A stretch of DNA of 64,000 bases, taken from positions 248,001-312,000 of the forward strand of contig NZ_FNIB01000001.1 in assembly GCF_900103805.1 (NCBI RefSeq). Direction: 5' to 3'. Source of the stretch: Cryobacterium flavum (GTDB lineage Bacteria; Actinomycetota; Actinomycetes; Actinomycetales; Microbacteriaceae). Positions 1-64,000 of the stretch are shown here, in pieces. Position numbers and translations under genes: made by a program. How positions within the stretch are numbered: position 1 is the first letter of the stretch; every line of letters starts with the position of its first letter. A model generated the notes under the pieces. The model saw only the letters and a program-made list of their open reading frames with translations, was not told the origin of the DNA and made no database searches.

Positions 1-154
1 CCGGTGGGCGCTGCAGTAATTACCGGCGCGGCTACCAATTTCGGGCGCAGTCATGGCTGCGGGGGCCGAGATTGGGCCGATTCAGCCCCCGGACCCGCGC
101 GGCGCGCCGTCGAATGGCGCTGACCCCCCTCGCAGTGTTAGCATTCCTAAGTTC

Positions 155-238
155 GCGCGAGTGGCGGAATTGGCAGACGCGCTGGCTTCAGGTGCCAGTG
201 TTCGAAAGGACGTAGGGGTTCAAGTCCCCTCTCGCGCA
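155..238 (+). tRNA. tRNA-Leu (anticodon CAG)
   Basis: The acceptor stem GCGCGAG pairs with CTCGCGC at 231-237 and A238 is the discriminator base. The anticodon arm CTGGC-TTCAGGT-GCCAG puts CAG at 189-191, so it reads CUG leucine codons. A long variable arm (about 200-212) fits the class II structure of tRNA-Leu, and the T arm contains GGTTCAAGTCC. The 3' CCA is not encoded. Recombinase debris starts within 2 kb, so this tRNA may mark an island edge, but I found no second copy of its 3' end in the window. Confidence 0.96.
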
Positions 239-290
239 CTCTGGGTGTTTCAGGAAATTGAAGTCTCGTTTTCGTGAAATCCAAGCGAAC

Positions 291-331
291 AGGTCGGTTG
301 AGTAGAAATACTCGGCCGGCCTTCGGTTTTT
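291..331 (+). terminator. Rho-independent terminator after tRNA-Leu
   Basis: A 14-bp stem (291-304 with 309-322, several G-U pairs) closes a GAAA loop and is followed by a short T run at 327-331. It lies 53 bases downstream of the tRNA and on the same strand. Confidence 0.6.
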
Positions 332-383
332 AACGGTGTTGGCGGGGCTGACCGGGCCGGTTGAGGTGGCGTTGACCTCTTAA

Positions 384-411
384 ATAGGAAAAGGCCTGCG
401 GGTGGGCAGGC
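384..411 (-). terminator. Terminator downstream of the transposase
   Basis: Read on the minus strand, GCCTGC (411-406) pairs with GCAGGC (399-394) around a 6-base loop and is followed by CTTTTCC. It sits about 50 bases after the transposase stop codon. The rest of 239-462 shows no gene. Confidence 0.5.
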
Positions 412-462
412 TGAAGCTTTCGGTGCGCGGGTCGGTGGTGCTGGAGTGGGTGGCGGCCGTTG

Positions 463-1233
463 TTACTGCGGTGGTGCCAGGGCCGGTAGGGCGCTGTGGG
501 CGCTCAGTGGTGTTCCGGTGGCTTCTTTGCGGCGTCGTTCGCGGGAAAGTTTCTCGCCGAGGTCGAGTTCGGCGGCCTTCACGAAGAAGTCGTAGGTTTT
601 GCGGAGGTTCGCTGAGACGGCGGCGAGGGTGGCGGCGAGGTAGTTGAAGGCGAAGCCGCGGCCGGAGCGTTTGCTGACGTTGGCGAGGTCTTCGAAGTTC
701 TTGCCCTTGAGCGATTTGTAGGCGGACTCGACGAGGCTGCGCATACCGAAGTGCTCGCGGTGTTCCCGTGATTTGTAAGCGAACTTCTGCAGGTGCTTCA
801 CCGCGAGCCGGGGGTCCTGGTTTCGTTCGGACGGTGCTCCGGCGTCGAGGGGGATGGTGACACTCACGGGTGTTGAGGGCTTGGCCACTCGTTTGCCACT
901 GACACGGTCAATAGCCATATAGCTGCCGGGCGTGGGGTAGAGAAAACGCTGAAATCCGTCCTTGTCGGGACGGCCCTTGGGCTTCATCCGATAGGCGTTG
1001 CGGTTCTCGAGGTAGGTCTTGAAGGTCTTCTTGTCGATGAGGCGCCGGGGCTTTTTCGGGTTGGTGGGGTTGGGCTCACGGGTGTTGTAGTTTTTGGTGG
1101 CGTCGATGAGGTTTTGGGGCATCCAGGTGACGTACCAGTTGCCGTCGACGAGGATGAGGTCACCCCATTGGTTTTGCAGCCCGAGATCAGTCTTCTTATA
1201 GTCGATGACGAGCTCGCAGCCGCGAAGCCTCAA
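463..1233 (-). pseudogene. DDE transposase, C-terminal part (frameshifted)
   Basis: This is the second half of a DDE transposase whose first half is in the frame at 1230-2216. It carries the likely catalytic glutamate in RSLVESAYKSLKGK (about residue 170) and a basic C-terminus. Its apparent start is a TTG overlapping the first half's stop as TTGA. The frame stays open upstream of that TTG and reads GKARNFQIPLRLRGCE, so the two halves look like one ancestral gene broken by a single-base change near 1254-1262, in a run of A and G. No canonical slippery heptamer is in phase there, so I prefer a mutation or sequencing error to programmed frameshifting. A 59-bp near-copy of its 3' end recurs at 27316-27374. 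Confidence 0.75.
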
Positions 1234-2216
1234 CGGAATTTGAAAGTTGCGGGCCTTTCCCCGTTGTAGGCACGGTCGACGATGACTAGGCCGCTGGTGA
1301 AGCCGAGGCGTTGGTGGGAGTCGACGAGCTTTGCGCCGTGCCCGATGATTTCTCCCGGCCGGTGAAAACCGACGGCGGTGATGAGTGAGGGGAACAGCAT
1401 GTTCTGGCCGGGCTTGTCCCAGACCATGACGCTGATTTCGAGTTCGTAGCCGGCCTTATCGGTTTTGGCACCCAGGCCGCCGTGGCTGCCTTCGCGCCGG
1501 TAGCGTCCGGAGTGGGAGTCGGCATTGCCGCGCCGCAGAGTCGGGTCGGTTGGGTTGGGTCGACCGGTTCCCGGAATCAGAGTCGCATCGGCGGCGATGT
1601 TGCCGGTGTATTTGGCCCAGATGTCTGCGGGCAGCATGCGCACGCTGGTGTGAAGGAGTTGTTCGCAGAGCCAGTCCAGGCGCTCAAGATTGCGTGCAGA
1701 CTTTCGTGTGGCCTTCGGCGTTGCTTGCTTCGTGAGCAATTTCGCATAGGCCTTCGGCTTCAACCGCTTATTGCGGGGACCGGGGTAGGGGTCGATGAGA
1801 GCCATCATACGATTCGCTGAGCGCCACAGACGTTGGTACCAGTCATCGTGTTCGCCGGCGTGGTTTTGTATTCCGAGCAGGGCAAATTCTTCGTCGTGGA
1901 AGTGCACGTCGAGGGTTTCCGCGATGCGGTGATAGTTGATGCCGTACCCCAGTTGCACGTGCAGGAGAAAGAGCACGAGTACAGCGCGAAAAGGGATGGT
2001 TGGTTTGACGCCGGCGTTTGATTTCAAGCGCGCGTATCGCCACTCGATAAGTTTGGTCACGACGCCGGAGTTGTCGACGATGCGGATGGCGTTGTTGAGG
2101 TAGGCGCGTGAGACGGGGCCGCGGGCGCGTTCGCGCTTGTAGTCCAGTCGGGTCATGCCGAACGTGGACTGCATCCGTTCCTCCAGAAGCGCGGCATCCG
2201 AGGTTGACGCGCTCAC
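1230..2216 (-). pseudogene. DDE transposase, N-terminal part
   Basis: This 328-residue segment has the first two acidic positions of a DDE transposase: IAADATLIPG (about residue 210) and VIVDRAYNG (near the end). The layout resembles the IS4-like superfamily, but I cannot name the family. The GTG start overlaps the stop of the upstream tyrosine-recombinase fragment (GTGA at 2213-2216), so the two were translationally coupled or the element inserted exactly there. The frame closes with TGA at 1230-1232, before the conserved glutamate, so this half alone should be inactive unless ribosomes shift by -1. Confidence 0.75.
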
Positions 2217-2551
2217 TGTATAACCGTCCCGCGCAGCTGTGCGCGATAGGAGGCAACATCGAGTGCTTGGACATACTCCAGGTAGCGTGGCAGGTTTTCA
2301 AACTTCTCCACACCGAGAGCGCGAGTGAGCTCCTTGATGCGGGTGCCAGCCTGAAGGTGGGTAACAATCCAGGTCGCGCGCAGCCGGTCACTGCGGGGGC
2401 GGAATTTGTCACTGGTCTCATTCGCCTTGACAAATTCCGCATCGTGGACACTGTGTCTCACAGCATCGGAGACACTTGCGGCGGTGATACTGGCTCGCTG
2501 CCTTGTGCCTGACTGACAATGCCTATAAGCTCCAAAAGTCGGGGGGACAGC
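2213..2551 (-). pseudogene. Tyrosine recombinase/integrase, C-terminal fragment
   Basis: The frame is open from 2551 to a TGA at 2213. A GTG at 2461 would give 82 residues, but the frame upstream of it also reads as protein (GTRQRASITAASVSDAV). The segment RLRATWIVTHLQAG, then a helix, then NLPRYLEYV resembles the last helices of a tyrosine recombinase: the second catalytic-box region, with a candidate nucleophile tyrosine in LPRYLEYV. The N-terminal domain and first catalytic arginine are missing and a stop closes the frame at 2552-2554. It overlaps the transposase start by four bases. The family assignment rests on pattern recognition only. Confidence 0.5.
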
Positions 2552-2554
2552 TTA

Positions 2555-2905
2555 GATCACATATAGACCGAGGTCGCAACGCAGCACCCTCGGACCAAAT
2601 TATATTCTTTAAATAGCTGGTGGATAGCTGTTTTTGTGCAAAAATATCGCGCAGACGTGCATGATTGTGCCGAATCTTTCCGGAGGAATACCTTCGTTCT
2701 GATCGCTCTCGACCCAACTGTGGGTAGCCGATTGCTACGGCTTGAGAGGGGGATTGCAGCCCACAACGTACCGAACCAGGTACCCTTGTCAGCTCGAAGC
2801 CACGCCAAAAGTCTTTGATGACCTCGCCGGCCGAACCGAGCACGCGGCAGGGCAGCCCTGCTAAATCCCGCCCGAGCAAATGAATGCTTAGACGGCCAAC
2901 CCGCC
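2555..2905. other. Intergenic region without a recognisable gene
   Basis: Neither strand holds a convincing gene. Short open frames on both strands show no family resemblance and have no good ribosome site. Base composition is lower in GC than the neighbouring genes, which fits old mobile-element flank plus the promoter of the symporter operon starting at 2916. Confidence 0.5.
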
Positions 2906-2915
2906 AGGAGAACTG

Positions 2916-3044
2916 TTGTTAAACCTGCCCATTTTTACTTCATCAGTGTTGATCGGAGTTCCCGTGTTCTGGATTCTCTATACCGTCGGGTTTATGTGGG
3001 TGTCCCGGCATTGGGCGCGCGAAGACGAAGGGGGTCCGGAATGA
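2916..3044 (+). CDS. Small membrane peptide coupled to the SSS symporter
   Basis: A TTG start at 2916 lies five bases after AGGAG (2906-2910). It gives a 42-residue peptide with one hydrophobic helix (roughly residues 10-30, SVLIGVPVFWILYTVGFMWV) followed by a basic and acidic tail (SRHWAREDEGGPE). Its TGA overlaps the symporter ATG as ATGA (3041-3044), so translation is coupled. Small single-helix proteins upstream of sodium:solute symporters are a known theme, and this is probably an accessory or stability subunit. The TTG start is inferred from the ribosome site, since no ATG or GTG is available in frame before the helix. Confidence 0.7.
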   Translation: MLNLPIFTSSVLIGVPVFWILYTVGFMWVSRHWAREDEGGPE

Positions 3045-4579
3045 CTACCGAGATCAACTTCCTACTTTTCTACTTTTTGATTCTCATTGGCATTGGCATC
3101 TGGGCCATGCGCCGGGGCGCGGGTAAGGGCCTGGATAACTACCTGCTCGGGGGTCGAAGCATGGGGCCCGCTGTCACTGCCTTGACCTTGCAAAGCACAT
3201 CCATGAGCGGGTATATGTTTCTTGGCGCTGGCTCGCTGGCCTACACCCAGGGTTATTGGAGCCTCTGGTACGCGCTCGGCGACCTCGGCGGCGGCGTGCT
3301 CAACATGTCCGTGCTGGGGCGGCGCATGCGCAAGCTGTCCCAAATCCTCGGGGCCGTCACCTCAATCGAATACCTGGAACGTCGCTATCCGTCGGCGCTC
3401 ACTCGCATAATCGCCGCTCCGCTCGCACTGATATGCCTGTTCTTCTATGTTCTGGCGCAGTTCATTGCTGGCGGAAAGGGCTTGGCGCTGGTTACCGGCT
3501 TCTCCTATCCGCTCGCCCTCGGCGTTGCCATCGGTGTCATCGTTCTATACACGTTCCTGGGCGGCTATCTCGCTGTGGCATACACGGATTTCTTTCAGGC
3601 GATCATCATGTTGATCGGGGTTCTGTGGGTTCTCTTCGCAGCGCTGGCCACCCTCGGCGGCCTTGGTGCTGCCAATGCGCGAATCGGTGAGATCGATTCC
3701 TCTCTGCTGACGATGTGGGGAAAAGACCTCGCAAATTACGGCCAGTGGGGGCTGATTATCGGGGCGCTGTTGGTGTTCTCGATCGGCTACCTGGGCTGGC
3801 CGCACGTGGTGACCCGGCACATGGCCATGAAGCGCCCGAGTGTCGCGCGCAAAGCCGGCGGTTACTCAATGCTCTTCAATATTCTTTTCGTTCCGGCCCC
3901 GTACCTCGTCGGCATCGTTGCTCTCCTGATCGTTCCGATCGGCACGGACCCGGAGATGGCCATCTTCGCCACCGCTCAGTTGTTGCTTCCCCCCGCCGTG
4001 GTAGGCATCGTCATGGCCGGCATTATGGCTGCCATCATGTCCACGGCGGATTCGATCCTGCTGCAAGCCGGTACCATTGCGAGTCGGGACATCTACCATC
4101 GCTTCATCAATAAGAAGATGAACGAGAAGAACATGGTGTGGGTTTCCCGCGGTAGGGTGCTCGCCCTGGCCATCGTCGGATTCTTCATCGCCGTTTTTCA
4201 GCCTCCAGCGGTCTTCGCTCTCGTAATCTTCGCGACGACGATTCTGGGCAGCGCCTTTGTGCCTTGTTACGTGGCTGCCGTGTGGTGGAAGAAGGCGAAC
4301 ACCGTTGGGGCGATCTCCTCGATGATCGTGGGAACCGCCGTCCCAGTGGTCTGGGAGATCTTCAGCCTGGTTTCGCGCACGGGATTGGATTCGATGCTCG
4401 TAGGCATCGTCAGCTCCGTCACGGCGATGATTGTAGGCAGCCTGCTGACGCAGACGAGCTGCCCCGTCCCGGCACACATTCAGGCGGCCCTCGGCGAAAC
4501 GGAGCGTCTCGGCCCGATCCCAGCCCAACTACTTAAGGGCCAAGATGTGATCATGGCGACGGAAGCGTCGGTCCGTTGA
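3041..4579 (+). CDS. Sodium:solute symporter (SSS family)
   Basis: This 512-residue polytopic membrane protein has the SSS layout: about 13 hydrophobic segments, the early motif NYLLGGRSMGP after TM1, and the conserved stretch around FLGGYLAVAYTDFFQAIIM (about residues 168-188) typical of PutP/PanF-like carriers. It should couple sodium import to uptake of an organic solute such as an amino acid, carboxylate or vitamin; the substrate cannot be read from sequence. I chose the ATG at 3041 (MTTEIN) because it overlaps the upstream small gene's stop and the first membrane helix follows directly. The 3' end overlaps the next gene by TTGA, making a tightly coupled three-gene unit. Confidence 0.9.
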   Translation: MTTEINFLLFYFLILIGIGIWAMRRGAGKGLDNYLLGGRSMGPAVTALTLQSTSMSGYMFLGAGSLAYTQGYWSLWYALGDLGGGVLNMSVLGRRMRKLSQILGAVTSIEYLERRYPSALTRIIAAPLALICLFFYVLAQFIAGGKGLALVTGFSYPLALGVAIGVIVLYTFLGGYLAVAYTDFFQAIIMLIGVLWVLFAALATLGGLGAANARIGEIDSSLLTMWGKDLANYGQWGLIIGALLVFSIGYLGWPHVVTRHMAMKRPSVARKAGGYSMLFNILFVPAPYLVGIVALLIVPIGTDPEMAIFATAQLLLPPAVVGIVMAGIMAAIMSTADSILLQAGTIASRDIYHRFINKKMNEKNMVWVSRGRVLALAIVGFFIAVFQPPAVFALVIFATTILGSAFVPCYVAAVWWKKANTVGAISSMIVGTAVPVVWEIFSLVSRTGLDSMLVGIVSSVTAMIVGSLLTQTSCPVPAHIQAALGETERLGPIPAQLLKGQDVIMATEASVR

Positions 4580-5166
4580 GCGCCGCGATACCGGTCGTCG
4601 GGCCACAACCAGCTCCGCCCACCACTGCCGACCAGCCGGCCCGTCGTATTCCCGCCGGTATCAGTCGCAATCGGGCTATCCGGCTCGTGCTGAACCGCGC
4701 TCCCGATCTCGTCTGCACGAACGCCCGCTTAGTGCACCATCCCTATGCCGGCTATGTCTACGCCGTTCAACAGCGAGCTTTCGGCCGAAGCATCTACGGA
4801 GTCGCCCATATCTTGGTCGACCGGTGCAGCGGCGGCACGAGCACGAGCGATCCTTGGCCCGATCCGGTTCTGATTGAACCGTGCGAAACACTGGATGCTG
4901 CTCCCGCAACGATCAGTAAAGAACACGCCGAGAACGATGCCCGGCAATGCGCGGTACGCACCGCTCTGCACCGACGTCGCGCCGTGATCCCGATCGAGGT
5001 CACAAGCGTCAGCAGAGACCCGTTGTTGTATAAGCCGAATTGGCTACTCGACTTGCAATTGCCCGCGGATGGCGGCACAGTGAAAGTCTTGGTCGACGCC
5101 TTGACCGGCGCCTATCATCTGGTGCCCGGTGGAGTCGTTCAGATCGAACCAACCGCCGCCGGGTAA
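4576..5166 (+). CDS. Hypothetical protein in the symporter operon
   Basis: The TTG start overlaps the symporter stop (TTGA, 4576-4579), giving 196 residues. I do not recognise the family. The N-terminal 25 residues are proline- and alanine-rich and probably disordered. The rest is soluble mixed alpha/beta, ending in a segment (NWLLDLQLPADGGTVKVLVDALTGAYHLV) that looks like a PepSY-type beta hairpin. There is no signal peptide or membrane helix, so it is likely cytoplasmic. The overlap implies co-production with the symporter, perhaps as a regulator or partner; that is inference from position only. Confidence 0.6.
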   Translation: MSAAIPVVGPQPAPPTTADQPARRIPAGISRNRAIRLVLNRAPDLVCTNARLVHHPYAGYVYAVQQRAFGRSIYGVAHILVDRCSGGTSTSDPWPDPVLIEPCETLDAAPATISKEHAENDARQCAVRTALHRRRAVIPIEVTSVSRDPLLYKPNWLLDLQLPADGGTVKVLVDALTGAYHLVPGGVVQIEPTAAG

Positions 5167-5310
5167 GGACTAATTGCGCCTGTTCTCGATTACTTGGCTT
5201 CGCAGAATCCATCGGTAAGAAACGGCACCACGTTAGAGGATCGTCCCCATCAACTCCGCCATGTATATCCGAAGGCCCCAACTGTCGGCTCTGGCTGCTT
5301 GACTATCACC

Positions 5311-6186
5311 ATGAACGCCCCCTTACTTTATCCTGCCGGATACAACGCCGATTTCCTTGAAATTCCTCTGCCGCTCCCCGTCCCTCCTGCGGGCACCCTG
5401 ATTCGTGAACTGCTTTACACACATTTCACCGTGCTCCTCGACCCCGCGCGGCGCCTCGCGATCGCGATCGGCGTCAACATCGACGGGGATCAGCTCATTA
5501 CTGTTGACCGGGGCGACGACTGGCACCTCGACTCGCGTGTCCCGGTCTACGAACAGGCCGGGGAGGGCGTCTACGCCAGAAACGATCTCGACCGCGGACA
5601 CCTCGTCCGGCGACAGGACCCGGTCTGGGGCGACACAACGACAGCCAGGCGTGCGAATTACGATACCTTCGCCTACACCAACGCCGCCCCGCAAGCCGGA
5701 GCCTTTAACCAATCGAAAGAACTCCGGCTTGGCCTCGAGGACCACGTCCTCACCTACGCACGCACAAACAGTAATCGCATCAGCGTCTTCACCGCCCCCG
5801 TGCTCTCAACCCAGGACCCGATATACCGCGGCGTGAAGATTCCACAAGCGTTCTGGAAGATCGCGGCATGGACCACGACCACAAGAGACTCCACCGCTCT
5901 TCACGCTGCCGGATTCGTCCTCGACCAAAGTCCACAGTTAGAAGACATCGACCTCGACACGGACCGCGCTCCAGCCCTCATGTACGGTAATCCCCCGCCG
6001 CTGGGACCGTACCGCACCTACCAAGTACCCATCGTGGACATCACCGACATCACCGACCTCACCGGCCTCAACCTGGCCGCCCTATCTGACGCAGACGTCT
6101 ACGCCCCGGCCCCAGCTATCCGAGAAGACATCGACCGTCGAACGCGCTGGGTCGAACTGGTCGACACCGCAGGAATCCACCTCTAA
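5311..6186 (+). CDS. DNA/RNA non-specific endonuclease (NUC1-like)
   Basis: This is a 291-residue protein from the ATG at 5311. It contains DRGHLVRR at about residues 94-101, the DRGH signature of the Serratia-type beta-beta-alpha-metal nucleases whose histidine is the general base. It is followed by TNAAPQ...FNQ (about residues 123-134), where an asparagine would bind the metal. Upstream in-frame codons from 5194 are rejected because they resemble no family. No signal peptide is visible, so it would act inside the cell or be released another way, unlike most secreted members. It stands alone between the symporter unit and recombinase debris, which hints at an accessory or defence gene. Confidence 0.82.
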   Translation: MNAPLLYPAGYNADFLEIPLPLPVPPAGTLIRELLYTHFTVLLDPARRLAIAIGVNIDGDQLITVDRGDDWHLDSRVPVYEQAGEGVYARNDLDRGHLVRRQDPVWGDTTTARRANYDTFAYTNAAPQAGAFNQSKELRLGLEDHVLTYARTNSNRISVFTAPVLSTQDPIYRGVKIPQAFWKIAAWTTTTRDSTALHAAGFVLDQSPQLEDIDLDTDRAPALMYGNPPPLGPYRTYQVPIVDITDITDLTGLNLAALSDADVYAPAPAIREDIDRRTRWVELVDTAGIHL

Positions 6187-6211
6187 CCACACCGAATCGT
6201 CTATAGCCAGC

Positions 6212-6451
6212 TCAGTCCCCGGCGCCGAGGTAGACATAGACGGTTTCGCGGCTGATCCCAAACTGTCGAGCAAGAACAGATTTCGGCACGCCAGCGGCAG
6301 CCTTCTCGCGCAGCTCGGCCGCACGGGCCGTGTCCAGTGACGGGGTGCGACCGCGGTATAGGCCACGCGTCTTAGCCAAAGCAATACCCTCGCGCTGACG
6401 CTCACGAATCAGCGACCGCTCGAACTCAGCGAAAGCTCCCATGACGTTCAC
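6212..6451 (-). pseudogene. Serine recombinase (resolvase), C-terminal fragment
   Basis: The 79 residues match the C-terminal third of a Tn3-type resolvase: NVMGAFAEFERSLIRERQREG is the end of the catalytic domain and helix E, and residues 50-76 (VPKSVLARQFGISRETVYVYL) form the DNA-binding helix-turn-helix. The catalytic N-terminal domain with the active serine is absent; upstream of the GTG at 6451 the frame no longer resembles a resolvase. It is convergent with the endonuclease gene and is presumably an inactive relic of a transposon. Confidence 0.85.
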
Positions 6452-6627
6452 AAGGGTGCTTCGGCGCGGTCGGAACGGGTGCGCTGCTCGCGTTCACTTG
6501 TGCGTGACTGGTCCAGGTCGGCCCGCAGCGGGGTGAGTATGTCGTCGCGGTATTCGTGTATCGCGTGTGCTGCCCCGTCGAAGCACGCATGCGAGTCGTT
6601 TCTGTTTGGTTGGACGGCGTGACCCAC
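6448..6627 (-). CDS. Possible 59-aa remnant ORF next to the resolvase
   Basis: A GTG at 6627 opens 59 codons ending in TGA at 6448, overlapping the resolvase fragment's GTG as GTGA. The product is charged and predicted helical toward the end (ILTPLRADLDQSRTSEREQR), a coiled-coil-like pattern seen in plasmid partition or KfrA-type proteins. It could equally be chance or a broken mobile-element gene. The rest of 6628-6820 has no gene I can name. Confidence 0.25.
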   Translation of the reverse strand: MGHAVQPNRNDSHACFDGAAHAIHEYRDDILTPLRADLDQSRTSEREQRTRSDRAEAPL

Positions 6628-6820
6628 GCCACGAGCCTGTTCGTCGTATCATCATCGCTGTCGGCCTACTTACCACCGTGTCGGGTCGGCACTCCGGGGC
6701 GTCGAAGCTGGCCGTACTGGGCTCGATGAGGAGCTGTTCGAGCACCTGCACGCCTGGCCTGCCTCTGCGATGCTGGCCCGGACGATCGTGCTGTTCGCGG
6801 CATCCGTCGCCCGTGTCTGG

Positions 6821-7846
6821 TTAGCTGGCTGGGTCGGTGATGAAACCCTCCTCGATCATCCACTCATAGGCCACATCGGCGGGTTCGGCACCGTCGACGT
6901 CAACTTGACGGTTCATGCCGCGCAGGACCTCGTCGGTGAGTTTCGGTGATATCTTGGCGAAGACCTTTTCCAGGCCGGGGTGGGCCTTGATTGTGTCGGT
7001 GAAGAAGATCGGTGCCACGTTGTATGCCGGGAAAAATGCGAGGTCATCGGTCAGGACTGTGAGGTCGAGCGCGTCGAGGCGACCGTCAGTTGTGAAGACT
7101 TCGCCGAAGTTGCAGGCGCCGTTGTCGGTTGCGCTGTAGATGGCACCGGTGTCGTAGATGCCGATGTTGCTGTCGGGCACGCCGTTGGCGGTGCCACGTT
7201 CCAGTCCGTAATGGGCGAGCATGGGGTTCAGGCCGTCTGGCCGGGAGTTGAATTCGGACTCGACGCAGAAGGTGCGATCCTCGACCGGCAACGCGGCAAG
7301 TTCGGACATGGCCGTGATGCCGCCGAGGTCGGCGACTGCCTCACTGCGCACAGCGAGGGCGTAGGTGTTGTTCATCGGTGCCGGCGCGCCCCAGGTGACA
7401 CCGTTGGTGAGGTCGAGGTCGTACACGGCCTGCCACATTTCGTTCTGGTCAGTGATCGCCTCGGCCTGACCGAGGTAGGTCAACCATGCGGTTCCGGTGT
7501 AATCCCAGAGCACGTCGGCCTGGCCAGAGAGAAGCAGCTCGCGGGCCGGCTGGCTGCCGGGCACGTTACTGAGGTCAGTGACGTCGAATCCAGCGGCGGT
7601 CCCGGCGAGCACCGCGATCTTGCCGAGCAGTAGCTGCTCAGTGAAGTTCTTGGACGTGACGGTGAGGTCGACACCGTCGGCACCGTCGAGCGGGGTGATC
7701 GACCCGGGTCCAACCGCGGGAACGTATGAGGTCGCCGGTTGCAGTCCGCAGCCGGTCAGGGCGACGGCGGACAGGGCGAGGACGCTCGTTGCTTGAGCCC
7801 AGTGGCCGACGTGTCCGCGGCGGGTGTGAAAAGAGGGGCGGTGCAT
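6821..7846 (-). CDS. Betaine/choline-type ABC transporter substrate-binding lipoprotein
   Basis: This 341-residue protein has an N-terminal hydrophobic segment ending in the lipobox LTGC (about residues 30-33), so it is anchored to the outer membrane face by a lipid on cysteine. The mature part (VDLTVTSKNFTEQLLLGKIAVLAG, LWDYTGTAWLTYLG) follows the OpuC/ProX-like fold that binds glycine betaine, choline or carnitine. It is the last gene of a four-gene minus-strand operon and starts one base after the preceding permease ends. Its role is substrate capture for osmoprotection or methylamine nutrition. Confidence 0.88.
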   Translation of the reverse strand: MHRPSFHTRRGHVGHWAQATSVLALSAVALTGCGLQPATSYVPAVGPGSITPLDGADGVDLTVTSKNFTEQLLLGKIAVLAGTAAGFDVTDLSNVPGSQPARELLLSGQADVLWDYTGTAWLTYLGQAEAITDQNEMWQAVYDLDLTNGVTWGAPAPMNNTYALAVRSEAVADLGGITAMSELAALPVEDRTFCVESEFNSRPDGLNPMLAHYGLERGTANGVPDSNIGIYDTGAIYSATDNGACNFGEVFTTDGRLDALDLTVLTDDLAFFPAYNVAPIFFTDTIKAHPGLEKVFAKISPKLTDEVLRGMNRQVDVDGAEPADVAYEWMIEEGFITDPAS

Positions 7847-8683
7847 CTAGAGTCCCTTCGGGCGGGCGACGTGTTCTGCTACGCGGCCGATCCAGTCGAT
7901 GAGGAGGGCGAGCAGAGCCACCAATAGGGCTCCGGTGACGAGCACGGGGGTGAGGCTGAGATTGACGCCGGTGGTGATGAGGATGCCGAGTCCGCCGCCG
8001 TTGACGAACGTGGCCAGGGCGGCGGTGCCGACCAGCAGAACGAGGGCGGTACGCACGCCTGACAGCATGACCGGCACGGCAAGAGGGAGTTCCACGCGAA
8101 AGAGCACGGCTGTGGAGCTCATGCCCATGCCACGTCCGGCTTCGATGAGGCGGGCGTCGACCTGCTGCAGGCCGACCATGGTGTTGCGCAGCACCGGGAG
8201 CACCGCGTAGAGCACGAGGCTCAGCGTCGCTGCCCAGAAGCCGAAACCAACCCAGAATGCGAGGAGGACGACGACGCCGATCGCAGGGGCGGCTTGACCA
8301 ACATTGGCGATCGCGAGCACCGGAGCGGTCAGAAACCGCAGGGATCGTCGGGTCAGGGCGATTCCCAAGGGAATCGCGATGACCAACACGATCACCGCGG
8401 CGAGGAGGGTGAGCTGGATATGCTGCACGGTGTAAACCCAGAGCGCGTCCGGGGCGAGTGTGGTCAGTTCGATCGGCGACAGGTTGGCCGTCAGTAGCCA
8501 GATGACGAGCGCGAGGAATGCGAGCAGAATACCGGCCAGCTGGTAGACCAGTCCCCGCCAGGATTGCCATACCGCGCTGGCACGACTGACCGGTACTGCC
8601 GGCGCGGCCGGGTCGCCGGGTGTTTCGACGGCGGAGTCGCCGCCGGAAATGCCGGCTTCTGTAGTTCGGCGGCGGGTGCTCAT
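7847..8683 (-). CDS. OpuC-type ABC transporter permease
   Basis: This 278-residue membrane protein has a hydrophilic N-terminal tail and about six helices. The inner-membrane-component motif is near residues 180-200 (EAGRGMGMSSTAVLFRVELP), the EAA loop that contacts the ATPase. The ATG start overlaps the ATPase stop (ATGA at 8680-8683). With the second permease in this operon (9983-10624) it forms the heterodimeric channel of a betaine/choline importer. Confidence 0.9.
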   Translation of the reverse strand: MSTRRRTTEAGISGGDSAVETPGDPAAPAVPVSRASAVWQSWRGLVYQLAGILLAFLALVIWLLTANLSPIELTTLAPDALWVYTVQHIQLTLLAAVIVLVIAIPLGIALTRRSLRFLTAPVLAIANVGQAAPAIGVVVLLAFWVGFGFWAATLSLVLYAVLPVLRNTMVGLQQVDARLIEAGRGMGMSSTAVLFRVELPLAVPVMLSGVRTALVLLVGTAALATFVNGGGLGILITTGVNLSLTPVLVTGALLVALLALLIDWIGRVAEHVARPKGL

Positions 8684-9990
8684 TGACCGGCCCGCGCGTC
8701 GGCGCCGTTGCTCTCGGTCTCGTTCAGGTCGGCGTCGGTGGCAGGCGCCTGCGCTTGGAACACGCCGGTGTTTAGTCCGACGGGCGCTTGGTCCGACTCG
8801 AGCACGGCAGCGGTCTGTGAACGGGTAATGGCGTCCATGACGGTCTGCACGTCGATGACGCCCTTGAACATGTCGCGGCGGCCGGTGACGAGCGCGGCTC
8901 CGGCGCTGGAGACGAGCATTGTGTCGAGTGCGTCATTGAGCGTGGCACGGTAGCCGACGACCGGAAGTTTCGGATCGGGAACGTTGCTAATGAGCTCGAG
9001 GCGGCCGAGCTTGCGGCGGGAGAGCCACTGGATGGGACGGTGACGCTCATCGACGATGACCGCGTGGCCGTGGCCGGCGTCGATGAGGCGGGCTAGGACA
9101 TCCGCTGCCCGTTCGCCGGGGCTTCCCACGACGGCGTCGCCGAACCCGACCTCTGCCACCCGGGTGAGGGTGAGCTGTTTGAGGCCGGCGCCTGACCCGA
9201 TAAAGTTTTCGACGAATTCGTTGGCCGGGTCGCCGAGGATGCGTTCCGGGGTGTCGTACTGTTCGAGCTGGGCGCCCTCGTTGAAGATGGCGATCCAGTC
9301 GCCGAGCTTGACGGCTTCGTCGAAGTCGTGGGTGACGCAGACGATGGTCTTCTGCAGTTCTTCTTGGATGTTGAGTAGTTCGTCTTGCAGGCGTAGGCGG
9401 GTGATCGGGTCGACGGCGCCGAAGGGCTCGTCCATGAGTAGCACGGGTGGGTCGGCCGCGAGGGCGCGCGCCACGCCGACGCGTTGCTGCTGGCCGCCAG
9501 AGAGTTCCTTGGGGTACCGGTTTCGGTAGAGCACCGGGTCGAGGGAGACGAGCTCGAGGAGTTCGTCGACCCGCGCCGCGATACGGGCCTTGTCCCAGCC
9601 GAGCATTTTCGGAACGAGGCCGATGTTGGTGGCCACCGTCATATGGGGAAAGAGCCCCCCGGCCTGAATGACATAGCCGATGCCTCGGCGCAGGGTATCG
9701 CCGTTCATGTTGGTGACGTCGTCACCGTCGACGACGATGCGGCCCTCGGTCGGTTCGATGAGTCGGTTGATCATTTTCAGGGTGGTGGTCTTGCCGCAGC
9801 CCGAGGGGCCGACGAGCATGACGATCTTGCCGGCCGGGATCTCCATGGTCAGACCGTCGACCGCGGGGCGCGCCTGGCCGGGGAAACGCTTAGTGACGTG
9901 GTCCAGCAGGATGTTCGCACCGGTGATGCCTGTCGGGGAATCTTCGGTGCTGGTGGATTCTGCGCTGTTGGATGCAATGAGTTCAGACAC
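8680..9990 (-). CDS. OpuC/ProV-type ABC transporter ATP-binding protein with CBS domains
   Basis: In this 436-residue protein the Walker A is GPSGCGKTT (about 61-69), the signature LSGGQQQRVGVARAL lies around 165-180, and Walker B LLMDEPFGAVDP follows. The C-terminal third (about 270-400) is a CBS pair, the domain that in OpuA-type importers senses ionic strength or nucleotides. The last 40 residues are acidic and probably disordered. It overlaps the upstream permease by eight bases and the downstream permease by four. It energises uptake of a quaternary ammonium osmolyte. Confidence 0.92.
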   Translation of the reverse strand: MSELIASNSAESTSTEDSPTGITGANILLDHVTKRFPGQARPAVDGLTMEIPAGKIVMLVGPSGCGKTTTLKMINRLIEPTEGRIVVDGDDVTNMNGDTLRRGIGYVIQAGGLFPHMTVATNIGLVPKMLGWDKARIAARVDELLELVSLDPVLYRNRYPKELSGGQQQRVGVARALAADPPVLLMDEPFGAVDPITRLRLQDELLNIQEELQKTIVCVTHDFDEAVKLGDWIAIFNEGAQLEQYDTPERILGDPANEFVENFIGSGAGLKQLTLTRVAEVGFGDAVVGSPGERAADVLARLIDAGHGHAVIVDERHRPIQWLSRRKLGRLELISNVPDPKLPVVGYRATLNDALDTMLVSSAGAALVTGRRDMFKGVIDVQTVMDAITRSQTAAVLESDQAPVGLNTGVFQAQAPATDADLNETESNGADARAGQ

Positions 9991-10624
9991 GGATACCTCG
10001 GGGTGTGGTCAGGCGGCCGAGGCCGACGAGAAGGAGGTTAAGAATAAGGGCGAGCACGACAACGCCGATGACGCCCGTCATCACCGACTCGAGGGAGTTG
10101 GCGCCGCCGAGGCGGGACAGGCCGGAGAAGATGAATCCGCCCAGGCCTGGGCCGAGGGAATATGCGGCGATCGCGGCGATTCCCATGACCATTTGAGCGG
10201 ATACCCGAATGCCTGTGAGGATGATTGGCCACGCCATGGGCAGTTCTACCTGCAGGAGCGTGCGGAACCGGCTCATGCCAATGCCGCGGGCGGATTCCAC
10301 GATCGACGGTGCGATACCCGATAGGCCCACGACCGCGTTGCGCAGAATGGGGAGGGTAGCGAAGAACGCTACGACGATGACGGCAGGAACGACGCCGAAG
10401 CCGAGTGGCGCGATGAGCAGCCCGATGAGCGCGAACGATGGGATGGTCAGGCCTATGGCAGACACGGAGTTGGCGATCCCGGTGAGCGCGGAACTGCGGT
10501 AGACGACGGCGGCCAGCACGACGGCGATGACAGTCGCCAGGATCAGGCATTGCACGACGAGGCTAAAGTGCTGCCAACTGCTGAACAGGATCTGCTCATA
10601 CTGATTCCTTACAAAATCCCACAC
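9983..10624 (-). CDS. OpuC-type ABC transporter permease (first gene of the operon)
   Basis: This 213-residue protein has about five or six helices and the EAA-like loop ESARGIGMSRFRTLLQVELP (about 112-131), closely resembling the loop of the other permease here. It is the promoter-proximal gene; transcription would begin in 10625-10800. The gene order permease, ATPase, permease, binding protein is typical for OpuC-like systems. A GTG or upstream start is possible, but the ATG used gives a normal family length. Confidence 0.9.
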   Translation of the reverse strand: MWDFVRNQYEQILFSSWQHFSLVVQCLILATVIAVVLAAVVYRSSALTGIANSVSAIGLTIPSFALIGLLIAPLGFGVVPAVIVVAFFATLPILRNAVVGLSGIAPSIVESARGIGMSRFRTLLQVELPMAWPIILTGIRVSAQMVMGIAAIAAYSLGPGLGGFIFSGLSRLGGANSLESVMTGVIGVVVLALILNLLLVGLGRLTTPRGIRV

Positions 10625-10841
10625 ATCAAAACCCCTTCGCTTCGATCACACATGGATTCACCGCCACCGGCACGGGGGCAACTGGAGGCGCCGATGCGGA
10701 GCTGGATGGGGACGCAGGCTGAGAGCCGTAGGCAGAGATGATTCTCCAGTCTTGCACGGCTACTGCCTTGTGGACGCAGCGAGACGCTACGGTCTAATCA
10801 CGTGCGCCTGCGCCCCCGCGAATGAGGACGAGGACACTTGC

Positions 10842-10985
10842 ATGACGCTGATCAGCACCGGGCTGCGCGTCTCCGAAGCCACGGCCTTGACCTGAGCCGA
10901 CCTGCAGCTGTCCCGGCCAGCCCGCGCGGTCTGCCACGGAAAAGGACACGCAGACTCTATCACCCCGCTAATCCCGGTACCTGCT
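10842..10985 (+). pseudogene. Tyrosine recombinase core fragment
   Basis: From the ATG at 10842 the plus strand reads MTLISTGLRVSEATALT, a stop, then ADLQLSRPARAVCHGKGHADSITPL. TGLRVSEALAL followed by a beta strand and HGKGxK is the box I region of XerC/D-like recombinases, with the catalytic arginine in GLRVSE and the lysine hairpin in HGKG. A TGA interrupts it at 10893-10895. The fragment runs directly into the mftG remnant, so it is debris of an integrase-driven rearrangement. Confidence 0.7.
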
Positions 10986-11036
10986 CGGACAGGCTGGCCT
11001 GGCAGAAAGAAAACCGCACTCCTGAACTCCCGCAGC

Positions 11037-11156
11037 ACCGCGATTCATCTGTGCGACAACGCGCGGTTCGGGCCGGCGGACGGTCCGGGCGCCGTCATCA
11101 ACCAATACGGGCACGTGCACGGTATCGAAGGGTTGCGCGTCCCCGACACCTCGAAC
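11037..11156 (+). pseudogene. Remnant of a second mftG (GMC oxidoreductase) gene
   Basis: Forty codons align without gaps to residues 489-528 of the MftG encoded at 22357-24027, with 31 of 40 residues identical by my count (for example ARFGPAD, EGLRV, DTS). This is the C-terminal active-site region of the GMC fold, including the conserved HLC region. It is on the same strand as the intact mftG, so the cluster lies between two direct-orientation mftG segments. The flanks are unrelated: tyrosine recombinase before, IS3 OrfA after. Confidence 0.85.
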
Positions 11157-11171
11157 TGCCAACCACGCTCG

Positions 11172-11339
11172 TGCGCGGGCCTGCCGGTTCAGGCTGTCGT
11201 ACTCGGTCAGAATGTCGCGTTTGTACTTGGCGGTATAGGTTCGCCTCCGAGCACGCTCGGGAACCTGGGGATCGGGAACATCTTCCATCCCTACAGCCTG
11301 CCCGGTCGAGCTACGTTCTGTCATTACTGCGTTCGTCAA
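11172..11339 (-). pseudogene. IS3-family transposase OrfA, N-terminal fragment
   Basis: About 56 residues from the ATG at 11339 read as the start of an IS3-type OrfA: VPDPQVPERARRRTYTAKYK followed by RDILTEYDSL, the first helix of the helix-turn-helix. The frame then passes without a stop into antisense of the mftG remnant, so the rest of OrfA and all of OrfB are lost. The junction is within a few bases of 11165-11172. Confidence 0.75.
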
Positions 11340-11438
11340 GGGGAACTCCTTCCCCGCCCTCTACGACACTATTCGGGACGATCCCGGTGCCTTATCTAAG
11401 GTTGACAGAGAGGGCAGCAGCTCTGCTCTGCGAGCGAG

Positions 11439-11531
11439 TTATTCAAGCAGCAGTGCGAGGCGGTCGGTATAGGCAGGATCGGGGTCGAAAAGGACCACGG
11501 CGTTCGTCGACGAGTTCCGGCGCTCCGGCAT
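11439..11531 (-). CDS. Possible 30-aa ORF after mftF
   Basis: An ATG 11 bases after the mftF stop opens 30 codons ending VVLFDPDPAYTDRLALLLE. The composition looks protein-like but I recognise no family and see no clear ribosome site. It may be the tail of a lost gene at the cluster edge. The stretch 11340-11438 holds nothing else I can name. Confidence 0.2.
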   Translation of the reverse strand: MPERRNSSTNAVVLFDPDPAYTDRLALLLE

Positions 11532-11541
11532 GATCGAATAA

Positions 11542-12951
11542 CTAGCGACGTCCGCGGATGTCGGGGCGGAGCGCCGCCGTTGAGTGCCCGCGGAGCGCTC
11601 CGAGCCAGAGACCTGCCCCGTAGGCGAGGTCGTCGGCTCGGCGTGCGATCCCGAAGCGCACGATGTCGAGTTGCGGTCTGGTTCGTCGGTAGTCGAGGAC
11701 GACGTCGAGTATGGCTGCGGCGATCGTTGCCCGGCGTACCCGTCGGGAGATGATGCTGCCGAGCACCGCGATCGGCCACCAGTGCCGCGTGAGCAGGGCC
11801 ATCGTCTGCGAAACCGATGCGGCGACGCCGGTGGCCGTCAGCTTGATACCGATACGCAGCGGATGCTCGTGGCGGGATAGCTTGCGCGAGATGCGCACTG
11901 CGGCAACGGCCGAAATTCCGAGGGCGAGAGGAACCGACCAGGCCCGCTGGGCGAGCAACGCCACGATGACGCCGACGCTCCAGGGCGCGAGGATCGCCGG
12001 GGCGATGTTGCCTGGATGTCGGAGTGCCAGTGCGTGGCCGCCCGTGCCATAGAACGCTTTGCGCTTGGCCCAGTCGGGAAACGTGACTCGGTGTTCATGG
12101 GCGCTCGTCGCGGCCGGTTCGTAGCGCACCCTCCAGCCCTGTTCGACGAGTGTCCAAACGAGGTCGACGTCTTCGCCGACTCGCATACCGTCGCTGAACC
12201 CGGCGCCGAGGGCTTCGACACGGGCTACGACGAAAGCCGTTGACACCCACGACACCCGCGCGCGAGGCCGCACCGTGGCGGGAGTCGGTCCGAGGTCGAG
12301 CGATGACCGGGCATCTTCGTAACGAGAGATCCAGTTGACTCGGGTCGACAGCTGGAGTCCGATCACTCGCGGGGCGACGAGGGCAACCCTTGGATCAACG
12401 AAGTGTCGGAGCAATATTGCTACAGCACCGTCGGTGACGACCATGTCGTTGTCGACGAACACTACATAGGTCGTGTGCACCAATCGCAGCCCCGCATTGC
12501 GGGCGCCGGCCGGACCCAGATTCTCGGGCAGAGCGATGAAACGGGCTCCCGCTGCGGCGGCGATTCGTTTCGCATCGCTGGGGTCGGGCGAAGCATCATC
12601 GACCACGATGACCGATTTGCGTGGTCCAATACTCGTTAGGAGGCGGTCGAGCGATTCCGGCCGACCGTACGTTGGAATCACGTAGGTGACGTCGCTCTCA
12701 TCCGCTGCCGGGAGCGTGTCGAGTACCGGATCGGCCATGCCAATTTCGAGCAGCTTGTCAACGAGGGCGCCCGAGCCGGCACGGTCGACGGCCAGGAGGC
12801 GCCCGGCGAACATTCTGACGGCGGCCCGGGAGAGATAGATTGCGCGGGTCGGGGAGCCTCCGACCAAGGATCGGCCTTGGTCACGGACCGTGACCGTGCG
12901 GTTGAGTTCGACCGTGAAACCGGGTGGGAGCAGAGCAGCGGGCGGCTTCAT
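11542..12951 (-). CDS. mftF: Mycofactocin glycosyltransferase MftF
   Basis: This 469-residue protein starts at the ATG overlapping the mftE stop (ATGA, 12948-12951); the longer frame upstream is antisense-like and rejected. A family-2 glycosyltransferase domain is clear: VTYVIPTYGRPESLDRLL, VIVVDDASPD, then VVFVDNDMVV as the metal-binding acidic motif (about residues 85-185). Hydrophobic segments near residues 330-420 suggest membrane association. In the described pathway MftF adds beta-1,4-linked glucose units to the premycofactocin core. It is the last gene of the long mft operon, and mobile debris follows at once. Confidence 0.92.
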   Translation of the reverse strand: MKPPAALLPPGFTVELNRTVTVRDQGRSLVGGSPTRAIYLSRAAVRMFAGRLLAVDRAGSGALVDKLLEIGMADPVLDTLPAADESDVTYVIPTYGRPESLDRLLTSIGPRKSVIVVDDASPDPSDAKRIAAAAGARFIALPENLGPAGARNAGLRLVHTTYVVFVDNDMVVTDGAVAILLRHFVDPRVALVAPRVIGLQLSTRVNWISRYEDARSSLDLGPTPATVRPRARVSWVSTAFVVARVEALGAGFSDGMRVGEDVDLVWTLVEQGWRVRYEPAATSAHEHRVTFPDWAKRKAFYGTGGHALALRHPGNIAPAILAPWSVGVIVALLAQRAWSVPLALGISAVAAVRISRKLSRHEHPLRIGIKLTATGVAASVSQTMALLTRHWWPIAVLGSIISRRVRRATIAAAILDVVLDYRRTRPQLDIVRFGIARRADDLAYGAGLWLGALRGHSTAALRPDIRGRR

Positions 12952-13706
12952 GCTCGATCTTCCGTGGCGACGGGTGCCGGGACTGTGCACCGGGCGGGGT
13001 CGCGGAGGCAACCGCGGGGGTCGATGGACTCGCCGAGGATCCGGCGCTGCACACCGTCGCACATCTCAGCCATGAGGGCAGCGCCAGTCGTGGCGGTGGC
13101 TCCGGTCGGGTCGCCCAAAATCCCGGTCGGCGACACCGCTCGCACGCCCTCCGACGCGAGCCGGCTAAAAAGGGCAGACATCGGCGTCATCGCGCCAGGC
13201 ACAACCGATGCCAGGTCGACCAACTTGGCGTCGAGATGCAGCAGAATCGATGTCTCGGTGATTCCGGCGTGGGCATCTCCCCGGGCAACCGTGCAGGGAG
13301 CCCAGGCGACAGTGTGACCTTCGCCCCGGAGCAGAGAAACGGATGTGGTGAGCGCAGCAAGGTTTCCGCCATGGCCGTTGACGAGCACAATGCGGCCTGC
13401 CCAGGTCGACAGCGAGCGCACCAGCTCGATCACGACTATCGTGAGCGCTTCGGTGCCGATCGACACGGTTCCCGGAAAATTCTGATGCTCACCACTCGCC
13501 CCGTACTGCAGGGCGGGGGCGACGACGACCGAATGCCCCATGATGGTCAGATCCGTGGCGACTCGCTCTGCCACCGCCGAGGCGATTATGGTGTCGGTGG
13601 AGAACGGCAGGTGTGGTCCATGCTGCTCCGTCGAGCCAAGGGGTACGAGCACGACTGGGGCCGGCGGCAGCGATGGCCAGGTGCTATACGCCAATTCACC
13701 ATCCAC
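12948..13706 (-). CDS. mftE: Mycofactocin precursor peptidase MftE (creatininase family)
   Basis: MftE cleaves the modified precursor to release the C-terminal Val-Tyr-derived unit. The protein shows the creatininase fold signatures: PLGSTEQHGPHLPFSTD (metal ligands E, H and D), NGHGGN, and AHAGITETS with the conserved glutamate. I chose the GTG at 13706 because GAGGGG precedes it by about seven bases, giving 252 residues. A TTG at 13742 would add 12 residues and cannot be excluded. It lies between mftD (88 bases from mftD's stop to this GTG) and mftF (four-base overlap). Confidence 0.92.
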   Translation of the reverse strand: MDGELAYSTWPSLPPAPVVLVPLGSTEQHGPHLPFSTDTIIASAVAERVATDLTIMGHSVVVAPALQYGASGEHQNFPGTVSIGTEALTIVVIELVRSLSTWAGRIVLVNGHGGNLAALTTSVSLLRGEGHTVAWAPCTVARGDAHAGITETSILLHLDAKLVDLASVVPGAMTPMSALFSRLASEGVRAVSPTGILGDPTGATATTGAALMAEMCDGVQRRILGESIDPRGCLRDPARCTVPAPVATEDRA

Positions 13707-13793
13707 TTGTGCCCCCTCGTTCGACTTCAAGTCTGGCCCCAAAAAGTACCGTGCGCCGCCGCCATGGCGGTGACGTGGTTGATAGTGACGTGA

Positions 13794-15002
13794 TTATTGC
13801 CGGGTCGTAGCGTCGACGTTGCTCAGTGTCGCTCCAAGGGTGCGCGAGAACGTTGGCGGGATGTAAAAGTCTGCGGGTGAGAGCTCGTGGATTGAATCAT
13901 GGCCAAGGCCGAGAACGGCCGAGTCGAGTCCGCCACGCAGAATGTCGAGTACGTTTTCGACTCCGGCCTGGCCGTTTGCGGCGAGGCCCCACAGGTAGGC
14001 GCGGCCGATCATGACCGCGCGTGCGCCGAGCGCGAGGGCCTTGGCGACGTCGCTGCCTCGACGGATTCCGCCGTCCAGCACAATTTCCACGTCGCCGCCA
14101 ACGGCTTCGACGACCGACGCGAGCATACGAATTGTCGCCGGTGTTCCGTCGAGGTTGTTGCCGCCGTGGTTGGACACGGAGATGGCGGTTACACCCGTGT
14201 CGACGGCTCGGTGGGCGTCGTCGATGCGGGTGACGCCCTTGAGCATGAAGGGTCCTCCCCAGGTTTCGCGCATCCAGGCGACGTCTTCCCAGGAGGGTGG
14301 CGGCGTCTGCATCCACTCGTAATAGGCGCCGAAGAATGTCGGTGCAGTGCCGCCCGGCGGAGTGAGATTGGGAGCGGTGAGGTCGGGGATACGGCCGGAC
14401 TTCGCGAAGCGCAGGAGCCATTGTGGGTGGGGGAGCACGTTGGGCGCGAAGTTGATCATTGTCTTCAGGCTCATCTTTTCCGGAATCTGCGGGCTGCCCC
14501 AGTCGCGACCGTTGGAGAAGGACCAATCAAGGGTGGCGATGAGTCCCTTGGCGCCGGCGGTCCGGGCCCGGTCCATTCGCTGCACCATCGATTCCCGCGA
14601 TCCCGACCAGTACATTTGGAAGAACGTGTTTGGGTTGGCAGCAATTACGTCTTCAACGGGTTTGCTGGCGAACGAACTCAGGCCCATGATGGTGCCGCGG
14701 TTAGCGGATGCCCGGGCAACGGCCACTTCACCGTCGGGGTGCACGGCCTGCACACCTGTGGGGGAAATGATGACTGGCAAAGAAATGGGGATGCCCATCA
14801 CGGTTGTCGTTAGGTCGCGCACCGCATGGTGCCCGGCGACATGCGGTGAGAAGCCGAGCTCGCCAAACGCTGCCATGTTGTCGTCGATGGTCAGCCCGCG
14901 CTCAGACCCCGCAACGAGGGCACCGTAGACGGAGGAGGGAAGTGCACTCTTGGCTCGTCGCTGTGCCTCGGCAACGGTTTCGAACCATGCGTTTTTTGCC
15001 AT
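13794..15002 (-). CDS. mftD: Mycofactocin system FMN enzyme MftD
   Basis: This 402-residue member of the FMN-dependent alpha-hydroxyacid dehydrogenase family carries ISPTGVQAVHPDGEVAVARA near residue 80-100, SNHGGNNLDGTPA near 275 (catalytic histidine) and VLDGGIRRGSDVAKALALGA for FMN phosphate binding. The SNHGGNNLDG wording, rather than SNHGGRQLDG of lactate oxidases, is characteristic of MftD. MftD oxidatively deaminates the peptide-derived lactam to make premycofactocin, giving the redox-active alpha-keto amide. It follows the VWA gene by 27 bases. Confidence 0.95.
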   Translation of the reverse strand: MAKNAWFETVAEAQRRAKSALPSSVYGALVAGSERGLTIDDNMAAFGELGFSPHVAGHHAVRDLTTTVMGIPISLPVIISPTGVQAVHPDGEVAVARASANRGTIMGLSSFASKPVEDVIAANPNTFFQMYWSGSRESMVQRMDRARTAGAKGLIATLDWSFSNGRDWGSPQIPEKMSLKTMINFAPNVLPHPQWLLRFAKSGRIPDLTAPNLTPPGGTAPTFFGAYYEWMQTPPPSWEDVAWMRETWGGPFMLKGVTRIDDAHRAVDTGVTAISVSNHGGNNLDGTPATIRMLASVVEAVGGDVEIVLDGGIRRGSDVAKALALGARAVMIGRAYLWGLAANGQAGVENVLDILRGGLDSAVLGLGHDSIHELSPADFYIPPTFSRTLGATLSNVDATTRQ

Positions 15003-15029
15003 GGGAGTTCCTGCTTTCTAGTTGTCGTT

Positions 15030-15950
15030 TTAGGTTCTAAAGAGTCGACTGATAGCCGGAGCGACATCGCGGTGGGTGCGCACGAGATGGGCGGTTCCAT
15101 GCCCGGCAGTCGCGAGCTGCCGGCCGAGTTCGATGTCTTTCTCACCGCTCACGTCGATGAGCACGTCGAGTCGCCCCAGCCAGGCCGCGCTTTCCCGTGG
15201 ATCCGGACCCGCATTATGCACACAGTCCGACAATAGGATCACGCGCGCCTCCCGTGTTGGTACCTGCGCCAGCTGACGCGCCGCGAGTTCGAGTGGGAAG
15301 GCGATGTTCGTGAGTCCGCGGGCGGGCATCTGCAAGATGGAATCGAGCAGATCCATCGGCTTCACCTCCCGGCCGAGACCGAGCAGGATGGCTGCGTCCG
15401 ACCAGAACGCGATGACGGCCAGGGAGTCGTGCTGGAGTTCACCCGCGAGGGCACCGACCGTCGCGGCGGCGGTCTGCACTCGCTCGCCTTTCATTGATCC
15501 GGACACATCAACGAGCAGCACCACCGACCGGCGGGTGCGAATGCGCTCCCGCACGATGATGTCTTCGTCTTCCGGAATTGGGTGTTCGGCGAGCATCTCG
15601 ATTGTGCGATCGAGATCGATTTCGTCCGACCCGGCCCGATAGGGCAAACTCGTGAGCTTGCCCGACCCGCGGTGCGCCAGCGAGTCTGTTCTTGGTTGGG
15701 GGATAGCCAGCCTCGCAGCTATCTGCCGGGCTCGGGCGCGCACGCTGGGATCGATGTCGACCACATCGGTGCCACCGAGCACTATTTCACCTATTTCGTC
15801 GGTGTTTCCCGCTTCAGTGGTGCCCGGAGACGATTTGGGCGCGGGACCGCGCCCAATTGTCTGCGCGCGCAACACCACGCCTGCGCTCCCCGCGCCGCCG
15901 GGCTCAAAGACCACCGGATCCTCCGTGAGCTGTTTCGGCTTGCGACCCAA
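15030..15950 (-). CDS. VWA-domain protein (partner of the MoxR-type ATPase)
   Basis: This 306-residue protein has a von Willebrand A domain in its C-terminal half. The MIDAS metal site is DVSGSM (about 148-153), with a conserved Thr in GLTN (about 215) and Asp in LLSDC (about 247). The N-terminal 130 residues are polar. The assigned TTG start at 15950 is weak: the same frame stays open back to the MoxR stop and reads DTPLSRPDRQKRARTALG, which looks coding but offers no ATG or GTG. MoxR/VWA pairs typically act together as metal- or cofactor-insertion chaperones. It is not one of the named Mft genes, and its place between the SDRs and mftD suggests service to a mycofactocin enzyme. Confidence 0.85.
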   Translation of the reverse strand: MGRKPKQLTEDPVVFEPGGAGSAGVVLRAQTIGRGPAPKSSPGTTEAGNTDEIGEIVLGGTDVVDIDPSVRARARQIAARLAIPQPRTDSLAHRGSGKLTSLPYRAGSDEIDLDRTIEMLAEHPIPEDEDIIVRERIRTRRSVVLLVDVSGSMKGERVQTAAATVGALAGELQHDSLAVIAFWSDAAILLGLGREVKPMDLLDSILQMPARGLTNIAFPLELAARQLAQVPTREARVILLSDCVHNAGPDPRESAAWLGRLDVLIDVSGEKDIELGRQLATAGHGTAHLVRTHRDVAPAISRLFRT

Positions 15951-16013
15951 CGCGGTTCTGGCCCGTTTCTGGCGGTCCGGCCTCGAAAGGGGTGTATCCG
16001 CTTCGATCTCCCT

Positions 16014-16928
16014 TCAACCCGGCTCGGCAATGGCCGGTTCCAGAATGAAATGGTCTTCCCAGATCTGTCGCAACACGCGCTCGGGCGTGCTTTCCGCGGC
16101 CTCGTCGAGGTGGATGCGGCCGGACAGGGAGACGGTCATGGCATCGTAGACGAGTTCTTTGTAGCCGTCGTCGTGCGGTGACCTGAGGTGTCGAAGCAGT
16201 GCGAGTTGCAGCGCGACGAGGACGCAGTCAATTGCGCCGCGCACGCTGCTTCCCTGGCGTACATCCGGGTGACGCCTCGTTGCCCGGGTGACGGATACCG
16301 CGTCGATAACGAGGCGATTGGCGAGATCACCGTCGGCCTGGGTGCGAAGCGTGACGATTCCGCGTTCGGCTGGCTCGTCCTGATAGCCGATCGCGAGTCG
16401 GTTCAACCGGTCGTGCACGCTCGTCGACAACCGCGTCGTGCCGACGTTGTCATAGGGGTTCATCGACGCAACTACTCGGAAGGTCGGCGCCGCGATGATG
16501 GTGCCGACCCGGGGCACCGCGATGGCGCGATCGGCCATTGCGGTGAGCAGTGTGTTGAGGGTGTCTTCCGGTGCCCGGTTGAACTCCTCTATATAGAGGA
16601 ACCCGCCGCGTTGCATCGCTTCGATGAGGGGCCCAGCCACGAAGTTGTCGGCGCTGTAGTCCTCCCGCAGCACCCGCGCGGGATTGTGGTGGCCAACGAG
16701 TTTGGCTGGGGTGAGGTCGGCATTGCCCTCGACGAAGTGCAAGGGGATACCCCATTCTTCGGTGATGGCTTTCAGTATGGTGGTTTTGCTAGTCCCCGGT
16801 GGCCCCTCAAGCAGGATGTCGCGGCTAGCTGCGATGGCCGCGAGCGTCAGTTCGAGCTCACGCTCCCGGCCGACAAGGTGCGCGGCTACCCGTTTCTGGG
16901 TGTCGACGATGGTACTGGTGGGTGCCAC
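16014..16928 (-). CDS. MoxR-family AAA+ ATPase
   Basis: In this 304-residue protein the Walker A is GPPGTSKTT (about 42-50, with Ser where many MoxR proteins have Gly). The Walker B region is GGFLYIEEFNRAPED (about 108-122), sensor 1 is VASMNPYDNVG, and HDRLN contains the arginine-finger area. These are MoxR/CoxD-like features. Such ATPases remodel or activate client enzymes with a VWA partner, here the next gene, whose start is 63 bases downstream. Transcribed 30 bases after the third SDR gene, it belongs to the mft operon by position. Confidence 0.92.
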   Translation of the reverse strand: MAPTSTIVDTQKRVAAHLVGRERELELTLAAIAASRDILLEGPPGTSKTTILKAITEEWGIPLHFVEGNADLTPAKLVGHHNPARVLREDYSADNFVAGPLIEAMQRGGFLYIEEFNRAPEDTLNTLLTAMADRAIAVPRVGTIIAAPTFRVVASMNPYDNVGTTRLSTSVHDRLNRLAIGYQDEPAERGIVTLRTQADGDLANRLVIDAVSVTRATRRHPDVRQGSSVRGAIDCVLVALQLALLRHLRSPHDDGYKELVYDAMTVSLSGRIHLDEAAESTPERVLRQIWEDHFILEPAIAEPG

Positions 16929-16958
16929 GTGTTCTCCTTCATCTGGAACAGGGCTGGT

Positions 16959-17798
16959 TTACTTGATGGATGCTCCACCGTCGACCGGGATCTGGCCTCC
17001 GCTGACGTAGTATGACTGGTCGGAGGCGAGCCAGGCGACCGCGTTCGATACGTGGATTGGCTCGATCCAAGCCTTGCCCATGGGGTTCAGCCCGGCGAAG
17101 GCGGGTTCGGCATCCTCGGCCTGAGGATCGTCAAGGTCTGGGCGGAACAGCTTGTAGGTGTTGCTGTTCTTCACCATCTTCGTGTCGATCGAGTTCGGGT
17201 GGATCGTGTTAACCCGAATTCCGTGAGGACCGAGTTCATTGGCGAGTACCTTCATCAGGCCGACGATGCCGTGCTTGGTAGTCGTATAGGCGGCGACGTT
17301 GGCGAGTCCCTTGAATCCCGCCAGTGAGGAGATAATAATGACCGATCCACCGGCACCGGATGCGATCAGATGGTCGGCAGCGGCTTTGTAGGTGTGCCAT
17401 ACCCCGGTCAGGTTAATGTCCATGAGGTCTTTCCAGGACTGCTCTTCGATCTTCTGGGTGTCCGATCCGAAGGTGAAGATTCCGGCGTTGGCGACGATGA
17501 TGTCGAGCCGTCCCAGTTCTGCGACGCCCTCATCCACGGCCTTGGTCAGCGCGTCGATATCGCGCACATCCGCCTGTTTCGCCACGATACGCCGGTCGAG
17601 AGCTTCGACCTGCCGTACGGTCTCCGCCAGGTCCTCGGCGGTTGCTGGCTCATAGAATGTGGTGACGCTGTCGACGCCCTCGCAGAGGTCGATCGCGATG
17701 ATGTCGGCGCCCTCCTGCGCCAGACGAATGGCGTGGCTTCTGCCCTGCCCTCTCGCTGCGCCGGTGATGAAGGCGACTTTGCCGTCGAGGTTTCCCAT
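16959..17798 (-). CDS. Mycofactocin-coupled SDR oxidoreductase 1
   Basis: This is a 279-residue short-chain dehydrogenase from the ATG at 17798 (GNLDGKVAFITGAARGQGRS). TGAARGQGRSHA (about 12-23) is the NAD-binding glycine motif typical of mycofactocin-coupled SDRs, followed by the extra loop (residues 40-65) of that subfamily. The NAG motif is IVANAGIF, and the catalytic set is SSLAGFKG (Ser) and YTTTKHG (Tyr and Lys). Family members keep NAD tightly bound and pass electrons to mycofactocin. The substrate, an alcohol, is unknown. It is the most divergent of the three tandem copies. Confidence 0.92.
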   Translation of the reverse strand: MGNLDGKVAFITGAARGQGRSHAIRLAQEGADIIAIDLCEGVDSVTTFYEPATAEDLAETVRQVEALDRRIVAKQADVRDIDALTKAVDEGVAELGRLDIIVANAGIFTFGSDTQKIEEQSWKDLMDINLTGVWHTYKAAADHLIASGAGGSVIIISSLAGFKGLANVAAYTTTKHGIVGLMKVLANELGPHGIRVNTIHPNSIDTKMVKNSNTYKLFRPDLDDPQAEDAEPAFAGLNPMGKAWIEPIHVSNAVAWLASDQSYYVSGGQIPVDGGASIK

Positions 17799-17856
17799 GT
17801 CTGTCTCTTTTCTTCCATATGTGGCGGTGCGCTTCGCGTCGCCCCGCGTCAATTGG

Positions 17857-18690
17857 TTACTTGACGAGGTTGCCCGCGTCCACGGGGAGGGTAACGCCGG
17901 TGATGAATCTCGCCTCGTCGGAGGCCAGGAACAATACCGCGTTGCTGATATCGACCGGCTCCACCCAAGGCACTGGCAGGGCGTTGATACTCTTGAAAGC
18001 CTCGACTGCCGAATCCTGAGTGGGGTTCGCATTGGCCGGATCGAACAACCCCCAAACGTCTTCGTTCTGGATCATGATTGTGTTGACCGTTGTTGGATGC
18101 ACCGAGTTCACTCGAATTGAGTATTGGGCGAACTCGTTGGCAAGCGTCCGCATGATGCCGACGACCCCGTGCTTGGCTGCTGTGTAGTGGACGGTGTTAG
18201 CGAGTCCTTTGAGCCCCGCAGTCGAACTGGTAAGAATGATCGACCCGCCTCGTCCGCCTTTGATGAGGTGCGGTAGGGCCGCCTTGCAGGTGTTCCAGAC
18301 GCCGGTCAGATTAATGTCGATGGTTTCCTGCCATGCGGCATCGTCAAGCTCGAGCGCCGGGGACATCTGAAAGATTCCCGCGTTGGCCGACACGATATCG
18401 AGCCGTCCGAGCTGAGCGACTCCATCGTCCATCACCGCTTTTAGCGCTGCTGAGTCACGTACATCGGCCTGTGTAGCGATGATGCGGCGATCCAATGCTT
18501 CCACCTGACGCACGGTCTCGGCCAGATCCTCTGCGGTGGCCATTGGGTATGCATGCACCGACTCAACAGGACCGACGATGTCGACCGCAATGATGTCCGC
18601 GCCCTCCTGGGCCAGTCGCAGCGCATGACTGCGCCCCTGACTTCTAGCGGCACCGGTGATGAACGCTACCTTGCCTTCTACTCTTCCCAT
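17857..18690 (-). CDS. Mycofactocin-coupled SDR oxidoreductase 2
   Basis: This 277-residue SDR starts VEGKVAFITGAARSQGRS. The glycine motif reads TGAARSQGRSHA, with Ser replacing the Gly found in both neighbours. The catalytic residues are in LTSSTAGLKG and HYTAAKHG. The C-terminus is PVDAGNLVK. It sits 58 bases upstream of SDR 1 and 38 bases downstream of SDR 3 with the same orientation, indicating tandem duplication within the operon. The likely role is alcohol oxidation using a non-exchangeable NAD reoxidised by mycofactocin. Confidence 0.92.
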   Translation of the reverse strand: MGRVEGKVAFITGAARSQGRSHALRLAQEGADIIAVDIVGPVESVHAYPMATAEDLAETVRQVEALDRRIIATQADVRDSAALKAVMDDGVAQLGRLDIVSANAGIFQMSPALELDDAAWQETIDINLTGVWNTCKAALPHLIKGGRGGSIILTSSTAGLKGLANTVHYTAAKHGVVGIMRTLANEFAQYSIRVNSVHPTTVNTIMIQNEDVWGLFDPANANPTQDSAVEAFKSINALPVPWVEPVDISNAVLFLASDEARFITGVTLPVDAGNLVK

Positions 18691-18728
18691 GATCTTCTTC
18701 TCCTCGTCGAGTTGTGAAACGAATATTC

Positions 18729-19562
18729 TTACTTGATGCTGCCGCCCGCGTCGACAGGCAGGGTAACGCCGGTGATGTATCTAGCCTCGTCGGAGGCCAG
18801 GAACAGTAACGCATTGGAAATATCAATTGCTTCCAGCCACGGAATCGGCAGCGCCTGCATAGCAACCGATGCAGTCTTGAAGTCTTCGCGGGTGGGGTTC
18901 TTCAGGTCAGGGCGGAATAGCTTGTAGATTGCCTCGTTCTGGATCATGTCGGTGTTAACCTGCGTCGGGTGGATACTGTTCACACGGATCATGTGTGGTG
19001 CCAGTTCAAGGGCCAGCGTTCGCATGAGTCCCACGACACCGTGCTTAGCTGCGGTGTAGTGGGCGAGGTTCTGGTAGACCATCAGAGCGGCGTTGGAACT
19101 GGTCAGGATGATGGATCCACCGCGCCCGCCGGCCTTGATGTGCGGGATTGCTGCTTTTGTGGTGCGCCAGACACCGGACAGGTTCACGTTGATCATGTCT
19201 GTCCAGATCTCCTCCGATAGCTCCTCGGTGGGTGCCATGTCGGTTACGATGCCGGCGTTGGCCGACACGATGTCGAGGCGTCCGAGCTGCGCTACACCCT
19301 CATCCACTGCGGATTTCAGGGCGTCAAAATCGCGCACATCCGCCTTAGTAGCGATGATGCGACGATCGAGTGCCTCGACCTGACGAACGGTCTCGGCCAG
19401 ATCTTCTTCCGTGGCCCCGGCGTACGGCGCTCCGGGAATGTCCTCACAGACATCGATCGCGATGATATCTGCGCCTTCTTGTGCCAGTCGGATAGCGTGA
19501 CTACGCCCCTGGCCTCTGGCTGCACCCGTGATGAATGCGACTTTGCCTTCTACTCTTCCCAT
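18729..19562 (-). CDS. Mycofactocin-coupled SDR oxidoreductase 3
   Basis: This is a 277-residue SDR beginning GRVEGKVAFITGAARGQGRS, with GAGG-less Rossmann motif TGAARGQGRSHA, SANAGIV, and the catalytic TSSNAALMV and HYTAAKHG. It is the first of three tandem copies in transcription order and is preceded by AGGAGG a few bases before its ATG. It shares long identical stretches with SDR 2, such as ADVRDFDALKS versus ADVRDSAALKA. It is probably a client enzyme of mycofactocin. Confidence 0.92.
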   Translation of the reverse strand: MGRVEGKVAFITGAARGQGRSHAIRLAQEGADIIAIDVCEDIPGAPYAGATEEDLAETVRQVEALDRRIIATKADVRDFDALKSAVDEGVAQLGRLDIVSANAGIVTDMAPTEELSEEIWTDMINVNLSGVWRTTKAAIPHIKAGGRGGSIILTSSNAALMVYQNLAHYTAAKHGVVGLMRTLALELAPHMIRVNSIHPTQVNTDMIQNEAIYKLFRPDLKNPTREDFKTASVAMQALPIPWLEAIDISNALLFLASDEARYITGVTLPVDAGGSIK

Positions 19563-19814
19563 GGTTTCCTCCTCATTTTTGATGTTCAGGTTCTATACAG
19601 TCGACTGAGACCGGCGCGGTAGTTGCGGCGGCGCGGCATCCGATCGGAAGGCGTACTCCGCGACTGCGTCGTGCTGCACCTCACGGCTCAGAGTCCCCGT
19701 TCGCCGAAGCAGTCGCGCGTTCCGATCCTTGATAACGCATTTTTTGGCTGAAGACCACCGACTCTCTGTCGCAAGCGCAACGGGCGCTTGTCACGTCTCT
19801 CTGGGTTGCGAACT
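19563..19814. other. Gap between mftC and the SDR genes
   Basis: This 252-base gap breaks an otherwise tight operon, so it may hold an internal promoter or processing site for the SDR-MoxR-VWA-mftDEF half. On the minus strand one frame is open for more than 50 codons and ends at 19593-19595 (reads VIKDRNARLLRRTGTLSRE and ends PPQLPRRSQSTV). It has no clear start or ribosome site, so I do not call it a gene. Confidence 0.35.
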
Positions 19815-21215
19815 CTAACTACAGCCGCACGTTCCTTCTCCGCAGCTCTCCCCGGCGCAGCTGGATTGCGAAGTTGCGAGCAGGTTCATCCCGGCCAGTG
19901 GGCTCTCGTCACAAGCTCCTGCCGGTGGTTGTTCGGGCGTGAACCCGACGAGAGGACTGACTTCGCAGTCGCTGGCGTTCACTGGAACCATCCCGGCGCG
20001 ACGGCTCAGTGTGAGCTGTACCGAGCCCATTCCTTCGCGTCCGGCTCGGGTAGTGCGGTGGGAGTGGTCGACGATTGACGATTTTGGAAGCTCTACCGCT
20101 TTGCCCTTGCGGTTCTTTAGCAACTCTTCGCCGTAGCCCTGGACGCATTCCGGGTCGGGACCATCCAGCGGTAATCCAGTGAAGAATTTGGCGGCCATGC
20201 AGCCGCCCTTGCAAGTGTCGAAAAACGCGCATGAGGTGCACGCTCCACCCGACTGCGGTTCGCGCAGTTTGAGAAAGAGTTCCGAGTGCTGCCAGACCTC
20301 CTGGAAGCCGCCCTCTGAGCGCACATTGCCGGCGAGGAACTCTTCGTGAATGGCGAAGGGGCACGCGTAGACGTCCCCGACGGGGTCTATGAGGCAGACA
20401 ACACGACCTGCGCCGCACAGGTTAAGGCCGGGCAGTGCGTCTCCAAAAGCAGAGAGATGGAAGAACGAGTCTCCGGTGAGCACACCATCTCCGTGTGTGA
20501 CGAGCCAGTCGTAGAGTTCGCGCTGCTGCGTTTGGGTCGGGTGCAGTTCGTCCCAGACGTCCGCTCCGCGACCGGAGGGGCGCAGGCGGGTGAGCCGCAA
20601 TTGGGCGTCAAACTTGTCGGCGATGGCCTTGAAGTCGTCGAGCTGGCTGATGTTCTGGCTCGTACAGACGACCGAGATCTTGAATCCCTTGAAGCCGGCT
20701 TCATACATGTTCTGCATGGCGCTCATAGCCGTGGCGTAGGAGCCGGGGCCGCGCACATGATCGTTGACTTCCGCTGTTGCGCCGTCGAGCGAGATCTGCA
20801 CGTCGACGTAGTCGCTTCTGACGAGACGCTGGGCAATCTCCGGGGAGATTTTCACGCCGTTGGTGGAGAATTTGACTCCGACGTGGTGCTCTGATGCGTA
20901 GTCGACGAGTTCCCAGAAATCGGGACGCACGGTCGGCTCGCCGCCGCCGATGTTGACGTAGAAGACCTGCATCCGCTCGAACTCGTCAATGACGGCCTTC
21001 GCCTCTGCCGTCGTCAGCTCGCGAGGATCGCGGCGCCCGGAACTCGAGAGGCAGTGAACACAGGACAGGTTGCAGGCGTAGGTCAGTTCCCAGGTGAGAC
21101 AGATGGGGGCGTCAAGGCCGTATTCGAAGAGATCGACGAGACGCTCGGTCTTTCGGGGAATATCTTTCGGGGCGAGAACGAACGGGGACGTTCGGGGTGC
21201 ATCGAGGAGCGTCAT
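19815..21215 (-). CDS. mftC: Mycofactocin radical SAM maturase MftC
   Basis: This 466-residue enzyme has the radical SAM cysteines C48-x3-C52-x2-C55 (in ELTYACNLSCVHC) and a C-terminal SPASM domain with many cysteines (GAGRVVCL, VYACPF, GACTSCAFFDTCKGGC) for auxiliary iron-sulfur clusters. MftC decarboxylates and crosslinks the last Val-Tyr pair of MftA. It is longer than the roughly 390 residues usual for mycobacterial MftC: about 90 residues follow the SPASM region and end in the cysteine-rich tail SSCAGESCGEGTCGCS. The ATG overlaps the mftB stop (ATGA). Confidence 0.95.
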   Translation of the reverse strand: MTLLDAPRTSPFVLAPKDIPRKTERLVDLFEYGLDAPICLTWELTYACNLSCVHCLSSSGRRDPRELTTAEAKAVIDEFERMQVFYVNIGGGEPTVRPDFWELVDYASEHHVGVKFSTNGVKISPEIAQRLVRSDYVDVQISLDGATAEVNDHVRGPGSYATAMSAMQNMYEAGFKGFKISVVCTSQNISQLDDFKAIADKFDAQLRLTRLRPSGRGADVWDELHPTQTQQRELYDWLVTHGDGVLTGDSFFHLSAFGDALPGLNLCGAGRVVCLIDPVGDVYACPFAIHEEFLAGNVRSEGGFQEVWQHSELFLKLREPQSGGACTSCAFFDTCKGGCMAAKFFTGLPLDGPDPECVQGYGEELLKNRKGKAVELPKSSIVDHSHRTTRAGREGMGSVQLTLSRRAGMVPVNASDCEVSPLVGFTPEQPPAGACDESPLAGMNLLATSQSSCAGESCGEGTCGCS

Positions 21216-21487
21216 GAGGTCCTTTCAACGACCATGGAGGATTTCGCGAGGGTGCCGAGAGCACGCTGATAGCGGGGCAGATCACTCTCAGCGATGCCCG
21301 CGGCCGTGCACGCTGCGCGGGCAGAAGGTACGTCGGCGAGAGTCCTCACGACGGCGAGAAGCGTCGTATCTTTTAGGAATGAGAGCTGGCGGGTACCGAA
21401 ATGGTAGAGCAGCGCACCGAACGGCTCCGGGCGAACAGATACCTGGGGATGGAGATCCCATCCCCGGTCAAGATCCAGGCCGGCCAT
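21212..21487 (-). CDS. mftB: Mycofactocin precursor-binding chaperone MftB
   Basis: This 91-residue protein has the PqqD-like RRE fold of peptide chaperones: VRPEPFGALLYHFGTRQLSFL forms the beta hairpin region and the C-terminal half is helical. MftB binds MftA and delivers it to MftC. The ATG at 21487 lies ten bases after the mftA stop, and the TGA overlaps mftC. Length and order (A, B, C) are canonical. Confidence 0.92.
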   Translation of the reverse strand: MAGLDLDRGWDLHPQVSVRPEPFGALLYHFGTRQLSFLKDTTLLAVVRTLADVPSARAACTAAGIAESDLPRYQRALGTLAKSSMVVERTS

Positions 21488-21496
21488 GTCAGCGAT

Positions 21497-21628
21497 TTAG
21501 TAGACGCCGCACATGCCGTCGATCGAGATCTCCTCGACCAGGGTATCGGATTCGAGATCCAACGCCGCAGAATGTTCAGCGCCGGCGGTTGCGGATTCGG
21601 TGGGGCTGGTCTTTTTTGCGGAAACCAT
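21497..21628 (-). CDS. mftA: Mycofactocin precursor peptide MftA
   Basis: The ATG at 21628 lies six bases after AAGGAG and gives 43 residues ending in ISIDGMCGVY. The IDGMCGVY terminus is diagnostic: MftC modifies the final Val-Tyr and MftE cleaves before it to release the cofactor seed. The preceding acidic leader (ALDLESDTLVEE) is the chaperone-recognition part. The frame runs open 23 codons further upstream, but that stretch overlaps the promoter palindromes and lacks a ribosome site. It is first in the operon, divergent from mftR. Confidence 0.95.
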   Translation of the reverse strand: MVSAKKTSPTESATAGAEHSAALDLESDTLVEEISIDGMCGVY

Positions 21629-21673
21629 GCGGTTCTCCTTGCGATAGAAATCGACATCAGTGGCGAAAATCTC

Positions 21674-21705
21674 GTGCATGCACCAGACTAGTGGCACTCA
21701 GTGCC
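21674..21705. promoter_or_regulatory. Candidate MftR operator palindromes between mftA and mftR
   Basis: The 99-base divergent intergenic region holds two perfect palindromes: GTGCATGCAC (21674-21683) and GGCACTCAGTGCC (21693-21705), the latter two 6-bp arms around one base. They sit 23-54 bases ahead of the mftR start and about 46-77 bases ahead of mftA. This placement suits a TetR repressor controlling both directions. MftR binding here is inference. Confidence 0.55.
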
Positions 21706-21727
21706 GAAAGTACAGGGATGAAAACAA

Positions 21728-22360
21728 ATGAATGAATGCTCTGTGGCACCGCGGATGGGCCGACAGCCGCTGACGACCCGCGCCGCCCTGAGCCACGTAG
21801 CACTTCGGCTTTTTCTCGAGCACGGTTTCGACCAGACGACCGTCGACGACATTGCCACCGCCGCCGGAATTGGGCGTCGAACCCTGTTTCGCTACTTTCC
21901 CTCCAAGAACGATCTGCCCTGGGGTGACTTTGACGCTGAACTCGCGCGTATGCGCGCGTTCCTCGCTGCTACGGACACGACCGTGTCTCTCGTCGATGCG
22001 CTCGCCCGGGCGGTCGTCGAATTCAATCGATTTCCGTCAGAAGAGGTCCCCTTTCATCGCGAGCGGATGAACCTGCTGCTGAACGTTCCTGCGCTCGTGG
22101 CGCACTCCACGCTGCGATATGCCGAGTGGCGCCTGGTGGTGTCGGATTTCGCGGCTGGCCGCTTGGGAGTCGCCGTCGACGCGATCGAACCGACAGTGAT
22201 CGGCTGGGTATTCCTCGGTGCATCGCTCGCCGCGTACGAGCAGTGGCTCAGAACTGACGGCTCCAACCTCATTGAGCTGCTCGAGTCGGCCTTGCTCCTG
22301 CTTAAGGAGGGTTTCACGTCGGGTGAATTACCAACAGTTGGACCCGGAGGACAGGCATGA
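21728..22360 (+). CDS. mftR: Mycofactocin system TetR regulator MftR
   Basis: In this 210-residue TetR-family protein the N-terminal helix-turn-helix runs about residues 15-60 (TTRAALSHVALRLFLEHGF, VDDIATAAGIGRRTLFRYFPSKNDL). The C-terminal two thirds would bind a ligand; long-chain acyl-CoA has been reported for the mycobacterial protein. It is divergent from mftA and its stop overlaps the mftG start as ATGA (22357-22360), so regulator and oxidoreductase are co-translated. Confidence 0.93.
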   Translation: MNECSVAPRMGRQPLTTRAALSHVALRLFLEHGFDQTTVDDIATAAGIGRRTLFRYFPSKNDLPWGDFDAELARMRAFLAATDTTVSLVDALARAVVEFNRFPSEEVPFHRERMNLLLNVPALVAHSTLRYAEWRLVVSDFAAGRLGVAVDAIEPTVIGWVFLGASLAAYEQWLRTDGSNLIELLESALLLLKEGFTSGELPTVGPGGQA

Positions 22361-24027
22361 ACCCACGGGTACCGGTGTCGAACTTGACGGACGTGAACTA
22401 TGACGTGATCGTGGTCGGTGCCGGCGCAGCCGGAGCCCCACTCGTAGCCCGACTGAGTGAAGATCCCGAGAGACGGGTGCTGCTCCTTGAGGCAGGACCG
22501 GTGCCGCGGTCCGCCGCCGAATTCCCGCCCGAGTTACTCGATGCTGGAACCGTGCAGGGAGCGACGCCGGGACATCCGCAGAATTGGTCGTTCACAGGTA
22601 ATCTCACACCGAAACTGCCCTACTCAATCGCGCGCGGCCGGATCCTCGGTGGATCATCGACGATCAACGGCTCGTACTTCATTCGTGCAAGAAAAGCCGA
22701 CTTCGATTCCTGGTCTATCGGGTCACCCGAATGGGCCTGGGAAAAGGTATTGCCGTTCTATCGCCGGATCGAAACCGACCTGCAGTATGGCGAGTCCGCC
22801 GTTCACGGTGGTGCGGGGCCGATGGTCGTCGGTCGGCCTCCGCAGGACCATCCAGTGACCGTCGCTTTTCGCGCGGCGGCCGTGGAGCTGGGTTTCGCCG
22901 ACGAACCTGACAAGAACGATCAGGGTATTCCGGGACACGGACCGCTCCCGATGAACACGCTCGACGGCGTGCGTCAGAACACCGGGATCGCCTACCTGAA
23001 TCCGGTGCGGCACCGCAGAAACCTCACGGTGTCGGGTGACAGCTACGTGCGCCGTGTACTGTTCGAGGGAACAAGAGCCATCGGTGTCGAGGTCACGCGG
23101 GGCGGCGGGATGGTTCAGCTGCGAGGCCGAGAGATTGTGCTCTCGGCAGGCGCGATCAAATCACCTCACCTGCTGCTGGTCTCAGGGGTGGGCCCCCGGG
23201 AGCAACTGGAACAATTCAACATTCCAGTCGTGCGCGACTTGCCCGGGGTCGGGGCGAATTTCAGTGATCACCCGGATATCGCCGTGCTGTGGCAGCCGCG
23301 CCGACAGATCGTTGACTACCGCACGTCGCAGTCGATGGCGGCGTGCCTGAACTTCACGGCGACCGGTTCTACTGCGCCCGGGGATCTGGAGATTCTCCCG
23401 ATGCTTAAACCGATGGGGTATCTGTTGACCGGCAGCGCGCGCGGCATCATGGTCGGGGTACGCGCCGCAGCGAGGCGTCCGCTTCGATCACTTCGGGCGA
23501 TGCGCGGGGTGTCGATGCGGCGCTTCGCGAACCAGATCGCCTATCGGGGGGACCTCGCGCTGCTCGTCGCCGTGCAGTCAGAGACTTCGCGCGGACGTAT
23601 CAGCCTCGAGTCGGGCGATCCAGACGTGCAACCGCGCATCGACTACAACTACCTCTCGACCGAACACGACCTCAAACGCATGCGCGAAGTTGTGCGGGTG
23701 GCGGTACATTTGCTGCGAACAGATGCCTACAGGCACCTGTTTAAGCGATTGACCGAACTGACCGACACCGTGCTCGAGAGCGATGAACTGCTCGATGATT
23801 GGCTGCGCTCCCACTTGGGCACCGCCATTCACCTCTGCGGCAGTGCACGGTTTGGGCCAGCAGATGATCCAGGGGCCGTCGTCGATCAATACGGGCGCGT
23901 GCACGGTGTCGAGGGGTTGCGCGTCGCCGACACCTCGATCCTGCCGACCACGCCCGTGCGCGGACCGGCCGCGACCGCCGTTCTCGTCGGGGAGCGCGTG
24001 GCCGACTTTATTCGCCGCGGAATGTAG
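22357..24027 (+). CDS. mftG: Mycofactocin dehydrogenase MftG (GMC family)
   Basis: This 556-residue FAD enzyme of the glucose-methanol-choline family starts with YDVIVVGAGAAGAPLVARL (about 14-32, dinucleotide-binding) and continues with LLLEAG and the GMC signature GRILGGSSTINGSYF. The C-terminal active-site segment is HLCGSARFG (about 492-500, usual catalytic His region) to DTSILPTTPVRGPAATAVLVGERVA. MftG has been linked to reoxidation of mycofactocinol toward the respiratory chain. A 40-codon relic of a second copy lies at 11037-11156. IS30 debris begins about 110 bases downstream. Confidence 0.95.
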   Translation: MNPRVPVSNLTDVNYDVIVVGAGAAGAPLVARLSEDPERRVLLLEAGPVPRSAAEFPPELLDAGTVQGATPGHPQNWSFTGNLTPKLPYSIARGRILGGSSTINGSYFIRARKADFDSWSIGSPEWAWEKVLPFYRRIETDLQYGESAVHGGAGPMVVGRPPQDHPVTVAFRAAAVELGFADEPDKNDQGIPGHGPLPMNTLDGVRQNTGIAYLNPVRHRRNLTVSGDSYVRRVLFEGTRAIGVEVTRGGGMVQLRGREIVLSAGAIKSPHLLLVSGVGPREQLEQFNIPVVRDLPGVGANFSDHPDIAVLWQPRRQIVDYRTSQSMAACLNFTATGSTAPGDLEILPMLKPMGYLLTGSARGIMVGVRAAARRPLRSLRAMRGVSMRRFANQIAYRGDLALLVAVQSETSRGRISLESGDPDVQPRIDYNYLSTEHDLKRMREVVRVAVHLLRTDAYRHLFKRLTELTDTVLESDELLDDWLRSHLGTAIHLCGSARFGPADDPGAVVDQYGRVHGVEGLRVADTSILPTTPVRGPAATAVLVGERVADFIRRGM

Positions 24028-24137
24028 GGCGTACTTCTTACGGCCTGTACCCCGATGATTATCGCCCGGAGGACGATTCCAACGCCGATGAAAGGGAAGA
24101 TCGTTCACAAGCCCTGCACAGGATCTAGCGCCCACAA

Positions 24138-24281
24138 TCAACGCCCCTGGGCGTTCTTCACAGTCCGGCCGTGACGCCAACGCATCCCCGTACGCCGGTT
24201 GATCTTCAACATTCGGCACGCCTAGGCGTTACTGATTCCTTGCCTCATTAGCCGAGCATATTCAACGCGCGTCTCGGCCAT
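24138..24281 (-). pseudogene. IS30-family transposase, N-terminal remnant
   Basis: From 24281 the minus strand reads MAETRVEYARLMRQGISNA, a TAG where glutamate is expected, then ACRMLKINRRTGMRWRHGR and a TGA at 24138. This is the first helix-turn-helix of IS30 transposases (GxSNxEACRxxGIxRRTGxRW). A short frame starting at about 24335 (TDGSRSRKKVTGA) is likely the true N-terminus, separated by a frameshift. Everything after about 50 residues is gone. The sequence 24028-24137 between mftG and this relic holds no other gene; an AACGCC-CCTG-GGCGTT hairpin (24140-24155) could serve as mftG terminator. Confidence 0.75.
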
Positions 24282-24346
24282 CGGCAGCGCCGGTCACCTT
24301 CTTGCGGCTTCGGGAACCGTCTGTCATCGCTACTCCTAAAACTCAG

Positions 24347-24396
24347 GTGTTGCGACGTTGGCTGGAAAACGCCCAGCCTGTCATGGCCGCCGACAC
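24347..24396 (+). repeat. 50-bp terminal repeat of an IS30-type element (copy A)
   Basis: This stretch matches the reverse complement of 27007-27056 at 46 of 50 positions by my alignment, and all four differences are transitions. It lies just upstream (5') of the IS30 N-terminal remnant, where the element's left end should be. The remaining bases 24397-24583 show no gene. Confidence 0.75.
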
Positions 24397-24583
24397 ACCG
24401 TCTGCGTGAAGTCGGTTCGGACTTTGCGCAGCGCTGTCCCCGATGACGGCGATTGGTTGGCGCTGCATGTGCTGGCAACGGCATGCCGCCATAGGAGGGG
24501 GCTATGTTGGGTGGGAGATGCAAGCGGCATCGGAGTTGGTTGAGGTACCGCCGGTCCGGGCCGCTCATCACGAAGGAGATTCA

Positions 24584-24826
24584 ATGTCGAATCAGGATCA
24601 TGAACCGTGCGCAACGGGAGATCTCGAGGTCCGCAGTCTGTCCGATCATGAATGGCGTGTCGGCGACCGCCGCTGCCACGAAAGGTCACCCAAGAAGGTG
24701 CTCGGTTACATCGAAAAACGTGGTTCTGCTTTTGAAGTCATGAATATAGAGGCGCCGCGACGGCACGTCATGTTTGATCATTTCGAGTCGGCGGTCGCCT
24801 CGTTTGCGTCAGTTTCCCCGACTTAG
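24584..24826 (+). CDS. Small conserved-looking hypothetical protein
   Basis: An ATG preceded by GAAGGAG (six bases) opens 80 codons. The product runs SLSDHEWRVGDRRCHE, KVLGYIEKRGSAFEVM and FDHFESAVASFA, a pattern I associate with small actinobacterial proteins of unknown role; there is no helix-turn-helix, membrane span or signal. It sits inside the segment bracketed by the two IS30 ends, beside the acyl-CoA ligase, and so may be part of the moved cargo. Confidence 0.55.
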   Translation: MSNQDHEPCATGDLEVRSLSDHEWRVGDRRCHERSPKKVLGYIEKRGSAFEVMNIEAPRRHVMFDHFESAVASFASVSPT

Positions 24827-25140
24827 ATTTTGTTTACGGCGTTGACGTCAACTTGCCGATTCACTCAGCTCCGGGTCCGAAACCCTGACGTGTTTACGCT
24901 GCGAGGTCCAGATGCAGCAGTAGCGGCTCGGTCCAAGCTGTCCCTGGCGTCAAGCAGCATAGATGTCAAAAATGAGACTGACTTGACTTAGATGAGACAG
25001 GACATGACGGGAACTCCATGACCAGCGTCGTGATCACCGTTCCGCGCGGGAGCTGGTGGATCTGGGGGTGTTGAGCCCGGAGAATCGCTGGCAGTACCTC
25101 GGGGACGCCGCCTAACTATCGGGTGCAGCTTGGGGTCAGG
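24827..25140. other. Intergenic stretch downstream of the acyl-CoA ligase
   Basis: No complete gene is visible. One plus-strand frame near 25030-25115 reads SARELVDLGVLSPENRWQYL and stops, which could be the tail of a lost gene, but I cannot name it. The repeated TGACTTAG/ATGAGAC-like words at 24980-25005 have no clear meaning. Confidence 0.3.
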
Positions 25141-26787
25141 TCATGAAGTGGTTGACAGTCGGGCTATTGCTTCGTTGCGCATGTCGATTTTGCGTATCTT
25201 GCCGGATACTGTGAGGGGAAAATTGTCTCGAACGTCGGTGTACCGGGGGATTTTGAAGTGGGCTAGGCGTCCGTGGCAGAAGGCGGCGAGGTCTTGGGCG
25301 GTTATCGGGTCGACGCCCGGTTTGAGGATGATGCAGGCCATGAGTTCTTCTCCGTATTTTTCGTCGGGTACTCCGATGACTTGCACGTCGTGAATTGATG
25401 GATGGTGCAGGAGGAATTCTTCGATTTCGCGTGGGTAGATGTTTTCGCCTCCGCGGATAACCATGTCCTTGATGCGTCCTTCTACGGTGATGTAGCCGTG
25501 CGTGTCCATGCTGGCGAGGTCACCGGTGTGTATCCAATCCTCCTGGTCGATTGCATCTCGAGTTTTGTCTGGTTCGTTCCAGTAGCCGGAGATGACGCTG
25601 TAGCCGCGTGTGCATAATTCGCCGATCTTGCCGCGCTCTACCGTTTCGCCGGTGGTGATGTTGATGATCTTGTTTTCCAGGTGTGGCATCGTACGACCGA
25701 CAGTTGAGGTGCGTTGGGTGATGGTGTCTTCGCTTCTGGTCATTGTCGACACGGGTGCGGTTTCGGTCATGCCGTAGCAAATAGCCACGTCGATCATGTT
25801 CATTTCGTCGATCACTCGGTTCATCACTGCTTCCGGACAGGTTGACCCAGCCATCACTCCGGTGCGCAGTGTGGAGAGGTTGAAGGTGGTGAATTCTGGG
25901 AGGGCTAGTTCGGCCATAAACATCGTGGGTACTCCGTAGAGTGAGGTGCCGCCGTGATCGTGCACGGCTTGTAAGGCAGCTGTTGCGGTGAAGCTGCGCC
26001 CGGGAAGAATAGCGGCGGCACCGTGTGAGTAGATGTTGAGGTTGCCGATGACCATGCCAAAGCAATGGTAGAAGGGCACGGGGAGGACGACCCGGTCGTG
26101 TTCGGTGTAGTTGAGGAGTTCGCCGATGAAGAAGCCGTTGTTGAGAATGTTGCGGTGGGTGAGGGTGGCACCCTTAGGAAATCCGGTCGTACCCGAGGTG
26201 TACTGCAGGTTTATCGGGTCGTTCGCTGTCAGTTCGTTCATACGGTGGCGCAGGTCCAGGAGTGACACGGTATGGCCGGCTGTGATGAGGGCGGTATAGT
26301 CGAATTCGCCCGATCGGGTCGGGTCGGTATCGGTGCCGATAAAGACGAGTTCGTGCAGATCTGAACAGCTGATGAAAGCGTCTCGAGCCATGGCTGTATA
26401 GTCACTGTTTTTGTCGGATGGGGCGGAGATGAGCATCCGCATTCCGCACTGCCTGATAACGTATTCCAACTCAGCGATGCGAAACGCGGGATTCACGTTC
26501 ACTAAAATCGCACCGATCTTGGCCGTGGCGTATTGAACGATCGTCCATTCGGCGCAGTTGGGCGACCAGATACCGACTCGGTCTCCGCGTTCGACGCCCA
26601 ACCCCATAAGGCCGAGCGCAAAGTCGTCGATTGCTGAATTGAGTTCGGAATAGGACCAGTGTCGTCCGGTTGCTACCTCGATCAGGGCGTCACGGTGGGC
26701 GAATCGTTCAACGATGCCCTCAAAATGATCACCGATGGTGCATTCCAGCAGGGGCAGGTCTGAGGTCACTTGTGTGTACGACGACAT
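25141..26787 (-). CDS. AMP-forming acyl-CoA ligase (ANL superfamily)
   Basis: This 548-residue protein starts from an ATG preceded by AAAGGAG. The ANL motifs are clear: YTSGTTGFPKGATLTHRN (AMP/phosphate loop, about 180-197), CYGMTETAPVS, TGDLASMDTHGYITVEGRIKDM with the hinge aspartate, and the C-terminal lysine in PLTVSGKIRKIDM. It should activate a medium or long fatty or related carboxylic acid to its CoA ester. The coding sequence has many T-ending codons and lower GC than neighbours, and it lies between two inward-facing IS30 ends, so horizontal acquisition is likely. It is not part of the mft operon. Confidence 0.92.
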   Translation of the reverse strand: MSSYTQVTSDLPLLECTIGDHFEGIVERFAHRDALIEVATGRHWSYSELNSAIDDFALGLMGLGVERGDRVGIWSPNCAEWTIVQYATAKIGAILVNVNPAFRIAELEYVIRQCGMRMLISAPSDKNSDYTAMARDAFISCSDLHELVFIGTDTDPTRSGEFDYTALITAGHTVSLLDLRHRMNELTANDPINLQYTSGTTGFPKGATLTHRNILNNGFFIGELLNYTEHDRVVLPVPFYHCFGMVIGNLNIYSHGAAAILPGRSFTATAALQAVHDHGGTSLYGVPTMFMAELALPEFTTFNLSTLRTGVMAGSTCPEAVMNRVIDEMNMIDVAICYGMTETAPVSTMTRSEDTITQRTSTVGRTMPHLENKIINITTGETVERGKIGELCTRGYSVISGYWNEPDKTRDAIDQEDWIHTGDLASMDTHGYITVEGRIKDMVIRGGENIYPREIEEFLLHHPSIHDVQVIGVPDEKYGEELMACIILKPGVDPITAQDLAAFCHGRLAHFKIPRYTDVRDNFPLTVSGKIRKIDMRNEAIARLSTTS

Positions 26788-27006
26788 GGCTGATCTCCTT
26801 TGATCGCTACTCGTGCACGGTATCACCCACAGTGCTCGACGAGCCAATTTTCACCAGTCGACCGTCCGTCCGCCCGACTCTCCATGTCACTTATGCGGCG
26901 TCATCATCGCCAATTCCCCGCCTGGCCAGGGCTCCGCGTTTACTGAACGTGACTTGATTCGCGAACGCATCCTCGTCGGCTTCACTACCGCCCGAGGCGT
27001 GGGCGA

Positions 27007-27056
27007 GTGTCGGTGGCCATGACAAGCTGGGTGTTTTCTAGCCAACGTCGCAACAC
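27007..27056 (-). repeat. 50-bp terminal repeat of an IS30-type element (copy B)
   Basis: Its reverse complement matches 24347-24396 at 46 of 50 positions. It follows directly the C-terminal IS30 remnant (27065-27315), as expected for the element's right end. The two copies are inverted relative to each other and bound the 2.6-kb ligase segment. The bases 26788-27006 are the ligase 5' region without another gene. Confidence 0.75.
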
Positions 27057-27064
27057 TCGATCAA

Positions 27065-27315
27065 ATGTGGGCTGTTTCCTTGTCGAGCGTTGATCTTGGC
27101 CGCGACTTCAGCCAGTCGTTCGGGGCTATGGAGATTCAGGTTTGTGCCCTTGGGGAAGTACTGGCGAATGAGCCCGTTTGTGTTCTCGTTCGAGCCTCGT
27201 TGCCACGGCGAATGTGGATCGCAGAAGTAGACCGAGATCGTCGTTTCCTCCTTGAACTGAAGGTACTCGACCTTCTCCGATCCTTGATCCCACGTCAGCG
27301 ATTTCCGGAGGTGCG
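27065..27315 (-). pseudogene. IS30-family transposase, C-terminal remnant
   Basis: Read on the minus strand from 27315: LPAHLRKSLTWDQGSEKVEY, then ISVYFCDPHSPWQRGSNEN, TNGLIRQYFPKGTNLN and LAEVAAKINARQ. This is the IS30 DDE catalytic core, with the second Asp in WDQGSE and the Glu in SNENTNG. The N-terminal half is missing at 27315, where a fragment of the other transposase type begins, and the last residues are shifted out of frame. It has the same strand as the N-terminal remnant at 24138-24281. Confidence 0.88.
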
Positions 27316-27374
27316 CCGGCAGGGCGCTGTGGGCGCTCAGCGGTGTTCCGGTGGCTTCTTTGCGACGCCGTTCG
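27316..27374 (-). mobile_element. 59-bp end fragment of the DDE insertion sequence
   Basis: This matches 483-541 with four differences and the same orientation, corresponding to the last codons of the transposase at 463-1233 (SAHSALPALAP region). It is fused to the truncated IS30 transposase, marking a deletion or insertion junction at about 27316. Confidence 0.75.
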
Positions 27375-27387
27375 ACACTGGCTGGCC

Positions 27388-28923
27388 TCAGTCAGCGCTG
27401 CCGGCCCCGACTCTGCGGAGCTCTAGCCAGAGATTCGCCGACACGTCAGGGTCGTCGAGATCGGCGTCCAGTAGTTTCGCTGCAATGCCGATTCGGTGCC
27501 GCAGGGAATTGCGATGGAGCTTCAACTCCCGGGCAGCGACCTCCCACTGGCCCTGATTCCGAATGTAACTTTTCACGGTTGCCACGAGATCGGCCCGGGA
27601 GTATGCCGTGAGCCGGGCCACCCACTCGACGGCACGAGGATCACGTAGGCCCGGGCCCGTGGAGATCTGTCCCACCCTTGCGAGCAGGCAAGACCGACGC
27701 AGGTCGTCGGCGCTGCCCGGTAACTGGCTGAGCGGCATGGGCCGGCTGAGCGCCGCCGCGAACGGAACAGGTTGGGCGCGTCGGCGCGACACTGCTGCCT
27801 CAACCGGGTTCCCGGATTCTTCGGCAGGGTCAGGGTCTGTCCGGGTCTCCAGAATGAGGTAACAGACGCCGTCTTCCATTGAGCGAAGGCGGCATCGGCG
27901 GATGCTGTCGCCTAATCGCATCGCCGGCTCACCAGACAGCATGGCTGAGACCTGATCGGCGAGTTCTGAGGTGGTGAGCGCCTCAAGGTTGTCTCCCCGG
28001 ATGGCCAGGAGCCGGACCCGTTCAGCCAGCGGGGAACCGATCAGATCTCCAGCTACAAGACGCGCAGCATCGACGAAACCGTTCAACGCCAGCGTCGTTG
28101 CCGTGGTGCCGAGAACCGAGTTCGCCCGAGTGAGCTGCCACTCTCGCTGGGCAGCCACGGCGAGGAGCATGCATCCCGTGAGCATCAACTGCCGATCCGC
28201 CTTTCGCAGGGGCCGACCCGCACAGACAGCCAGGAAACCCGCCGTGCGCCGGTCAGCAATAATGGAGTACTCAACGACGTCCATCCCGTCCAGCGGGAAG
28301 GTGGCCGCCGAGTGCGTTCCGGCGAGGCCGAGGCGGGCCGTTTCTTCCCGGAGCTGAGGCAGGACGCGGTTCTCCTCCGGTGGCCAGTACGTTTCCGCTG
28401 AACCATCGGCGGGAAGATACACGGCCCAGCCGCCCAGGGCATTGCTCAGAACCTTCACCACCGCGGCGACGGCCTCGGGCCGTGTCGCAGCCTGCGTCAG
28501 TGAAGTCTGAAGAGTGAGGCTGGCCGCGAGGTCGGCCTGTTCTGTTTTGCCCACCAGGTCCCAGTAGGTGCGGGAAATGTGCATAAACGGGATGCTCGCA
28601 GGCACGATGAGGAGTGTTACTCCGGCTCCCGCACACGCACTTTCAAGTTGGGCGGGCACATCGTCAGTACCAGCACCGAGGCCTAGCCCCAGGGCAAGTA
28701 CGCCGCGAGACGCGAGCCGAGTCACGTAGTCGCGAAGGCTGTCGGGCTCACCGGCCAGAGGAATGCCTGTGGTCAGCAGGAGTTCCCCGCCTTCCAAATA
28801 CGGTGTCGGGTCTGTGAGCTCGGAGATATGCACGCCGGTGAGGTTGATCCTGGCGACCGGATCTCCGTCGACCGTGCGGAGGGCATTGCCCAACTTCTCA
28901 CAGAGCTGAGTCAGGCTGATCAC
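27388..28923 (-). CDS. PucR-family transcriptional regulator
   Basis: In this 511-residue protein the N-terminal PucR ligand domain (ISELTDPTPYLEGGELLLTTGIP, about 30-52) is followed by a GGDEF-like middle part. The C-terminal helix-turn-helix is VATVKSYIRNQGQWEVAARE...HRNSLRHRIG (about 450-490), the PucR signature. I prefer the GTG at 28923 (ISLTQLCEKLG) to a longer start overlapping the promoter. The gene is divergent from gabT across 118 bases containing a palindrome. PucR proteins often control purine, amine or GABA use, so it likely regulates the adjacent GABA genes. Confidence 0.88.
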   Translation of the reverse strand: MISLTQLCEKLGNALRTVDGDPVARINLTGVHISELTDPTPYLEGGELLLTTGIPLAGEPDSLRDYVTRLASRGVLALGLGLGAGTDDVPAQLESACAGAGVTLLIVPASIPFMHISRTYWDLVGKTEQADLAASLTLQTSLTQAATRPEAVAAVVKVLSNALGGWAVYLPADGSAETYWPPEENRVLPQLREETARLGLAGTHSAATFPLDGMDVVEYSIIADRRTAGFLAVCAGRPLRKADRQLMLTGCMLLAVAAQREWQLTRANSVLGTTATTLALNGFVDAARLVAGDLIGSPLAERVRLLAIRGDNLEALTTSELADQVSAMLSGEPAMRLGDSIRRCRLRSMEDGVCYLILETRTDPDPAEESGNPVEAAVSRRRAQPVPFAAALSRPMPLSQLPGSADDLRRSCLLARVGQISTGPGLRDPRAVEWVARLTAYSRADLVATVKSYIRNQGQWEVAARELKLHRNSLRHRIGIAAKLLDADLDDPDVSANLWLELRRVGAGSAD

Positions 28924-28953
28924 GAGGCAAGATCCGTTCTTACGGAGTAGGCG

Positions 28954-28977
28954 ACAATTGTTGGTTATTCTAACCAA
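28954..28977. promoter_or_regulatory. Palindromes between pucR and gabT
   Basis: TTGGTTATTCTAACCAA (28961-28977) is a perfect inverted repeat with 7-bp arms and a 3-base spacer, and ACAATTGT (28954-28961) abuts it. The region is AT-rich between divergent genes, 65 bases before the gabT start. It is a likely operator for the PucR protein or another regulator. Confidence 0.5.
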
Positions 28978-29041
28978 GAAATGACAATAATTGGGCAATC
29001 CATCTGATGTTTCAGAGTCTGCGCGTTGCTAATTTGAGCCC

Positions 29042-30421
29042 ATGACACCAGTATCCGTTCCCCAGTCCCGTCTTCTCGCCACGGCAATTCCTGGCCCGCG
29101 CTCTGTTGAATTGCATGCCGAGCGGCTGAAGCACGTCACGAGCGGATTCGGTATTACCCTGCCGGTATTCATCGACCGCGCTGACGGTGCAATCCTCCAG
29201 GACGTGGACGGCAACCGCATCATCGACTTCGCCTCGGGGATCGCGGTGACGAGCGTGGGCGCCAGCAACCCGAACGTGCAGGCGCATGTCGGGGATCAGC
29301 TGGCCAGATTCACCCACACCTGCTTCATGGTGACCGAATACGACTCGTTCACCGCTGTCTGCCGGTGGTTGAACGAGCACACTCCCGGTGAGTTCGAGAA
29401 GCGCACGGCGCTGTTCTCCACGGGAGCGGAGGCCATTGAGAATGCCATCAAAATTGCCCGGTCGGCCACCGGTCGACAGAAGGTTCTCGTTTTCGACGAC
29501 GCCTATCACGGTCGGTCGCTGCTGACGATGGCGATGACAGCCAAGGAGAATCCCTACAAGCTCAACTTCGGGCCATTCCCGACCGAGGTGATTCGAGCCC
29601 CGTTCGCAGCGCCGCTGCGCTGGCCGACCGGGGCAGAGAACGCCACTGCGGAAGCGCTCGCCGCTGTGGAGCGCATTCTGGACGCCGAAGGGCCGGAGAC
29701 GTTTGCCGCCATGGTGATCGAGCCGATCCAAGGTGAGGGTGGCTTCATCGTTCCGTCGCCTGGCTTCCTTCCCGGGCTACGCGAAATTGCGACCCGGCAC
29801 GGCATCGTGTTCGTGCTCGATGAAATTCAGGCTGGCATGGGACGCACGGGCCTGCTCTTCGCGAGCAACCATGAACAGGTCGTGGGAGACCTCACCGTGA
29901 CCGCTAAGGCCCTAGCTGGCGGCCTGCCGTTGAGCGCGGTCACCGGCCGTGTCGAACTAATGAACGCGGTGCACGCCGGCGGTCTCGGCGGCACCTACGC
30001 GGGAAACCCGCTCGCCTGCGCGGCGGCGCTTGGGGTCTTCGAGGCGTTTGAAGACGGTGCACTCGTTGCCAATGCCTGCTGGATCGAGGCCGTCGCCCGC
30101 GAAATGCTGGACCCGCTGCTCTCCGCTGCGGGCATTGTTGTTGATGTTCGCGGCCGGGGAGCGATGCTGGCCGTGGAATTCGCCGACCGGGACACCTTGG
30201 CGCCCCGTGCCGAGCTTGCCAAAGAGATCGCTGCCCGGTGTCACGCGCAAGGGCTGCTGGTGCTGGTCTGCGGAACCTATTCGAACGTGATTCGCCTGCT
30301 GCCCCCGCTCGTGATTGAGGAAGCGTTGCTACGTGACGGCCTCACGGTTCTTCGGGACGTTGTCGTACAGGTGGATGCCGCCGCGCGCGAGACCGCAACC
30401 CGGGAAGATGTCGCCGCGTGA
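29042..30421 (+). CDS. gabT: 4-aminobutyrate aminotransferase
   Basis: This 459-residue class III PLP aminotransferase has the cofactor-binding segments STGAEAIENAIKIAR (about 123-137), FDDAYHGRSLLTMAM, VIEPIQGEGG and VLDEIQAGMGRTG, with the Schiff-base lysine in TVTAKALAGGLP (about 288). The layout fits GABA:2-oxoglutarate transaminase, giving succinic semialdehyde and glutamate. The stop overlaps the next gene's GTG, so it is co-translated with the aldehyde dehydrogenase that would oxidise its product. Confidence 0.9.
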   Translation: MTPVSVPQSRLLATAIPGPRSVELHAERLKHVTSGFGITLPVFIDRADGAILQDVDGNRIIDFASGIAVTSVGASNPNVQAHVGDQLARFTHTCFMVTEYDSFTAVCRWLNEHTPGEFEKRTALFSTGAEAIENAIKIARSATGRQKVLVFDDAYHGRSLLTMAMTAKENPYKLNFGPFPTEVIRAPFAAPLRWPTGAENATAEALAAVERILDAEGPETFAAMVIEPIQGEGGFIVPSPGFLPGLREIATRHGIVFVLDEIQAGMGRTGLLFASNHEQVVGDLTVTAKALAGGLPLSAVTGRVELMNAVHAGGLGGTYAGNPLACAAALGVFEAFEDGALVANACWIEAVAREMLDPLLSAAGIVVDVRGRGAMLAVEFADRDTLAPRAELAKEIAARCHAQGLLVLVCGTYSNVIRLLPPLVIEEALLRDGLTVLRDVVVQVDAAARETATREDVAA

Positions 30422-31968
30422 GCACGACTGCGCCGCATGCTGTTGCCGGCGTTGACGCCAGCTTCGACCCGCACACCGGACTGCAGCGCGGGAGCGTTAA
30501 ACACACGTCGCCGAGCATGGTCGACCGCGTGCTGCTGCGCGCCGTGAATGCGGCCCCCTTGCTCGCAGCGACCGCCCCGGCAGTCCGTGCCCGCTGGCTG
30601 GCTGCCGTGGCCGATGCACTGAGTGTGCACCAGGAAGAACTCGCCGTTCTCGGTGACGAGGAGACCGGGCTCGGTCTGCCGCGCCTTCGGGGCGAGATCG
30701 CGGGAGCGGGGCAGAGCTTGCTCTTCTATGCCAGTGTCGCGGTCGAGGGTAGCTACCTCGCCGCGAGTATGGACGTGGTTAGCGACACGGTCACCCTGGC
30801 GCGCTGGAATGTTCCGGTCGGACCGGTCGCCGTGTTCGGTGCGAGCAACTTTCCCTTTGGTTTCGGGGTGTTCGGTCACGACGTTGCATCCGCGCTCGCG
30901 GCTGGCTGTCCCGTCATTGTGAAGGCCCATCCCGCGCACCCACGCTTGAGTGTCAAGGTTGCCTCGATTGCCCGGGACGCACTCCGCGCAGCGGGCGCCC
31001 CTGAAGGAACGTATGACTGCGTTACTGGCTTCAACGCTGGACTGCAACTCGTCGATTCCCTCGCTGTGAAGACAATTTCGTTCACCGGAAGCCAGCGCGG
31101 CGGGATGGCCCTGCGGGACCGTGCGGCGGCGCGGGGGGTGCCTGTGTTTGCCGAGATGGGCACCATAAACCCTGCGTTCGTTACGTCCGCGGCCGCCGAG
31201 TCACCGGCCGCGGCCGAAAACATCGCTGCTGGGTTCGTTGCCTCATTCACGCTTGGGGCAGGCCAGTTCTGCACGAAACCAGGCCTTATTTTCGTCCCGG
31301 CCGGCTCCGGCATGTTCGACGCCGTAGCCCGCCTGGTGGGGGAGGTTGCGCCCGCGCCGCTGCTGACGGCGGGCATCGAAGCCGGATTCACAAGCGGGAT
31401 TGCTGAGCTTTCGGCTGTCGCCGGGGTGATGGTCGCGGCCCCGTCGGACGACGGCGACGGTTATGCCGCTGCTGCACACGTCTTCCGCGTGGCTCTGGCC
31501 GATCTCATGCCAGGGTCGCGGCTGCTCGAGGAATGCTTCGGCCCTGTAGCTCTTGTTTGTGAATACGACTATGCCGGCGAGGTAATGGATGTTCTGGCCG
31601 GTCTGCAGGGCTCCCTTGCGGCATCCGTCTTCACTGGCGGCCCCGATGACTCGGAAACAGCCACTGTGGTAGCACGAATGCTCCCGAACGTCGGACGGGT
31701 CACGCTCAACGCCTGGCCCACCGGGGTGGCCAACACGTGGTCCCAGCAACACGGCGGCCCCTGGCCTGCCACGAGCCGGCCCGAGGCCACCAGCGTGGGC
31801 GGGGGAGCCCTAGCCCGGTTCGTGCGCCCCGTCGCGCTGCAAAACCCGGACCTGCAAACCCTCCCAGTGTTCCTTGCCACAGAAAACCCGTGGAAGATTC
31901 CCTGCCGCATTGATGGTGTTCTTCTCCTTCCGGTTCCTTCCTCCTTCGCCCCCAAGGACCGCTCATGA
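30418..31968 (+). CDS. Aldehyde dehydrogenase (semialdehyde type)
   Basis: This 516-residue NAD(P)-dependent aldehyde dehydrogenase has FGASNFPFGFGVFGHDVASALAAGCPVIVKAHPAHP (about 140-175), as in alpha-ketoglutaric semialdehyde dehydrogenases. The catalytic Glu is in FAEMGTINP and the Cys in GAGQFCTKPG (about 281). Family resemblance points to 2,5-dioxovalerate dehydrogenase, while the coupling to gabT suggests succinic semialdehyde or 4-guanidinobutanal as the real substrate. The GTG start overlaps the gabT stop (GTGA) and the stop overlaps the next small frame (ATGA). Confidence 0.88.
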   Translation: MSTTAPHAVAGVDASFDPHTGLQRGSVKHTSPSMVDRVLLRAVNAAPLLAATAPAVRARWLAAVADALSVHQEELAVLGDEETGLGLPRLRGEIAGAGQSLLFYASVAVEGSYLAASMDVVSDTVTLARWNVPVGPVAVFGASNFPFGFGVFGHDVASALAAGCPVIVKAHPAHPRLSVKVASIARDALRAAGAPEGTYDCVTGFNAGLQLVDSLAVKTISFTGSQRGGMALRDRAAARGVPVFAEMGTINPAFVTSAAAESPAAAENIAAGFVASFTLGAGQFCTKPGLIFVPAGSGMFDAVARLVGEVAPAPLLTAGIEAGFTSGIAELSAVAGVMVAAPSDDGDGYAAAAHVFRVALADLMPGSRLLEECFGPVALVCEYDYAGEVMDVLAGLQGSLAASVFTGGPDDSETATVVARMLPNVGRVTLNAWPTGVANTWSQQHGGPWPATSRPEATSVGGGALARFVRPVALQNPDLQTLPVFLATENPWKIPCRIDGVLLLPVPSSFAPKDRS

Positions 31969-32036
31969 CCGACAAATCCGACCTCATCGACTTCGACTAC
32001 CTGCTCACCGCTGATGAGATCGTGAAGAAGCGCTTG
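31965..32036 (+). pseudogene. N-terminal fragment, possibly an acyl-CoA dehydrogenase
   Basis: The ATG overlaps the aldehyde dehydrogenase stop. The first 20 residues (TDKSDLIDFDYLLTADEIV) look like the N-terminus of a glutaryl-CoA-type acyl-CoA dehydrogenase. The resemblance ends at about 32025, where a perfect hairpin follows. The frame continues to 32198 with unrelated sequence antisense to the XRE gene. It is probably a gene truncated after its first exon-sized bit, or a short tail peptide. Confidence 0.4.
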
Positions 32037-32061
32037 GCATCGCATTCGCTTAATGCGATGC
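32037..32061 (+). terminator. Perfect 10-bp hairpin after the gabT operon
   Basis: GCATCGCATT (32037-32046) pairs perfectly with AATGCGATGC (32052-32061) around CGCTT. There is no T tract on the plus strand, so it is not a classical terminator. It may stall polymerase between the convergent gabT unit and the XRE-cupin gene, or be an insertion scar. Confidence 0.4.
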
Positions 32062-32094
32062 AACCCCGCCCCGAGCCGAGGGAGGCCACAGATG

Positions 32095-32685
32095 CTAGAC
32101 CGTGCCCTCCCAGGCGGCCGGCGCCAGGATCCACAGGAGCTCGGTCTCGACCTCGAGGTCGGCCTGCCAATTATGGGGCTCGCGGCCGTCGAAAGTGAGC
32201 GAATCACCCGCAGCGAGGGTCAACGTGCGGTCGCTGAATTGCACCGTTATGGAACCGGCCAACACGTGCACGACGTCGACGGGCGAGTTGATCGTGTAGA
32301 GCTTTCCCCCACCGGACCCCCCGGGGCTCACGGTGGAACGAACGACCTGCAGACGACTCTCGCGCCGGGGGGTGAGCAGCCTCTCGTTGGCACCCTCACC
32401 TCCGAGGTTGATGCGCGGCGCGCCCTCGGCGGTCACAAGTTCAACATCAGACGATGCGAACAGGTCGCCGATATTGACATGGAGCACCTCACAGAGGGCA
32501 ACCAGCGTCGAGACGCTCGGCGAGGTCATGTCGCGTTCGATGCGACTGATGAAGCCTTTGGTGAGGTCGGTGACCATGGCCAACTGATCAATGGTGAGCT
32601 GCTGAGAACGCCGAGCGGCGCGCAATCTGCTGCCGATCGCCGCCCGCTGGTTCGTGGGATCGACAGGCATCGGGCGCATGATCAC
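32095..32685 (-). CDS. XRE-cupin transcriptional regulator
   Basis: In this 196-residue protein the helix-turn-helix spans about residues 16-70 (IGSRLRAARRSQQLTIDQLA, TKGFISRIERDMTSPSVSTL) and a cupin_2 barrel covers about 110-185 (GGGKLYTINSPVDVVHVLAG, HNWQADLEVETELLWIL). This is the architecture of PuuR-like regulators of putrescine and amino-acid use. It is convergent with the GABA genes and divided from the nitrilase gene by 127 bases. GTG 32685 or ATG 32679/32670 are equally possible starts. Confidence 0.88.
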   Translation of the reverse strand: MIMRPMPVDPTNQRAAIGSRLRAARRSQQLTIDQLAMVTDLTKGFISRIERDMTSPSVSTLVALCEVLHVNIGDLFASSDVELVTAEGAPRINLGGEGANERLLTPRRESRLQVVRSTVSPGGSGGGKLYTINSPVDVVHVLAGSITVQFSDRTLTLAAGDSLTFDGREPHNWQADLEVETELLWILAPAAWEGTV

Positions 32686-32812
32686 TCCAGTGGGACGTGG
32701 GCGGAACAGGTCACCATTCTGTCAGGGTTGGCAACACCGTCTTGTGTGCAGCAGCGAGACATGCCCGCCGGGCAGCCATTCGCCAGCGCGTCAGCGAGGC
32801 GATGGGCGGGGC

Positions 32813-33652
32813 TCAGCTATCGGTGACCCGGGTGTAGAGCGACGGGCGCCGATCGGCATGCACGTCGTTGCGCGCGCTGATGCCCTTGGCGCGGGCTTTG
32901 GCGAGGTTGATATCTGCCAGCAGCATCGTTTCCTCGCCGAGTGTGATGCGCGTGAGGGGAAACCCATCGGCGTCGACGATGACGCTGCCACCGAGCCAGT
33001 GCTGCCCGCGTTCTAGCCCGGTGCGGTCGGCGACGGCGATGAACATGCGGTTGACTGCAGCATTGGCCTGCACCTTGACGATTTCGCTCGGACGCTCACC
33101 AGCCGGTCGCGGATACAGCGGCCAGTTGACGGGGCAGCAGAGCAGCTCGGCACCATCGAGGGCTGCTGAGCGCACCCACTCCGGAAATTCGAGGTCGTAG
33201 CAGATGGCCACACCGATGCGACCCCACGCGGTATCAACGACCGGCGGTGCGGCAGATCCGGCGGTGAACAGGTTGCCTTTTTCATGGTCCCACAGGTGAA
33301 CCTTGCGGTAAACGGCACGAAGCCCGGTCTTGTCGACCAGCACCGCGGAGTTGTAGATCAGACCGTCGTCGCCGGCCTCGGCGAAACCGGCCACGATCAC
33401 CAGATCGTGCTCCTGGGCCAGCAGCTCCCATTCCCGAACGGATGGCCCGGTCGCGGATTCCGCCACGGTTCGCAGTTCCGCCAGATCGGCGAACATGTAG
33501 CCCGAGTTCGCCAGCTCCGGCAGCACGATGACGCGCGCTCCAGCATTCACCGCCGCCTCGATGGCAGCCCGCACCCTGGCGCGGTTGCCGAGAGTCTCGC
33601 CCACGGTCATGGAGATTTGGCAGCAGCCCACGCGCACCGGGGAACCAGCCAC
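32813..33652 (-). CDS. Nitrilase-superfamily amidase
   Basis: In this 279-residue carbon-nitrogen hydrolase the catalytic triad is visible: Glu in IVLPELANSGY (about 46), Lys in VYRKVHLWDHEK (about 117) and Cys in GVAICYDLEFPEW (about 151). Members include N-carbamoylputrescine amidase, omega-amidase and 4-guanidinobutyramide amidase. Beside a guanidinobutyrase-type gene and amine oxidases, guanidinobutyramide or carbamoylputrescine is a reasonable substrate, but this is inference. It starts 10 bases after the NCS1 transporter stop, so it is in the same minus-strand unit. Confidence 0.88.
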   Translation of the reverse strand: MAGSPVRVGCCQISMTVGETLGNRARVRAAIEAAVNAGARVIVLPELANSGYMFADLAELRTVAESATGPSVREWELLAQEHDLVIVAGFAEAGDDGLIYNSAVLVDKTGLRAVYRKVHLWDHEKGNLFTAGSAAPPVVDTAWGRIGVAICYDLEFPEWVRSAALDGAELLCCPVNWPLYPRPAGERPSEIVKVQANAAVNRMFIAVADRTGLERGQHWLGGSVIVDADGFPLTRITLGEETMLLADINLAKARAKGISARNDVHADRRPSLYTRVTDS

Positions 33653-33662
33653 TGTGGTGTCG

Positions 33663-35135
33663 CTAATCGGCGGCTCCTTCCAGCTCGAGTTCGCTGCGGA
33701 CGCGAGCTTCGGCCTCGGCCGCGTGGTCGAGGTTTCGTGAGAATAACAGATAGAGCCCGCCGGAGACGATCAGGCCAACGACGAAGGAGATGTCAGCCCC
33801 GCCCAGCGCCGCTGAGACCGGTCCGACGTAGAACGACGTGTAGAAGAACGGGATCATGGCAACGAAACCGATGAGGTAGGCGACCATTCCCCGCCAGGCC
33901 CAGCGACCGTAGATGCCCCGCGGGTTGAAGATCTCGGCGATTGCGTACTTGCCGTGTCGCACGAGGTAGAAGTCGACCAGGTTGACGGCGGTCCACGGCA
34001 CGAGGAAGTACAGCATGAGAAGCACGAAGTTGTTGAAGCTGCTCAGGTAGTCGTCGGGGATGAGCAGGGCGATCGCGAGGGTGACCAGACCGACAACGGT
34101 GAGCCCGATCACGCGCAGGCGCACGGTCGCGGAGACTTTGCGAAACCCGTCGACGGCGGTTGTTCCAGTGAGCATGGCCCCATAGGCATTGACACCCATG
34201 ATCGAAATCAAGGCCACCGTTGAGACCAGCACGGCAAAGGTGCCGAACCCGGGGAAGAGCATGTCACCGACGGTCTTGATGGCGCCGATCGCGTCGGCGT
34301 CGGGAATATGGCTGCCGAGGAGGGCACCGAGCGACATGAGCCAGGATGCCGACAGCGCCGCGCCGAGGTAGGTCCAACCGATGAGTTTGGGGGCCGAAGC
34401 GTTCTGCGGGAGGTAGCGGCTGTAGTCGGAGACATAAATCGCGTAGCTGATGTTGTAACCGGCGGCCAGCGAGAACATCACCAGAAAGGACGCTCCATCC
34501 CAGCCCGCGGTGCTCGCGGTTTCGGTGACCGTCGTGGAGTCGAAGTGAACGATGGCTAGCACCGTGATGATGACGAAGACGACGACGAGAAGGCCGGTGA
34601 GCCAGCGCTGGATGAAGTGGAGCAGATCGTGGCCCACGACGGCGATCAGGATCGAGAGCGCAATCAGGAACGGATACCAGAACAGCTTGTCGCCCGGAAA
34701 GGCCAGCAGGAGGCCCTGGGTGGCCAGGATCGTGTCGAAAACCATGAAGCCGATGTAGACGAAGACGCTCGCCGCGAACGGCACGATGGCACCGCGGCTG
34801 CCGAACTGGGCGCGGGACTGGATCATCTGCGGAAGGCCGGTGCGTGGCCCCTGATTAGCATGAAAGGCCATGAAGAAGGTTCCGAAGCAGGCGCCGGTGA
34901 TGACCGCAAGAACGGTCCACCAGACGCTGAGCCCGATGACCGGTCCGATGAAGCCGATCACCATGGTCGGCAGCACGAAGTTGCCGGTGAACCAGAACGG
35001 CCCCTGATGCCATACTTTTCCGTGCCGCTCGGACCTCGGCACGTAGTCGATCGAGCGCTGCTCGATGACAGTACCCCGCCGCTCGGAGTCAGTGCTGGGA
35101 GGCGAAGCGGGGTTCGTCATGTTTGTCGACATCAT
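33663..35135 (-). CDS. NCS1-family nucleobase/hydantoin-type cation symporter
   Basis: This 490-residue protein has about 12 membrane segments, the N-terminal motif GPFWFTGNFVLPTMVIGFIG (TM1 of NCS1 carriers) and YAIYVSDYSRYLP (about 240-252), a hallmark of the CodB/PucI/Mhp1 group. It should import a nucleobase, allantoin, hydantoin or related ring compound with Na+ or H+. Its operon with an amidase and a ureohydrolase suggests uptake of a guanidino or ureido compound. A second ATG three residues on is possible. Confidence 0.9.
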   Translation of the reverse strand: MMSTNMTNPASPPSTDSERRGTVIEQRSIDYVPRSERHGKVWHQGPFWFTGNFVLPTMVIGFIGPVIGLSVWWTVLAVITGACFGTFFMAFHANQGPRTGLPQMIQSRAQFGSRGAIVPFAASVFVYIGFMVFDTILATQGLLLAFPGDKLFWYPFLIALSILIAVVGHDLLHFIQRWLTGLLVVVFVIITVLAIVHFDSTTVTETASTAGWDGASFLVMFSLAAGYNISYAIYVSDYSRYLPQNASAPKLIGWTYLGAALSASWLMSLGALLGSHIPDADAIGAIKTVGDMLFPGFGTFAVLVSTVALISIMGVNAYGAMLTGTTAVDGFRKVSATVRLRVIGLTVVGLVTLAIALLIPDDYLSSFNNFVLLMLYFLVPWTAVNLVDFYLVRHGKYAIAEIFNPRGIYGRWAWRGMVAYLIGFVAMIPFFYTSFYVGPVSAALGGADISFVVGLIVSGGLYLLFSRNLDHAAEAEARVRSELELEGAAD

Positions 35136-35178
35136 TGTCCTTTTTGGTGTGCGGAGGCTGCGGGAGGCAGGGCGAGTG

Positions 35179-36129
35179 CTACGCGGAAGGAGTCATGGCT
35201 GAGATGATCTCGTAGGCCACGTGCGAGGCAGCCACGGCCGTGATCTGCGCGTGGTCGTAGGCCGGGGCAACTTCAACCACATCGGCCCCGACCAGGTTCA
35301 CGGCTCGCAGGGCACGAATCATGGCCAGCAGTTCCCGGCTGGTCATTCCGCCGGCTTCGGGGGTGCCCGTGCCGGGAGCGTGGGCGGGATCGAGCACGTC
35401 GATGTCGACGGAGAGATACACGGGGCGGTCACCGAGCCTGGCGAGCATCCGTTCGATTGCGCGGGCCAGTCCCTCGGTTTCGAACTCATGACTGGCGATG
35501 ATCGCGAAGCCGAGACGTTCATCGTCGCGGAGATCGTCGCGGGAATAGAGCGGGCCGCGGATGCCCACGTGCATGCTGGCCTGCATATCGATCAGGCCTT
35601 CCTCCGAGGCACGCCGAAACGGCGTACCGTGCGTGACCGGCGCCCCGAAATATGTGTCCCAGGTGTCGAGATGGGCATCGAAGTGCAGCACGGCGACGGG
35701 GCCGTGGCGCTCGGCAACAACCCGAAGCAGGGGAAGCGCGATGGTGTGGTCACCGCCGATGACGACCAGACGTTTGCCGTCGGCCGACAGCTCGGAGGCT
35801 GCCTGCTGAATTTGGGCCACAGCCTCGGTCAGGTTGAACGGGTTCGCGGCGATGTCTCCGGCGTCAACAACCTGCTGAGTGGAGAACGGTTCCACGTCCT
35901 GCACGGGGTTGTACGGACGGAGCAGTCGGGAGGCCTCGCGCACGTGAGCCGGGCCGAAGCGGGCGCCGGGGCGGTAGCTCACCCCGCTGTCGAAGGGCAC
36001 GCCCACAACGGCGATATCGGCCCGACGAACATCCTCGAGCCGCGGCAGGCGGGCGAAGGTGGCGATTCCGGCGTAGCGCGGAGTCAGGCTGGCGTCCAGG
36101 GGGCCGATTGGCTGCTCATCGTTGGACAT
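35179..36129 (-). CDS. Guanidinobutyrase/agmatinase-type ureohydrolase
   Basis: In this 316-residue arginase-fold enzyme the binuclear manganese ligands are in [20 protein letters not shown] (about 147-156) and [19 protein letters not shown] (about 239-257). HGTPFRRA fits agmatinase and guanidinobutyrase rather than arginase. It releases urea to give putrescine or GABA; the presence of gabT in the island favours 4-guanidinobutyrate. The ATG at 36129 is chosen because GCAGG precedes it by seven bases. First gene of the minus-strand unit, divergent from the polyamine-type transporter. Confidence 0.9.
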
Positions 36130-36480
36130 CAGCATCCTGCTTTCGTGTGAATCGGTATTTAGTTTTACTAATATGCAACAAAACTTGCCTTTTGTCCAAC
36201 TATGGGGCGAGTGGTGGCCCACTCGGCCTGCACCGCAATTCGGGCGTGCAGCGCATCGAACTCGCGCATATTTCGTCACAAATGCGTAACGACTTGCCAA
36301 TTTGAGTGTTGTACACCGGGAACCATTCAAATATTCGCAAATAAATTGCTCAATTATGGAGAATTAGTCGCGCTTGCGGATTTGAATTGCTACGTTGGGG
36401 GCTATCGATTCCAGGAGCGTGCGGTGCAGCCAGTGGCTGTGTTGGTCTCTGGGGGTTCACAACGGAGTGAAGAAAGAAGG
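36130..36480. promoter_or_regulatory. Divergent promoter region, ureohydrolase and ABC importer
   Basis: This 351-base AT-rich stretch holds no gene but must contain promoters in both directions. Near 36325-36365 repeated AATATTC/GCAAATAAATTGC words form weak inverted repeats, candidates for regulator binding (for instance the XRE-cupin protein). No specific site is certain. Confidence 0.45.
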
Positions 36481-37605
36481 ATGACCATGCGAAATCCGAA
36501 ATTTAAGCGCCAGCTGGGCGCTCTCGCGTTGGGTGGAGTAGTGACTCTGCTCATCGCCGGCTGCGCGGGGGGCGGTGCGGCTGCACCAGTGGTCGAGCGA
36601 GACCTCGGCACGCCAGTGGCGGGCGTTGTTCCCGAAGGAGTCTTTGACGGTGTGACGTTGACCTATGCGGCTTCCGGTGGAATTTTTCAGGATGGTCAAC
36701 GAGACGCTGCGTGGGATCCGTTTGCGAAGATCTCGGGCGCGACTTTCCTGCAGGACGCATTCGACGCCGGCAAGCTCAAGGCAATGGTCGACAGCGGCAA
36801 CGTGACCTGGGATGTCACCAACGCGACGCAGTTCGACACGGCTCGCGGCTGCGGAACGCTGTACGAGGAGTACGACTACTCGCAGGTGGATATTTCCAAG
36901 GTTCCCGAGGGAACGATCACGGACAAGTGCATGGTGCCCAATATTCTCTACGGTCTCGTTGTGGCGTACAACACTGATGCGTTCGGTGACAATCCACCAA
37001 CGAGCGCCGCTGACTTCTTCGACACCGAGAAGTTTCCGGGCAAGCGCACGGTCAGCCAGTCTCCATACGTCGATCCTCAGACGGTGGAGTTCGCCCTGGC
37101 CGCCGACGGAAAAGACATCAATGATGTGAAAGTTTCCGACATCGAGACCGCCTTCGACAAGTACCGTGCCTTGGGCGACGACGTGATCGGCTGGACCTCC
37201 GGTGCTCAAGCACAGCAGCAGCTCGAATCCGGCGAAGCCGTCATGGGGCTGGTTTGGTCAGGTCGCGGATACGGTGCGGCTGCGGCTGGTGCCCCGATCG
37301 CACCCATGTGGGACGAGTGGATGATCATGGTCGATTCGACTGCGATTCCCAAGGGCGTGAAGGACCCGCAGGCGGCGTTCGCCGCGGTCAATTTCTACCT
37401 CGGCGCAGACCAGCAGTCACGCATGACGGAGCTGACCTCGTACGGGCCGGTCAACGTCGACGCGACGCCCAAGGTTGACGCGTTGTTGAACACGTGGCTC
37501 ACCACGGAACACCTCAAGTCCGGTCACGCTCCGAACATCGATTTCTGGGTGGAGAACTACGATGCTCTGTCGGCGGCATGGGCCGGCTGGGTCACCGGTA
37601 GCTAA
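36481..37605 (+). CDS. Polyamine-type ABC transporter substrate-binding lipoprotein
   Basis: In this 374-residue protein a basic start and hydrophobic segment end in the lipobox LIAGC (about 21-25). The mature domain (DVTNATQFDTARGCGTLYEE, GLVVAYNTDAFGDNPPTSAADFFD, GRGYGAAAAGAPIAPMWDEW) has the PotD/PotF fold that binds putrescine, spermidine or related cationic amines. The ATG at 36481 follows GAAGG; the longer frame upstream lies in the promoter. First gene of a four-gene importer operon. Confidence 0.9.
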   Translation: MTMRNPKFKRQLGALALGGVVTLLIAGCAGGGAAAPVVERDLGTPVAGVVPEGVFDGVTLTYAASGGIFQDGQRDAAWDPFAKISGATFLQDAFDAGKLKAMVDSGNVTWDVTNATQFDTARGCGTLYEEYDYSQVDISKVPEGTITDKCMVPNILYGLVVAYNTDAFGDNPPTSAADFFDTEKFPGKRTVSQSPYVDPQTVEFALAADGKDINDVKVSDIETAFDKYRALGDDVIGWTSGAQAQQQLESGEAVMGLVWSGRGYGAAAAGAPIAPMWDEWMIMVDSTAIPKGVKDPQAAFAAVNFYLGADQQSRMTELTSYGPVNVDATPKVDALLNTWLTTEHLKSGHAPNIDFWVENYDALSAAWAGWVTGS

Positions 37606-37610
37606 CCCGC

Positions 37611-38519
37611 ATGGTTCATGCAACGTCCACTCACAATCGGGGCAAGCGCTCTGGTGATGGCGGTGACCCGGCGAGACTGGCTCGAGAGCCAAAGAACTGG
37701 CGCCCGTTTCTCCTTCTGATCCCCGCCTTCGTGATCGTCTCGTTCTTCTTTCTCGCGCCGCTCGTTGATGTCTTCATCCGAAGCATCAGCGATCCGGTGT
37801 TGGGAATCCAGAACTACGTCTGGCTGTTCACCACGCCCACCAACATGGTGGTTGCCCTGCGTACATTCGGAACATCCTTCCTCGTGACGATCGTCTGCTT
37901 GCTTATCGCGTACCCGTACGCATATTTGATGACGATCGTGAGTGATCGCACTCGCAACATGTTGCAGTTGTTCATCATGCTGCCGCTATGGACGAGTATT
38001 CTGGTGCGCACCCTCGCCTGGTTGGTGCTGCTGCAGGACACCGGCCCGATCAACGGTCTTCTCCAGTCGTTGTTCGGCATCGGCCCGCTGCCCTTGATCC
38101 GCAGCACCTTTGGCGTGGCGCTCGGGATGTCCCAGGTGCTGCTCCCGTTCATGGTCTTGCCGATCTACTCGGCGCTGGCCAAGATTGACAAGCGGTTACT
38201 GCCCGCTGCGGCCAATCTAGGGGCGCGACCGGTGACGGCATTCTTCACGGTTTATCTGCCGCTGTCTCGACCAGGGATATTTGCAGGTTCCGTGACGGTC
38301 TTCATCCTGGGACTCGGCTTCTACATCATTCCCGCGCTGCTGGGCTCGTCAAAGGAAATCATGATGTCTGCCCTGATGTACCAGCAGATCAGCGGGTTCC
38401 TCATGTGGGGCCAGGGCACGGCGCTCGGGATCTTCATGCTGACCGCGACAATCGTGGTGCTTGTACTCGTCGGCCGTTTGGCCAAGGGTACGAGCCTGTT
38501 TGCGGGGAGGGTGAAATGA
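37611..38519 (+). CDS. Polyamine-type ABC transporter permease (PotB-like)
   Basis: This 302-residue protein has a 35-residue polar N-terminus, then six helices, and the EAA-type loop LPAAANLGARPVTAFFTVYLPLSRPG (about 198-223) that contacts the ATPase. It starts six bases after the binding-protein stop and overlaps the next permease (ATGA). With PotC it forms the membrane channel. Confidence 0.9.
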   Translation: MVHATSTHNRGKRSGDGGDPARLAREPKNWRPFLLLIPAFVIVSFFFLAPLVDVFIRSISDPVLGIQNYVWLFTTPTNMVVALRTFGTSFLVTIVCLLIAYPYAYLMTIVSDRTRNMLQLFIMLPLWTSILVRTLAWLVLLQDTGPINGLLQSLFGIGPLPLIRSTFGVALGMSQVLLPFMVLPIYSALAKIDKRLLPAAANLGARPVTAFFTVYLPLSRPGIFAGSVTVFILGLGFYIIPALLGSSKEIMMSALMYQQISGFLMWGQGTALGIFMLTATIVVLVLVGRLAKGTSLFAGRVK

Positions 38520-39301
38520 CGCTGAAACGTGCACTGGGCGCACTGGCCGCTCTCATCATTCTGTGGTTGCTGCTGCCAACTCTGGTCATTATTCCCATGT
38601 CGTTCAACTCCGCGGCGTCGTTCAACTTTCCGCCGCAGGGATTTTCCCTGCAGTGGTACGAGAACTTCTTCACCGACCCGGCCTGGTTGCGCGCCTTGGG
38701 CTCATCGCTGCAGGTGGCGCTGGTCACGATGGTGGTCGCGACCTCAGTGGGGATCATGGCGGCGATCGGACTGTCCAAAGTCAGATTCCGCGGAAAGGCC
38801 CTGCTGGAGAGCTACTTCCTGACACCCTTGATCGTCCCGGGCATTGTTATCGCTATCGGGCTCTACTCGCTCTTCCTGCGATTCAATCTGCTCGGTACAT
38901 TGCCCGGATTCGTGCTGGCGCACACGGTCGTGGCACTGCCGCTCGTGATCATTAACGTGACCGCCTCGTTGCAAGGCGTGGACCCGCGATTGGAGCAGGC
39001 CTCGGCGACTCTGGGCGCCGGACGGCTGCGCACCTTCTTCAGCATCACGCTCCCGCTGATAATGCCCGGAGTGACCGCGGGAGCACTGTTCGCTTTCGTC
39101 ACGTCCTTTGACGAAATCATTCTGTCGCTCTTTATTCAGAGTCCGCAGTTGCAGACGCTGCCGGTGAAGATCTACAACAGCGTCACACAGGCGAGTGATC
39201 CCACGGTCGCAGCTGTCGCCGTGATAGCGATGTTCACATCTGTGCTGGTCATGCTCACCGCACAATTTGCTACCCGCAAGAGAAAGCGAGTTTCGGCATG
39301 A
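38516..39301 (+). CDS. Polyamine-type ABC transporter permease (PotC-like)
   Basis: This 261-residue protein has six helices; TM1 starts right after MTLKRALGAL, and the EAA loop is LEQASATLGAGRLRTFFSITLP. NSAASFNFPPQGFSLQWYENF is the typical periplasmic loop of PotC/YdcV proteins. The ATG at 38516 overlaps PotB's stop, so the longer upstream frame is rejected. It overlaps the ATPase by four bases. Confidence 0.9.
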   Translation: MTLKRALGALAALIILWLLLPTLVIIPMSFNSAASFNFPPQGFSLQWYENFFTDPAWLRALGSSLQVALVTMVVATSVGIMAAIGLSKVRFRGKALLESYFLTPLIVPGIVIAIGLYSLFLRFNLLGTLPGFVLAHTVVALPLVIINVTASLQGVDPRLEQASATLGAGRLRTFFSITLPLIMPGVTAGALFAFVTSFDEIILSLFIQSPQLQTLPVKIYNSVTQASDPTVAAVAVIAMFTSVLVMLTAQFATRKRKRVSA

Positions 39302-40485
39302 AACCGGAAACAACTACGTCCACACTGGATCACAACGAACGAGAACTCCGGCAATTGCACCTCAACACCGAAGTCATCAGTGTGATCAACGATGCGGGGA
39401 TCAGCCTGCGCGATGTAACGAAGCGCTATGGCAAGAAGGCCGTCGTCGATGCGATCAATCTCGTGATCGAACCGGGCGAATTCATGACCTTTCTGGGCCC
39501 GTCCGGATCGGGCAAGACGACGACACTCAACATGATCGCCGGGTTTGTTACCGCCACGGAGGGGCTGCTCCATATCTATGGCAAACCCGTCGCCAAGCTG
39601 CCGGCACATAAACGAGACATCGGAATGGTGTTTCAAAACTACGCATTGTTTCCGCACAAGACCGTTGCCGAGAACATTGCCTATCCGTTGGAGCGACGCA
39701 AGATCGGAAAGGCCGAACAAAAAACGATGATCGCGGGCGCGCTCGATATGGTGCGCATGGGAGAGTTCGGTGATCGTTACCCCGCCGACCTGTCGGGCGG
39801 TCAGCAGCAGCGCGTGGCGCTCGCTCGCGCGCTCGTCTACAAGCCCCGTGTTTTGCTCATGGACGAGCCGCTCGGCGCACTCGATAAGAAATTGCGCGAA
39901 TGGCTTCAGAAGGAGATAAAACGAATCCACCGAGAAGTTGGATCAACCTTCGTGTATGTGACACACGACCAGGAGGAGGCGTTGTCGCTTTCTGACCGGA
40001 TCGCGGTGTTCAACAACGGTCGGATCGAGCAGGTCGGCAGTCCGGCCGAACTCTACCAAAAACCGGAAACACTGTTTGTGGGCCGGTTTCTCGGTGAATC
40101 CACGGTGTTGTCCGGCTCGATGGTCGGCACGGTCGATGGAATATCGACACTGGATATTTCCGGACATGCAATCCGCGTTCCCGGCCAGAAGAAGTCGAGT
40201 TCTCTGGCAATTCTCATTCGCCCGGAGAACATCACCCTGTACGAAGAGGGCACCGAGCCGGGGTCGTCAGACATGAATACGCTGCCGGTCACCGTTCTGG
40301 ACGCCAATTATCTCGGTTCGGCCTGGCGCTGTGAGGTGGAATTGCCCGACGGCAGCGTCGGAACCGTTCGCGAAGCACACTCCGCCGCGGTGCGTGAGCC
40401 GGGCACTCGTGCCCTGATGCGGTGGAATATCGATGCGGGTGTGCTCCTCGAGGACACCGGCGACGAGGGAGTGTCGCTCACCTAG
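39298..40485 (+). CDS. Polyamine-type ABC transporter ATP-binding protein (PotA-like)
   Basis: In this 395-residue protein the Walker A is GPSGSGKTTT (67-76), the signature DLSGGQQQRVALARAL (about 165-180), Walker B VLLMDEPLGALD, and the switch VTHDQEEALSLSD. A TOBE domain fills the last 110 residues. An N-terminal extension of about 35 residues before the ATPase core is longer than usual and carries an HNERELRQLHLN helix. Last gene of the importer; the amine oxidase operon converges on it 70 bases downstream. Confidence 0.92.
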   Translation: MKPETTTSTLDHNERELRQLHLNTEVISVINDAGISLRDVTKRYGKKAVVDAINLVIEPGEFMTFLGPSGSGKTTTLNMIAGFVTATEGLLHIYGKPVAKLPAHKRDIGMVFQNYALFPHKTVAENIAYPLERRKIGKAEQKTMIAGALDMVRMGEFGDRYPADLSGGQQQRVALARALVYKPRVLLMDEPLGALDKKLREWLQKEIKRIHREVGSTFVYVTHDQEEALSLSDRIAVFNNGRIEQVGSPAELYQKPETLFVGRFLGESTVLSGSMVGTVDGISTLDISGHAIRVPGQKKSSSLAILIRPENITLYEEGTEPGSSDMNTLPVTVLDANYLGSAWRCEVELPDGSVGTVREAHSAAVREPGTRALMRWNIDAGVLLEDTGDEGVSLT

Positions 40486-40558
40486 CCCTTCACCGAGCGC
40501 GCGACGCGCGGGTGAACGAGGTGGAAGCGGCCGGGCCCCGATTGGGCGTCCGGCCGCT

Positions 40559-41866
40559 TCAGCCTGCCAGAGCGGCCGATACCAGTCGGGCCTCGCGCAA
40601 GCCGCTCTCGATGGCGCCGTCGATGAACCCGCCCCAGAGATCGGCAGTGTCGCAACCCGCGAAGTGGAGCACACCATCCGCCAGCTGCAATTGCGGGAGG
40701 TCGCGAGTGAGCTGTCCCGGGCGGTGGGTCATCCACGTATTCTGCGACAGGGGATCCTTCATCCAATCATGGGCAGCAACACCGAGTACTTCAAGGTCGT
40801 CGCGCCACACGCTCAGGGCGGCCTGAACCTGTTCGATACTGGTCACATCGATAGCCGCGTGATCCGGGCCGAAGCCGACCAGAATCGAATGATCCTCCTC
40901 GATGAATTCGCTCTTGAGGACCGAGATCGGGTGATGCTGAGACGCGTAGGCGAAAAACCGCGGCAAGCGACCACGCACCTTGATCCAGACCTTGATTCCC
41001 TGCGAGGCCACCCGCTCACGGTTGGCTTGCCGCCAAACACCGGGGAGTGCCGGTGTCACCGCAATGGTGTCGACTGCGTTGACGGGCAGGGTCATGACCA
41101 CGCGCCGTGCCCGAATTTCACCGCCATCGGAAAGAGTGACGGTGGCACCATTCTTATGGTGGTCGATGGCGGTGACCGTCGAATTCAGGCGGATGTCGCC
41201 GCTCACGTCGGCCGCAATGGCCGCGCTGAACGCGGACATGCCTCCCGCCACGCGATAGGTCGCCGAGGCTTCGTGCATCAGCGGCCAGTGGCCGCCGGTC
41301 GCACTCGCCCAGCGCAGGGCACTGGAGAGCCCAACCGACTTCAGCGGTGCGTTCACGTGCCCGACCCACACGGATTCGTTTGCCGAGCGGGCCTCATCGT
41401 CTAGGTTCAAGTCGTCTATTCGCTGCTGCAGTGACTGGCCGTCGAGCTCAGTGATCGAGCCGACCGTTGGATCGATCGCGCGCGGAATCGCGGTGAGGGC
41501 ATCCTCAACTATTCGTCGTTGACCGTCGTCGATGAGTGACAGAAAATCGTCGAGCGTGCCCTTTCTGGGCGCGTCCCCGGCACCGAGCCAGTACGCTTCC
41601 TCAGCGACCGGGCTGCGAACGATGCGCCGGCCGTATCGGGCTATTTCTGCCCACACGTGGGGTTGTATCCAGTGCACCCACGTTCCACCGAGTTCGAGGT
41701 CGTGTCCGAGGACATGGTCGGTCCAGGTGCGACCCCCCACCCGGTCTCGCGCTTCGAGCACGATCACTGCGTGACCCGAGCGGCCAAGCTCTCGAGCGGC
41801 CACCAGCCCGGCGAATCCGGCGCCGATGACGATAACGTCTGTTGTTTCCACGCTGCCGCCCCTCAC
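40559..41866 (-). CDS. Flavin monoamine oxidase 1
   Basis: This 435-residue enzyme has the FAD motif VIVIGAGFAGLVAARELGRSG and VLEARDRVGGRTW (residues 11-49), then ELGGTWVHW, typical of amine oxidases such as putrescine oxidase. The C-terminal FAD segment VLHFAGCDTADLWGGFIDGAIESG closes the fold. It should oxidise a primary amine to an aldehyde with H2O2 and ammonia. The GTG start overlaps the stop of the upstream oxidase gene (GTGA). The next-door polyamine-type importer suggests putrescine or agmatine. Confidence 0.9.
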   Translation of the reverse strand: MRGGSVETTDVIVIGAGFAGLVAARELGRSGHAVIVLEARDRVGGRTWTDHVLGHDLELGGTWVHWIQPHVWAEIARYGRRIVRSPVAEEAYWLGAGDAPRKGTLDDFLSLIDDGQRRIVEDALTAIPRAIDPTVGSITELDGQSLQQRIDDLNLDDEARSANESVWVGHVNAPLKSVGLSSALRWASATGGHWPLMHEASATYRVAGGMSAFSAAIAADVSGDIRLNSTVTAIDHHKNGATVTLSDGGEIRARRVVMTLPVNAVDTIAVTPALPGVWRQANRERVASQGIKVWIKVRGRLPRFFAYASQHHPISVLKSEFIEEDHSILVGFGPDHAAIDVTSIEQVQAALSVWRDDLEVLGVAAHDWMKDPLSQNTWMTHRPGQLTRDLPQLQLADGVLHFAGCDTADLWGGFIDGAIESGLREARLVSAALAG

Positions 41867-43101
41867 AGGTCCCGTTGTCGGGCCAGGTCCACGATGGCGT
41901 GGGCTGCCCGGTAGCCCGACACGACAGCACCGTTCAGGGACTGCTGGAGCCCGGTATGCTCACCGGCAATTGCGACCAACCCCGCAGCGGAGTCGAAGGC
42001 AGACGCGTCCTCCGGCCTCCAATCGAGGGCCGGTGCGGAGTAGGACCCCCTGGCCCACTCGTCGTTGGTCCAGTCAGTGAGCATGACGTCTCCGTCGATG
42101 ACCAGTTCCGGACGCATCCTCTTGAGCTCGGTAATCCAACGTTCGGGCCCGTTTGCCGTATCGAGTGCAGCCAGGGCGGCGGATCCTCCCGCGAAGCAGG
42201 AGAGCGCCGGAACGCGATTCTCCCCGTCGACCGACATTGAACGCCACGACCACCAGGTCTGGTCAGCATTCTGAAGTGCCACGTCGCCATCGACAGCCGA
42301 CAGGGGGACGCCCAGCTTCGCCGCCGTGCCCATCGAACGATGGTCAAGAGCAGATTGCTGTGCAACAGGAAGTGTGAACCCGAGAGTGATCTCGCGCAGA
42401 ATCGGGAGCGGTACGGCGAGTACAGCCGCGCGGGCATCGACCGTGGTGCCATCGCGAAGGGTCGCCTGCACGCCGGAGGCAGACTGATCGATGGCGGCGA
42501 TCGGGGACTCCAGCCTGATGGCCGCGCCCAGTAATCGGGCCACTTCAACGGCGAGTGACTGGTTGCCCCTCAGGAATCGTCCCCCGTCCTCGACGTAGCC
42601 TCCGGAGGCGGAAGACTCGTGCATCAGCGCAGCTTCTGCGCTGATGCACTGAGGGTCTCCGGCCAGCGACGTTGCAATTCGCCGATATGCCGGGTGGCGC
42701 TGAAAATCCACTCCCAAGGTCGCCTGGAACACGGTGTCGACTGAGATTCGGTCCATACCGGATGCGAGCATCGCCGTGAGCGTGGCGTTCAGCCGTTCCC
42801 CCACGGCATTGAGCTCAGCGACGGTCAAGTGTGCGCCGTCGACCGTTCGTCGGGCGTAGCGCACGTTGTGCGTGAGGATGGGCACCTCGACCTCCGCCGC
42901 TAGACGTCGAATGGCGAACTCAGTCGGAAAGACGTACTCGCCGCCGCGCTCGGTGAGCTGACCGTTGCTGAGCGTCTGGGACCACGTGCGCCCACCGACC
43001 CTATTGCGGGCCTCAAGAACCACTGGATCATGACCTTGCTGGCGCAGTTTCCATGCGGCGGTGAGGCCCGCGAGCCCAGCGCCAATTACTATAACCTTCA
43101 C
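41863..43101 (-). CDS. Flavin monoamine oxidase 2
   Basis: This 412-residue paralogue has KVIVIGAGLAGLTAAWKLRQ and VLEARNRVGGRTW at the start and LVAIAGEHTGLQQSLNGAVVSGYRAA at the end, the FAD-binding C-terminus with the usual GEH motif. It is shorter in the substrate domain than oxidase 1. As first gene of the two-gene operon, it faces the Lrp-type regulator across a 212-base promoter region. The two oxidases may act on different amines or form a heteromer; neither can be decided here. Confidence 0.88.
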   Translation of the reverse strand: MKVIVIGAGLAGLTAAWKLRQQGHDPVVLEARNRVGGRTWSQTLSNGQLTERGGEYVFPTEFAIRRLAAEVEVPILTHNVRYARRTVDGAHLTVAELNAVGERLNATLTAMLASGMDRISVDTVFQATLGVDFQRHPAYRRIATSLAGDPQCISAEAALMHESSASGGYVEDGGRFLRGNQSLAVEVARLLGAAIRLESPIAAIDQSASGVQATLRDGTTVDARAAVLAVPLPILREITLGFTLPVAQQSALDHRSMGTAAKLGVPLSAVDGDVALQNADQTWWSWRSMSVDGENRVPALSCFAGGSAALAALDTANGPERWITELKRMRPELVIDGDVMLTDWTNDEWARGSYSAPALDWRPEDASAFDSAAGLVAIAGEHTGLQQSLNGAVVSGYRAAHAIVDLARQRDL

Positions 43102-43313
43102 GATTCCCCATCAGTTTGTGGCACGAGGCCCAGCTCCTGCGCTGAGTGACGTTCAACTTCATCGTTGATACTGTTTGCACCTTTACGGCGTCAATAATGA
43201 AAAAGAGTATCTGAAACCGGTTGAAGTGTGTGCATATTCCCAAGAATCCCCGATCTGATCGCGAAATTGTGCGTCGGTGTGGCAGTATTCGAGAGACCCG
43301 ACAGGGAGATGAG

Positions 43314-44294
43314 GTGACAGTGTCGAACAGTGACGGACCTTCCGTTGAAGAGGATCGTGTCGTCGACTGCCTACGACGAGACGGTCGTGCATCGTACTCA
43401 TCCATTGCGGAAGAACTCGGTCTCACCAGAAATCGTGTTTCTGAAATCGCGAAATCGGTGGTTGATCGCGGTCAACTGCGATTCACAGCGAGCGCCAATC
43501 CACGCATGTTCGGTTTTCGGCTCGAGGGTCATCTGCACGTTGCACTCCGCGGAGACGCGTCATCGCTCTATGAAGAGATGATCGCCTCATCCTTGACAAC
43601 GTACGTCTCCACGACGACCGGAGACGCCGGGCTGTGCATTCAGGTGCGCTGTCGCGTCGACACGGAACTCGTCGAGCTGCTGGCCGGAATCCGCGAACAC
43701 CCGGAGGTGCTGTCCATCCAGGTGCACCATTATCAAGCCATCACCCACAACGTTTATGCGCCCACCCTGCAGACGGAAGACGAATACGCTCTTGATGAGA
43801 CGGACATTCAGTTGGTCGAGACGCTTGAACGCGACGGCCGCGCTCCGGTGAGGGTGCTCGCTGAGGCCCTCGGTCTTCCCGAAAGCTCCGTGCGCCACCG
43901 GATGACACGGCTCATCGAGGGGGAGATCATCCGTGTCGTCGCTGTTCCGCGGCGCGAGTTCGGGCGCGCGCACACGCTGGCTCTCGGACTGGGAATCCGG
44001 CACTCCGGCGGTTCCCGCACGGGTCTGGACGCCCTGCGCCGACTCGGCGTGGAGTTCATGGCCTCAACGACCGGCGATTTCGGCATCATCGCCACGGCGG
44101 TGTTCAGCACGGTGCGAGAGGCGAACGATTTCGTGGAGGTGCTTCGTCGTGAGCCCTGGGTTACTTCCCTCTCAACATGGCTCCATCTGCAGATTCTTAA
44201 AGAGGACTACAGCGTGGCTGCCTACCGCCACGCTCGACAACGTATCGACACTCTCGAGCGCAGTTCCGACGACGCTGTCACGGGCACGGCCTAG
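43314..44294 (+). CDS. Tandem Lrp/AsnC-family regulator
   Basis: This 326-residue protein contains two complete Lrp modules. The helix-turn-helix sequences are DGRASYSSIAEELGLTRNRV (about 20-40) and DGRAPVRVLAEALGLPESSV (about 175-195), each followed by an RAM-like ligand domain (VSTTTGDAGLCIQV and MASTTGDFGIIATA). Doubled Lrp proteins may act as pseudo-dimers. The GTG at 43314 follows AGGGAGATGA; the frame upstream is promoter. It is divergent from the amine oxidases, which it probably controls. Confidence 0.88.
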   Translation: MTVSNSDGPSVEEDRVVDCLRRDGRASYSSIAEELGLTRNRVSEIAKSVVDRGQLRFTASANPRMFGFRLEGHLHVALRGDASSLYEEMIASSLTTYVSTTTGDAGLCIQVRCRVDTELVELLAGIREHPEVLSIQVHHYQAITHNVYAPTLQTEDEYALDETDIQLVETLERDGRAPVRVLAEALGLPESSVRHRMTRLIEGEIIRVVAVPRREFGRAHTLALGLGIRHSGGSRTGLDALRRLGVEFMASTTGDFGIIATAVFSTVREANDFVEVLRREPWVTSLSTWLHLQILKEDYSVAAYRHARQRIDTLERSSDDAVTGTA

Positions 44295-44628
44295 GGGGCT
44301 GGCAGCAAAGGGGTCTCGGACGTCACTCCGGCATGAGGTCACGATGGGGGCGGGGAGCTAGTCGAGGTTGGATGTGTCCAGCGGCGTCGAGTCGAGCCGT
44401 GGGGTCAAAGATCCTGTCCTCATGCGAGCCTTCGTCGATGCGGTTCGAGCCGCTTGATCGCCTACCGAGACAGATAAAGACAGAGTGAATGCGCAAAGCA
44501 TCCTGACCCGCGATAAGACAGGGCCGGCTATGTGACCTGCCGCGTCAGCTGCCGCCACCCGGGTCGGGGCCGGGCCAGTATTCTTACGAAGACGCTGCGG
44601 CACTGTGCCATCGCGGGAACGGATAACG
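44295..44628. other. Intergenic region before the cytochrome b gene
   Basis: There is no gene on either strand that I can support. It contains the 3' side of the Lrp gene and the promoter of the cytochrome gene. No strong hairpin or palindrome stands out. Confidence 0.4.
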
Positions 44629-45573
44629 ATGACGACGGGTGGCTCCCGGCCGGGAGAAACTCGGCCGAAACGGCGGCTCCGACTGGCCTGGATCGTTCCC
44701 GCCGGTCTCATCGTCGTGGCCCTGATCGTGCTGGCGGCGAACGGGGTGCGCGCCCTGCCGGCGGTCGAGTCCTTCCTGCGCAACTACCCCGGCGTCTCCA
44801 CCCACGCGGCAGCCACGCCGGTAGGAGTTCCGGCCTGGCTGGCCTGGCAACACGGGCTCAACGCCTTCTTCATTTTGTTCGTCATTCGCACCGGATGGCA
44901 GGTGCGCACGACCAAACGCCCGTCCATCTTCTGGACGCGCACGAACACCGGGCTGCTCCGCACCAGAAATCCGCCGATTCGGATCACCCTCGACCTCTGG
45001 CAGCACATCGTCTTCGACACCCTGTGGGTGATCAACGGCATCCTCTTCTACGTTTTGTTGTTCGTGACCGGTCAATGGCTGCGCGTCGTGCCCACGAACT
45101 GGGACATTTTCCCCAACGCGATCTCGGCCGGGCTGCAGTATGCCTCGCTCGACTGGCCGACCGACTCCGGCTGGGTGCACTACAACGCCCTGCAACTGCT
45201 CAGCTACTTCGTCGTGGTCTTCATCGCGGCACCGATCGCACTGGTGACCGGCCTGCGCATGTCACCGGGCCTGTCTGCGCGGTTTCGCAGGCTCGACCAC
45301 GTCTTTCCCCTGCCCGTGGCTCGCAAGCTGCACTTCGCGGTGTTGATCTTCTTCGTGGCATTCATCGTCGTGCACGTGACCCTCGTGCTCAGCACCGGCG
45401 CTCGCGCCAACCTCAACCACATGTATGCGGCGCGCAACGACACGGGCTGGCTCGGCGTCTGGATCTTCGTCAGCGCACTGCTGGTCACGGCCGCAATCTG
45501 GGTCGGCGCGCGTCCCGCCGTCGTGCGTGCGATCGCGGCGCGAAGCGGCCGCATCATTCACCGCAAGCGCTAA
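44629..45573 (+). CDS. Cytochrome b561/b6-like membrane protein
   Basis: This 314-residue protein has about five membrane helices and paired histidines that can ligate haem: WQHGLNAF (near 67), WQHIVFD (near 125) and KLHFAVLIFFVAFIVVHV (near 230-245). It resembles thiosulfate-reductase or hydrogenase cytochrome b subunits. It likely carries electrons between quinone and a partner that is not encoded next door. The 3' end overlaps the convergent EI24 gene by four bases. I take the ATG at 44629; an upstream ATG at 44605 is possible. Confidence 0.75.
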   Translation: MTTGGSRPGETRPKRRLRLAWIVPAGLIVVALIVLAANGVRALPAVESFLRNYPGVSTHAAATPVGVPAWLAWQHGLNAFFILFVIRTGWQVRTTKRPSIFWTRTNTGLLRTRNPPIRITLDLWQHIVFDTLWVINGILFYVLLFVTGQWLRVVPTNWDIFPNAISAGLQYASLDWPTDSGWVHYNALQLLSYFVVVFIAAPIALVTGLRMSPGLSARFRRLDHVFPLPVARKLHFAVLIFFVAFIVVHVTLVLSTGARANLNHMYAARNDTGWLGVWIFVSALLVTAAIWVGARPAVVRAIAARSGRIIHRKR

Positions 45574-46355
45574 ACCGGTTCCACTCTCGACGCGAGTACG
45601 TCTCGGCTGAGCATGGCTGCGCCAGCCACAGCCGCCGGCATGACGATGACGGCCGCGCCCGGAATCAGGAACAACAGGTAGGTGAGCACGCCGAAACCTA
45701 GGCTGCGCGGGCGGCGCGCGCGCAGCATCCGCTTGCGTTGGGTGAGCGTGAAGCCGCGGGCGTCGAAAGCGAAGCCGGTGAGTTCGAGAGTGAGAATCCA
45801 GCCGCCGAACAGCGCGCCGAGGACGAGGGCGAGCAGCTGGCCGAGGCCGGGTATCAGGCCGCAGACCAGAAGCAGCAGAGCGACCCCGACGGCCAGGCCA
45901 ACCAGGCGCAGGGCGTCGGCCACCGCGCGCAGAATGCTGCGCAGCAGGCCGCGTGCGGGTTCGACGGGCGCGTCGCCGAGGCTGGTCTCGACCTCGCGCC
46001 AGATTCGCGCATAGAAGGGGTCGCCGACAGTGAGCGTTACCGCCACGAAGGTATATGCCAAGAGGAGAATACCGGCAGCCGCGACGGTCGCACCGGCCAC
46101 GACCCGCATGCCGGTGCGCCAGGGCTCCCCCCAGCCGCTCGCGAACGGACTGATCGCCACGGCGATGGCCTGGAGATTGACGAGGAGCAGCACGATGCCG
46201 GCGAGGTAGACGATGCCGACGATAAAGGCCGGCAGGGCGCCGAGCAGCATGAGGCGCGGTGAGGTTCCCCACATTCTGAGGCCGCGGCCGAGAAAACCGG
46301 CCCCGACGAAGAACTCGCGGGTGGCGGTGGGACGGGTTGAAGGCGGCACCCCCAC
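45570..46355 (-). CDS. EI24/CysZ-like membrane protein
   Basis: This 261-residue protein has four to six helices and the layout of the EI24 domain family: GLRMWGTSPRLMLLGALPAF at the start, YTFVAVTLTVGDPFYARIWREVE in the middle, and CGLIPGLGQLLALVLGALFGGWILTLEL. CysZ members import sulfate; most actinobacterial members are uncharacterised. It is convergent with the cytochrome gene and divergent from nothing; no operon partner is visible. Confidence 0.85.
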   Translation of the reverse strand: MGVPPSTRPTATREFFVGAGFLGRGLRMWGTSPRLMLLGALPAFIVGIVYLAGIVLLLVNLQAIAVAISPFASGWGEPWRTGMRVVAGATVAAAGILLLAYTFVAVTLTVGDPFYARIWREVETSLGDAPVEPARGLLRSILRAVADALRLVGLAVGVALLLLVCGLIPGLGQLLALVLGALFGGWILTLELTGFAFDARGFTLTQRKRMLRARRPRSLGFGVLTYLLFLIPGAAVIVMPAAVAGAAMLSRDVLASRVEPV

Positions 46356-46405
46356 ACCCTAACCCGCCGGTGTCGGGTCCCCGCGAGACCGGGGACCCGC
46401 CTCAC

Positions 46406-47890
46406 TCAGGCCATCTGCGGAAAACCGAGGTCGATCTCCGAGGTAGCCGGGTCGGGCCAGCGGGTCGTGACGACCTTGCCGCGAGTATAGAAACGGATGC
46501 TCTCCGGTCCATACATATGCGCGTCACCGAACAGCGAGTTCTTCCAGCCGCCGAACGAGAACGATCCGACCGGTACCGGAATGGGCACGTTGATGCCGAC
46601 CATGCCGGCTTCGATCTCGAACTCGAACTGCCGAGCAGCCCCGCCGTCCCGCGTGAACAGGGCCACACCGTTGCCGAACTCGTGCTCGTTGACGAGTTTC
46701 ACGGCCTCGTCGAAGGTGTCAACGCGCACGATCGACAGCACCGGGCCGAAGATCTCATCGTCGTAGACCTTCATCCCGGGCGTGACGTGGTCGATCAGGC
46801 TGACACCGAGAAAGAACCCGTCACTGTCGAACTTCTGTGCCCGACCGTCGACGACCATGGTGGCGCCGGCCGCCTCGGCGCCGGCCAGGTAGGACGCGAC
46901 CCGATCGCGGTGTTCTCCGGTGATCAGCGGGCCCATCTGCGAGGTCGGATCGGTTCCCGGGCCGACCCGGAGTGTCGTCATGCGCGACTTGATCGCGGCG
47001 ACGAGGTCGTCGGCGATGCCGCCGACGACCACGAGCACGCTCACGGCCATGCAACGCTCCCCGGCGGATCCGTACGCGGCGTTGATTGCGGCATCCGCTG
47101 CCATCTCCAGGTCGGCGTCCGGCAGCACGACCATGTGGTTCTTGGCGCCGCCGAGTGCCTGTACCCGCTTGCCGTTGCCGGCAGCCCGGTTGTAGATGGA
47201 CTTGGCGATCGGGGTGGAGCCGACGAAGCTGATGGCCTTGACCGCCGGGTTGTCGAGCAGTTCGTCGACGGCCTCCTTGTCGCCCTGCACGACGTTGAGC
47301 ACGCCGGCCGGCAAGCCGGCCTCCGTGAAGATCTCGGCGATGAAAATAGCGGATGAGGGGTCTTTTTCACTGGGCTTGAGGAGCACCGTGTTGCCGCAGG
47401 CGAGGGCGCTGCCGATCATCCACAGCGGCACCATGGCCGGAAAGTTGAACGGGGTGACGCAGGCGACGACGCCGACGGCCTGGCGCACCGAGTGCACGTC
47501 GATTCCGTGGGAGACCTGCTGGGAGAAGTCGCCCTTGAGCATGTGCGCGAGGCCGGTGGCGAATTCGATGTTCTCGAGCCCGCGGGTGATCTCGCCGGCC
47601 GCGTCGGAGAGTACCTTGCCGTGCTCACTCGTCAGAATTGCGGCGAGCTCGCTCGTGCGCTCGGCGAGCAGCTCGCGCACCTTGAAGAAGATGGCCGTGC
47701 GCTTGGCTAGCGTGCTGGTGCGCCACTCGGGCAGGGCCGCCTGGGCCGATTCGATGGCGTCGATCACGACCGCGCGGGAAGCCAGCACGACCTGTTTCTC
47801 CTGCACGCCGGTGGCCGGATTGAATACGGGGCCAAATCGTTCGGACGACTCGACGCGCTGCCCGTTGATGTAGTGGGGAATTGTTTGCAT
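46406..47890 (-). CDS. mmsA: Methylmalonate-semialdehyde dehydrogenase (acylating)
   Basis: This is a 494-residue CoA-acylating aldehyde dehydrogenase. QTIPHYINGQRVESSERFGPVFNPATG at the N-terminus, CVTPFNFPAMVPLWM, SFVGSTPIAKSIY and the catalytic Cys in GSAGERCMAVSV (about 285) are typical of MmsA. It converts methylmalonate semialdehyde to propionyl-CoA in valine (and inositol) breakdown. I chose the ATG at 47890 because PHYINGQ then follows at once; one at 47917 would add nine residues. It lies downstream of mmsB in the same operon. Confidence 0.93.
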   Translation of the reverse strand: MQTIPHYINGQRVESSERFGPVFNPATGVQEKQVVLASRAVVIDAIESAQAALPEWRTSTLAKRTAIFFKVRELLAERTSELAAILTSEHGKVLSDAAGEITRGLENIEFATGLAHMLKGDFSQQVSHGIDVHSVRQAVGVVACVTPFNFPAMVPLWMIGSALACGNTVLLKPSEKDPSSAIFIAEIFTEAGLPAGVLNVVQGDKEAVDELLDNPAVKAISFVGSTPIAKSIYNRAAGNGKRVQALGGAKNHMVVLPDADLEMAADAAINAAYGSAGERCMAVSVLVVVGGIADDLVAAIKSRMTTLRVGPGTDPTSQMGPLITGEHRDRVASYLAGAEAAGATMVVDGRAQKFDSDGFFLGVSLIDHVTPGMKVYDDEIFGPVLSIVRVDTFDEAVKLVNEHEFGNGVALFTRDGGAARQFEFEIEAGMVGINVPIPVPVGSFSFGGWKNSLFGDAHMYGPESIRFYTRGKVVTTRWPDPATSEIDLGFPQMA

Positions 47891-47920
47891 GGAAGAGCTC
47901 TCTCTGGTGGATGACATGGT

Positions 47921-48817
47921 TCAGGCGTGCAGGGAGCCGTCGACGAGTTTGACGATCATGGAGCAGTCCTTGCCGCCCTCGCCCTCATCGATCAGGCGCT
48001 GAAAGAGTTCGGCGACGTGTTCGCCGATCTCGAGCGGCGTGTCGGTGGCGCGGGCGGCGACGATCGCCAGCCCGATGTCCTTGCTCGCGAGCGTTGCGGT
48101 GAAGGTCGGGGCGAAATCCCGGTTGGACGCGGCCGTCGCGACGACATCCTTGATCGGATACCAGGTGCGCAGCGCCCAGCTGTCACCCGACGAAACGGAT
48201 GCGATATCCCAGAACACCTGCTTGTCCAGTCCCAGCCGCTCGGCCAGAACAGCGCCCTCCGCCGTTGCGGCGAGGTTGATGAACAGCATGAGATTGTTGC
48301 AGATTTTCGCGGCCTGGCCGGTCGTGGCGCCACCAGTCGGAATGATGTTCGCCGCCATCGGCTCGATGAACGTGCTGGCGTCAGCGACGGCATCCGCAAC
48401 GCCTCCGATCATGAAGGTGAGGGTTCCGGCGGTGGCGCCGCTCATGCCGCCGGAAACCGGGGCGTCGACGAAGCGAAAGCCGGCCGCCGCTGCGGCATCG
48501 TGCAGGGCCTGGGCGGTCTCGATGTCGATCGTCGACGAGTCCACCAGCAGGGTGGCCGGATCGGCCGTGGCCAGCACGCCGTCGTCGCCGAAGTACACAG
48601 CACGGGCGTGTTCACCCTTGGGCAGCATGGTGAAGACGACGTCGGCGCCCGCGACGGCTTCGCTGATGCTCGCGACGGCGGTGACGCCCGCTGTGACGGC
48701 CGTGGCGACGGCATCCGGATTCAAATCGAACCCGCGCACCTCATGGCCGGCGGCCACCATATTGGCGGACATGGGCCCGCCCATGTTGCCCAACCCGATC
48801 CATGCGACTACTGACAT
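47921..48817 (-). CDS. mmsB: 3-hydroxyisobutyrate dehydrogenase
   Basis: In this 298-residue NAD enzyme AWIGLGNMGGPMSANMVAAGHEV is the Rossmann glycine motif, VFTMLPKGEHA and VDAPVSGGMSGATAGTLTFMIGG are family signatures, and the catalytic Lys is in GQAAKICNNLML (about 173). It oxidises 3-hydroxyisobutyrate to methylmalonate semialdehyde, the substrate of mmsA. The ATG at 48817 follows AAAGGAG; the longer frame is rejected. Divergent from the LysR gene at 48905. Confidence 0.93.
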   Translation of the reverse strand: MSVVAWIGLGNMGGPMSANMVAAGHEVRGFDLNPDAVATAVTAGVTAVASISEAVAGADVVFTMLPKGEHARAVYFGDDGVLATADPATLLVDSSTIDIETAQALHDAAAAAGFRFVDAPVSGGMSGATAGTLTFMIGGVADAVADASTFIEPMAANIIPTGGATTGQAAKICNNLMLFINLAATAEGAVLAERLGLDKQVFWDIASVSSGDSWALRTWYPIKDVVATAASNRDFAPTFTATLASKDIGLAIVAARATDTPLEIGEHVAELFQRLIDEGEGGKDCSMIVKLVDGSLHA

Positions 48818-48904
48818 TCGAAGCTCCTTTGCTTTGTGTCCCTCCACCCTCGCAGCCGGATAGAGTGCAATCAAGGCAATATTTCACAGGGGGTATGTGC
48901 GCAG

Positions 48905-49834
48905 ATGCACACGCTCGAAAGGATGCGATCCGTGAGTTCACACCAGCTTCCGAGCCCGAACGATCTGCTCGTGCTGCTCACCGTGGCCAGGCTGGGGCGC
49001 TTCAACGCGGTCGCCGAGGCGCTCGGCACCACCCACACGACCATCTCGCGGCGCATCCTCGCACTCGATGCGGAGCTGGGCGGCCGCACGCTCGAGCGCA
49101 GCCCGCATGGTTGGGAGCTCACCGAGCTGGGCCGGCACGCGGTCAGTGCTGCCGAGGCGATCGAAGACCGGCTGGGCGCGCTCGCCACGGCTATCAGCCA
49201 GACCGACCCGCTCTCCGGGCTGCTGCGCATCAGCACCATCGACGGATTCGGGGCGGAGATCGTCACGCCAGCCCTCGTGAAACTGCAGCAGAGCCACCCG
49301 CGAATCAATATCGAGATGTTCAGCGCCACCCGCAAGGTGAGCCAGAACCGGTCGGGCGTCGACCTGGAGATCGTGGCCGGCCGCAACGATGTCAACAACG
49401 CACAGGCGATGTTTCTGACCAACTATTTTCTGCGGTTGTACGCCAGCCGCGAGTATCTGCTTGGCCGCGGCGCGCCCCGCACGCTCGACGACGTTGCGTT
49501 GCACAGTTTCGTGTCGTACGTCGAGAGTGCCCTGCTCGTGACCGACCTGGGCTATCGCTCCTCCGAGCTGCCGGAACCGGCCACGACCTTTCAGGCCACC
49601 AGCCTGTTCGCCCAGTTGGAGGCGGTGCAGGCCGGCGCCGGAATCGGACTCCTGCCGAACTTTCTCGTGCACGACCGGCCGGAATTCGTGCCTGTGTTGC
49701 GCGCAGACTTTCAGCGTCAACTGCCCATCTGGGCCGTCGTGCGGGCCGAATCGCTGCGCTCGCCCGTGGTGCGCGCCGCCATCGAGGCAATCACGCTGGA
49801 GATCGCGAATCGACCGGCCGCCTTCAGCGAGTGA
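48905..49834 (+). CDS. LysR-family regulator
   Basis: In this 309-residue protein the N-terminal helix-turn-helix is NDLLVLLTVARLGRFNAVAE, ALGTTHTTISRRILALDAEL (about 20-60), followed by the LysR effector domain. It is divergent from mmsB-mmsA across 87 bases, the usual arrangement for a regulator of the neighbouring operon, probably responding to a valine-pathway intermediate. An ATG at 48923 would give a shorter start. Confidence 0.9.
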   Translation: MHTLERMRSVSSHQLPSPNDLLVLLTVARLGRFNAVAEALGTTHTTISRRILALDAELGGRTLERSPHGWELTELGRHAVSAAEAIEDRLGALATAISQTDPLSGLLRISTIDGFGAEIVTPALVKLQQSHPRINIEMFSATRKVSQNRSGVDLEIVAGRNDVNNAQAMFLTNYFLRLYASREYLLGRGAPRTLDDVALHSFVSYVESALLVTDLGYRSSELPEPATTFQATSLFAQLEAVQAGAGIGLLPNFLVHDRPEFVPVLRADFQRQLPIWAVVRAESLRSPVVRAAIEAITLEIANRPAAFSE

Positions 49835-49866
49835 CTTACAAGCGGATGCCCCGCCGGAGCGAAAAA

Positions 49867-49896
49867 GGGCGGCCCGATCCGTGGGATCGGACCACC
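49867..49896. terminator. Bidirectional terminator between the LysR and MFS genes
   Basis: GGGCGGCCCGATCC (49867-49880) pairs with GGATCGGACCACCC (49883-49896), allowing two G-U pairs, and is preceded by a run of five A (T on the other strand). It lies between the two convergent genes. Confidence 0.65.
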
Positions 49897-49905
49897 CGCG
49901 ACGCG

Positions 49906-51294
49906 CTACCGGCGACCGACCCCGGCGAGGTCGGCCTGGGCGGCGCGATCGGCCGATTCGGCGGCATCCGCTGCGTCAATGTCGTGCAGGGAGAGCCCGC
50001 GCGTTTCCTTGAGGGTGAGCACCACGAGGGCCGTGATCAGGCACGCGGCTGCGAGGTAGATGGCTACCGGCACCGAGGACTCGAAGGTGGAGAGCAGGCT
50101 CACGGCGATGATCGGGGCGATCGAGCCCGCGATGACCGAGGTGACCTGGTAGCCGAGGGAGACGCCGGAGTAGCGCATCCGGGTGGGGAACATTTCGGCC
50201 ATGATGGCGGGCTGGCCGGCGTACATGAGGGCGTGGAAGAGCAGGCCCACCATGATCGCGACAATGATGATGAAGTCGTTCGCGGTGTCCATCATGGGAA
50301 AGGCGAAGAATCCCCAGGTACCGGCGAGCAGGGCGCCCACGAAGTACACCGGGCGCCGGCCGACCCGGTCGGAGAGGTGTCCGACCAGCGGAATGACGAC
50401 GAAGTGAATCGCGTGGGCGATGAGCAGAAGGAGCAGAACTCGAGAGGTGTCCATCTGCACGATGATCTTCAGATAGGTGATCGAGAAGACCACGACGAGG
50501 TAATAGAGAATGTTCTCGGCGAAGCGCAGGCCCATCGCGGTGAACACCCCGCGGGGATAGCGGCGGAAGACCTCGACAATGCCGTAACCTTTGTCGCCGG
50601 CGACGACCTCTTTCTGCGCCTTGAGAAAGATGGGGGCATCGCTGACCTTGGTACGAATGTAGTAGCCGACCAGCACGATGACGGCGGAGAGCCAGAACGC
50701 GACGCGCCAGCCCCAGCTCAGGAAGGCCTCATCGGACAGGGTGGAGGCGAGCACGAACAGTACGGCGGTGGCCAGCAGGTTTCCCATCGGCACCGCGGAC
50801 TGCGGCCAGCTGGCCCAGAATCCGCGCGACTTCGGCGGGCTGTGCTCGGCGACGAGCAGCACCGCACCGCCCCATTCGCCGCCGACAGCGAAGCCCTGGA
50901 TGAAACGCAGGAGAACGAGCAACACCGGTGCGAGGTAGCCGATCTGCTGGAACGTCGGCAAGCAGCCCATCAGGAAGGTGGCGACGCCGACGAGTACGAG
51001 GCTGAACTGGAGCAGGCGTTTGCGGCCGAACTTGTCGCCAAAGTGTCCGAAGACGATGCCGCCGATGGGGCGGGCCAGGAAGCCGACGGCGTAGGTGGCG
51101 AAGGCCGCGATGATGCCCTCGAGTTCGGTGCCGGCGTTCGGAAAGAACAGGGTGCCGAAGACCAGGGTGGCGGCGGAGGCGTAGAGAAAGAATTCGTACC
51201 ATTCAACGACCGTGCCGGCCATGGAGGCCGCGACGACCTTTTTCAGTCCGGACGTCTGCACGTCGTTTCGGGTATCGGATCTGGTCGTGCTCAT
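49906..51294 (-). CDS. MFS transporter, metabolite:H+ symporter type
   Basis: In this 462-residue 12-helix protein SMAGTVVEWYEFFLYASAAT (TM1), VFGHFGDKFGRKRLL (the loop 2-3 motif) and RFIQGFAVGGEWGGAVLLVAEHSP are hallmarks of the MHS family, which imports carboxylates such as shikimate, citrate or alpha-ketoglutarate with protons. The ATG at 51294 follows AGGGGAAA. It is near the mms genes but convergent with the regulator, so a branched-chain acid substrate is only a guess. Confidence 0.9.
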   Translation of the reverse strand: MSTTRSDTRNDVQTSGLKKVVAASMAGTVVEWYEFFLYASAATLVFGTLFFPNAGTELEGIIAAFATYAVGFLARPIGGIVFGHFGDKFGRKRLLQFSLVLVGVATFLMGCLPTFQQIGYLAPVLLVLLRFIQGFAVGGEWGGAVLLVAEHSPPKSRGFWASWPQSAVPMGNLLATAVLFVLASTLSDEAFLSWGWRVAFWLSAVIVLVGYYIRTKVSDAPIFLKAQKEVVAGDKGYGIVEVFRRYPRGVFTAMGLRFAENILYYLVVVFSITYLKIIVQMDTSRVLLLLLIAHAIHFVVIPLVGHLSDRVGRRPVYFVGALLAGTWGFFAFPMMDTANDFIIIVAIMVGLLFHALMYAGQPAIMAEMFPTRMRYSGVSLGYQVTSVIAGSIAPIIAVSLLSTFESSVPVAIYLAAACLITALVVLTLKETRGLSLHDIDAADAAESADRAAQADLAGVGRR

Positions 51295-51484
51295 AGGATT
51301 TCCCCTGGTGTCGTCATTGACACAACGTGCGTGCACGTCGTCTGGCTGGTCTTAGCTTGCGCTTCGCGTTGGTGGCTGTCAAAGACGATTCGCACAGGGG
51401 CGACGTGCAGAAATGCACACGGTGGCGCGGCGAACGAACGCGGCACGGTTATTCTCGAAGGAACAACAGTGAGGTGGGGCAACA

Positions 51485-52120
51485 GTGACGCACGCGCATC
51501 CGCTGCACGTCGACGTTGAAGTAGCGTGCCTGTGCTGCCTCGCGCCGCAGCCGTTTCACTTCACGTCGCTGAGCGACCAGGTGGTCTGCTCGCTCTGCGT
51601 GCACCACATCGGGGCCGAGAAATCCGAGCGCCGGGACCTTGAGCATGTGCGATTGTGGGCCGCGCGCTGGGCATCCTCCGAGACCGCCCACGCCGACTAC
51701 ATCGCCGAAACGGATGCCTTACTCGTCGGCCGGGACAAGGACCTGACCGCCCTTCGCGACCAGGTCGCCGAGCTCAGCGCCATCGTTGCCGGCCAGTTCA
51801 CGGCCGGGATCGAGGGGGTGCGGAGCCTGTTGCAGAATGACCTGGTCAAGCGTGCTGAACGCAACACCGAACTGGCCCGGCGGCAGATCGACTGGGCCAT
51901 GGCCGGCATCTGGCGCATCGAAGCGCTGCACCACGACGCGGCGGCGCAGAAGTGTTCCTGCGGCCGCACGGCGGGCAGCTGCGACGAGAGCGCCGCGATC
52001 GACCCGCTCCGGCAGACGCTGCTCGACTGGGAGAAGAAGAACGTGGCGCTGCTGCAGGGCGGCCGGCGGCACGGACTGCCGGCGGATCATCCCGCGGTGC
52101 TGGCCCAGCGCATCCGCTGA
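51485..52120 (+). CDS. Hypothetical zinc-ribbon-like protein
   Basis: This 211-residue protein from a GTG start is of a family I do not recognise. Two cysteine pairs near the N-terminus (CLCC at about 15-18 and CSLC at about 35-38) look like a zinc knuckle. Residues 60-150 are strongly helical with coiled-coil character (DKDLTALRDQVAELSAIVAG, VKRAERNTELARRQI). A second cysteine group CSCGRTAGSC lies near 158-167. Cytoplasmic, with no membrane span. Convergent with the DHA2 transporter, one base apart. Confidence 0.6.
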   Translation: MTHAHPLHVDVEVACLCCLAPQPFHFTSLSDQVVCSLCVHHIGAEKSERRDLEHVRLWAARWASSETAHADYIAETDALLVGRDKDLTALRDQVAELSAIVAGQFTAGIEGVRSLLQNDLVKRAERNTELARRQIDWAMAGIWRIEALHHDAAAQKCSCGRTAGSCDESAAIDPLRQTLLDWEKKNVALLQGGRRHGLPADHPAVLAQRIR

Positions 52121-52121
52121 A

Positions 52122-53588
52122 TCAGTGAGCGCTGACCGGAGCGCTTTCGACCGCGTCGCCGAGCGGCGGGCGCCGCACGAGGAATGCAGCTGGAATGGCG
52201 AACAGCGAGATGATCGCGCCGCACAGGAAAGCACCGCGAATTCCGGAGGCCGTCGCCGAGATCTCGGAGACGCCCTGAGCCATGAGGGCGGCCGACTGCG
52301 CGGTCATCACGGCGATGAACAGTGCCGTTCCGACGGCGCCGGCGAGTTGCTGGATGGTACCGACGACCGCGCTGCCGTACGAGTACAGGCTCGGCTTGAG
52401 AGAGCCGAGGCCCGACGTGAACAGCGGCGTGAAGAGCAGCGAGAGGCCGGCGCTCATGCCGACGTGGGCGATTAGGAGCATCCACGGCGGGGTGGTCTGC
52501 CCCATCATGGTCATCGCCCAGAACGCGGCGCTGACGATGATCGATCCGGGAACCAGCAGGATGGTCGGGCCGCGACGGTCGTAGATGCGGCCGACGAACG
52601 GCGCAAGCAGCCCCATGGTCAGGCCACCGGGCAACAGAAACAGGCCGGTTTCGAGGGCCGTCAGGCCGAGCACGTTCTGCATGTACAGCGGCAGCAGAAT
52701 GATGGTGCCGAACAGGGCGAGCATGCTGATGCTGAGCATGGAGATCGAGAGGGTGAAGGTACGCGAGCTGAACACGCGCAGGTCGAGCAGGGCCCGATCG
52801 GTGCGCTGCAGCTGAAGCTGGCGCAGCACGAACAGGGCCAGGGCGACCAGGCCGATGCCGAGCGGAATCCAGCCGGCAGCGGATGCCCCACCTAGGTTGC
52901 TGAGGCCGTAGACGAACCCGCCGAAGCCGAAGGCCGAGAGGATGACGGAGAGCACGTCGAGCGGCAGCTTGCGCGGCGTCGTCACGTTCTGGATGCGCGA
53001 GGCACCGAGGATGAGGGCGCCGATGGCGATCGGCAGTACGAGAATGAACATCCAGCGCCAGTCGAGCACGCTGAGAATGACGCCGGAGATGGTCGGGCCG
53101 ATGGCCGGGGCGACCGAGATGACGATGGAGATGTTACCCATGGTTTTGCCGCGGGAGGCCGGTGCGACGAGGGTCATTACGGTGGTCATGAGCAGCGGCA
53201 TCATGATGGCCGTTCCGCTGGCCTGCACGATGCGGCCGACCAGCAGCACCTCGAATCCGGGCGCGAGCGCGGCGATCAGGGTGCCGGTGCTGAACAGTGT
53301 CATCGCGGCGATGAAGACCGGCCGGGTGTGGAAGCGCTGGATGAGAAAACCGGTGATCGGAATGACCACGGCCATGGTGAGCATGAACGCCGTCGTCAGC
53401 CACTGGGCGGCGGTGGCCGTGATACTGAGGTCCTTCATGAGGTGCGGCAGCGCCACGCCCATGATGGTCTCGTTCAAAATGACGACGAATGCCGAGACCA
53501 ACAGCAGCCGAATCACGAGCTGGTTGCGCCTGGCGTCGGGGTGTTGTGCGGCCTCGGTGATCGTGTCGGTGGCGGCTGGTGCGGTCAT
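52122..53588 (-). CDS. MFS drug transporter, DHA2 family
   Basis: This 488-residue protein has about 14 helices. The early motif VVILNETIMGVALPHLMKDL (TM1) and QWLTTAFMLTMAVVIPITGFLIQRF (TM2) are those of EmrB/QacA-like multidrug exporters, and the motif C-like GPTISGVILS lies in TM5. It should export a toxic compound using the proton gradient. The ATG at 53588 follows CAGGA. Its regulator may have been the decayed LysR gene 135 bases upstream. Confidence 0.9.
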   Translation of the reverse strand: MTAPAATDTITEAAQHPDARRNQLVIRLLLVSAFVVILNETIMGVALPHLMKDLSITATAAQWLTTAFMLTMAVVIPITGFLIQRFHTRPVFIAAMTLFSTGTLIAALAPGFEVLLVGRIVQASGTAIMMPLLMTTVMTLVAPASRGKTMGNISIVISVAPAIGPTISGVILSVLDWRWMFILVLPIAIGALILGASRIQNVTTPRKLPLDVLSVILSAFGFGGFVYGLSNLGGASAAGWIPLGIGLVALALFVLRQLQLQRTDRALLDLRVFSSRTFTLSISMLSISMLALFGTIILLPLYMQNVLGLTALETGLFLLPGGLTMGLLAPFVGRIYDRRGPTILLVPGSIIVSAAFWAMTMMGQTTPPWMLLIAHVGMSAGLSLLFTPLFTSGLGSLKPSLYSYGSAVVGTIQQLAGAVGTALFIAVMTAQSAALMAQGVSEISATASGIRGAFLCGAIISLFAIPAAFLVRRPPLGDAVESAPVSAH

Positions 53589-53723
53589 TACTGGTCCTGA
53601 CGGTCGTGCGAAAAGGGGATGTGCCACAAACGTCACGCGAAAATGAGCGGCCGCCCGCCCCGTAGGTCCCCCGGGCCAGCTCGCTGTGTGCGCCTCTAGG
53701 TGCAGCGTTTTGCAGGGTGTGAA

Positions 53724-54406
53724 TTATTCCTGAGTCCCAGAATTAGTGGGGATGCCGCGCATCGCGACGCGACCCGCACTGGTCGCAAACAGGTCACGCA
53801 GTCGACCGATGCCCGGATCCGCGTTCAGGGACTGCCGCACGACGACGAAGTCGAGTCGGTAGACGGGATTCTCGAGCGGATGAAGCGTGACCGAGTCGGG
53901 CAGCTGCCCGACGGTGAGTTCCGGCACGAGGGCGACGCCAACCCCAGCGCCGACGAGAGCGAGGATCACGGAGAAATCGGTGGCCTCGGCGACAGACCTG
54001 GGCGCGAAGCCGGCCACTCCGCAGGCGCGCTGCACCATCTCGTGGCAGGACCACGCCGCGTGCGGCACGACCCAGTCGTGGCCGCTGAAGTCGGCCAGCC
54101 CGGTGCGGGCGATCGACGGGAAAGCGGCGACCCGATAGGTACCCGCCGAACCGCCCCTCGACGCGATCATCTCCAGTTCGGCGATCGACAGCAGATCGAC
54201 GATGTCGTTGCCGGCCGGGGTGAGGGTGAGGGTTCGACCGTGTCGTTCGGTGAGGGTGAGCCCCCACCTCGCGTTCGAGCGCGGCGAGTTGCATCGAGGC
54301 CCCGGGGCCGTGAGGTGTGCAGTTCGCGAGCAACGGCGGCGATGGTGCCGAGTCGGTGAAGCTGGGCGAGCATCCGCAATTTTCTGACGTCTAACACCCA
54401 TGTCAT
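53724..54406 (-). pseudogene. LysR-family regulator, degraded
   Basis: The N-terminus from 54406 reads VLDVRKLRMLAQLHRLGTIA, AVARELHTS, then the frame shifts near 54308-54316 to GASMQLAALEREVG, and shifts again near 54260 to LTLTERHGRTLTLTPAGNDI. The rest runs in one frame to 53724 but has lost an internal part of the effector domain: AFPSIARTGL joins directly to ADFSGHDWVVP, where about 80 residues are normally found. Two frameshifts and an internal deletion make it nonfunctional. It is divergent from the EamA fragment, a common LysR-exporter pair. Confidence 0.82.
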
Positions 54407-54484
54407 TTTTACGTAACGCGGCAGTAAAAGTAAATACATATTCGCACTGGAGCGGGCCGTGCTCGAGGACTGGGTTCTCCTCGA

Positions 54485-54643
54485 GTGTTTCTGGCCGGCC
54501 TCGGCGTTGTCGTGCTGTGGGCGAGCGCGTTTCCGGCCATTCGGGTGGCCGCGCCCGAGCTTGGGGTGGCCGGACCGTCCCTGGCCCGCCTCGTCGTCGC
54601 GGCCGTCGCCCTCGCACTGCTCGAACCCGTGCTCAGGGTGTGA
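54485..54643 (+). pseudogene. EamA/DMT exporter, N-terminal fragment
   Basis: A GTG at 54485 opens FLAGLGVVVLWASAFPAIRV, AAPELGVAGPSLARLVVAAV, ALALLEPVLRV and then a stop. This is the first one and a half helices of an EamA-family transporter (WASAFPAIRV motif). The remaining about 250 residues are missing; the UvrA-like gene starts its 3' end 60 bases later. It is divergent from the broken LysR gene. Confidence 0.75.
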
Positions 54644-54705
54644 TTGCCAGCCCGGCGCGACCTGCCGGTCCGGTACCGTGAAGCAACAAATATCCCGCTC
54701 TCGCG

Positions 54706-57195
54706 TTATGGGAGGCGGAGCCTCAGATAGGGGGCGGTGCGGCTCGTGGGGTGGGCGGCCACTGTCGCCGGGGTGCCAGCGGCGATGATCTGGCCGCCCT
54801 GGTCGCCACCGGAAGGGCCGAGGTCGATCACCCAGTCGGCGGCGGCGACCACGTCCATCTCGTGTTCGACCACAACGACCGTGTTTCCGGCATCGACGAG
54901 GCGCCCGAGCTGCTGCATGAGCAGCTCGACGTCGGCCGGGTGCAGCCCGGTCGTCGGCTCATCGAGCAGGTAGAGGGTGTGGCCGCGGCGCGCCCGTTGC
55001 AGCTCCGTGGCGAGCTTGATGCGCTGCGCCTCCCCGCCGGAGAGCTCGGTGGCCGGCTGCCCGAGGCGCAGATAGCCAAGGCCCACCTCACGCAGGGTGT
55101 CGAGGCTGCGTGCGGCGACGGTGACGTCTTCGAGAAAGAGGAGTGCGGCATCCACTGTGAGGCCGAGAACTTCGGCCACGTTCTTGCCGCGGTAGCTGAC
55201 CTCGAGGGTTTCGGGGTTATAGCGCGACCCGCCGCAGTCGGGGCAAGGCGCGTAACTGCCCGGCAGAAAGAGCAATCCGACCGCCACGAAACCCTCGCCG
55301 AGGCAGGTTTCACAGCGGCCGCCAGCCACGTTAAACGAGAACCGGGAGGTGGTGAAGCCGCGAGAACGGGCCTCGTCGGTGGCGGCGAAGGTAGCCCGCA
55401 CGGCGTCGAACAGGCCGGTGTAGGTGGCGAGGTTGGAGCGCGGCGTGCGCCCGATCGGCTTCTGGTCCACCTGCACCAGCCGGTCCACGGCGTCGAGCCC
55501 GGTGACCATGGGCAGGTCGGAGCGCTCGGCCAGCTCGATCTCAGCGTCGGGGTCGCCGAGGTCCAGCACCGGCACATCGTCGGGGTCTGGGTGCAGGTGA
55601 CGACCGACGGCTTCGGCGAGCACCTGGCTGACCAGGGTCGACTTGCCAGACCCGCTGACGCCGGTGACCGCCGTCAACACCCCGAGCGGAATCTGCGCGT
55701 CGATACCCTTGAGGTTGTGCCGGGTTACGTCGGTCAGTCCCAACCAGCCAAGCGGATGCCGCAGCTCGCCGCGCGCCACCGGCTCGCGTTCCGCAGCAAA
55801 CAGGTATTCGCGGGTGACTGACATCTCGACTTCGGCCAGTCCGCCTGTCGGCCCGCTGTAGAGCACCTCACCACCGCCCTCGCCGGCTCGGGGGCCGACG
55901 TCGACGACCCAGTCGGCGCTCCGTACGACATCCATATTGTGTTCGACCACGAAGACCGAGTTGCCCGAGAGTTTGAGCTGCTCGAGCACGAGCAACAGCG
56001 GCTCGGCATCTGCCGGGTGCAGGCCGGCCGAGGGCTCGTCCAGCACGTAGATGACCCCGAACAAGCCAGAGCGCAGCTGGGTGGCGATGCGCAGCCGCTG
56101 CATTTCGCCCGGAGACAGTGTCGGGGTGGAGCGGCCGAGGGCCAGATAGCCGAGGCCGAGTTCAAGCAGCACGTCGATGCGGCGCAGCAGGTCGCCGGCC
56201 AGGGTGACGGCTACCTCCGTCGACGCGGCGTCAGCAACGATCGGCCGCAGCACCTCGGCGAGAGCCGTCATCGGCAGCGCGTTGAGCGCGGCAATCGACT
56301 GCCCGGCCACGGTCACGGCGAGGGCTTCGGGCTTGAGGCCGCTGCCGGCGCAGTCCGGGCAGGGGCCGGTATCGACATACCGCAGCACCCGCTGCCTTAC
56401 ATTCGCGCTTTTGCTGTCGGCCAGGGTGTGCAGCACGAAACTCTTCGCGCTCCAGAATCGGCCCTGATACGGCTTGGCGATGCGGTCACGCTGCGGCACA
56501 ACCTCGACCACCGGTTGTTCTTCGGTGAACAGAATCCAGTCGCGGTCGGCGCGGGACAGTTCCTGCCAGGGACGGTCAATGTCGTAGCCGAGCACGGCGA
56601 CGATGTCGCGCAGGTTCTTGCCCTGCCAAGCGCCGGGCCAGGCGGCGATAGCGCCGTCCCGAATGCTGAGGGTGGCGTCCTGCACCATCGACGCCTCGCT
56701 CACGGTGTGCGCCATGCCGAGGCCGTGGCAGCGCGGGCAGGCGCCCATCGCGGTGTTCGGGCTGAAGGAGTCCGATTCGAGGCGACCGGCGGCATCCGCT
56801 GGGTATATGCCGGCACGGGAATACATCATGCGCAGCGAGTTCGAGAGGGTGGTGACCGTACCCACACTCGAGCGGGAACTCGGTGTTCCGCGTCGCTGCT
56901 GCAGGGCAACGGCCGGCGGCAGCCCGGTGATCTCGTCGACGTGCGGGGTGTGTCCCTGCTGAATGAGGCGGCGGGCGTAGGGCGCGACCGATTCGAAGAA
57001 TCGTCGTTGGGCCTCAGCGAAGATGGTGCCGAAAGCCAGCGAGGACTTGCCGGAACCAGACACCCCGGTGAAGGCGACGATGGCGTCCCGGGGCACGTCG
57101 ACGTCGACATTGCGCAGGTTGTTTTCGCGGGCACCGCGCACCCGCACGAACCCATCACCGAGTGCGGCGGGGTTGTCTGGCTGGTCTGAGGTCAT
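54706..57195 (-). CDS. UvrA-like ABC ATPase (UvrA2 type)
   Basis: In this 829-residue protein two ABC ATPase halves carry Walker A GVSGSGKSSL (about 41-50) and GVSGSGKSTL (about 510), with signatures LSPGEMQRLR and LSGGEAQRIK. Zinc-binding cysteines are in CPRCHGLG, CPDCAGSG, CETCLGEG and CPDCGGSR. It lacks the extra UvrB-binding bulk of housekeeping UvrA (about 950 residues), matching UvrA2 proteins linked to resistance against DNA-binding drugs. I use the ATG at 57195; a GTG at 57219 would add eight residues. Confidence 0.9.
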   Translation of the reverse strand: MTSDQPDNPAALGDGFVRVRGARENNLRNVDVDVPRDAIVAFTGVSGSGKSSLAFGTIFAEAQRRFFESVAPYARRLIQQGHTPHVDEITGLPPAVALQQRRGTPSSRSSVGTVTTLSNSLRMMYSRAGIYPADAAGRLESDSFSPNTAMGACPRCHGLGMAHTVSEASMVQDATLSIRDGAIAAWPGAWQGKNLRDIVAVLGYDIDRPWQELSRADRDWILFTEEQPVVEVVPQRDRIAKPYQGRFWSAKSFVLHTLADSKSANVRQRVLRYVDTGPCPDCAGSGLKPEALAVTVAGQSIAALNALPMTALAEVLRPIVADAASTEVAVTLAGDLLRRIDVLLELGLGYLALGRSTPTLSPGEMQRLRIATQLRSGLFGVIYVLDEPSAGLHPADAEPLLLVLEQLKLSGNSVFVVEHNMDVVRSADWVVDVGPRAGEGGGEVLYSGPTGGLAEVEMSVTREYLFAAEREPVARGELRHPLGWLGLTDVTRHNLKGIDAQIPLGVLTAVTGVSGSGKSTLVSQVLAEAVGRHLHPDPDDVPVLDLGDPDAEIELAERSDLPMVTGLDAVDRLVQVDQKPIGRTPRSNLATYTGLFDAVRATFAATDEARSRGFTTSRFSFNVAGGRCETCLGEGFVAVGLLFLPGSYAPCPDCGGSRYNPETLEVSYRGKNVAEVLGLTVDAALLFLEDVTVAARSLDTLREVGLGYLRLGQPATELSGGEAQRIKLATELQRARRGHTLYLLDEPTTGLHPADVELLMQQLGRLVDAGNTVVVVEHEMDVVAAADWVIDLGPSGGDQGGQIIAAGTPATVAAHPTSRTAPYLRLRLP

Positions 57196-57268
57196 CTGAT
57201 TGGAATCGTCGCTAAGCACCCAAACAACAGTACGTTGCTTGCGTGTGCGGTGCCCGGTTTCCGGCGGG

Positions 57269-58324
57269 TCAGATCGAGGTGGCGTCCTCGACCTGACCGA
57301 CGAGCTCCTCGATGATGTCCTCGAGAAAGAGCACTCCGGTCACGGTGCCGTTCGCATCGAACGCGGTAGCGACGTGGGCGCCCAGGCGGCGCATCGAGGC
57401 GAGTGCGTCCTCGAGTTCGCTGTCACACGAAACGGATGCGAGGCGGCGCAGCCGTTTTCCCGGCACCGGCTCGGTGAAGCTGTCGCCGCCGGTGAGGTCC
57501 AGGACGTCTTTCAGGTGCAGGTAACCGCTTGGCTGCCCGTCGTCGTCGGTCAGAATGTAGCGGGAGAAGCCGTGGCGGCCGACCGCCTGCTGGATGTCGG
57601 CCGGGGAGGCGGTCGATGGCAGGCAGACCATGGATTCGATGGTCACCTGCACGTCGGTCACCTTCTTCGACGTGAACTCAAACGCTGCACTGAGTGTGCC
57701 CGAGGCATCCTGCAGCATGCCCTCGCGGGTGGACTGCTCCACGATGCTCGCGACCTCGTCGAGGGTGAACGCGCTTGTCGCCTCGTTCTTGGGCTCGACC
57801 TTGCACAGGCGCAACACCCCGTTGGCCAGCCAGTTGAGGCTGAAGATGATTGGGTTGAAGACGCGGGCGACGAACACGAGCGGCGGCGCCAAAATCAGGG
57901 CGGCCCTTTCGGGAACGGAGAACGAGATATTCTTCGGAATCATTTCGCCGAAGACCACGTGCAAAAAGGTCACCAGGACGAGCGCGAAGGTGAACGCGAT
58001 CGTGCTGATCATGCCTTCAGAGAGGCCGGTACCCGCGAGCGGGAATTCGAGCAGTCCGTGGATGGCTGGCTCGGAGACGTTCAAGATAAGCAGCGAACAC
58101 ACCGTGATGCCGAGCTGGCTGGTGGCGAGCATCAGGGTCGCGTGTTCCATCGCCCACAGGGTGGTCTTGGCCGCTTTGCTGCCCCGTTCGGCCAGCGGCT
58201 CTATCTGGGAGCGCCGAGCCGAGATCACAGCGAACTCGGCACCGACGAAGAACGCGTTCACGACCAGCAGCACGACGAGCCAGGCCAGGCCGGGGAGGTA
58301 CGCGGTTAAATCGGCGCTACTCAT
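57269..58324 (-). CDS. CNNM/CBS-domain protein (hemolysin family), short paralogue
   Basis: This 351-residue protein has an N-terminal CNNM transmembrane domain (four helices, AWLVVLLVVNAFFVGAEFAV at the start), then a CBS pair (about 200-335; FSRYILTDDDGQPSGYLHLK, VTGVLFLEDIIEELVG). It lacks the C-terminal CorC domain of its neighbour. The family is implicated in Mg2+ or Co2+ efflux or homeostasis. Its start overlaps the stop of the longer paralogue by eight bases, forming a two-gene operon. Confidence 0.88.
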   Translation of the reverse strand: MSSADLTAYLPGLAWLVVLLVVNAFFVGAEFAVISARRSQIEPLAERGSKAAKTTLWAMEHATLMLATSQLGITVCSLLILNVSEPAIHGLLEFPLAGTGLSEGMISTIAFTFALVLVTFLHVVFGEMIPKNISFSVPERAALILAPPLVFVARVFNPIIFSLNWLANGVLRLCKVEPKNEATSAFTLDEVASIVEQSTREGMLQDASGTLSAAFEFTSKKVTDVQVTIESMVCLPSTASPADIQQAVGRHGFSRYILTDDDGQPSGYLHLKDVLDLTGGDSFTEPVPGKRLRRLASVSCDSELEDALASMRRLGAHVATAFDANGTVTGVLFLEDIIEELVGQVEDATSI

Positions 58325-59684
58325 GGATCAGGTCTTTCTTGATTTCAATCACGATTCGGTCGTGTGTGGTGGTCAGGCTGGGATCGGTCTCGGGATTAGC
58401 GGGCGTATAGCGGATGCGGTGCACGCGCACGCCGTCGACGCGGTCGATGCGCAGCACGCCGCCGTCGATGGCGACCTCGTCGCCGAGTTCGGGAATGCGG
58501 TCGAGCTGGTCGGCGAGGAATCCGCCGACCGTGTCATAGCCCCCGTCATCGGGGATGGTGACGCCGGCGCGGTCGAACAGTTCGTCGGGGCGCAAGGCGG
58601 CGTCGAAGACGACCGAGCGGCCGGAGCGGACGACGCCGGCCTTGGCCCGGTCGTGTTCGTCTTCGAGTTCACCGACTAGTTCTTCGACCAGGTCCTCGAG
58701 GGTGACGATGCCGGCGGTTCCGCCGTACTCGTCGGCGACGACGGCGATCTGGAATCCCTGCTGGCGCAGAGCGGCAAGCAGGGAGTCGACGCCCATGGTC
58801 TCGGGAACGCGCAGGGCGTCCACCTTCAGGTCGGAGGCGGTGACTGTGGCACGCTCACTCAACGCGACAGCGAAGGCCTGTTTCACGTGCAACACCCCGA
58901 CGATGTCGTCGGAGTTCTTGTCGATCACCGGAAACCTCGAGTAGCCGCTGGTCGTCGCGAGGCGCACAATGCTCTCGGCGGAGTCGGTGACGCGGACGGA
59001 AGCCATGCGCACCCGCGGGGTCATGACATCGGCGGCGGAGTGCTCGGAGAAGCGCAGGGTACGGTGCAGCATAGCGGCGTGGTCGTCGTCCAGCACGCCT
59101 TCGAGGGCGGAGCGGCGCACCAGAAAGCTCAGCTCTTCGGCGCTGCGGGCACCGGAGAGTTCTTCTTTTGGCTCAATGCCGAACCGACGAATGATCGCGT
59201 TGGCCGTGTTGTTGAAGAGCAGAATGAAGGGTTTGAACACCGCTGTGAATGCGGCCTGGGCCGGCACCACGATCTTTGCCGTAGCGAGCGGTACGGCGAG
59301 GGCGAAGTTCTTGGGAACGAGTTCGCCGATCACCATGGAGAACAGCGTCGCGAGCGAGATCGCCACGATGGTTCCCACCAGCGGCACGATGCCGGTAGGC
59401 ACACCGACGCTCGTCAGCGGCCCGCTGAGCAGTGAGCGGATGGCCGGCTCGAAGGTGAACCCGGTCAGTAGCGTGGTGAGGGTGATGCCCAGCTGGGCGC
59501 TCGATAGGTGCGTCGAGGTGATCTTGAGCGCTTTGATGGTCGGACCGAGGCGTTTCTCGCCACGATCACGCCGAGCTTCGAGCTCATTGCGGTCGAGCGT
59601 GACGAGGGCAAACTCGGAGGCTACGAAAATTCCCGTTCCGACGGTGAGGAGGAGTCCTGCGCCCACCATGATCCACTCATACAT
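58317..59684 (-). CDS. CNNM/CBS/CorC-domain protein (hemolysin family)
   Basis: In this 455-residue protein the CNNM domain is about 1-190 (VGAGLLLTVGTGIFVASEFALVTLDR; GELVPKNFALAVPLA), the CBS pair about 210-340 (MTPRVRMASVR, YSRFPVIDKNSDDIVGVLHV, GTAGIVTLEDLVEELVGELEDEHD), and the CorC_HlyC domain about 350-435 (DGGYDTVGGFLADQLDRIPELGDEV). It is the full-length HlyC/CorC architecture and probably works with the short paralogue in divalent-metal export. Confidence 0.92.
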   Translation of the reverse strand: MYEWIMVGAGLLLTVGTGIFVASEFALVTLDRNELEARRDRGEKRLGPTIKALKITSTHLSSAQLGITLTTLLTGFTFEPAIRSLLSGPLTSVGVPTGIVPLVGTIVAISLATLFSMVIGELVPKNFALAVPLATAKIVVPAQAAFTAVFKPFILLFNNTANAIIRRFGIEPKEELSGARSAEELSFLVRRSALEGVLDDDHAAMLHRTLRFSEHSAADVMTPRVRMASVRVTDSAESIVRLATTSGYSRFPVIDKNSDDIVGVLHVKQAFAVALSERATVTASDLKVDALRVPETMGVDSLLAALRQQGFQIAVVADEYGGTAGIVTLEDLVEELVGELEDEHDRAKAGVVRSGRSVVFDAALRPDELFDRAGVTIPDDGGYDTVGGFLADQLDRIPELGDEVAIDGGVLRIDRVDGVRVHRIRYTPANPETDPSLTTTHDRIVIEIKKDLIHE

Positions 59685-59955
59685 GTTGAGGTCCTCTAAG
59701 TGAAAGAGGCATGTCGGTGGTGGTGGGCGAGGGTTTATGCGAGGGAGGGTCTTCCATTGTGCTTATAAGGCTATAGACGGATGCTGGCAAACTGCCTGCC
59801 CGCCGCGTTTCGGTCGCGCACGGGCACCGCGTCCGGGCTGCGGGCCTTGGCTGTCCGGGTGTGCGTGCGTAAACGCGGAGAAATTCGAGTTAGCGGCGCA
59901 TTCCGACTGGGGTGGCCTGTATCGGGGCGAATCTCCGCAGTTGTGCACACTCGCC
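59685..59955. other. Intergenic region between the CBS operon and the acyl-CoA synthetase
   Basis: There is no convincing gene. It contains the promoter of the CNNM operon and the 3' side of the acyl-CoA synthetase gene. No clear hairpin. Confidence 0.4.
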
Positions 59956-61599
59956 CTATGACACGACGGGTTCGACGACCTCTTCTGGCAGTTCGCGCAG
60001 CACGACCTTCATGATCTTGCCGGTGGCCGTGCGCGGCAGGGCGTCAACGAAGGTGACGTAGTCGGGCACCTTGAATGCCGCGATCAGGTAGCGAGTATGC
60101 GTGAGCAGGTCGACCTCGGTCACGAGGGCGTCCGGGCGGAGCACGACGTAGGCCTTGGGCCGCTCGCCCCACTTCGGATGCGGCATGCCGACCACGGCGA
60201 CGTCGAGCACAGTCGGATGGGTGAGCATGGCGTTTTCGACCTCGATCGTCGAGATGTTCTCGCCGCCGGAGATGATGATGTCCTTGGCGCGGTCCTTGAT
60301 CTCGATGTAGCCGTCCGGGTGCATGACGCCGAGGTCGCCGGTGTGGAACCAGCCACCGCGAAAGGCATCCGCTGTGGCCTGCGGGTCTTTGAAGTAGCCG
60401 AGCATGATGTTGTTGCCGCGCAGCACGACTTCGCCGATGGTCGCGGCGTCGGCCGGAACGTCGGTCATGGCCGAGTCGACGATGCGAGCCGATTCGGCCT
60501 GCACCATGCCCACTCCCTGGCGGGAGATCTTGCGGGCACGTTCGTCGGCGGGCAGGTCATCCCACTCGCGCTGGTATTCGCAGATCGTGTACGGACCGTA
60601 GACCTCGGTGAGGCCGTAGACGTGCACGACCGTGATGCCGAGGGCGTCGAGCTGTTCGATCACGCTCGGCGACGGCGGGGCACCAGCTGTGGTGATCGAG
60701 AGCGGCGTCTCGAGCACGTGCTTCATGGGAGCGTTGGCGATCACGCCGCACACCGTGGGGGCGCCACACAGGTTGGTCACGCCGAGGGTGTCGATGGCCG
60801 ACCAGACCGATTCGGCCCGCACCGTGCGCAGGCAGACGTGGGTGGCACCGGCCGCGGTGACCGCCCAGGGTGTGCACCAGCCGTTGCAGTGGAACATGGG
60901 CAGCGTCCACAGGTAGACGGAGTCGCTCGTAAACTTGTTGTGGAACACCTCGCCGAAGGAGTTGAGGTATGCACCGCGGTGCGAGTACATGACGCCCTTC
61001 GGCTTGCCCGTCGTGCCCGAGGTGTAGTTGATCGAGATCACCGATCGCTCGTCGGAAACCTCCCAGGCCAGCGGCTCGGCGGAGTCGTTGTCGGCATCGG
61101 CCAGAAAGGACTCCAGCGTCTGCTGGCCCACATCGAGTCCGCTCTCGGTGATGCCGAACTCGCCGTCGGCGATTTCGATCACGCCCTTCAGGGCAGCGGA
61201 TGCCGCGAAAGCGTCACCGACACCGGCGACCAGTTCGGCGTCAATGAACAGCAGGGTGGCCTCTGAATGCTCGAGGACGTAGTGCACCTCCGGCCCGGCC
61301 AGCCGTGAGTTCAGCGCGACGAGCACGCCGCCGGCCAAGGGCACGGCGTAGTGCGCGATGAGCATCTCGGGTATATTCGGCGCGAGGAATATGACCCGGT
61401 CGCCAGGCGTGATGCGCGAGCGGATGGCGTGGGCCAGCTCCTCCGCAGCCTGCGAAAATTCCTGGTAACTGTAGCGACGAGATCCGTAGATGATCGCATC
61501 CTTGTTTGGGAATACTTCAGCGCTGCGCTGCAGGAACCGCATGGGTGTGAGCGGTGAGTCGTTGGGTGAGTTTGTGGTTCTCAGGGTCAGGTCGATCAT
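59956..61599 (-). CDS. Acyl-CoA synthetase (AMP-forming)
   Basis: In this 547-residue ANL enzyme [22 protein letters not shown] (about 195-216) is the phosphate-binding loop, [45 protein letters not shown] and the catalytic lysine in [16 protein letters not shown] follow. It resembles the medium/long-chain fatty acyl-CoA ligases near FadD3/AlkK types. Transcribed 55 bases after the acyl-CoA dehydrogenase, it likely supplies that enzyme's CoA ester. High GC, unlike the ligase at 25141-26787. Confidence 0.92.
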
Positions 61600-61654
61600 G
61601 CGGGACTCCTTTGTCCGAAAAGATGATGCAAGCGAAAGCTCGTGCAGGTCGAAC

Positions 61655-62839
61655 CTAGTGGAAGGCGCTGACCCCGGTCAGGTCGCGACCGATGAGCAAC
61701 GACTGGATGCTCTCGGTGCCCTCGTAGGTGTGGATGGACTCGATGTCGGCAAGGTGCCGAATGACGTGGTTCTCCAGCAGGATGCCGTTGCCGCCGAGCA
61801 TGTCGCGGGCGAGGGAGGCGAGCGAACGCGCAGCGCGGGTGTTGTGGAACTTGGCGAGGCTGGCCTGGATGGGCCGCAGGGTGCCGGCGGCGTCCAGTTC
61901 GGCCAGCCGAATACAGTGCAGCTGCATCGAGGTGAGCTCGGAGAGCATGAGGGTGAGCCGCTCCTGAACGATCTGAAAACCGGCAATCGGCTTGCCGAAC
62001 TGCACGCGCTGCTGCGCATAGTTGAGGGCAGCCTCAAACACGGCTGTGGCGTGACCGAGCGCCGACCAGGCGACCCCGAGCCGGGTCGCGAACAGAACGA
62101 CTGCCGTGTCTTTGAAGGTGTGGGTGCCGGGCAGAACAGCGTCGAGGGGAATCCGCACATCGGTCAGGGTGATGCGCGCCTGGTGTACCGCGCGCAGCGA
62201 ACCTTTGCCGAGCATCGTCTCGCCGCGGTAGCCGGGCAGGGCCTGGTCGACCAGGAAGCCGCGTACATTGCCGTCGTCTTCGCGGGCCCAGACCACGGTG
62301 ACGTCGCCGACCGAGCCGTTGCCGATCCACTTCTTCTCGCCGTTGATAACCCATTCGTCGCCGTCGCGGTGTGCGGTGGTCTCGAGGCCCACCGAGTCCG
62401 AGCCGTGGTCGGGTTCGGTCAGGGCAAAGGCACCCAGCTTCTCGGCGCGGGCCAGCGGCACCAGCCAGGTGGCCTTTTGCTCGTCGCTGCCGAACATGGC
62501 GATACTGCGCAGGGCGAGCCCGCCCTGCACGGCCACGACGGTGCCCATCGAGCCGTCGCCGCGGGAGATCTCCATGTTCACCAGGCCGGCCGCGAGCGGG
62601 GACATGGGGGTGAGGCCCGGCCCCTCGACTCCGTCGGTGAGCAGATTGAGTTCGCCCAGGCGGCGAGCCAGGTGCAACGGGTACTCCGCCTTGTCCCAGG
62701 CCTCGCTCAGCTCGTCGAGGGTCTCCACCGCGAAGGTGCGAGCCCGGCTCCAGAACGCTCGATCAGCTTCGGGCACATCGGCGAAAACACCGTAGTAGTC
62801 GGTGTCGAGCGGGGCGGAGACATCGTAATCGGGCATCAT
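61655..62839 (-). CDS. Acyl-CoA dehydrogenase (glutaryl-CoA dehydrogenase-like)
   Basis: In this 394-residue FAD enzyme GAFALTEPDHGSDSVGLETTAHRDG (about 141-165) is the flavin and substrate loop, EKKWIGNGSVGDV the middle beta domain, and the catalytic glutamate is in HTYEGTESIQSL (about 377). The family includes glutaryl-CoA and short-chain acyl-CoA dehydrogenases. Its promoter region carries two TetR-type operators (62877-62913), and the TetR gene lies directly upstream, so it forms a regulated pair with the acyl-CoA synthetase. Confidence 0.92.
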   Translation of the reverse strand: MMPDYDVSAPLDTDYYGVFADVPEADRAFWSRARTFAVETLDELSEAWDKAEYPLHLARRLGELNLLTDGVEGPGLTPMSPLAAGLVNMEISRGDGSMGTVVAVQGGLALRSIAMFGSDEQKATWLVPLARAEKLGAFALTEPDHGSDSVGLETTAHRDGDEWVINGEKKWIGNGSVGDVTVVWAREDDGNVRGFLVDQALPGYRGETMLGKGSLRAVHQARITLTDVRIPLDAVLPGTHTFKDTAVVLFATRLGVAWSALGHATAVFEAALNYAQQRVQFGKPIAGFQIVQERLTLMLSELTSMQLHCIRLAELDAAGTLRPIQASLAKFHNTRAARSLASLARDMLGGNGILLENHVIRHLADIESIHTYEGTESIQSLLIGRDLTGVSAFH

Positions 62840-62876
62840 TGCCTTTCGCAGTAGCAGGTGTGACTTCAGTTCTATC

Positions 62877-62913
62877 TGACACTGAGTCTCACGTCAAGTG
62901 ACACTTGGTGTCA
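62877..62913. promoter_or_regulatory. Tandem TetR-type operators upstream of the acyl-CoA dehydrogenase
   Basis: TGACACTTGGTGTCA (62899-62913) is a perfect palindrome with 6-bp arms and a 3-base spacer. TGACACTGAGTCTCA (62877-62891) is the same site with one arm mismatch. The centres are 22 bases apart (two helical turns). The right-hand site overlaps the tetR stop codon, and the pair sits 38-74 bases before the dehydrogenase start. Confidence 0.7.
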
Positions 62914-63648
62914 AATTGCTGTGGATCGAAGTCGGTTCTCGATCACGCGGGCGACGTCTGCCGGCAGGGCAGAGGCGGAAAAGACCGCGACGAGCAGCTC
63001 GCTCGCGCCCCTGGCCGATTCGCCGACGGGTGCAAAGCGATTGCGCACGGCGTGCAGCTGCGCCGCCAGACCGGCCGAATCGAGCACCGCGCTGGCGTCG
63101 ATGGCGCGAATCATGCGCCGCAACTCGAAGTTGTGCGTGGCCGTGACGGCCGCCGCAAATTGAATCGCCACCACCGGGTCGACACCCGGCAGACAGCGGC
63201 GCAGATAGGCCGAGAACGTTTTCTCGTAGCGGGACACCATCACCGTTTCGCGGTCGCGCAGAACGGATGTCTGGCGCACGACCAGGTCGCGCACCCGCAC
63301 GATCTCGAGGCGCTCCCGAAACCGCTCGAATACGAGCGCGGCCGCATCGCAGACGGCCAGCCAGGGGTCGGGGTGCTCTGTGGCGAAAAACTCGTCGATC
63401 TGCTCGAGCAACTCGTCGTGGTCGGCGAAGATCACATCGTCTTTCGAGCGGAACTGACGAAAGAAGGTGCTGCGGGAGACGCCAGCGGCTGCGGCGATCT
63501 GCGCGGTACTGGTGGCTTCGTAGCCCTGGGCCTGAAACAGGCTGACAGCGATGTCGGCGACGGCCACGCGGCCGCGGGCATCCGTTTGGTGGGGGGCCGA
63601 ATCGCGCGCGCGATCTGTGGACGCGGTGGGTGCAGACGGATCAGACAT
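62911..63648 (-). CDS. TetR-family regulator of the acyl-CoA genes
   Basis: In this 245-residue protein the helix-turn-helix is about residues 35-80 (VAVADIAVSLFQAQGYEATS, AQIAAAAGVSRSTFFRQFRSK). The ATG at 63648 (SDPSAPTAST) is preferred to one 19 codons upstream. It is transcribed toward the dehydrogenase gene 71 bases downstream, with the operators in and after its 3' end, so it probably represses the fatty-acid pair in response to an acyl-CoA. Confidence 0.88.
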   Translation of the reverse strand: MSDPSAPTASTDRARDSAPHQTDARGRVAVADIAVSLFQAQGYEATSTAQIAAAAGVSRSTFFRQFRSKDDVIFADHDELLEQIDEFFATEHPDPWLAVCDAAALVFERFRERLEIVRVRDLVVRQTSVLRDRETVMVSRYEKTFSAYLRRCLPGVDPVVAIQFAAAVTATHNFELRRMIRAIDASAVLDSAGLAAQLHAVRNRFAPVGESARGASELLVAVFSASALPADVARVIENRLRSTAI

Positions 63649-63708
63649 GGTCTGGCGAAAGTAGCACGGAATGAGGTGGGCGGACGCCGGGGAGTGCCGG
63701 CCCAAAGT

Positions 63709-63780
63709 GGACGGGGCCCAGGCCCCGTCCGTGGGCCCAGTTTATAGCCTGGGCCCCGGGACCGGGCCTGGGCCCCGTCC
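63709..63780. repeat. Long GC-rich inverted repeat
   Basis: GGACGGGGCCCAGGCC (63709-63724) is repeated as its exact reverse complement at 63765-63780, and the 40 bases between contain further GGGCCC-centred self-complementary words. The whole can fold into one large, very stable hairpin. It lies 61 bases upstream of the tetR start in the divergent region. Confidence 0.7.
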
Positions 63781-63881
63781 CAGTGGAAGGCGGGCGGGGG
63801 GACGGGCGAATGCACAAGGTTTCCATAAGGCCTACATCGCACTCTTACAGCATTCGCTCACCCTGAAGAGATAGGTGCGTC

Positions 63882-64000
63882 ATGAGCAGGTTCGAAGGTC
63901 AAGGAATCGTTCGCAGCACGAGAAATACAACCGGAATGCGAGGTAGCCCACCGCCCAACGGCGTTGGAAGACCGAAGAGCGCCTTCCGCAGGACCACTCG
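63882..64000 (+). CDS. Possible 5' end of a gene cut by the window edge
   Basis: An ATG at 63882 opens a frame that remains open to the end of the window (at least 39 codons, SRFEGQGIVRSTRNTTGMRG). The product so far is basic and unrecognisable, and the upstream AGAGATAGGTG is only a weak ribosome site. It may be chance. Confidence 0.25.
   Translation, partial: MSRFEGQGIVRSTRNTTGMRGSPPPNGVGRPKSAFRRTT

Follow-up and report, generated by a model that had tools for sequence, protein, structure and literature searches.

A MoxR–VWA gene pair as a probable accessory part of the mycofactocin system, neighbouring mycofactocin-linked dehydrogenases

Gene order and products at the mycofactocin locus

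The window, a stretch of 64,000 nucleotides, belongs to a genome of 4.04 Mb; among named organisms, it is Cryobacterium that provides the nearest protein matches. Its minus strand carries a mycofactocin (mft) gene cluster in the order mftA, mftB, mftC, three SDRs, a MoxR-type ATPase, a VWA protein, mftD, mftE and mftF, all co-oriented (Table 1). The sequence-only reading had placed a MoxR ATPase and a MIDAS-type VWA protein between the SDRs and mftD, in the same orientation and with short gaps, and both open reading frames (ORFs) were recovered in that position; measured from the ORF ends, the gaps amount to 30 bp between SDR3 and MoxR, 63 bp between MoxR and VWA, and 27 bp between VWA and mftD. 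The true start of mftF probably lies later than the ORF start, since its match to the family model covers the ORF only from residue 51 onwards. Behind mftF, on the same strand, an ABC transporter operon of the glycine betaine or choline type extends from 6821 to 10624. ARAGORN called a tRNA-Ala at 26238-26333, on the strand opposite to an acyl-CoA ligase ORF (25141-26847); this call is probably false because Rfam does not list a tRNA-Ala there. The Rfam scan returned a single tRNA and nothing else.

Table 1. Features of the mft locus, with positions in the window and the basis of each assignment.
Feature	Position	Strand	Basis
mftF ORF	11542..13062	-	401.5 bits (NCBIfam cut-off 280)
mftE	12948..13742	-	294.4 bits (NCBIfam cut-off 172)
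mftD, premycofactocin synthase	13794..15002	-	690.7 bits (NCBIfam cut-off 470.85)
VWA protein, 306 aa	15030..15950	-	ORF and Pfam
MoxR-type AAA+ ATPase, type 1 of the pair, 304 aa	16014..16928	-	ORF and Pfam
SDR3, TIGR03971, directly upstream of MoxR, predicted client	16959..17798	-	387.7 bits (cut-off 300)
SDR2, TIGR03971, predicted client	17857..18690	-	413.5 bits (cut-off 300)
SDR1, TIGR03971, predicted client	18729..19562	-	413.5 bits (cut-off 300)
mftC, mycofactocin radical SAM maturase	19815..21215	-	648.2 bits (NCBIfam cut-off 265)
mftB	21212..21487	-	position and related loci
mftA, precursor peptide	21497..21628	-	C-terminus IDGMCGVY
mftR, regulator, divergent	21728..22360	+	264.1 bits (NCBIfam cut-off 224.9)
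mftG, mycofactocin dehydrogenase, divergent	22357..24027	+	461.1 bits (NCBIfam cut-off 387.45)

The ATPase matches the Pfam domains AAA_5 (83.5 bits, cut-off 22) and AAA_3 (58.3 bits, cut-off 27), and possesses a Walker A motif (GPPGTSKT), a Walker B motif (LYIEEF) and a sensor-1 motif (SMN) that are invariant across 13 aligned sequences; these features place it in the MoxR AAA+ family. Assignments to more specific families were rejected. The best NCBIfam profiles, those of GvpN from gas vesicles and of the MadB ATPase, give 70.8 bits (cut-off 266.8) and 48.1 bits (cut-off 475), and a cobaltochelatase-type subunit gives 31.6 bits (cut-off 779.45). PADLOC matches are marginal, the best one scoring 27.1 bits. 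Among sequences of solved structures, midasin is the best match (132 bits), NorQ (49.9 bits) is among the best after it, and CbbQ gives 47 bits; the midasin match suggests membership of the same AAA group and makes no statement on function. A single-chain structure model of MoxR has a mean pLDDT of 67, and its best fold matches are NorQ and CbbQ with a TM of about 0.4 (0.39), a predicted similarity that is claimed at the family level only.

The VWA protein matches VWA_2 (50.6 bits, cut-off 27) and VWA_CoxE (39.7 bits, cut-off 26.4). It contains the full MIDAS set, D148-S150-S152, T214 and D242, which is invariant across 13 aligned sequences, and a VWA partner with the DxSxS-T-D motif is therefore encoded beside the ATPase, as in a MoxR–VWA pair. 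A profile of the protein gave no match to solved structures at E 0.001, and its structure model, with a mean pLDDT of 53, is of insufficient quality for fold comparison. It is uncertain where the VWA gene begins, and the true start may lie further upstream. Between the TTG start and the MoxR stop (15950-16013) the VWA frame is open and reads RQKRAR, much as in relatives with a longer N-terminus, and this interval shows no usual start codon.

Occurrence of the pair and its neighbours

When the VWA alignment was used to search the genome collection, 269 relatives were obtained, and the best 80 of them were used for locus counts. In all of these 80 type-1 loci, VWA is immediately preceded by a co-oriented MoxR gene. 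Within the stretches examined, which reach at most 10 kb to each side and are often shorter, mftC is found in 48 loci, mftD in 53, at least one of mftB-F in 61, and at least one MFT-type SDR in 71. For the 32 loci with no mftC in the stretch, the gene is present elsewhere in 25 of 31 genomes. The six mftC-less genomes comprise two metagenome bins, G002 (where a contig end gives a short match to mftC) and G003, as well as Cryobacterium sp. Y50, Homoserinimonas sp. OAct 916, Leucobacter weissii and Leucobacter sp. wl10.

A class-level sample of 296 genomes was drawn regardless of the pair, and mftC is above the cut-off in 94 of them. The MoxR profile scores at least 200 bits in 18 genomes, the next score being 84, where scoring covered the best 7 candidates per genome and misses are possible. 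All 18 also carry mftC (hypergeometric P 3e-10, with kinship ignored), and MoxR is found in none of the 202 mftC-less genomes; the VWA profile scores at least 195 bits in 15 genomes, all with mftC. Among 149 Microbacteriaceae genomes, mftC occurs in 7, the pair in 8 and both in 6 (Fisher P 1.4e-8). The two that have the pair without mftC, G385 and G444, both keep mftD, and one genome, G342, has mftC without the pair. The conserved linkage with mft genes for which the sequence-only reading had called is thus present in the class sample (18 of 18) and in Microbacteriaceae (6 of 8), and the association of the pair with mftC is far beyond chance.

A core biosynthesis gene would be present in nearly every mftC genome. 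The pair is not such a gene: only 18 of the 94 genomes with mftC have it, and it is missing from the other 76. It is probably an accessory part of the mycofactocin system, and it comes in two types. Genus g17 of the class sample contributes 19 mftC genomes, none of them with the pair. We also note that G164, a class-sample genome with an assembly 93% complete, encodes five SDR1-like SDRs and gives no mftC match at E 1e-80.

In all five tested pair genomes without mftC (G444; G385, which is the same as G004; G001; G007; G008), mftD is above the cut-off, and mftC is above the cut-off nowhere in these genomes. Their loci (L190 in G444, L016/L189 in G004, L007 in G001, L023 in G007 and L028 in G008) have kept the pair, SDRs and mftD, and mftG and mftR are present in four of the five. 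These five genomes may rely on a mycofactocin precursor that other organisms produce and that they import. G444 was considered as a consumer-only genome, with the pair, SDRs and mftG and none of mftA-F; this was rejected, as mftD is encoded about 8.6 kb from VWA. The partial loci resemble the mft set of a Herbiconiux genome that, according to the MftG paper, has mftD, mftF and mftG and is without mftB, C and E (PMC11778925).

The most constant neighbour of the pair is a mycofactocin-linked dehydrogenase, an SDR in type 1 and a zinc alcohol dehydrogenase (ADH) in type 2. Directly upstream of MoxR in the 80 type-1 loci, an MFT-type SDR is found in 67, a divergent SDR in one and a contig end in three, the remaining nine having none of these. 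The position directly after VWA is occupied by mftD in 40 loci, an SDR in 11, mftE in five and no queried gene in 24. Where the stretch contains none of mftB-F (19 loci), the SDR is still directly upstream of MoxR in 14, which include loci from Kineosporia, Rhodococcus, Streptomyces and Microbacterium. Four loci, L018, L051, L056 and L071, have mft genes and the pair, yet no SDR match in the stretch. As side observations, an ORF of about 105-115 aa lies between VWA and mftD or mftE in L051 (10890-11240), L056 (4711-5025) and L058 (10995-11306), and in L175 (genus g26) a pirin gene (PF02678, PF05726) at 9559-10488 is directly upstream of the type-1 pair, in place of an SDR.

The possibility of one dedicated client SDR was rejected with a tree of 212 SDR rows (205 different), in which the SDRs upstream of MoxR do not form one clade and the tree requires 29 changes; the SDRs are exchanged, and the pair persists. 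SDR1-like enzymes were also discarded as a marker of the pair, as 21 loci from pair-less genomes hold SDR1 relatives with up to 69% identity. Position D68 (SDR3 numbering) adjoins the NAD-binding region. All 212 SDR rows of the pair loci have Asp there, versus 7 of 24 SDRs from pair-less genomes; these 24 are best hits only and group together on a tree (branch support 92), so that the comparison is confounded by kinship. In five solved SDR chains, read by eye, the position is D in one, N in two and G in two. Given the kinship-confounded sample and the mixed solved chains, D68 was set aside as evidence for a docking residue and is a lead, a possible candidate for the MIDAS docking site.

The pair was found on two of 72,556 plasmid records, both Rhodococcus megaplasmids. 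On R. qingshengii RQCS_2, MoxR shares 4 bp with an SDR gene whose annotation is mycofactocin-coupled, in a setting of catabolic genes, and on R. ruber pmega_1, two annotated mycofactocin-coupled SDRs flank the pair on the opposite strand. mftC is absent from RQCS_2 and pmega_1, neither of which is among the 10 mftC-bearing plasmids.

The class search also revealed a divergent type 2 of the pair, whose MoxR scores 284-335 bits. Eleven type-2 loci are present in 10 genomes, all 10 of which carry mftC. A zinc ADH is directly upstream of the type-2 MoxR in 10 of the 11 loci, the exception being L181. All seven of the upstream ADHs that were scanned pass TIGR03989 (NDMA-dependent alcohol dehydrogenase), and those of L185, L205 and L206 are assigned by similarity only. 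In genome G104, the type-2 MoxR and VWA are fused in one ORF of 604 residues (L177, 9082-10896). A quick tree of 46 hand-picked MoxRs, some on long branches, places each type on one side of a branch, but the branch that sets off type 1 has a support of 0 and that of type 2 a support of 83; the types are therefore told apart mainly by scores and neighbours.

Comparison with known MoxR–VWA systems

MxaR, together with MxaC/MxaL, represents MoxR–VWA helpers of an alcohol dehydrogenase, the PQQ methanol dehydrogenase, which uses a peptide-derived redox cofactor. That system involves PQQ and calcium, whereas locked NAD and mycofactocin are involved here; the calcium role of these helpers is cited in PMC12657314.

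NorQ/NorD resemble the pair in that an ATPase and a MIDAS-containing VWA partner are encoded beside the client, and NorQ is among the best fold and sequence matches of MoxR. They differ in that NorD, at 69 kDa, has roughly double the length of the VWA protein, and in that NorQD serves a membrane metalloenzyme, into which iron is inserted (PMC13036017). In NorQD, the VWA domain extends a finger into the ring pore, the client is thought to be held by the MIDAS, and a linker stretched by ATP hydrolysis opens the client (PMC13036017, PMC9976466). The MoxR and VWA make-up is shared with the Rubisco activase CbbQ/CbbO, in which a trapped sugar phosphate is freed only if residues of the MIDAS and an acidic Rubisco residue are present, their contact opening the closed active site (PMC5437159). 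In contrast to the pair, the client of CbbQ/CbbO is Rubisco and the ligand a sugar phosphate, CbbO is far longer, and the CbbQ sequence match amounts to only 47 bits. An actinobacterial MoxR–VWA pair beside an oxidoreductase is also formed by MSMEG_0748 and MSMEG_0751 of the mycobacterial CO dehydrogenase cluster, which were shown to interact physically (PMC12657314). MSMEG_0748/MSMEG_0751, unlike the present pair, belong to a molybdenum CO dehydrogenase cluster and not to mycofactocin. None of the clients of NorQD, CbbQO and CoxDE (NO reductase, Rubisco and CO dehydrogenase, respectively) is encoded beside the pair in the window, where the neighbours are mft genes and SDRs; the screen of the relatives' loci covered mft genes.

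Proposed function and alternative explanations

TIGR03971 SDRs and TIGR03989 zinc enzymes were described by Haft and colleagues as occurring only in species with the mycofactocin system, and mycofactocin dependence is known for both dehydrogenase families (PMC3023750). Crystal structures of TIGR03971 enzymes have two loops that encapsulate NAD, and NMR saw no exchange (PMC5264612). Since the pair tracks two unrelated enzyme families whose folds share a locked NAD and the need for mycofactocin, it would most simply act on a shared property. We propose that the pair is an ATP-driven activase for mycofactocin-dependent nicotinoprotein dehydrogenases, which would load NAD or reset dead-end NAD(H); we rate this at about an even chance of being correct. 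Its clients would be the adjacent dehydrogenases, the contact would run through the MIDAS, and the work would concern the NAD pocket rather than folding, metal or mycofactocin. As expected of such an activase, adjacency to a TIGR03971 or TIGR03989 enzyme is observed in 67 of 80 type-1 loci and 10 of 11 type-2 loci.

By analogy, we infer every step of a mechanism in which the VWA adaptor, together with the MoxR ring, would bind the dehydrogenase, likely via the MIDAS site. The docked pair would then pull the closed cofactor pocket open, and in the opened pocket NAD would be loaded or the dead-end NAD(H) state reset. A broader version, in which paralogous MoxR–VWA machines, one for mycofactocin SDRs and one for zinc ADHs, would be the first ATP-driven nicotinoprotein activases and, much like Rubisco activase, would open enzymes that otherwise do not release NAD, is put forward tentatively and with some doubt.

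Two targets had been offered by the sequence-only reading, a dehydrogenase or MftD and mycofactocin biosynthesis. The first has gained ground because an SDR is upstream of the type-1 MoxR and the type-2 pair sits behind zinc ADHs, and because 14 of the 19 loci without mftB-F and the two mftC-less plasmids keep SDRs. In the second, which is less likely but keeps some weight, maturation or activation of MftD, or of a different biosynthesis enzyme, would be the task of the pair, for instance through flavin loading, and the pair would thereby have a biosynthetic role in these lineages. It would fit the position of mftD as the next gene after VWA in half of the loci (40 of 80), the retention of mftD in five of five tested pair genomes without mftC, and the four loci that have mft genes and the pair and no SDR in the stretch. 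However, biosynthesis does not need the pair in general, as 76 of the 94 mftC genomes manage without it, and neither the SDRs kept in the absence of mftB-F nor the type-2 pairs behind zinc ADHs favour a role for MftD. The observations on mftD and the SDR-less loci also count against an activase, as do the ADH-less locus L181, the pirin in place of an SDR at L175, the SDR1-like enzymes in 21 loci from pair-less genomes, the fact that the adjacent SDRs are not one clade, and the weak structure models (pLDDT 53 and 67). Because so many mftC genomes lack the pair, mycofactocin dehydrogenases can work without it.

The pair could also deliver or eject mycofactocin, reduced or oxidised, at the dehydrogenase, NAD not being the target. 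This is improbable, as pair-less genomes use mycofactocin anyway, and we know of no MoxR–VWA precedent for moving an organic carrier like mycofactocin. Mycofactocin dependence is nevertheless the other trait common to both neighbour families (PMC3023750), and the pair follows both. A general stress chaperone carried by chance in these operons is the least probable reading, even though a Synechococcus MoxR shielded citrate synthase from aggregation (PMC11432383): MoxR is absent from all 202 mftC-less genomes of the class sample. The dehydrogenase neighbourhood, moreover, is shared by several families, by both paralogous types of the pair and by plasmids. Insertion of a metal into the client, as is thought for NorQD and the CO dehydrogenase helpers, is very unlikely for the pair as well; type 2 does sit behind a zinc enzyme, but the type-1 pair lies predominantly behind SDRs (67 of 80 loci), whose catalytic triad is metal-free. 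The triad is noted in PMC3023750, and known MoxR–VWA pairs act in metal insertion (PMC13036017, PMC12657314), which speaks in favour of such a role.

In the openly licensed PMC literature, as far as its text is available, no paper was found that ties a MoxR–VWA pair to mycofactocin; in PMC8191103, PMC7105596 and PMC10520049, both topics are named in unrelated table rows. The MoxR–VWA pair is read as a probable accessory part of the mycofactocin system that is tied most constantly to mycofactocin-linked dehydrogenases. It indicates that the mycofactocin system has lineage-specific accessory parts besides mftA-G and mftR. The question of how NAD-locking mycofactocin dehydrogenases get loaded, or handle a stuck or damaged cofactor, now has testable genes. 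If the activase proposal is true, the range of MoxR–VWA machines would grow beyond metal centres and Rubisco to include nicotinamide enzymes, and the pair would be a co-expression partner that may help mycofactocin dehydrogenases in biocatalysis.
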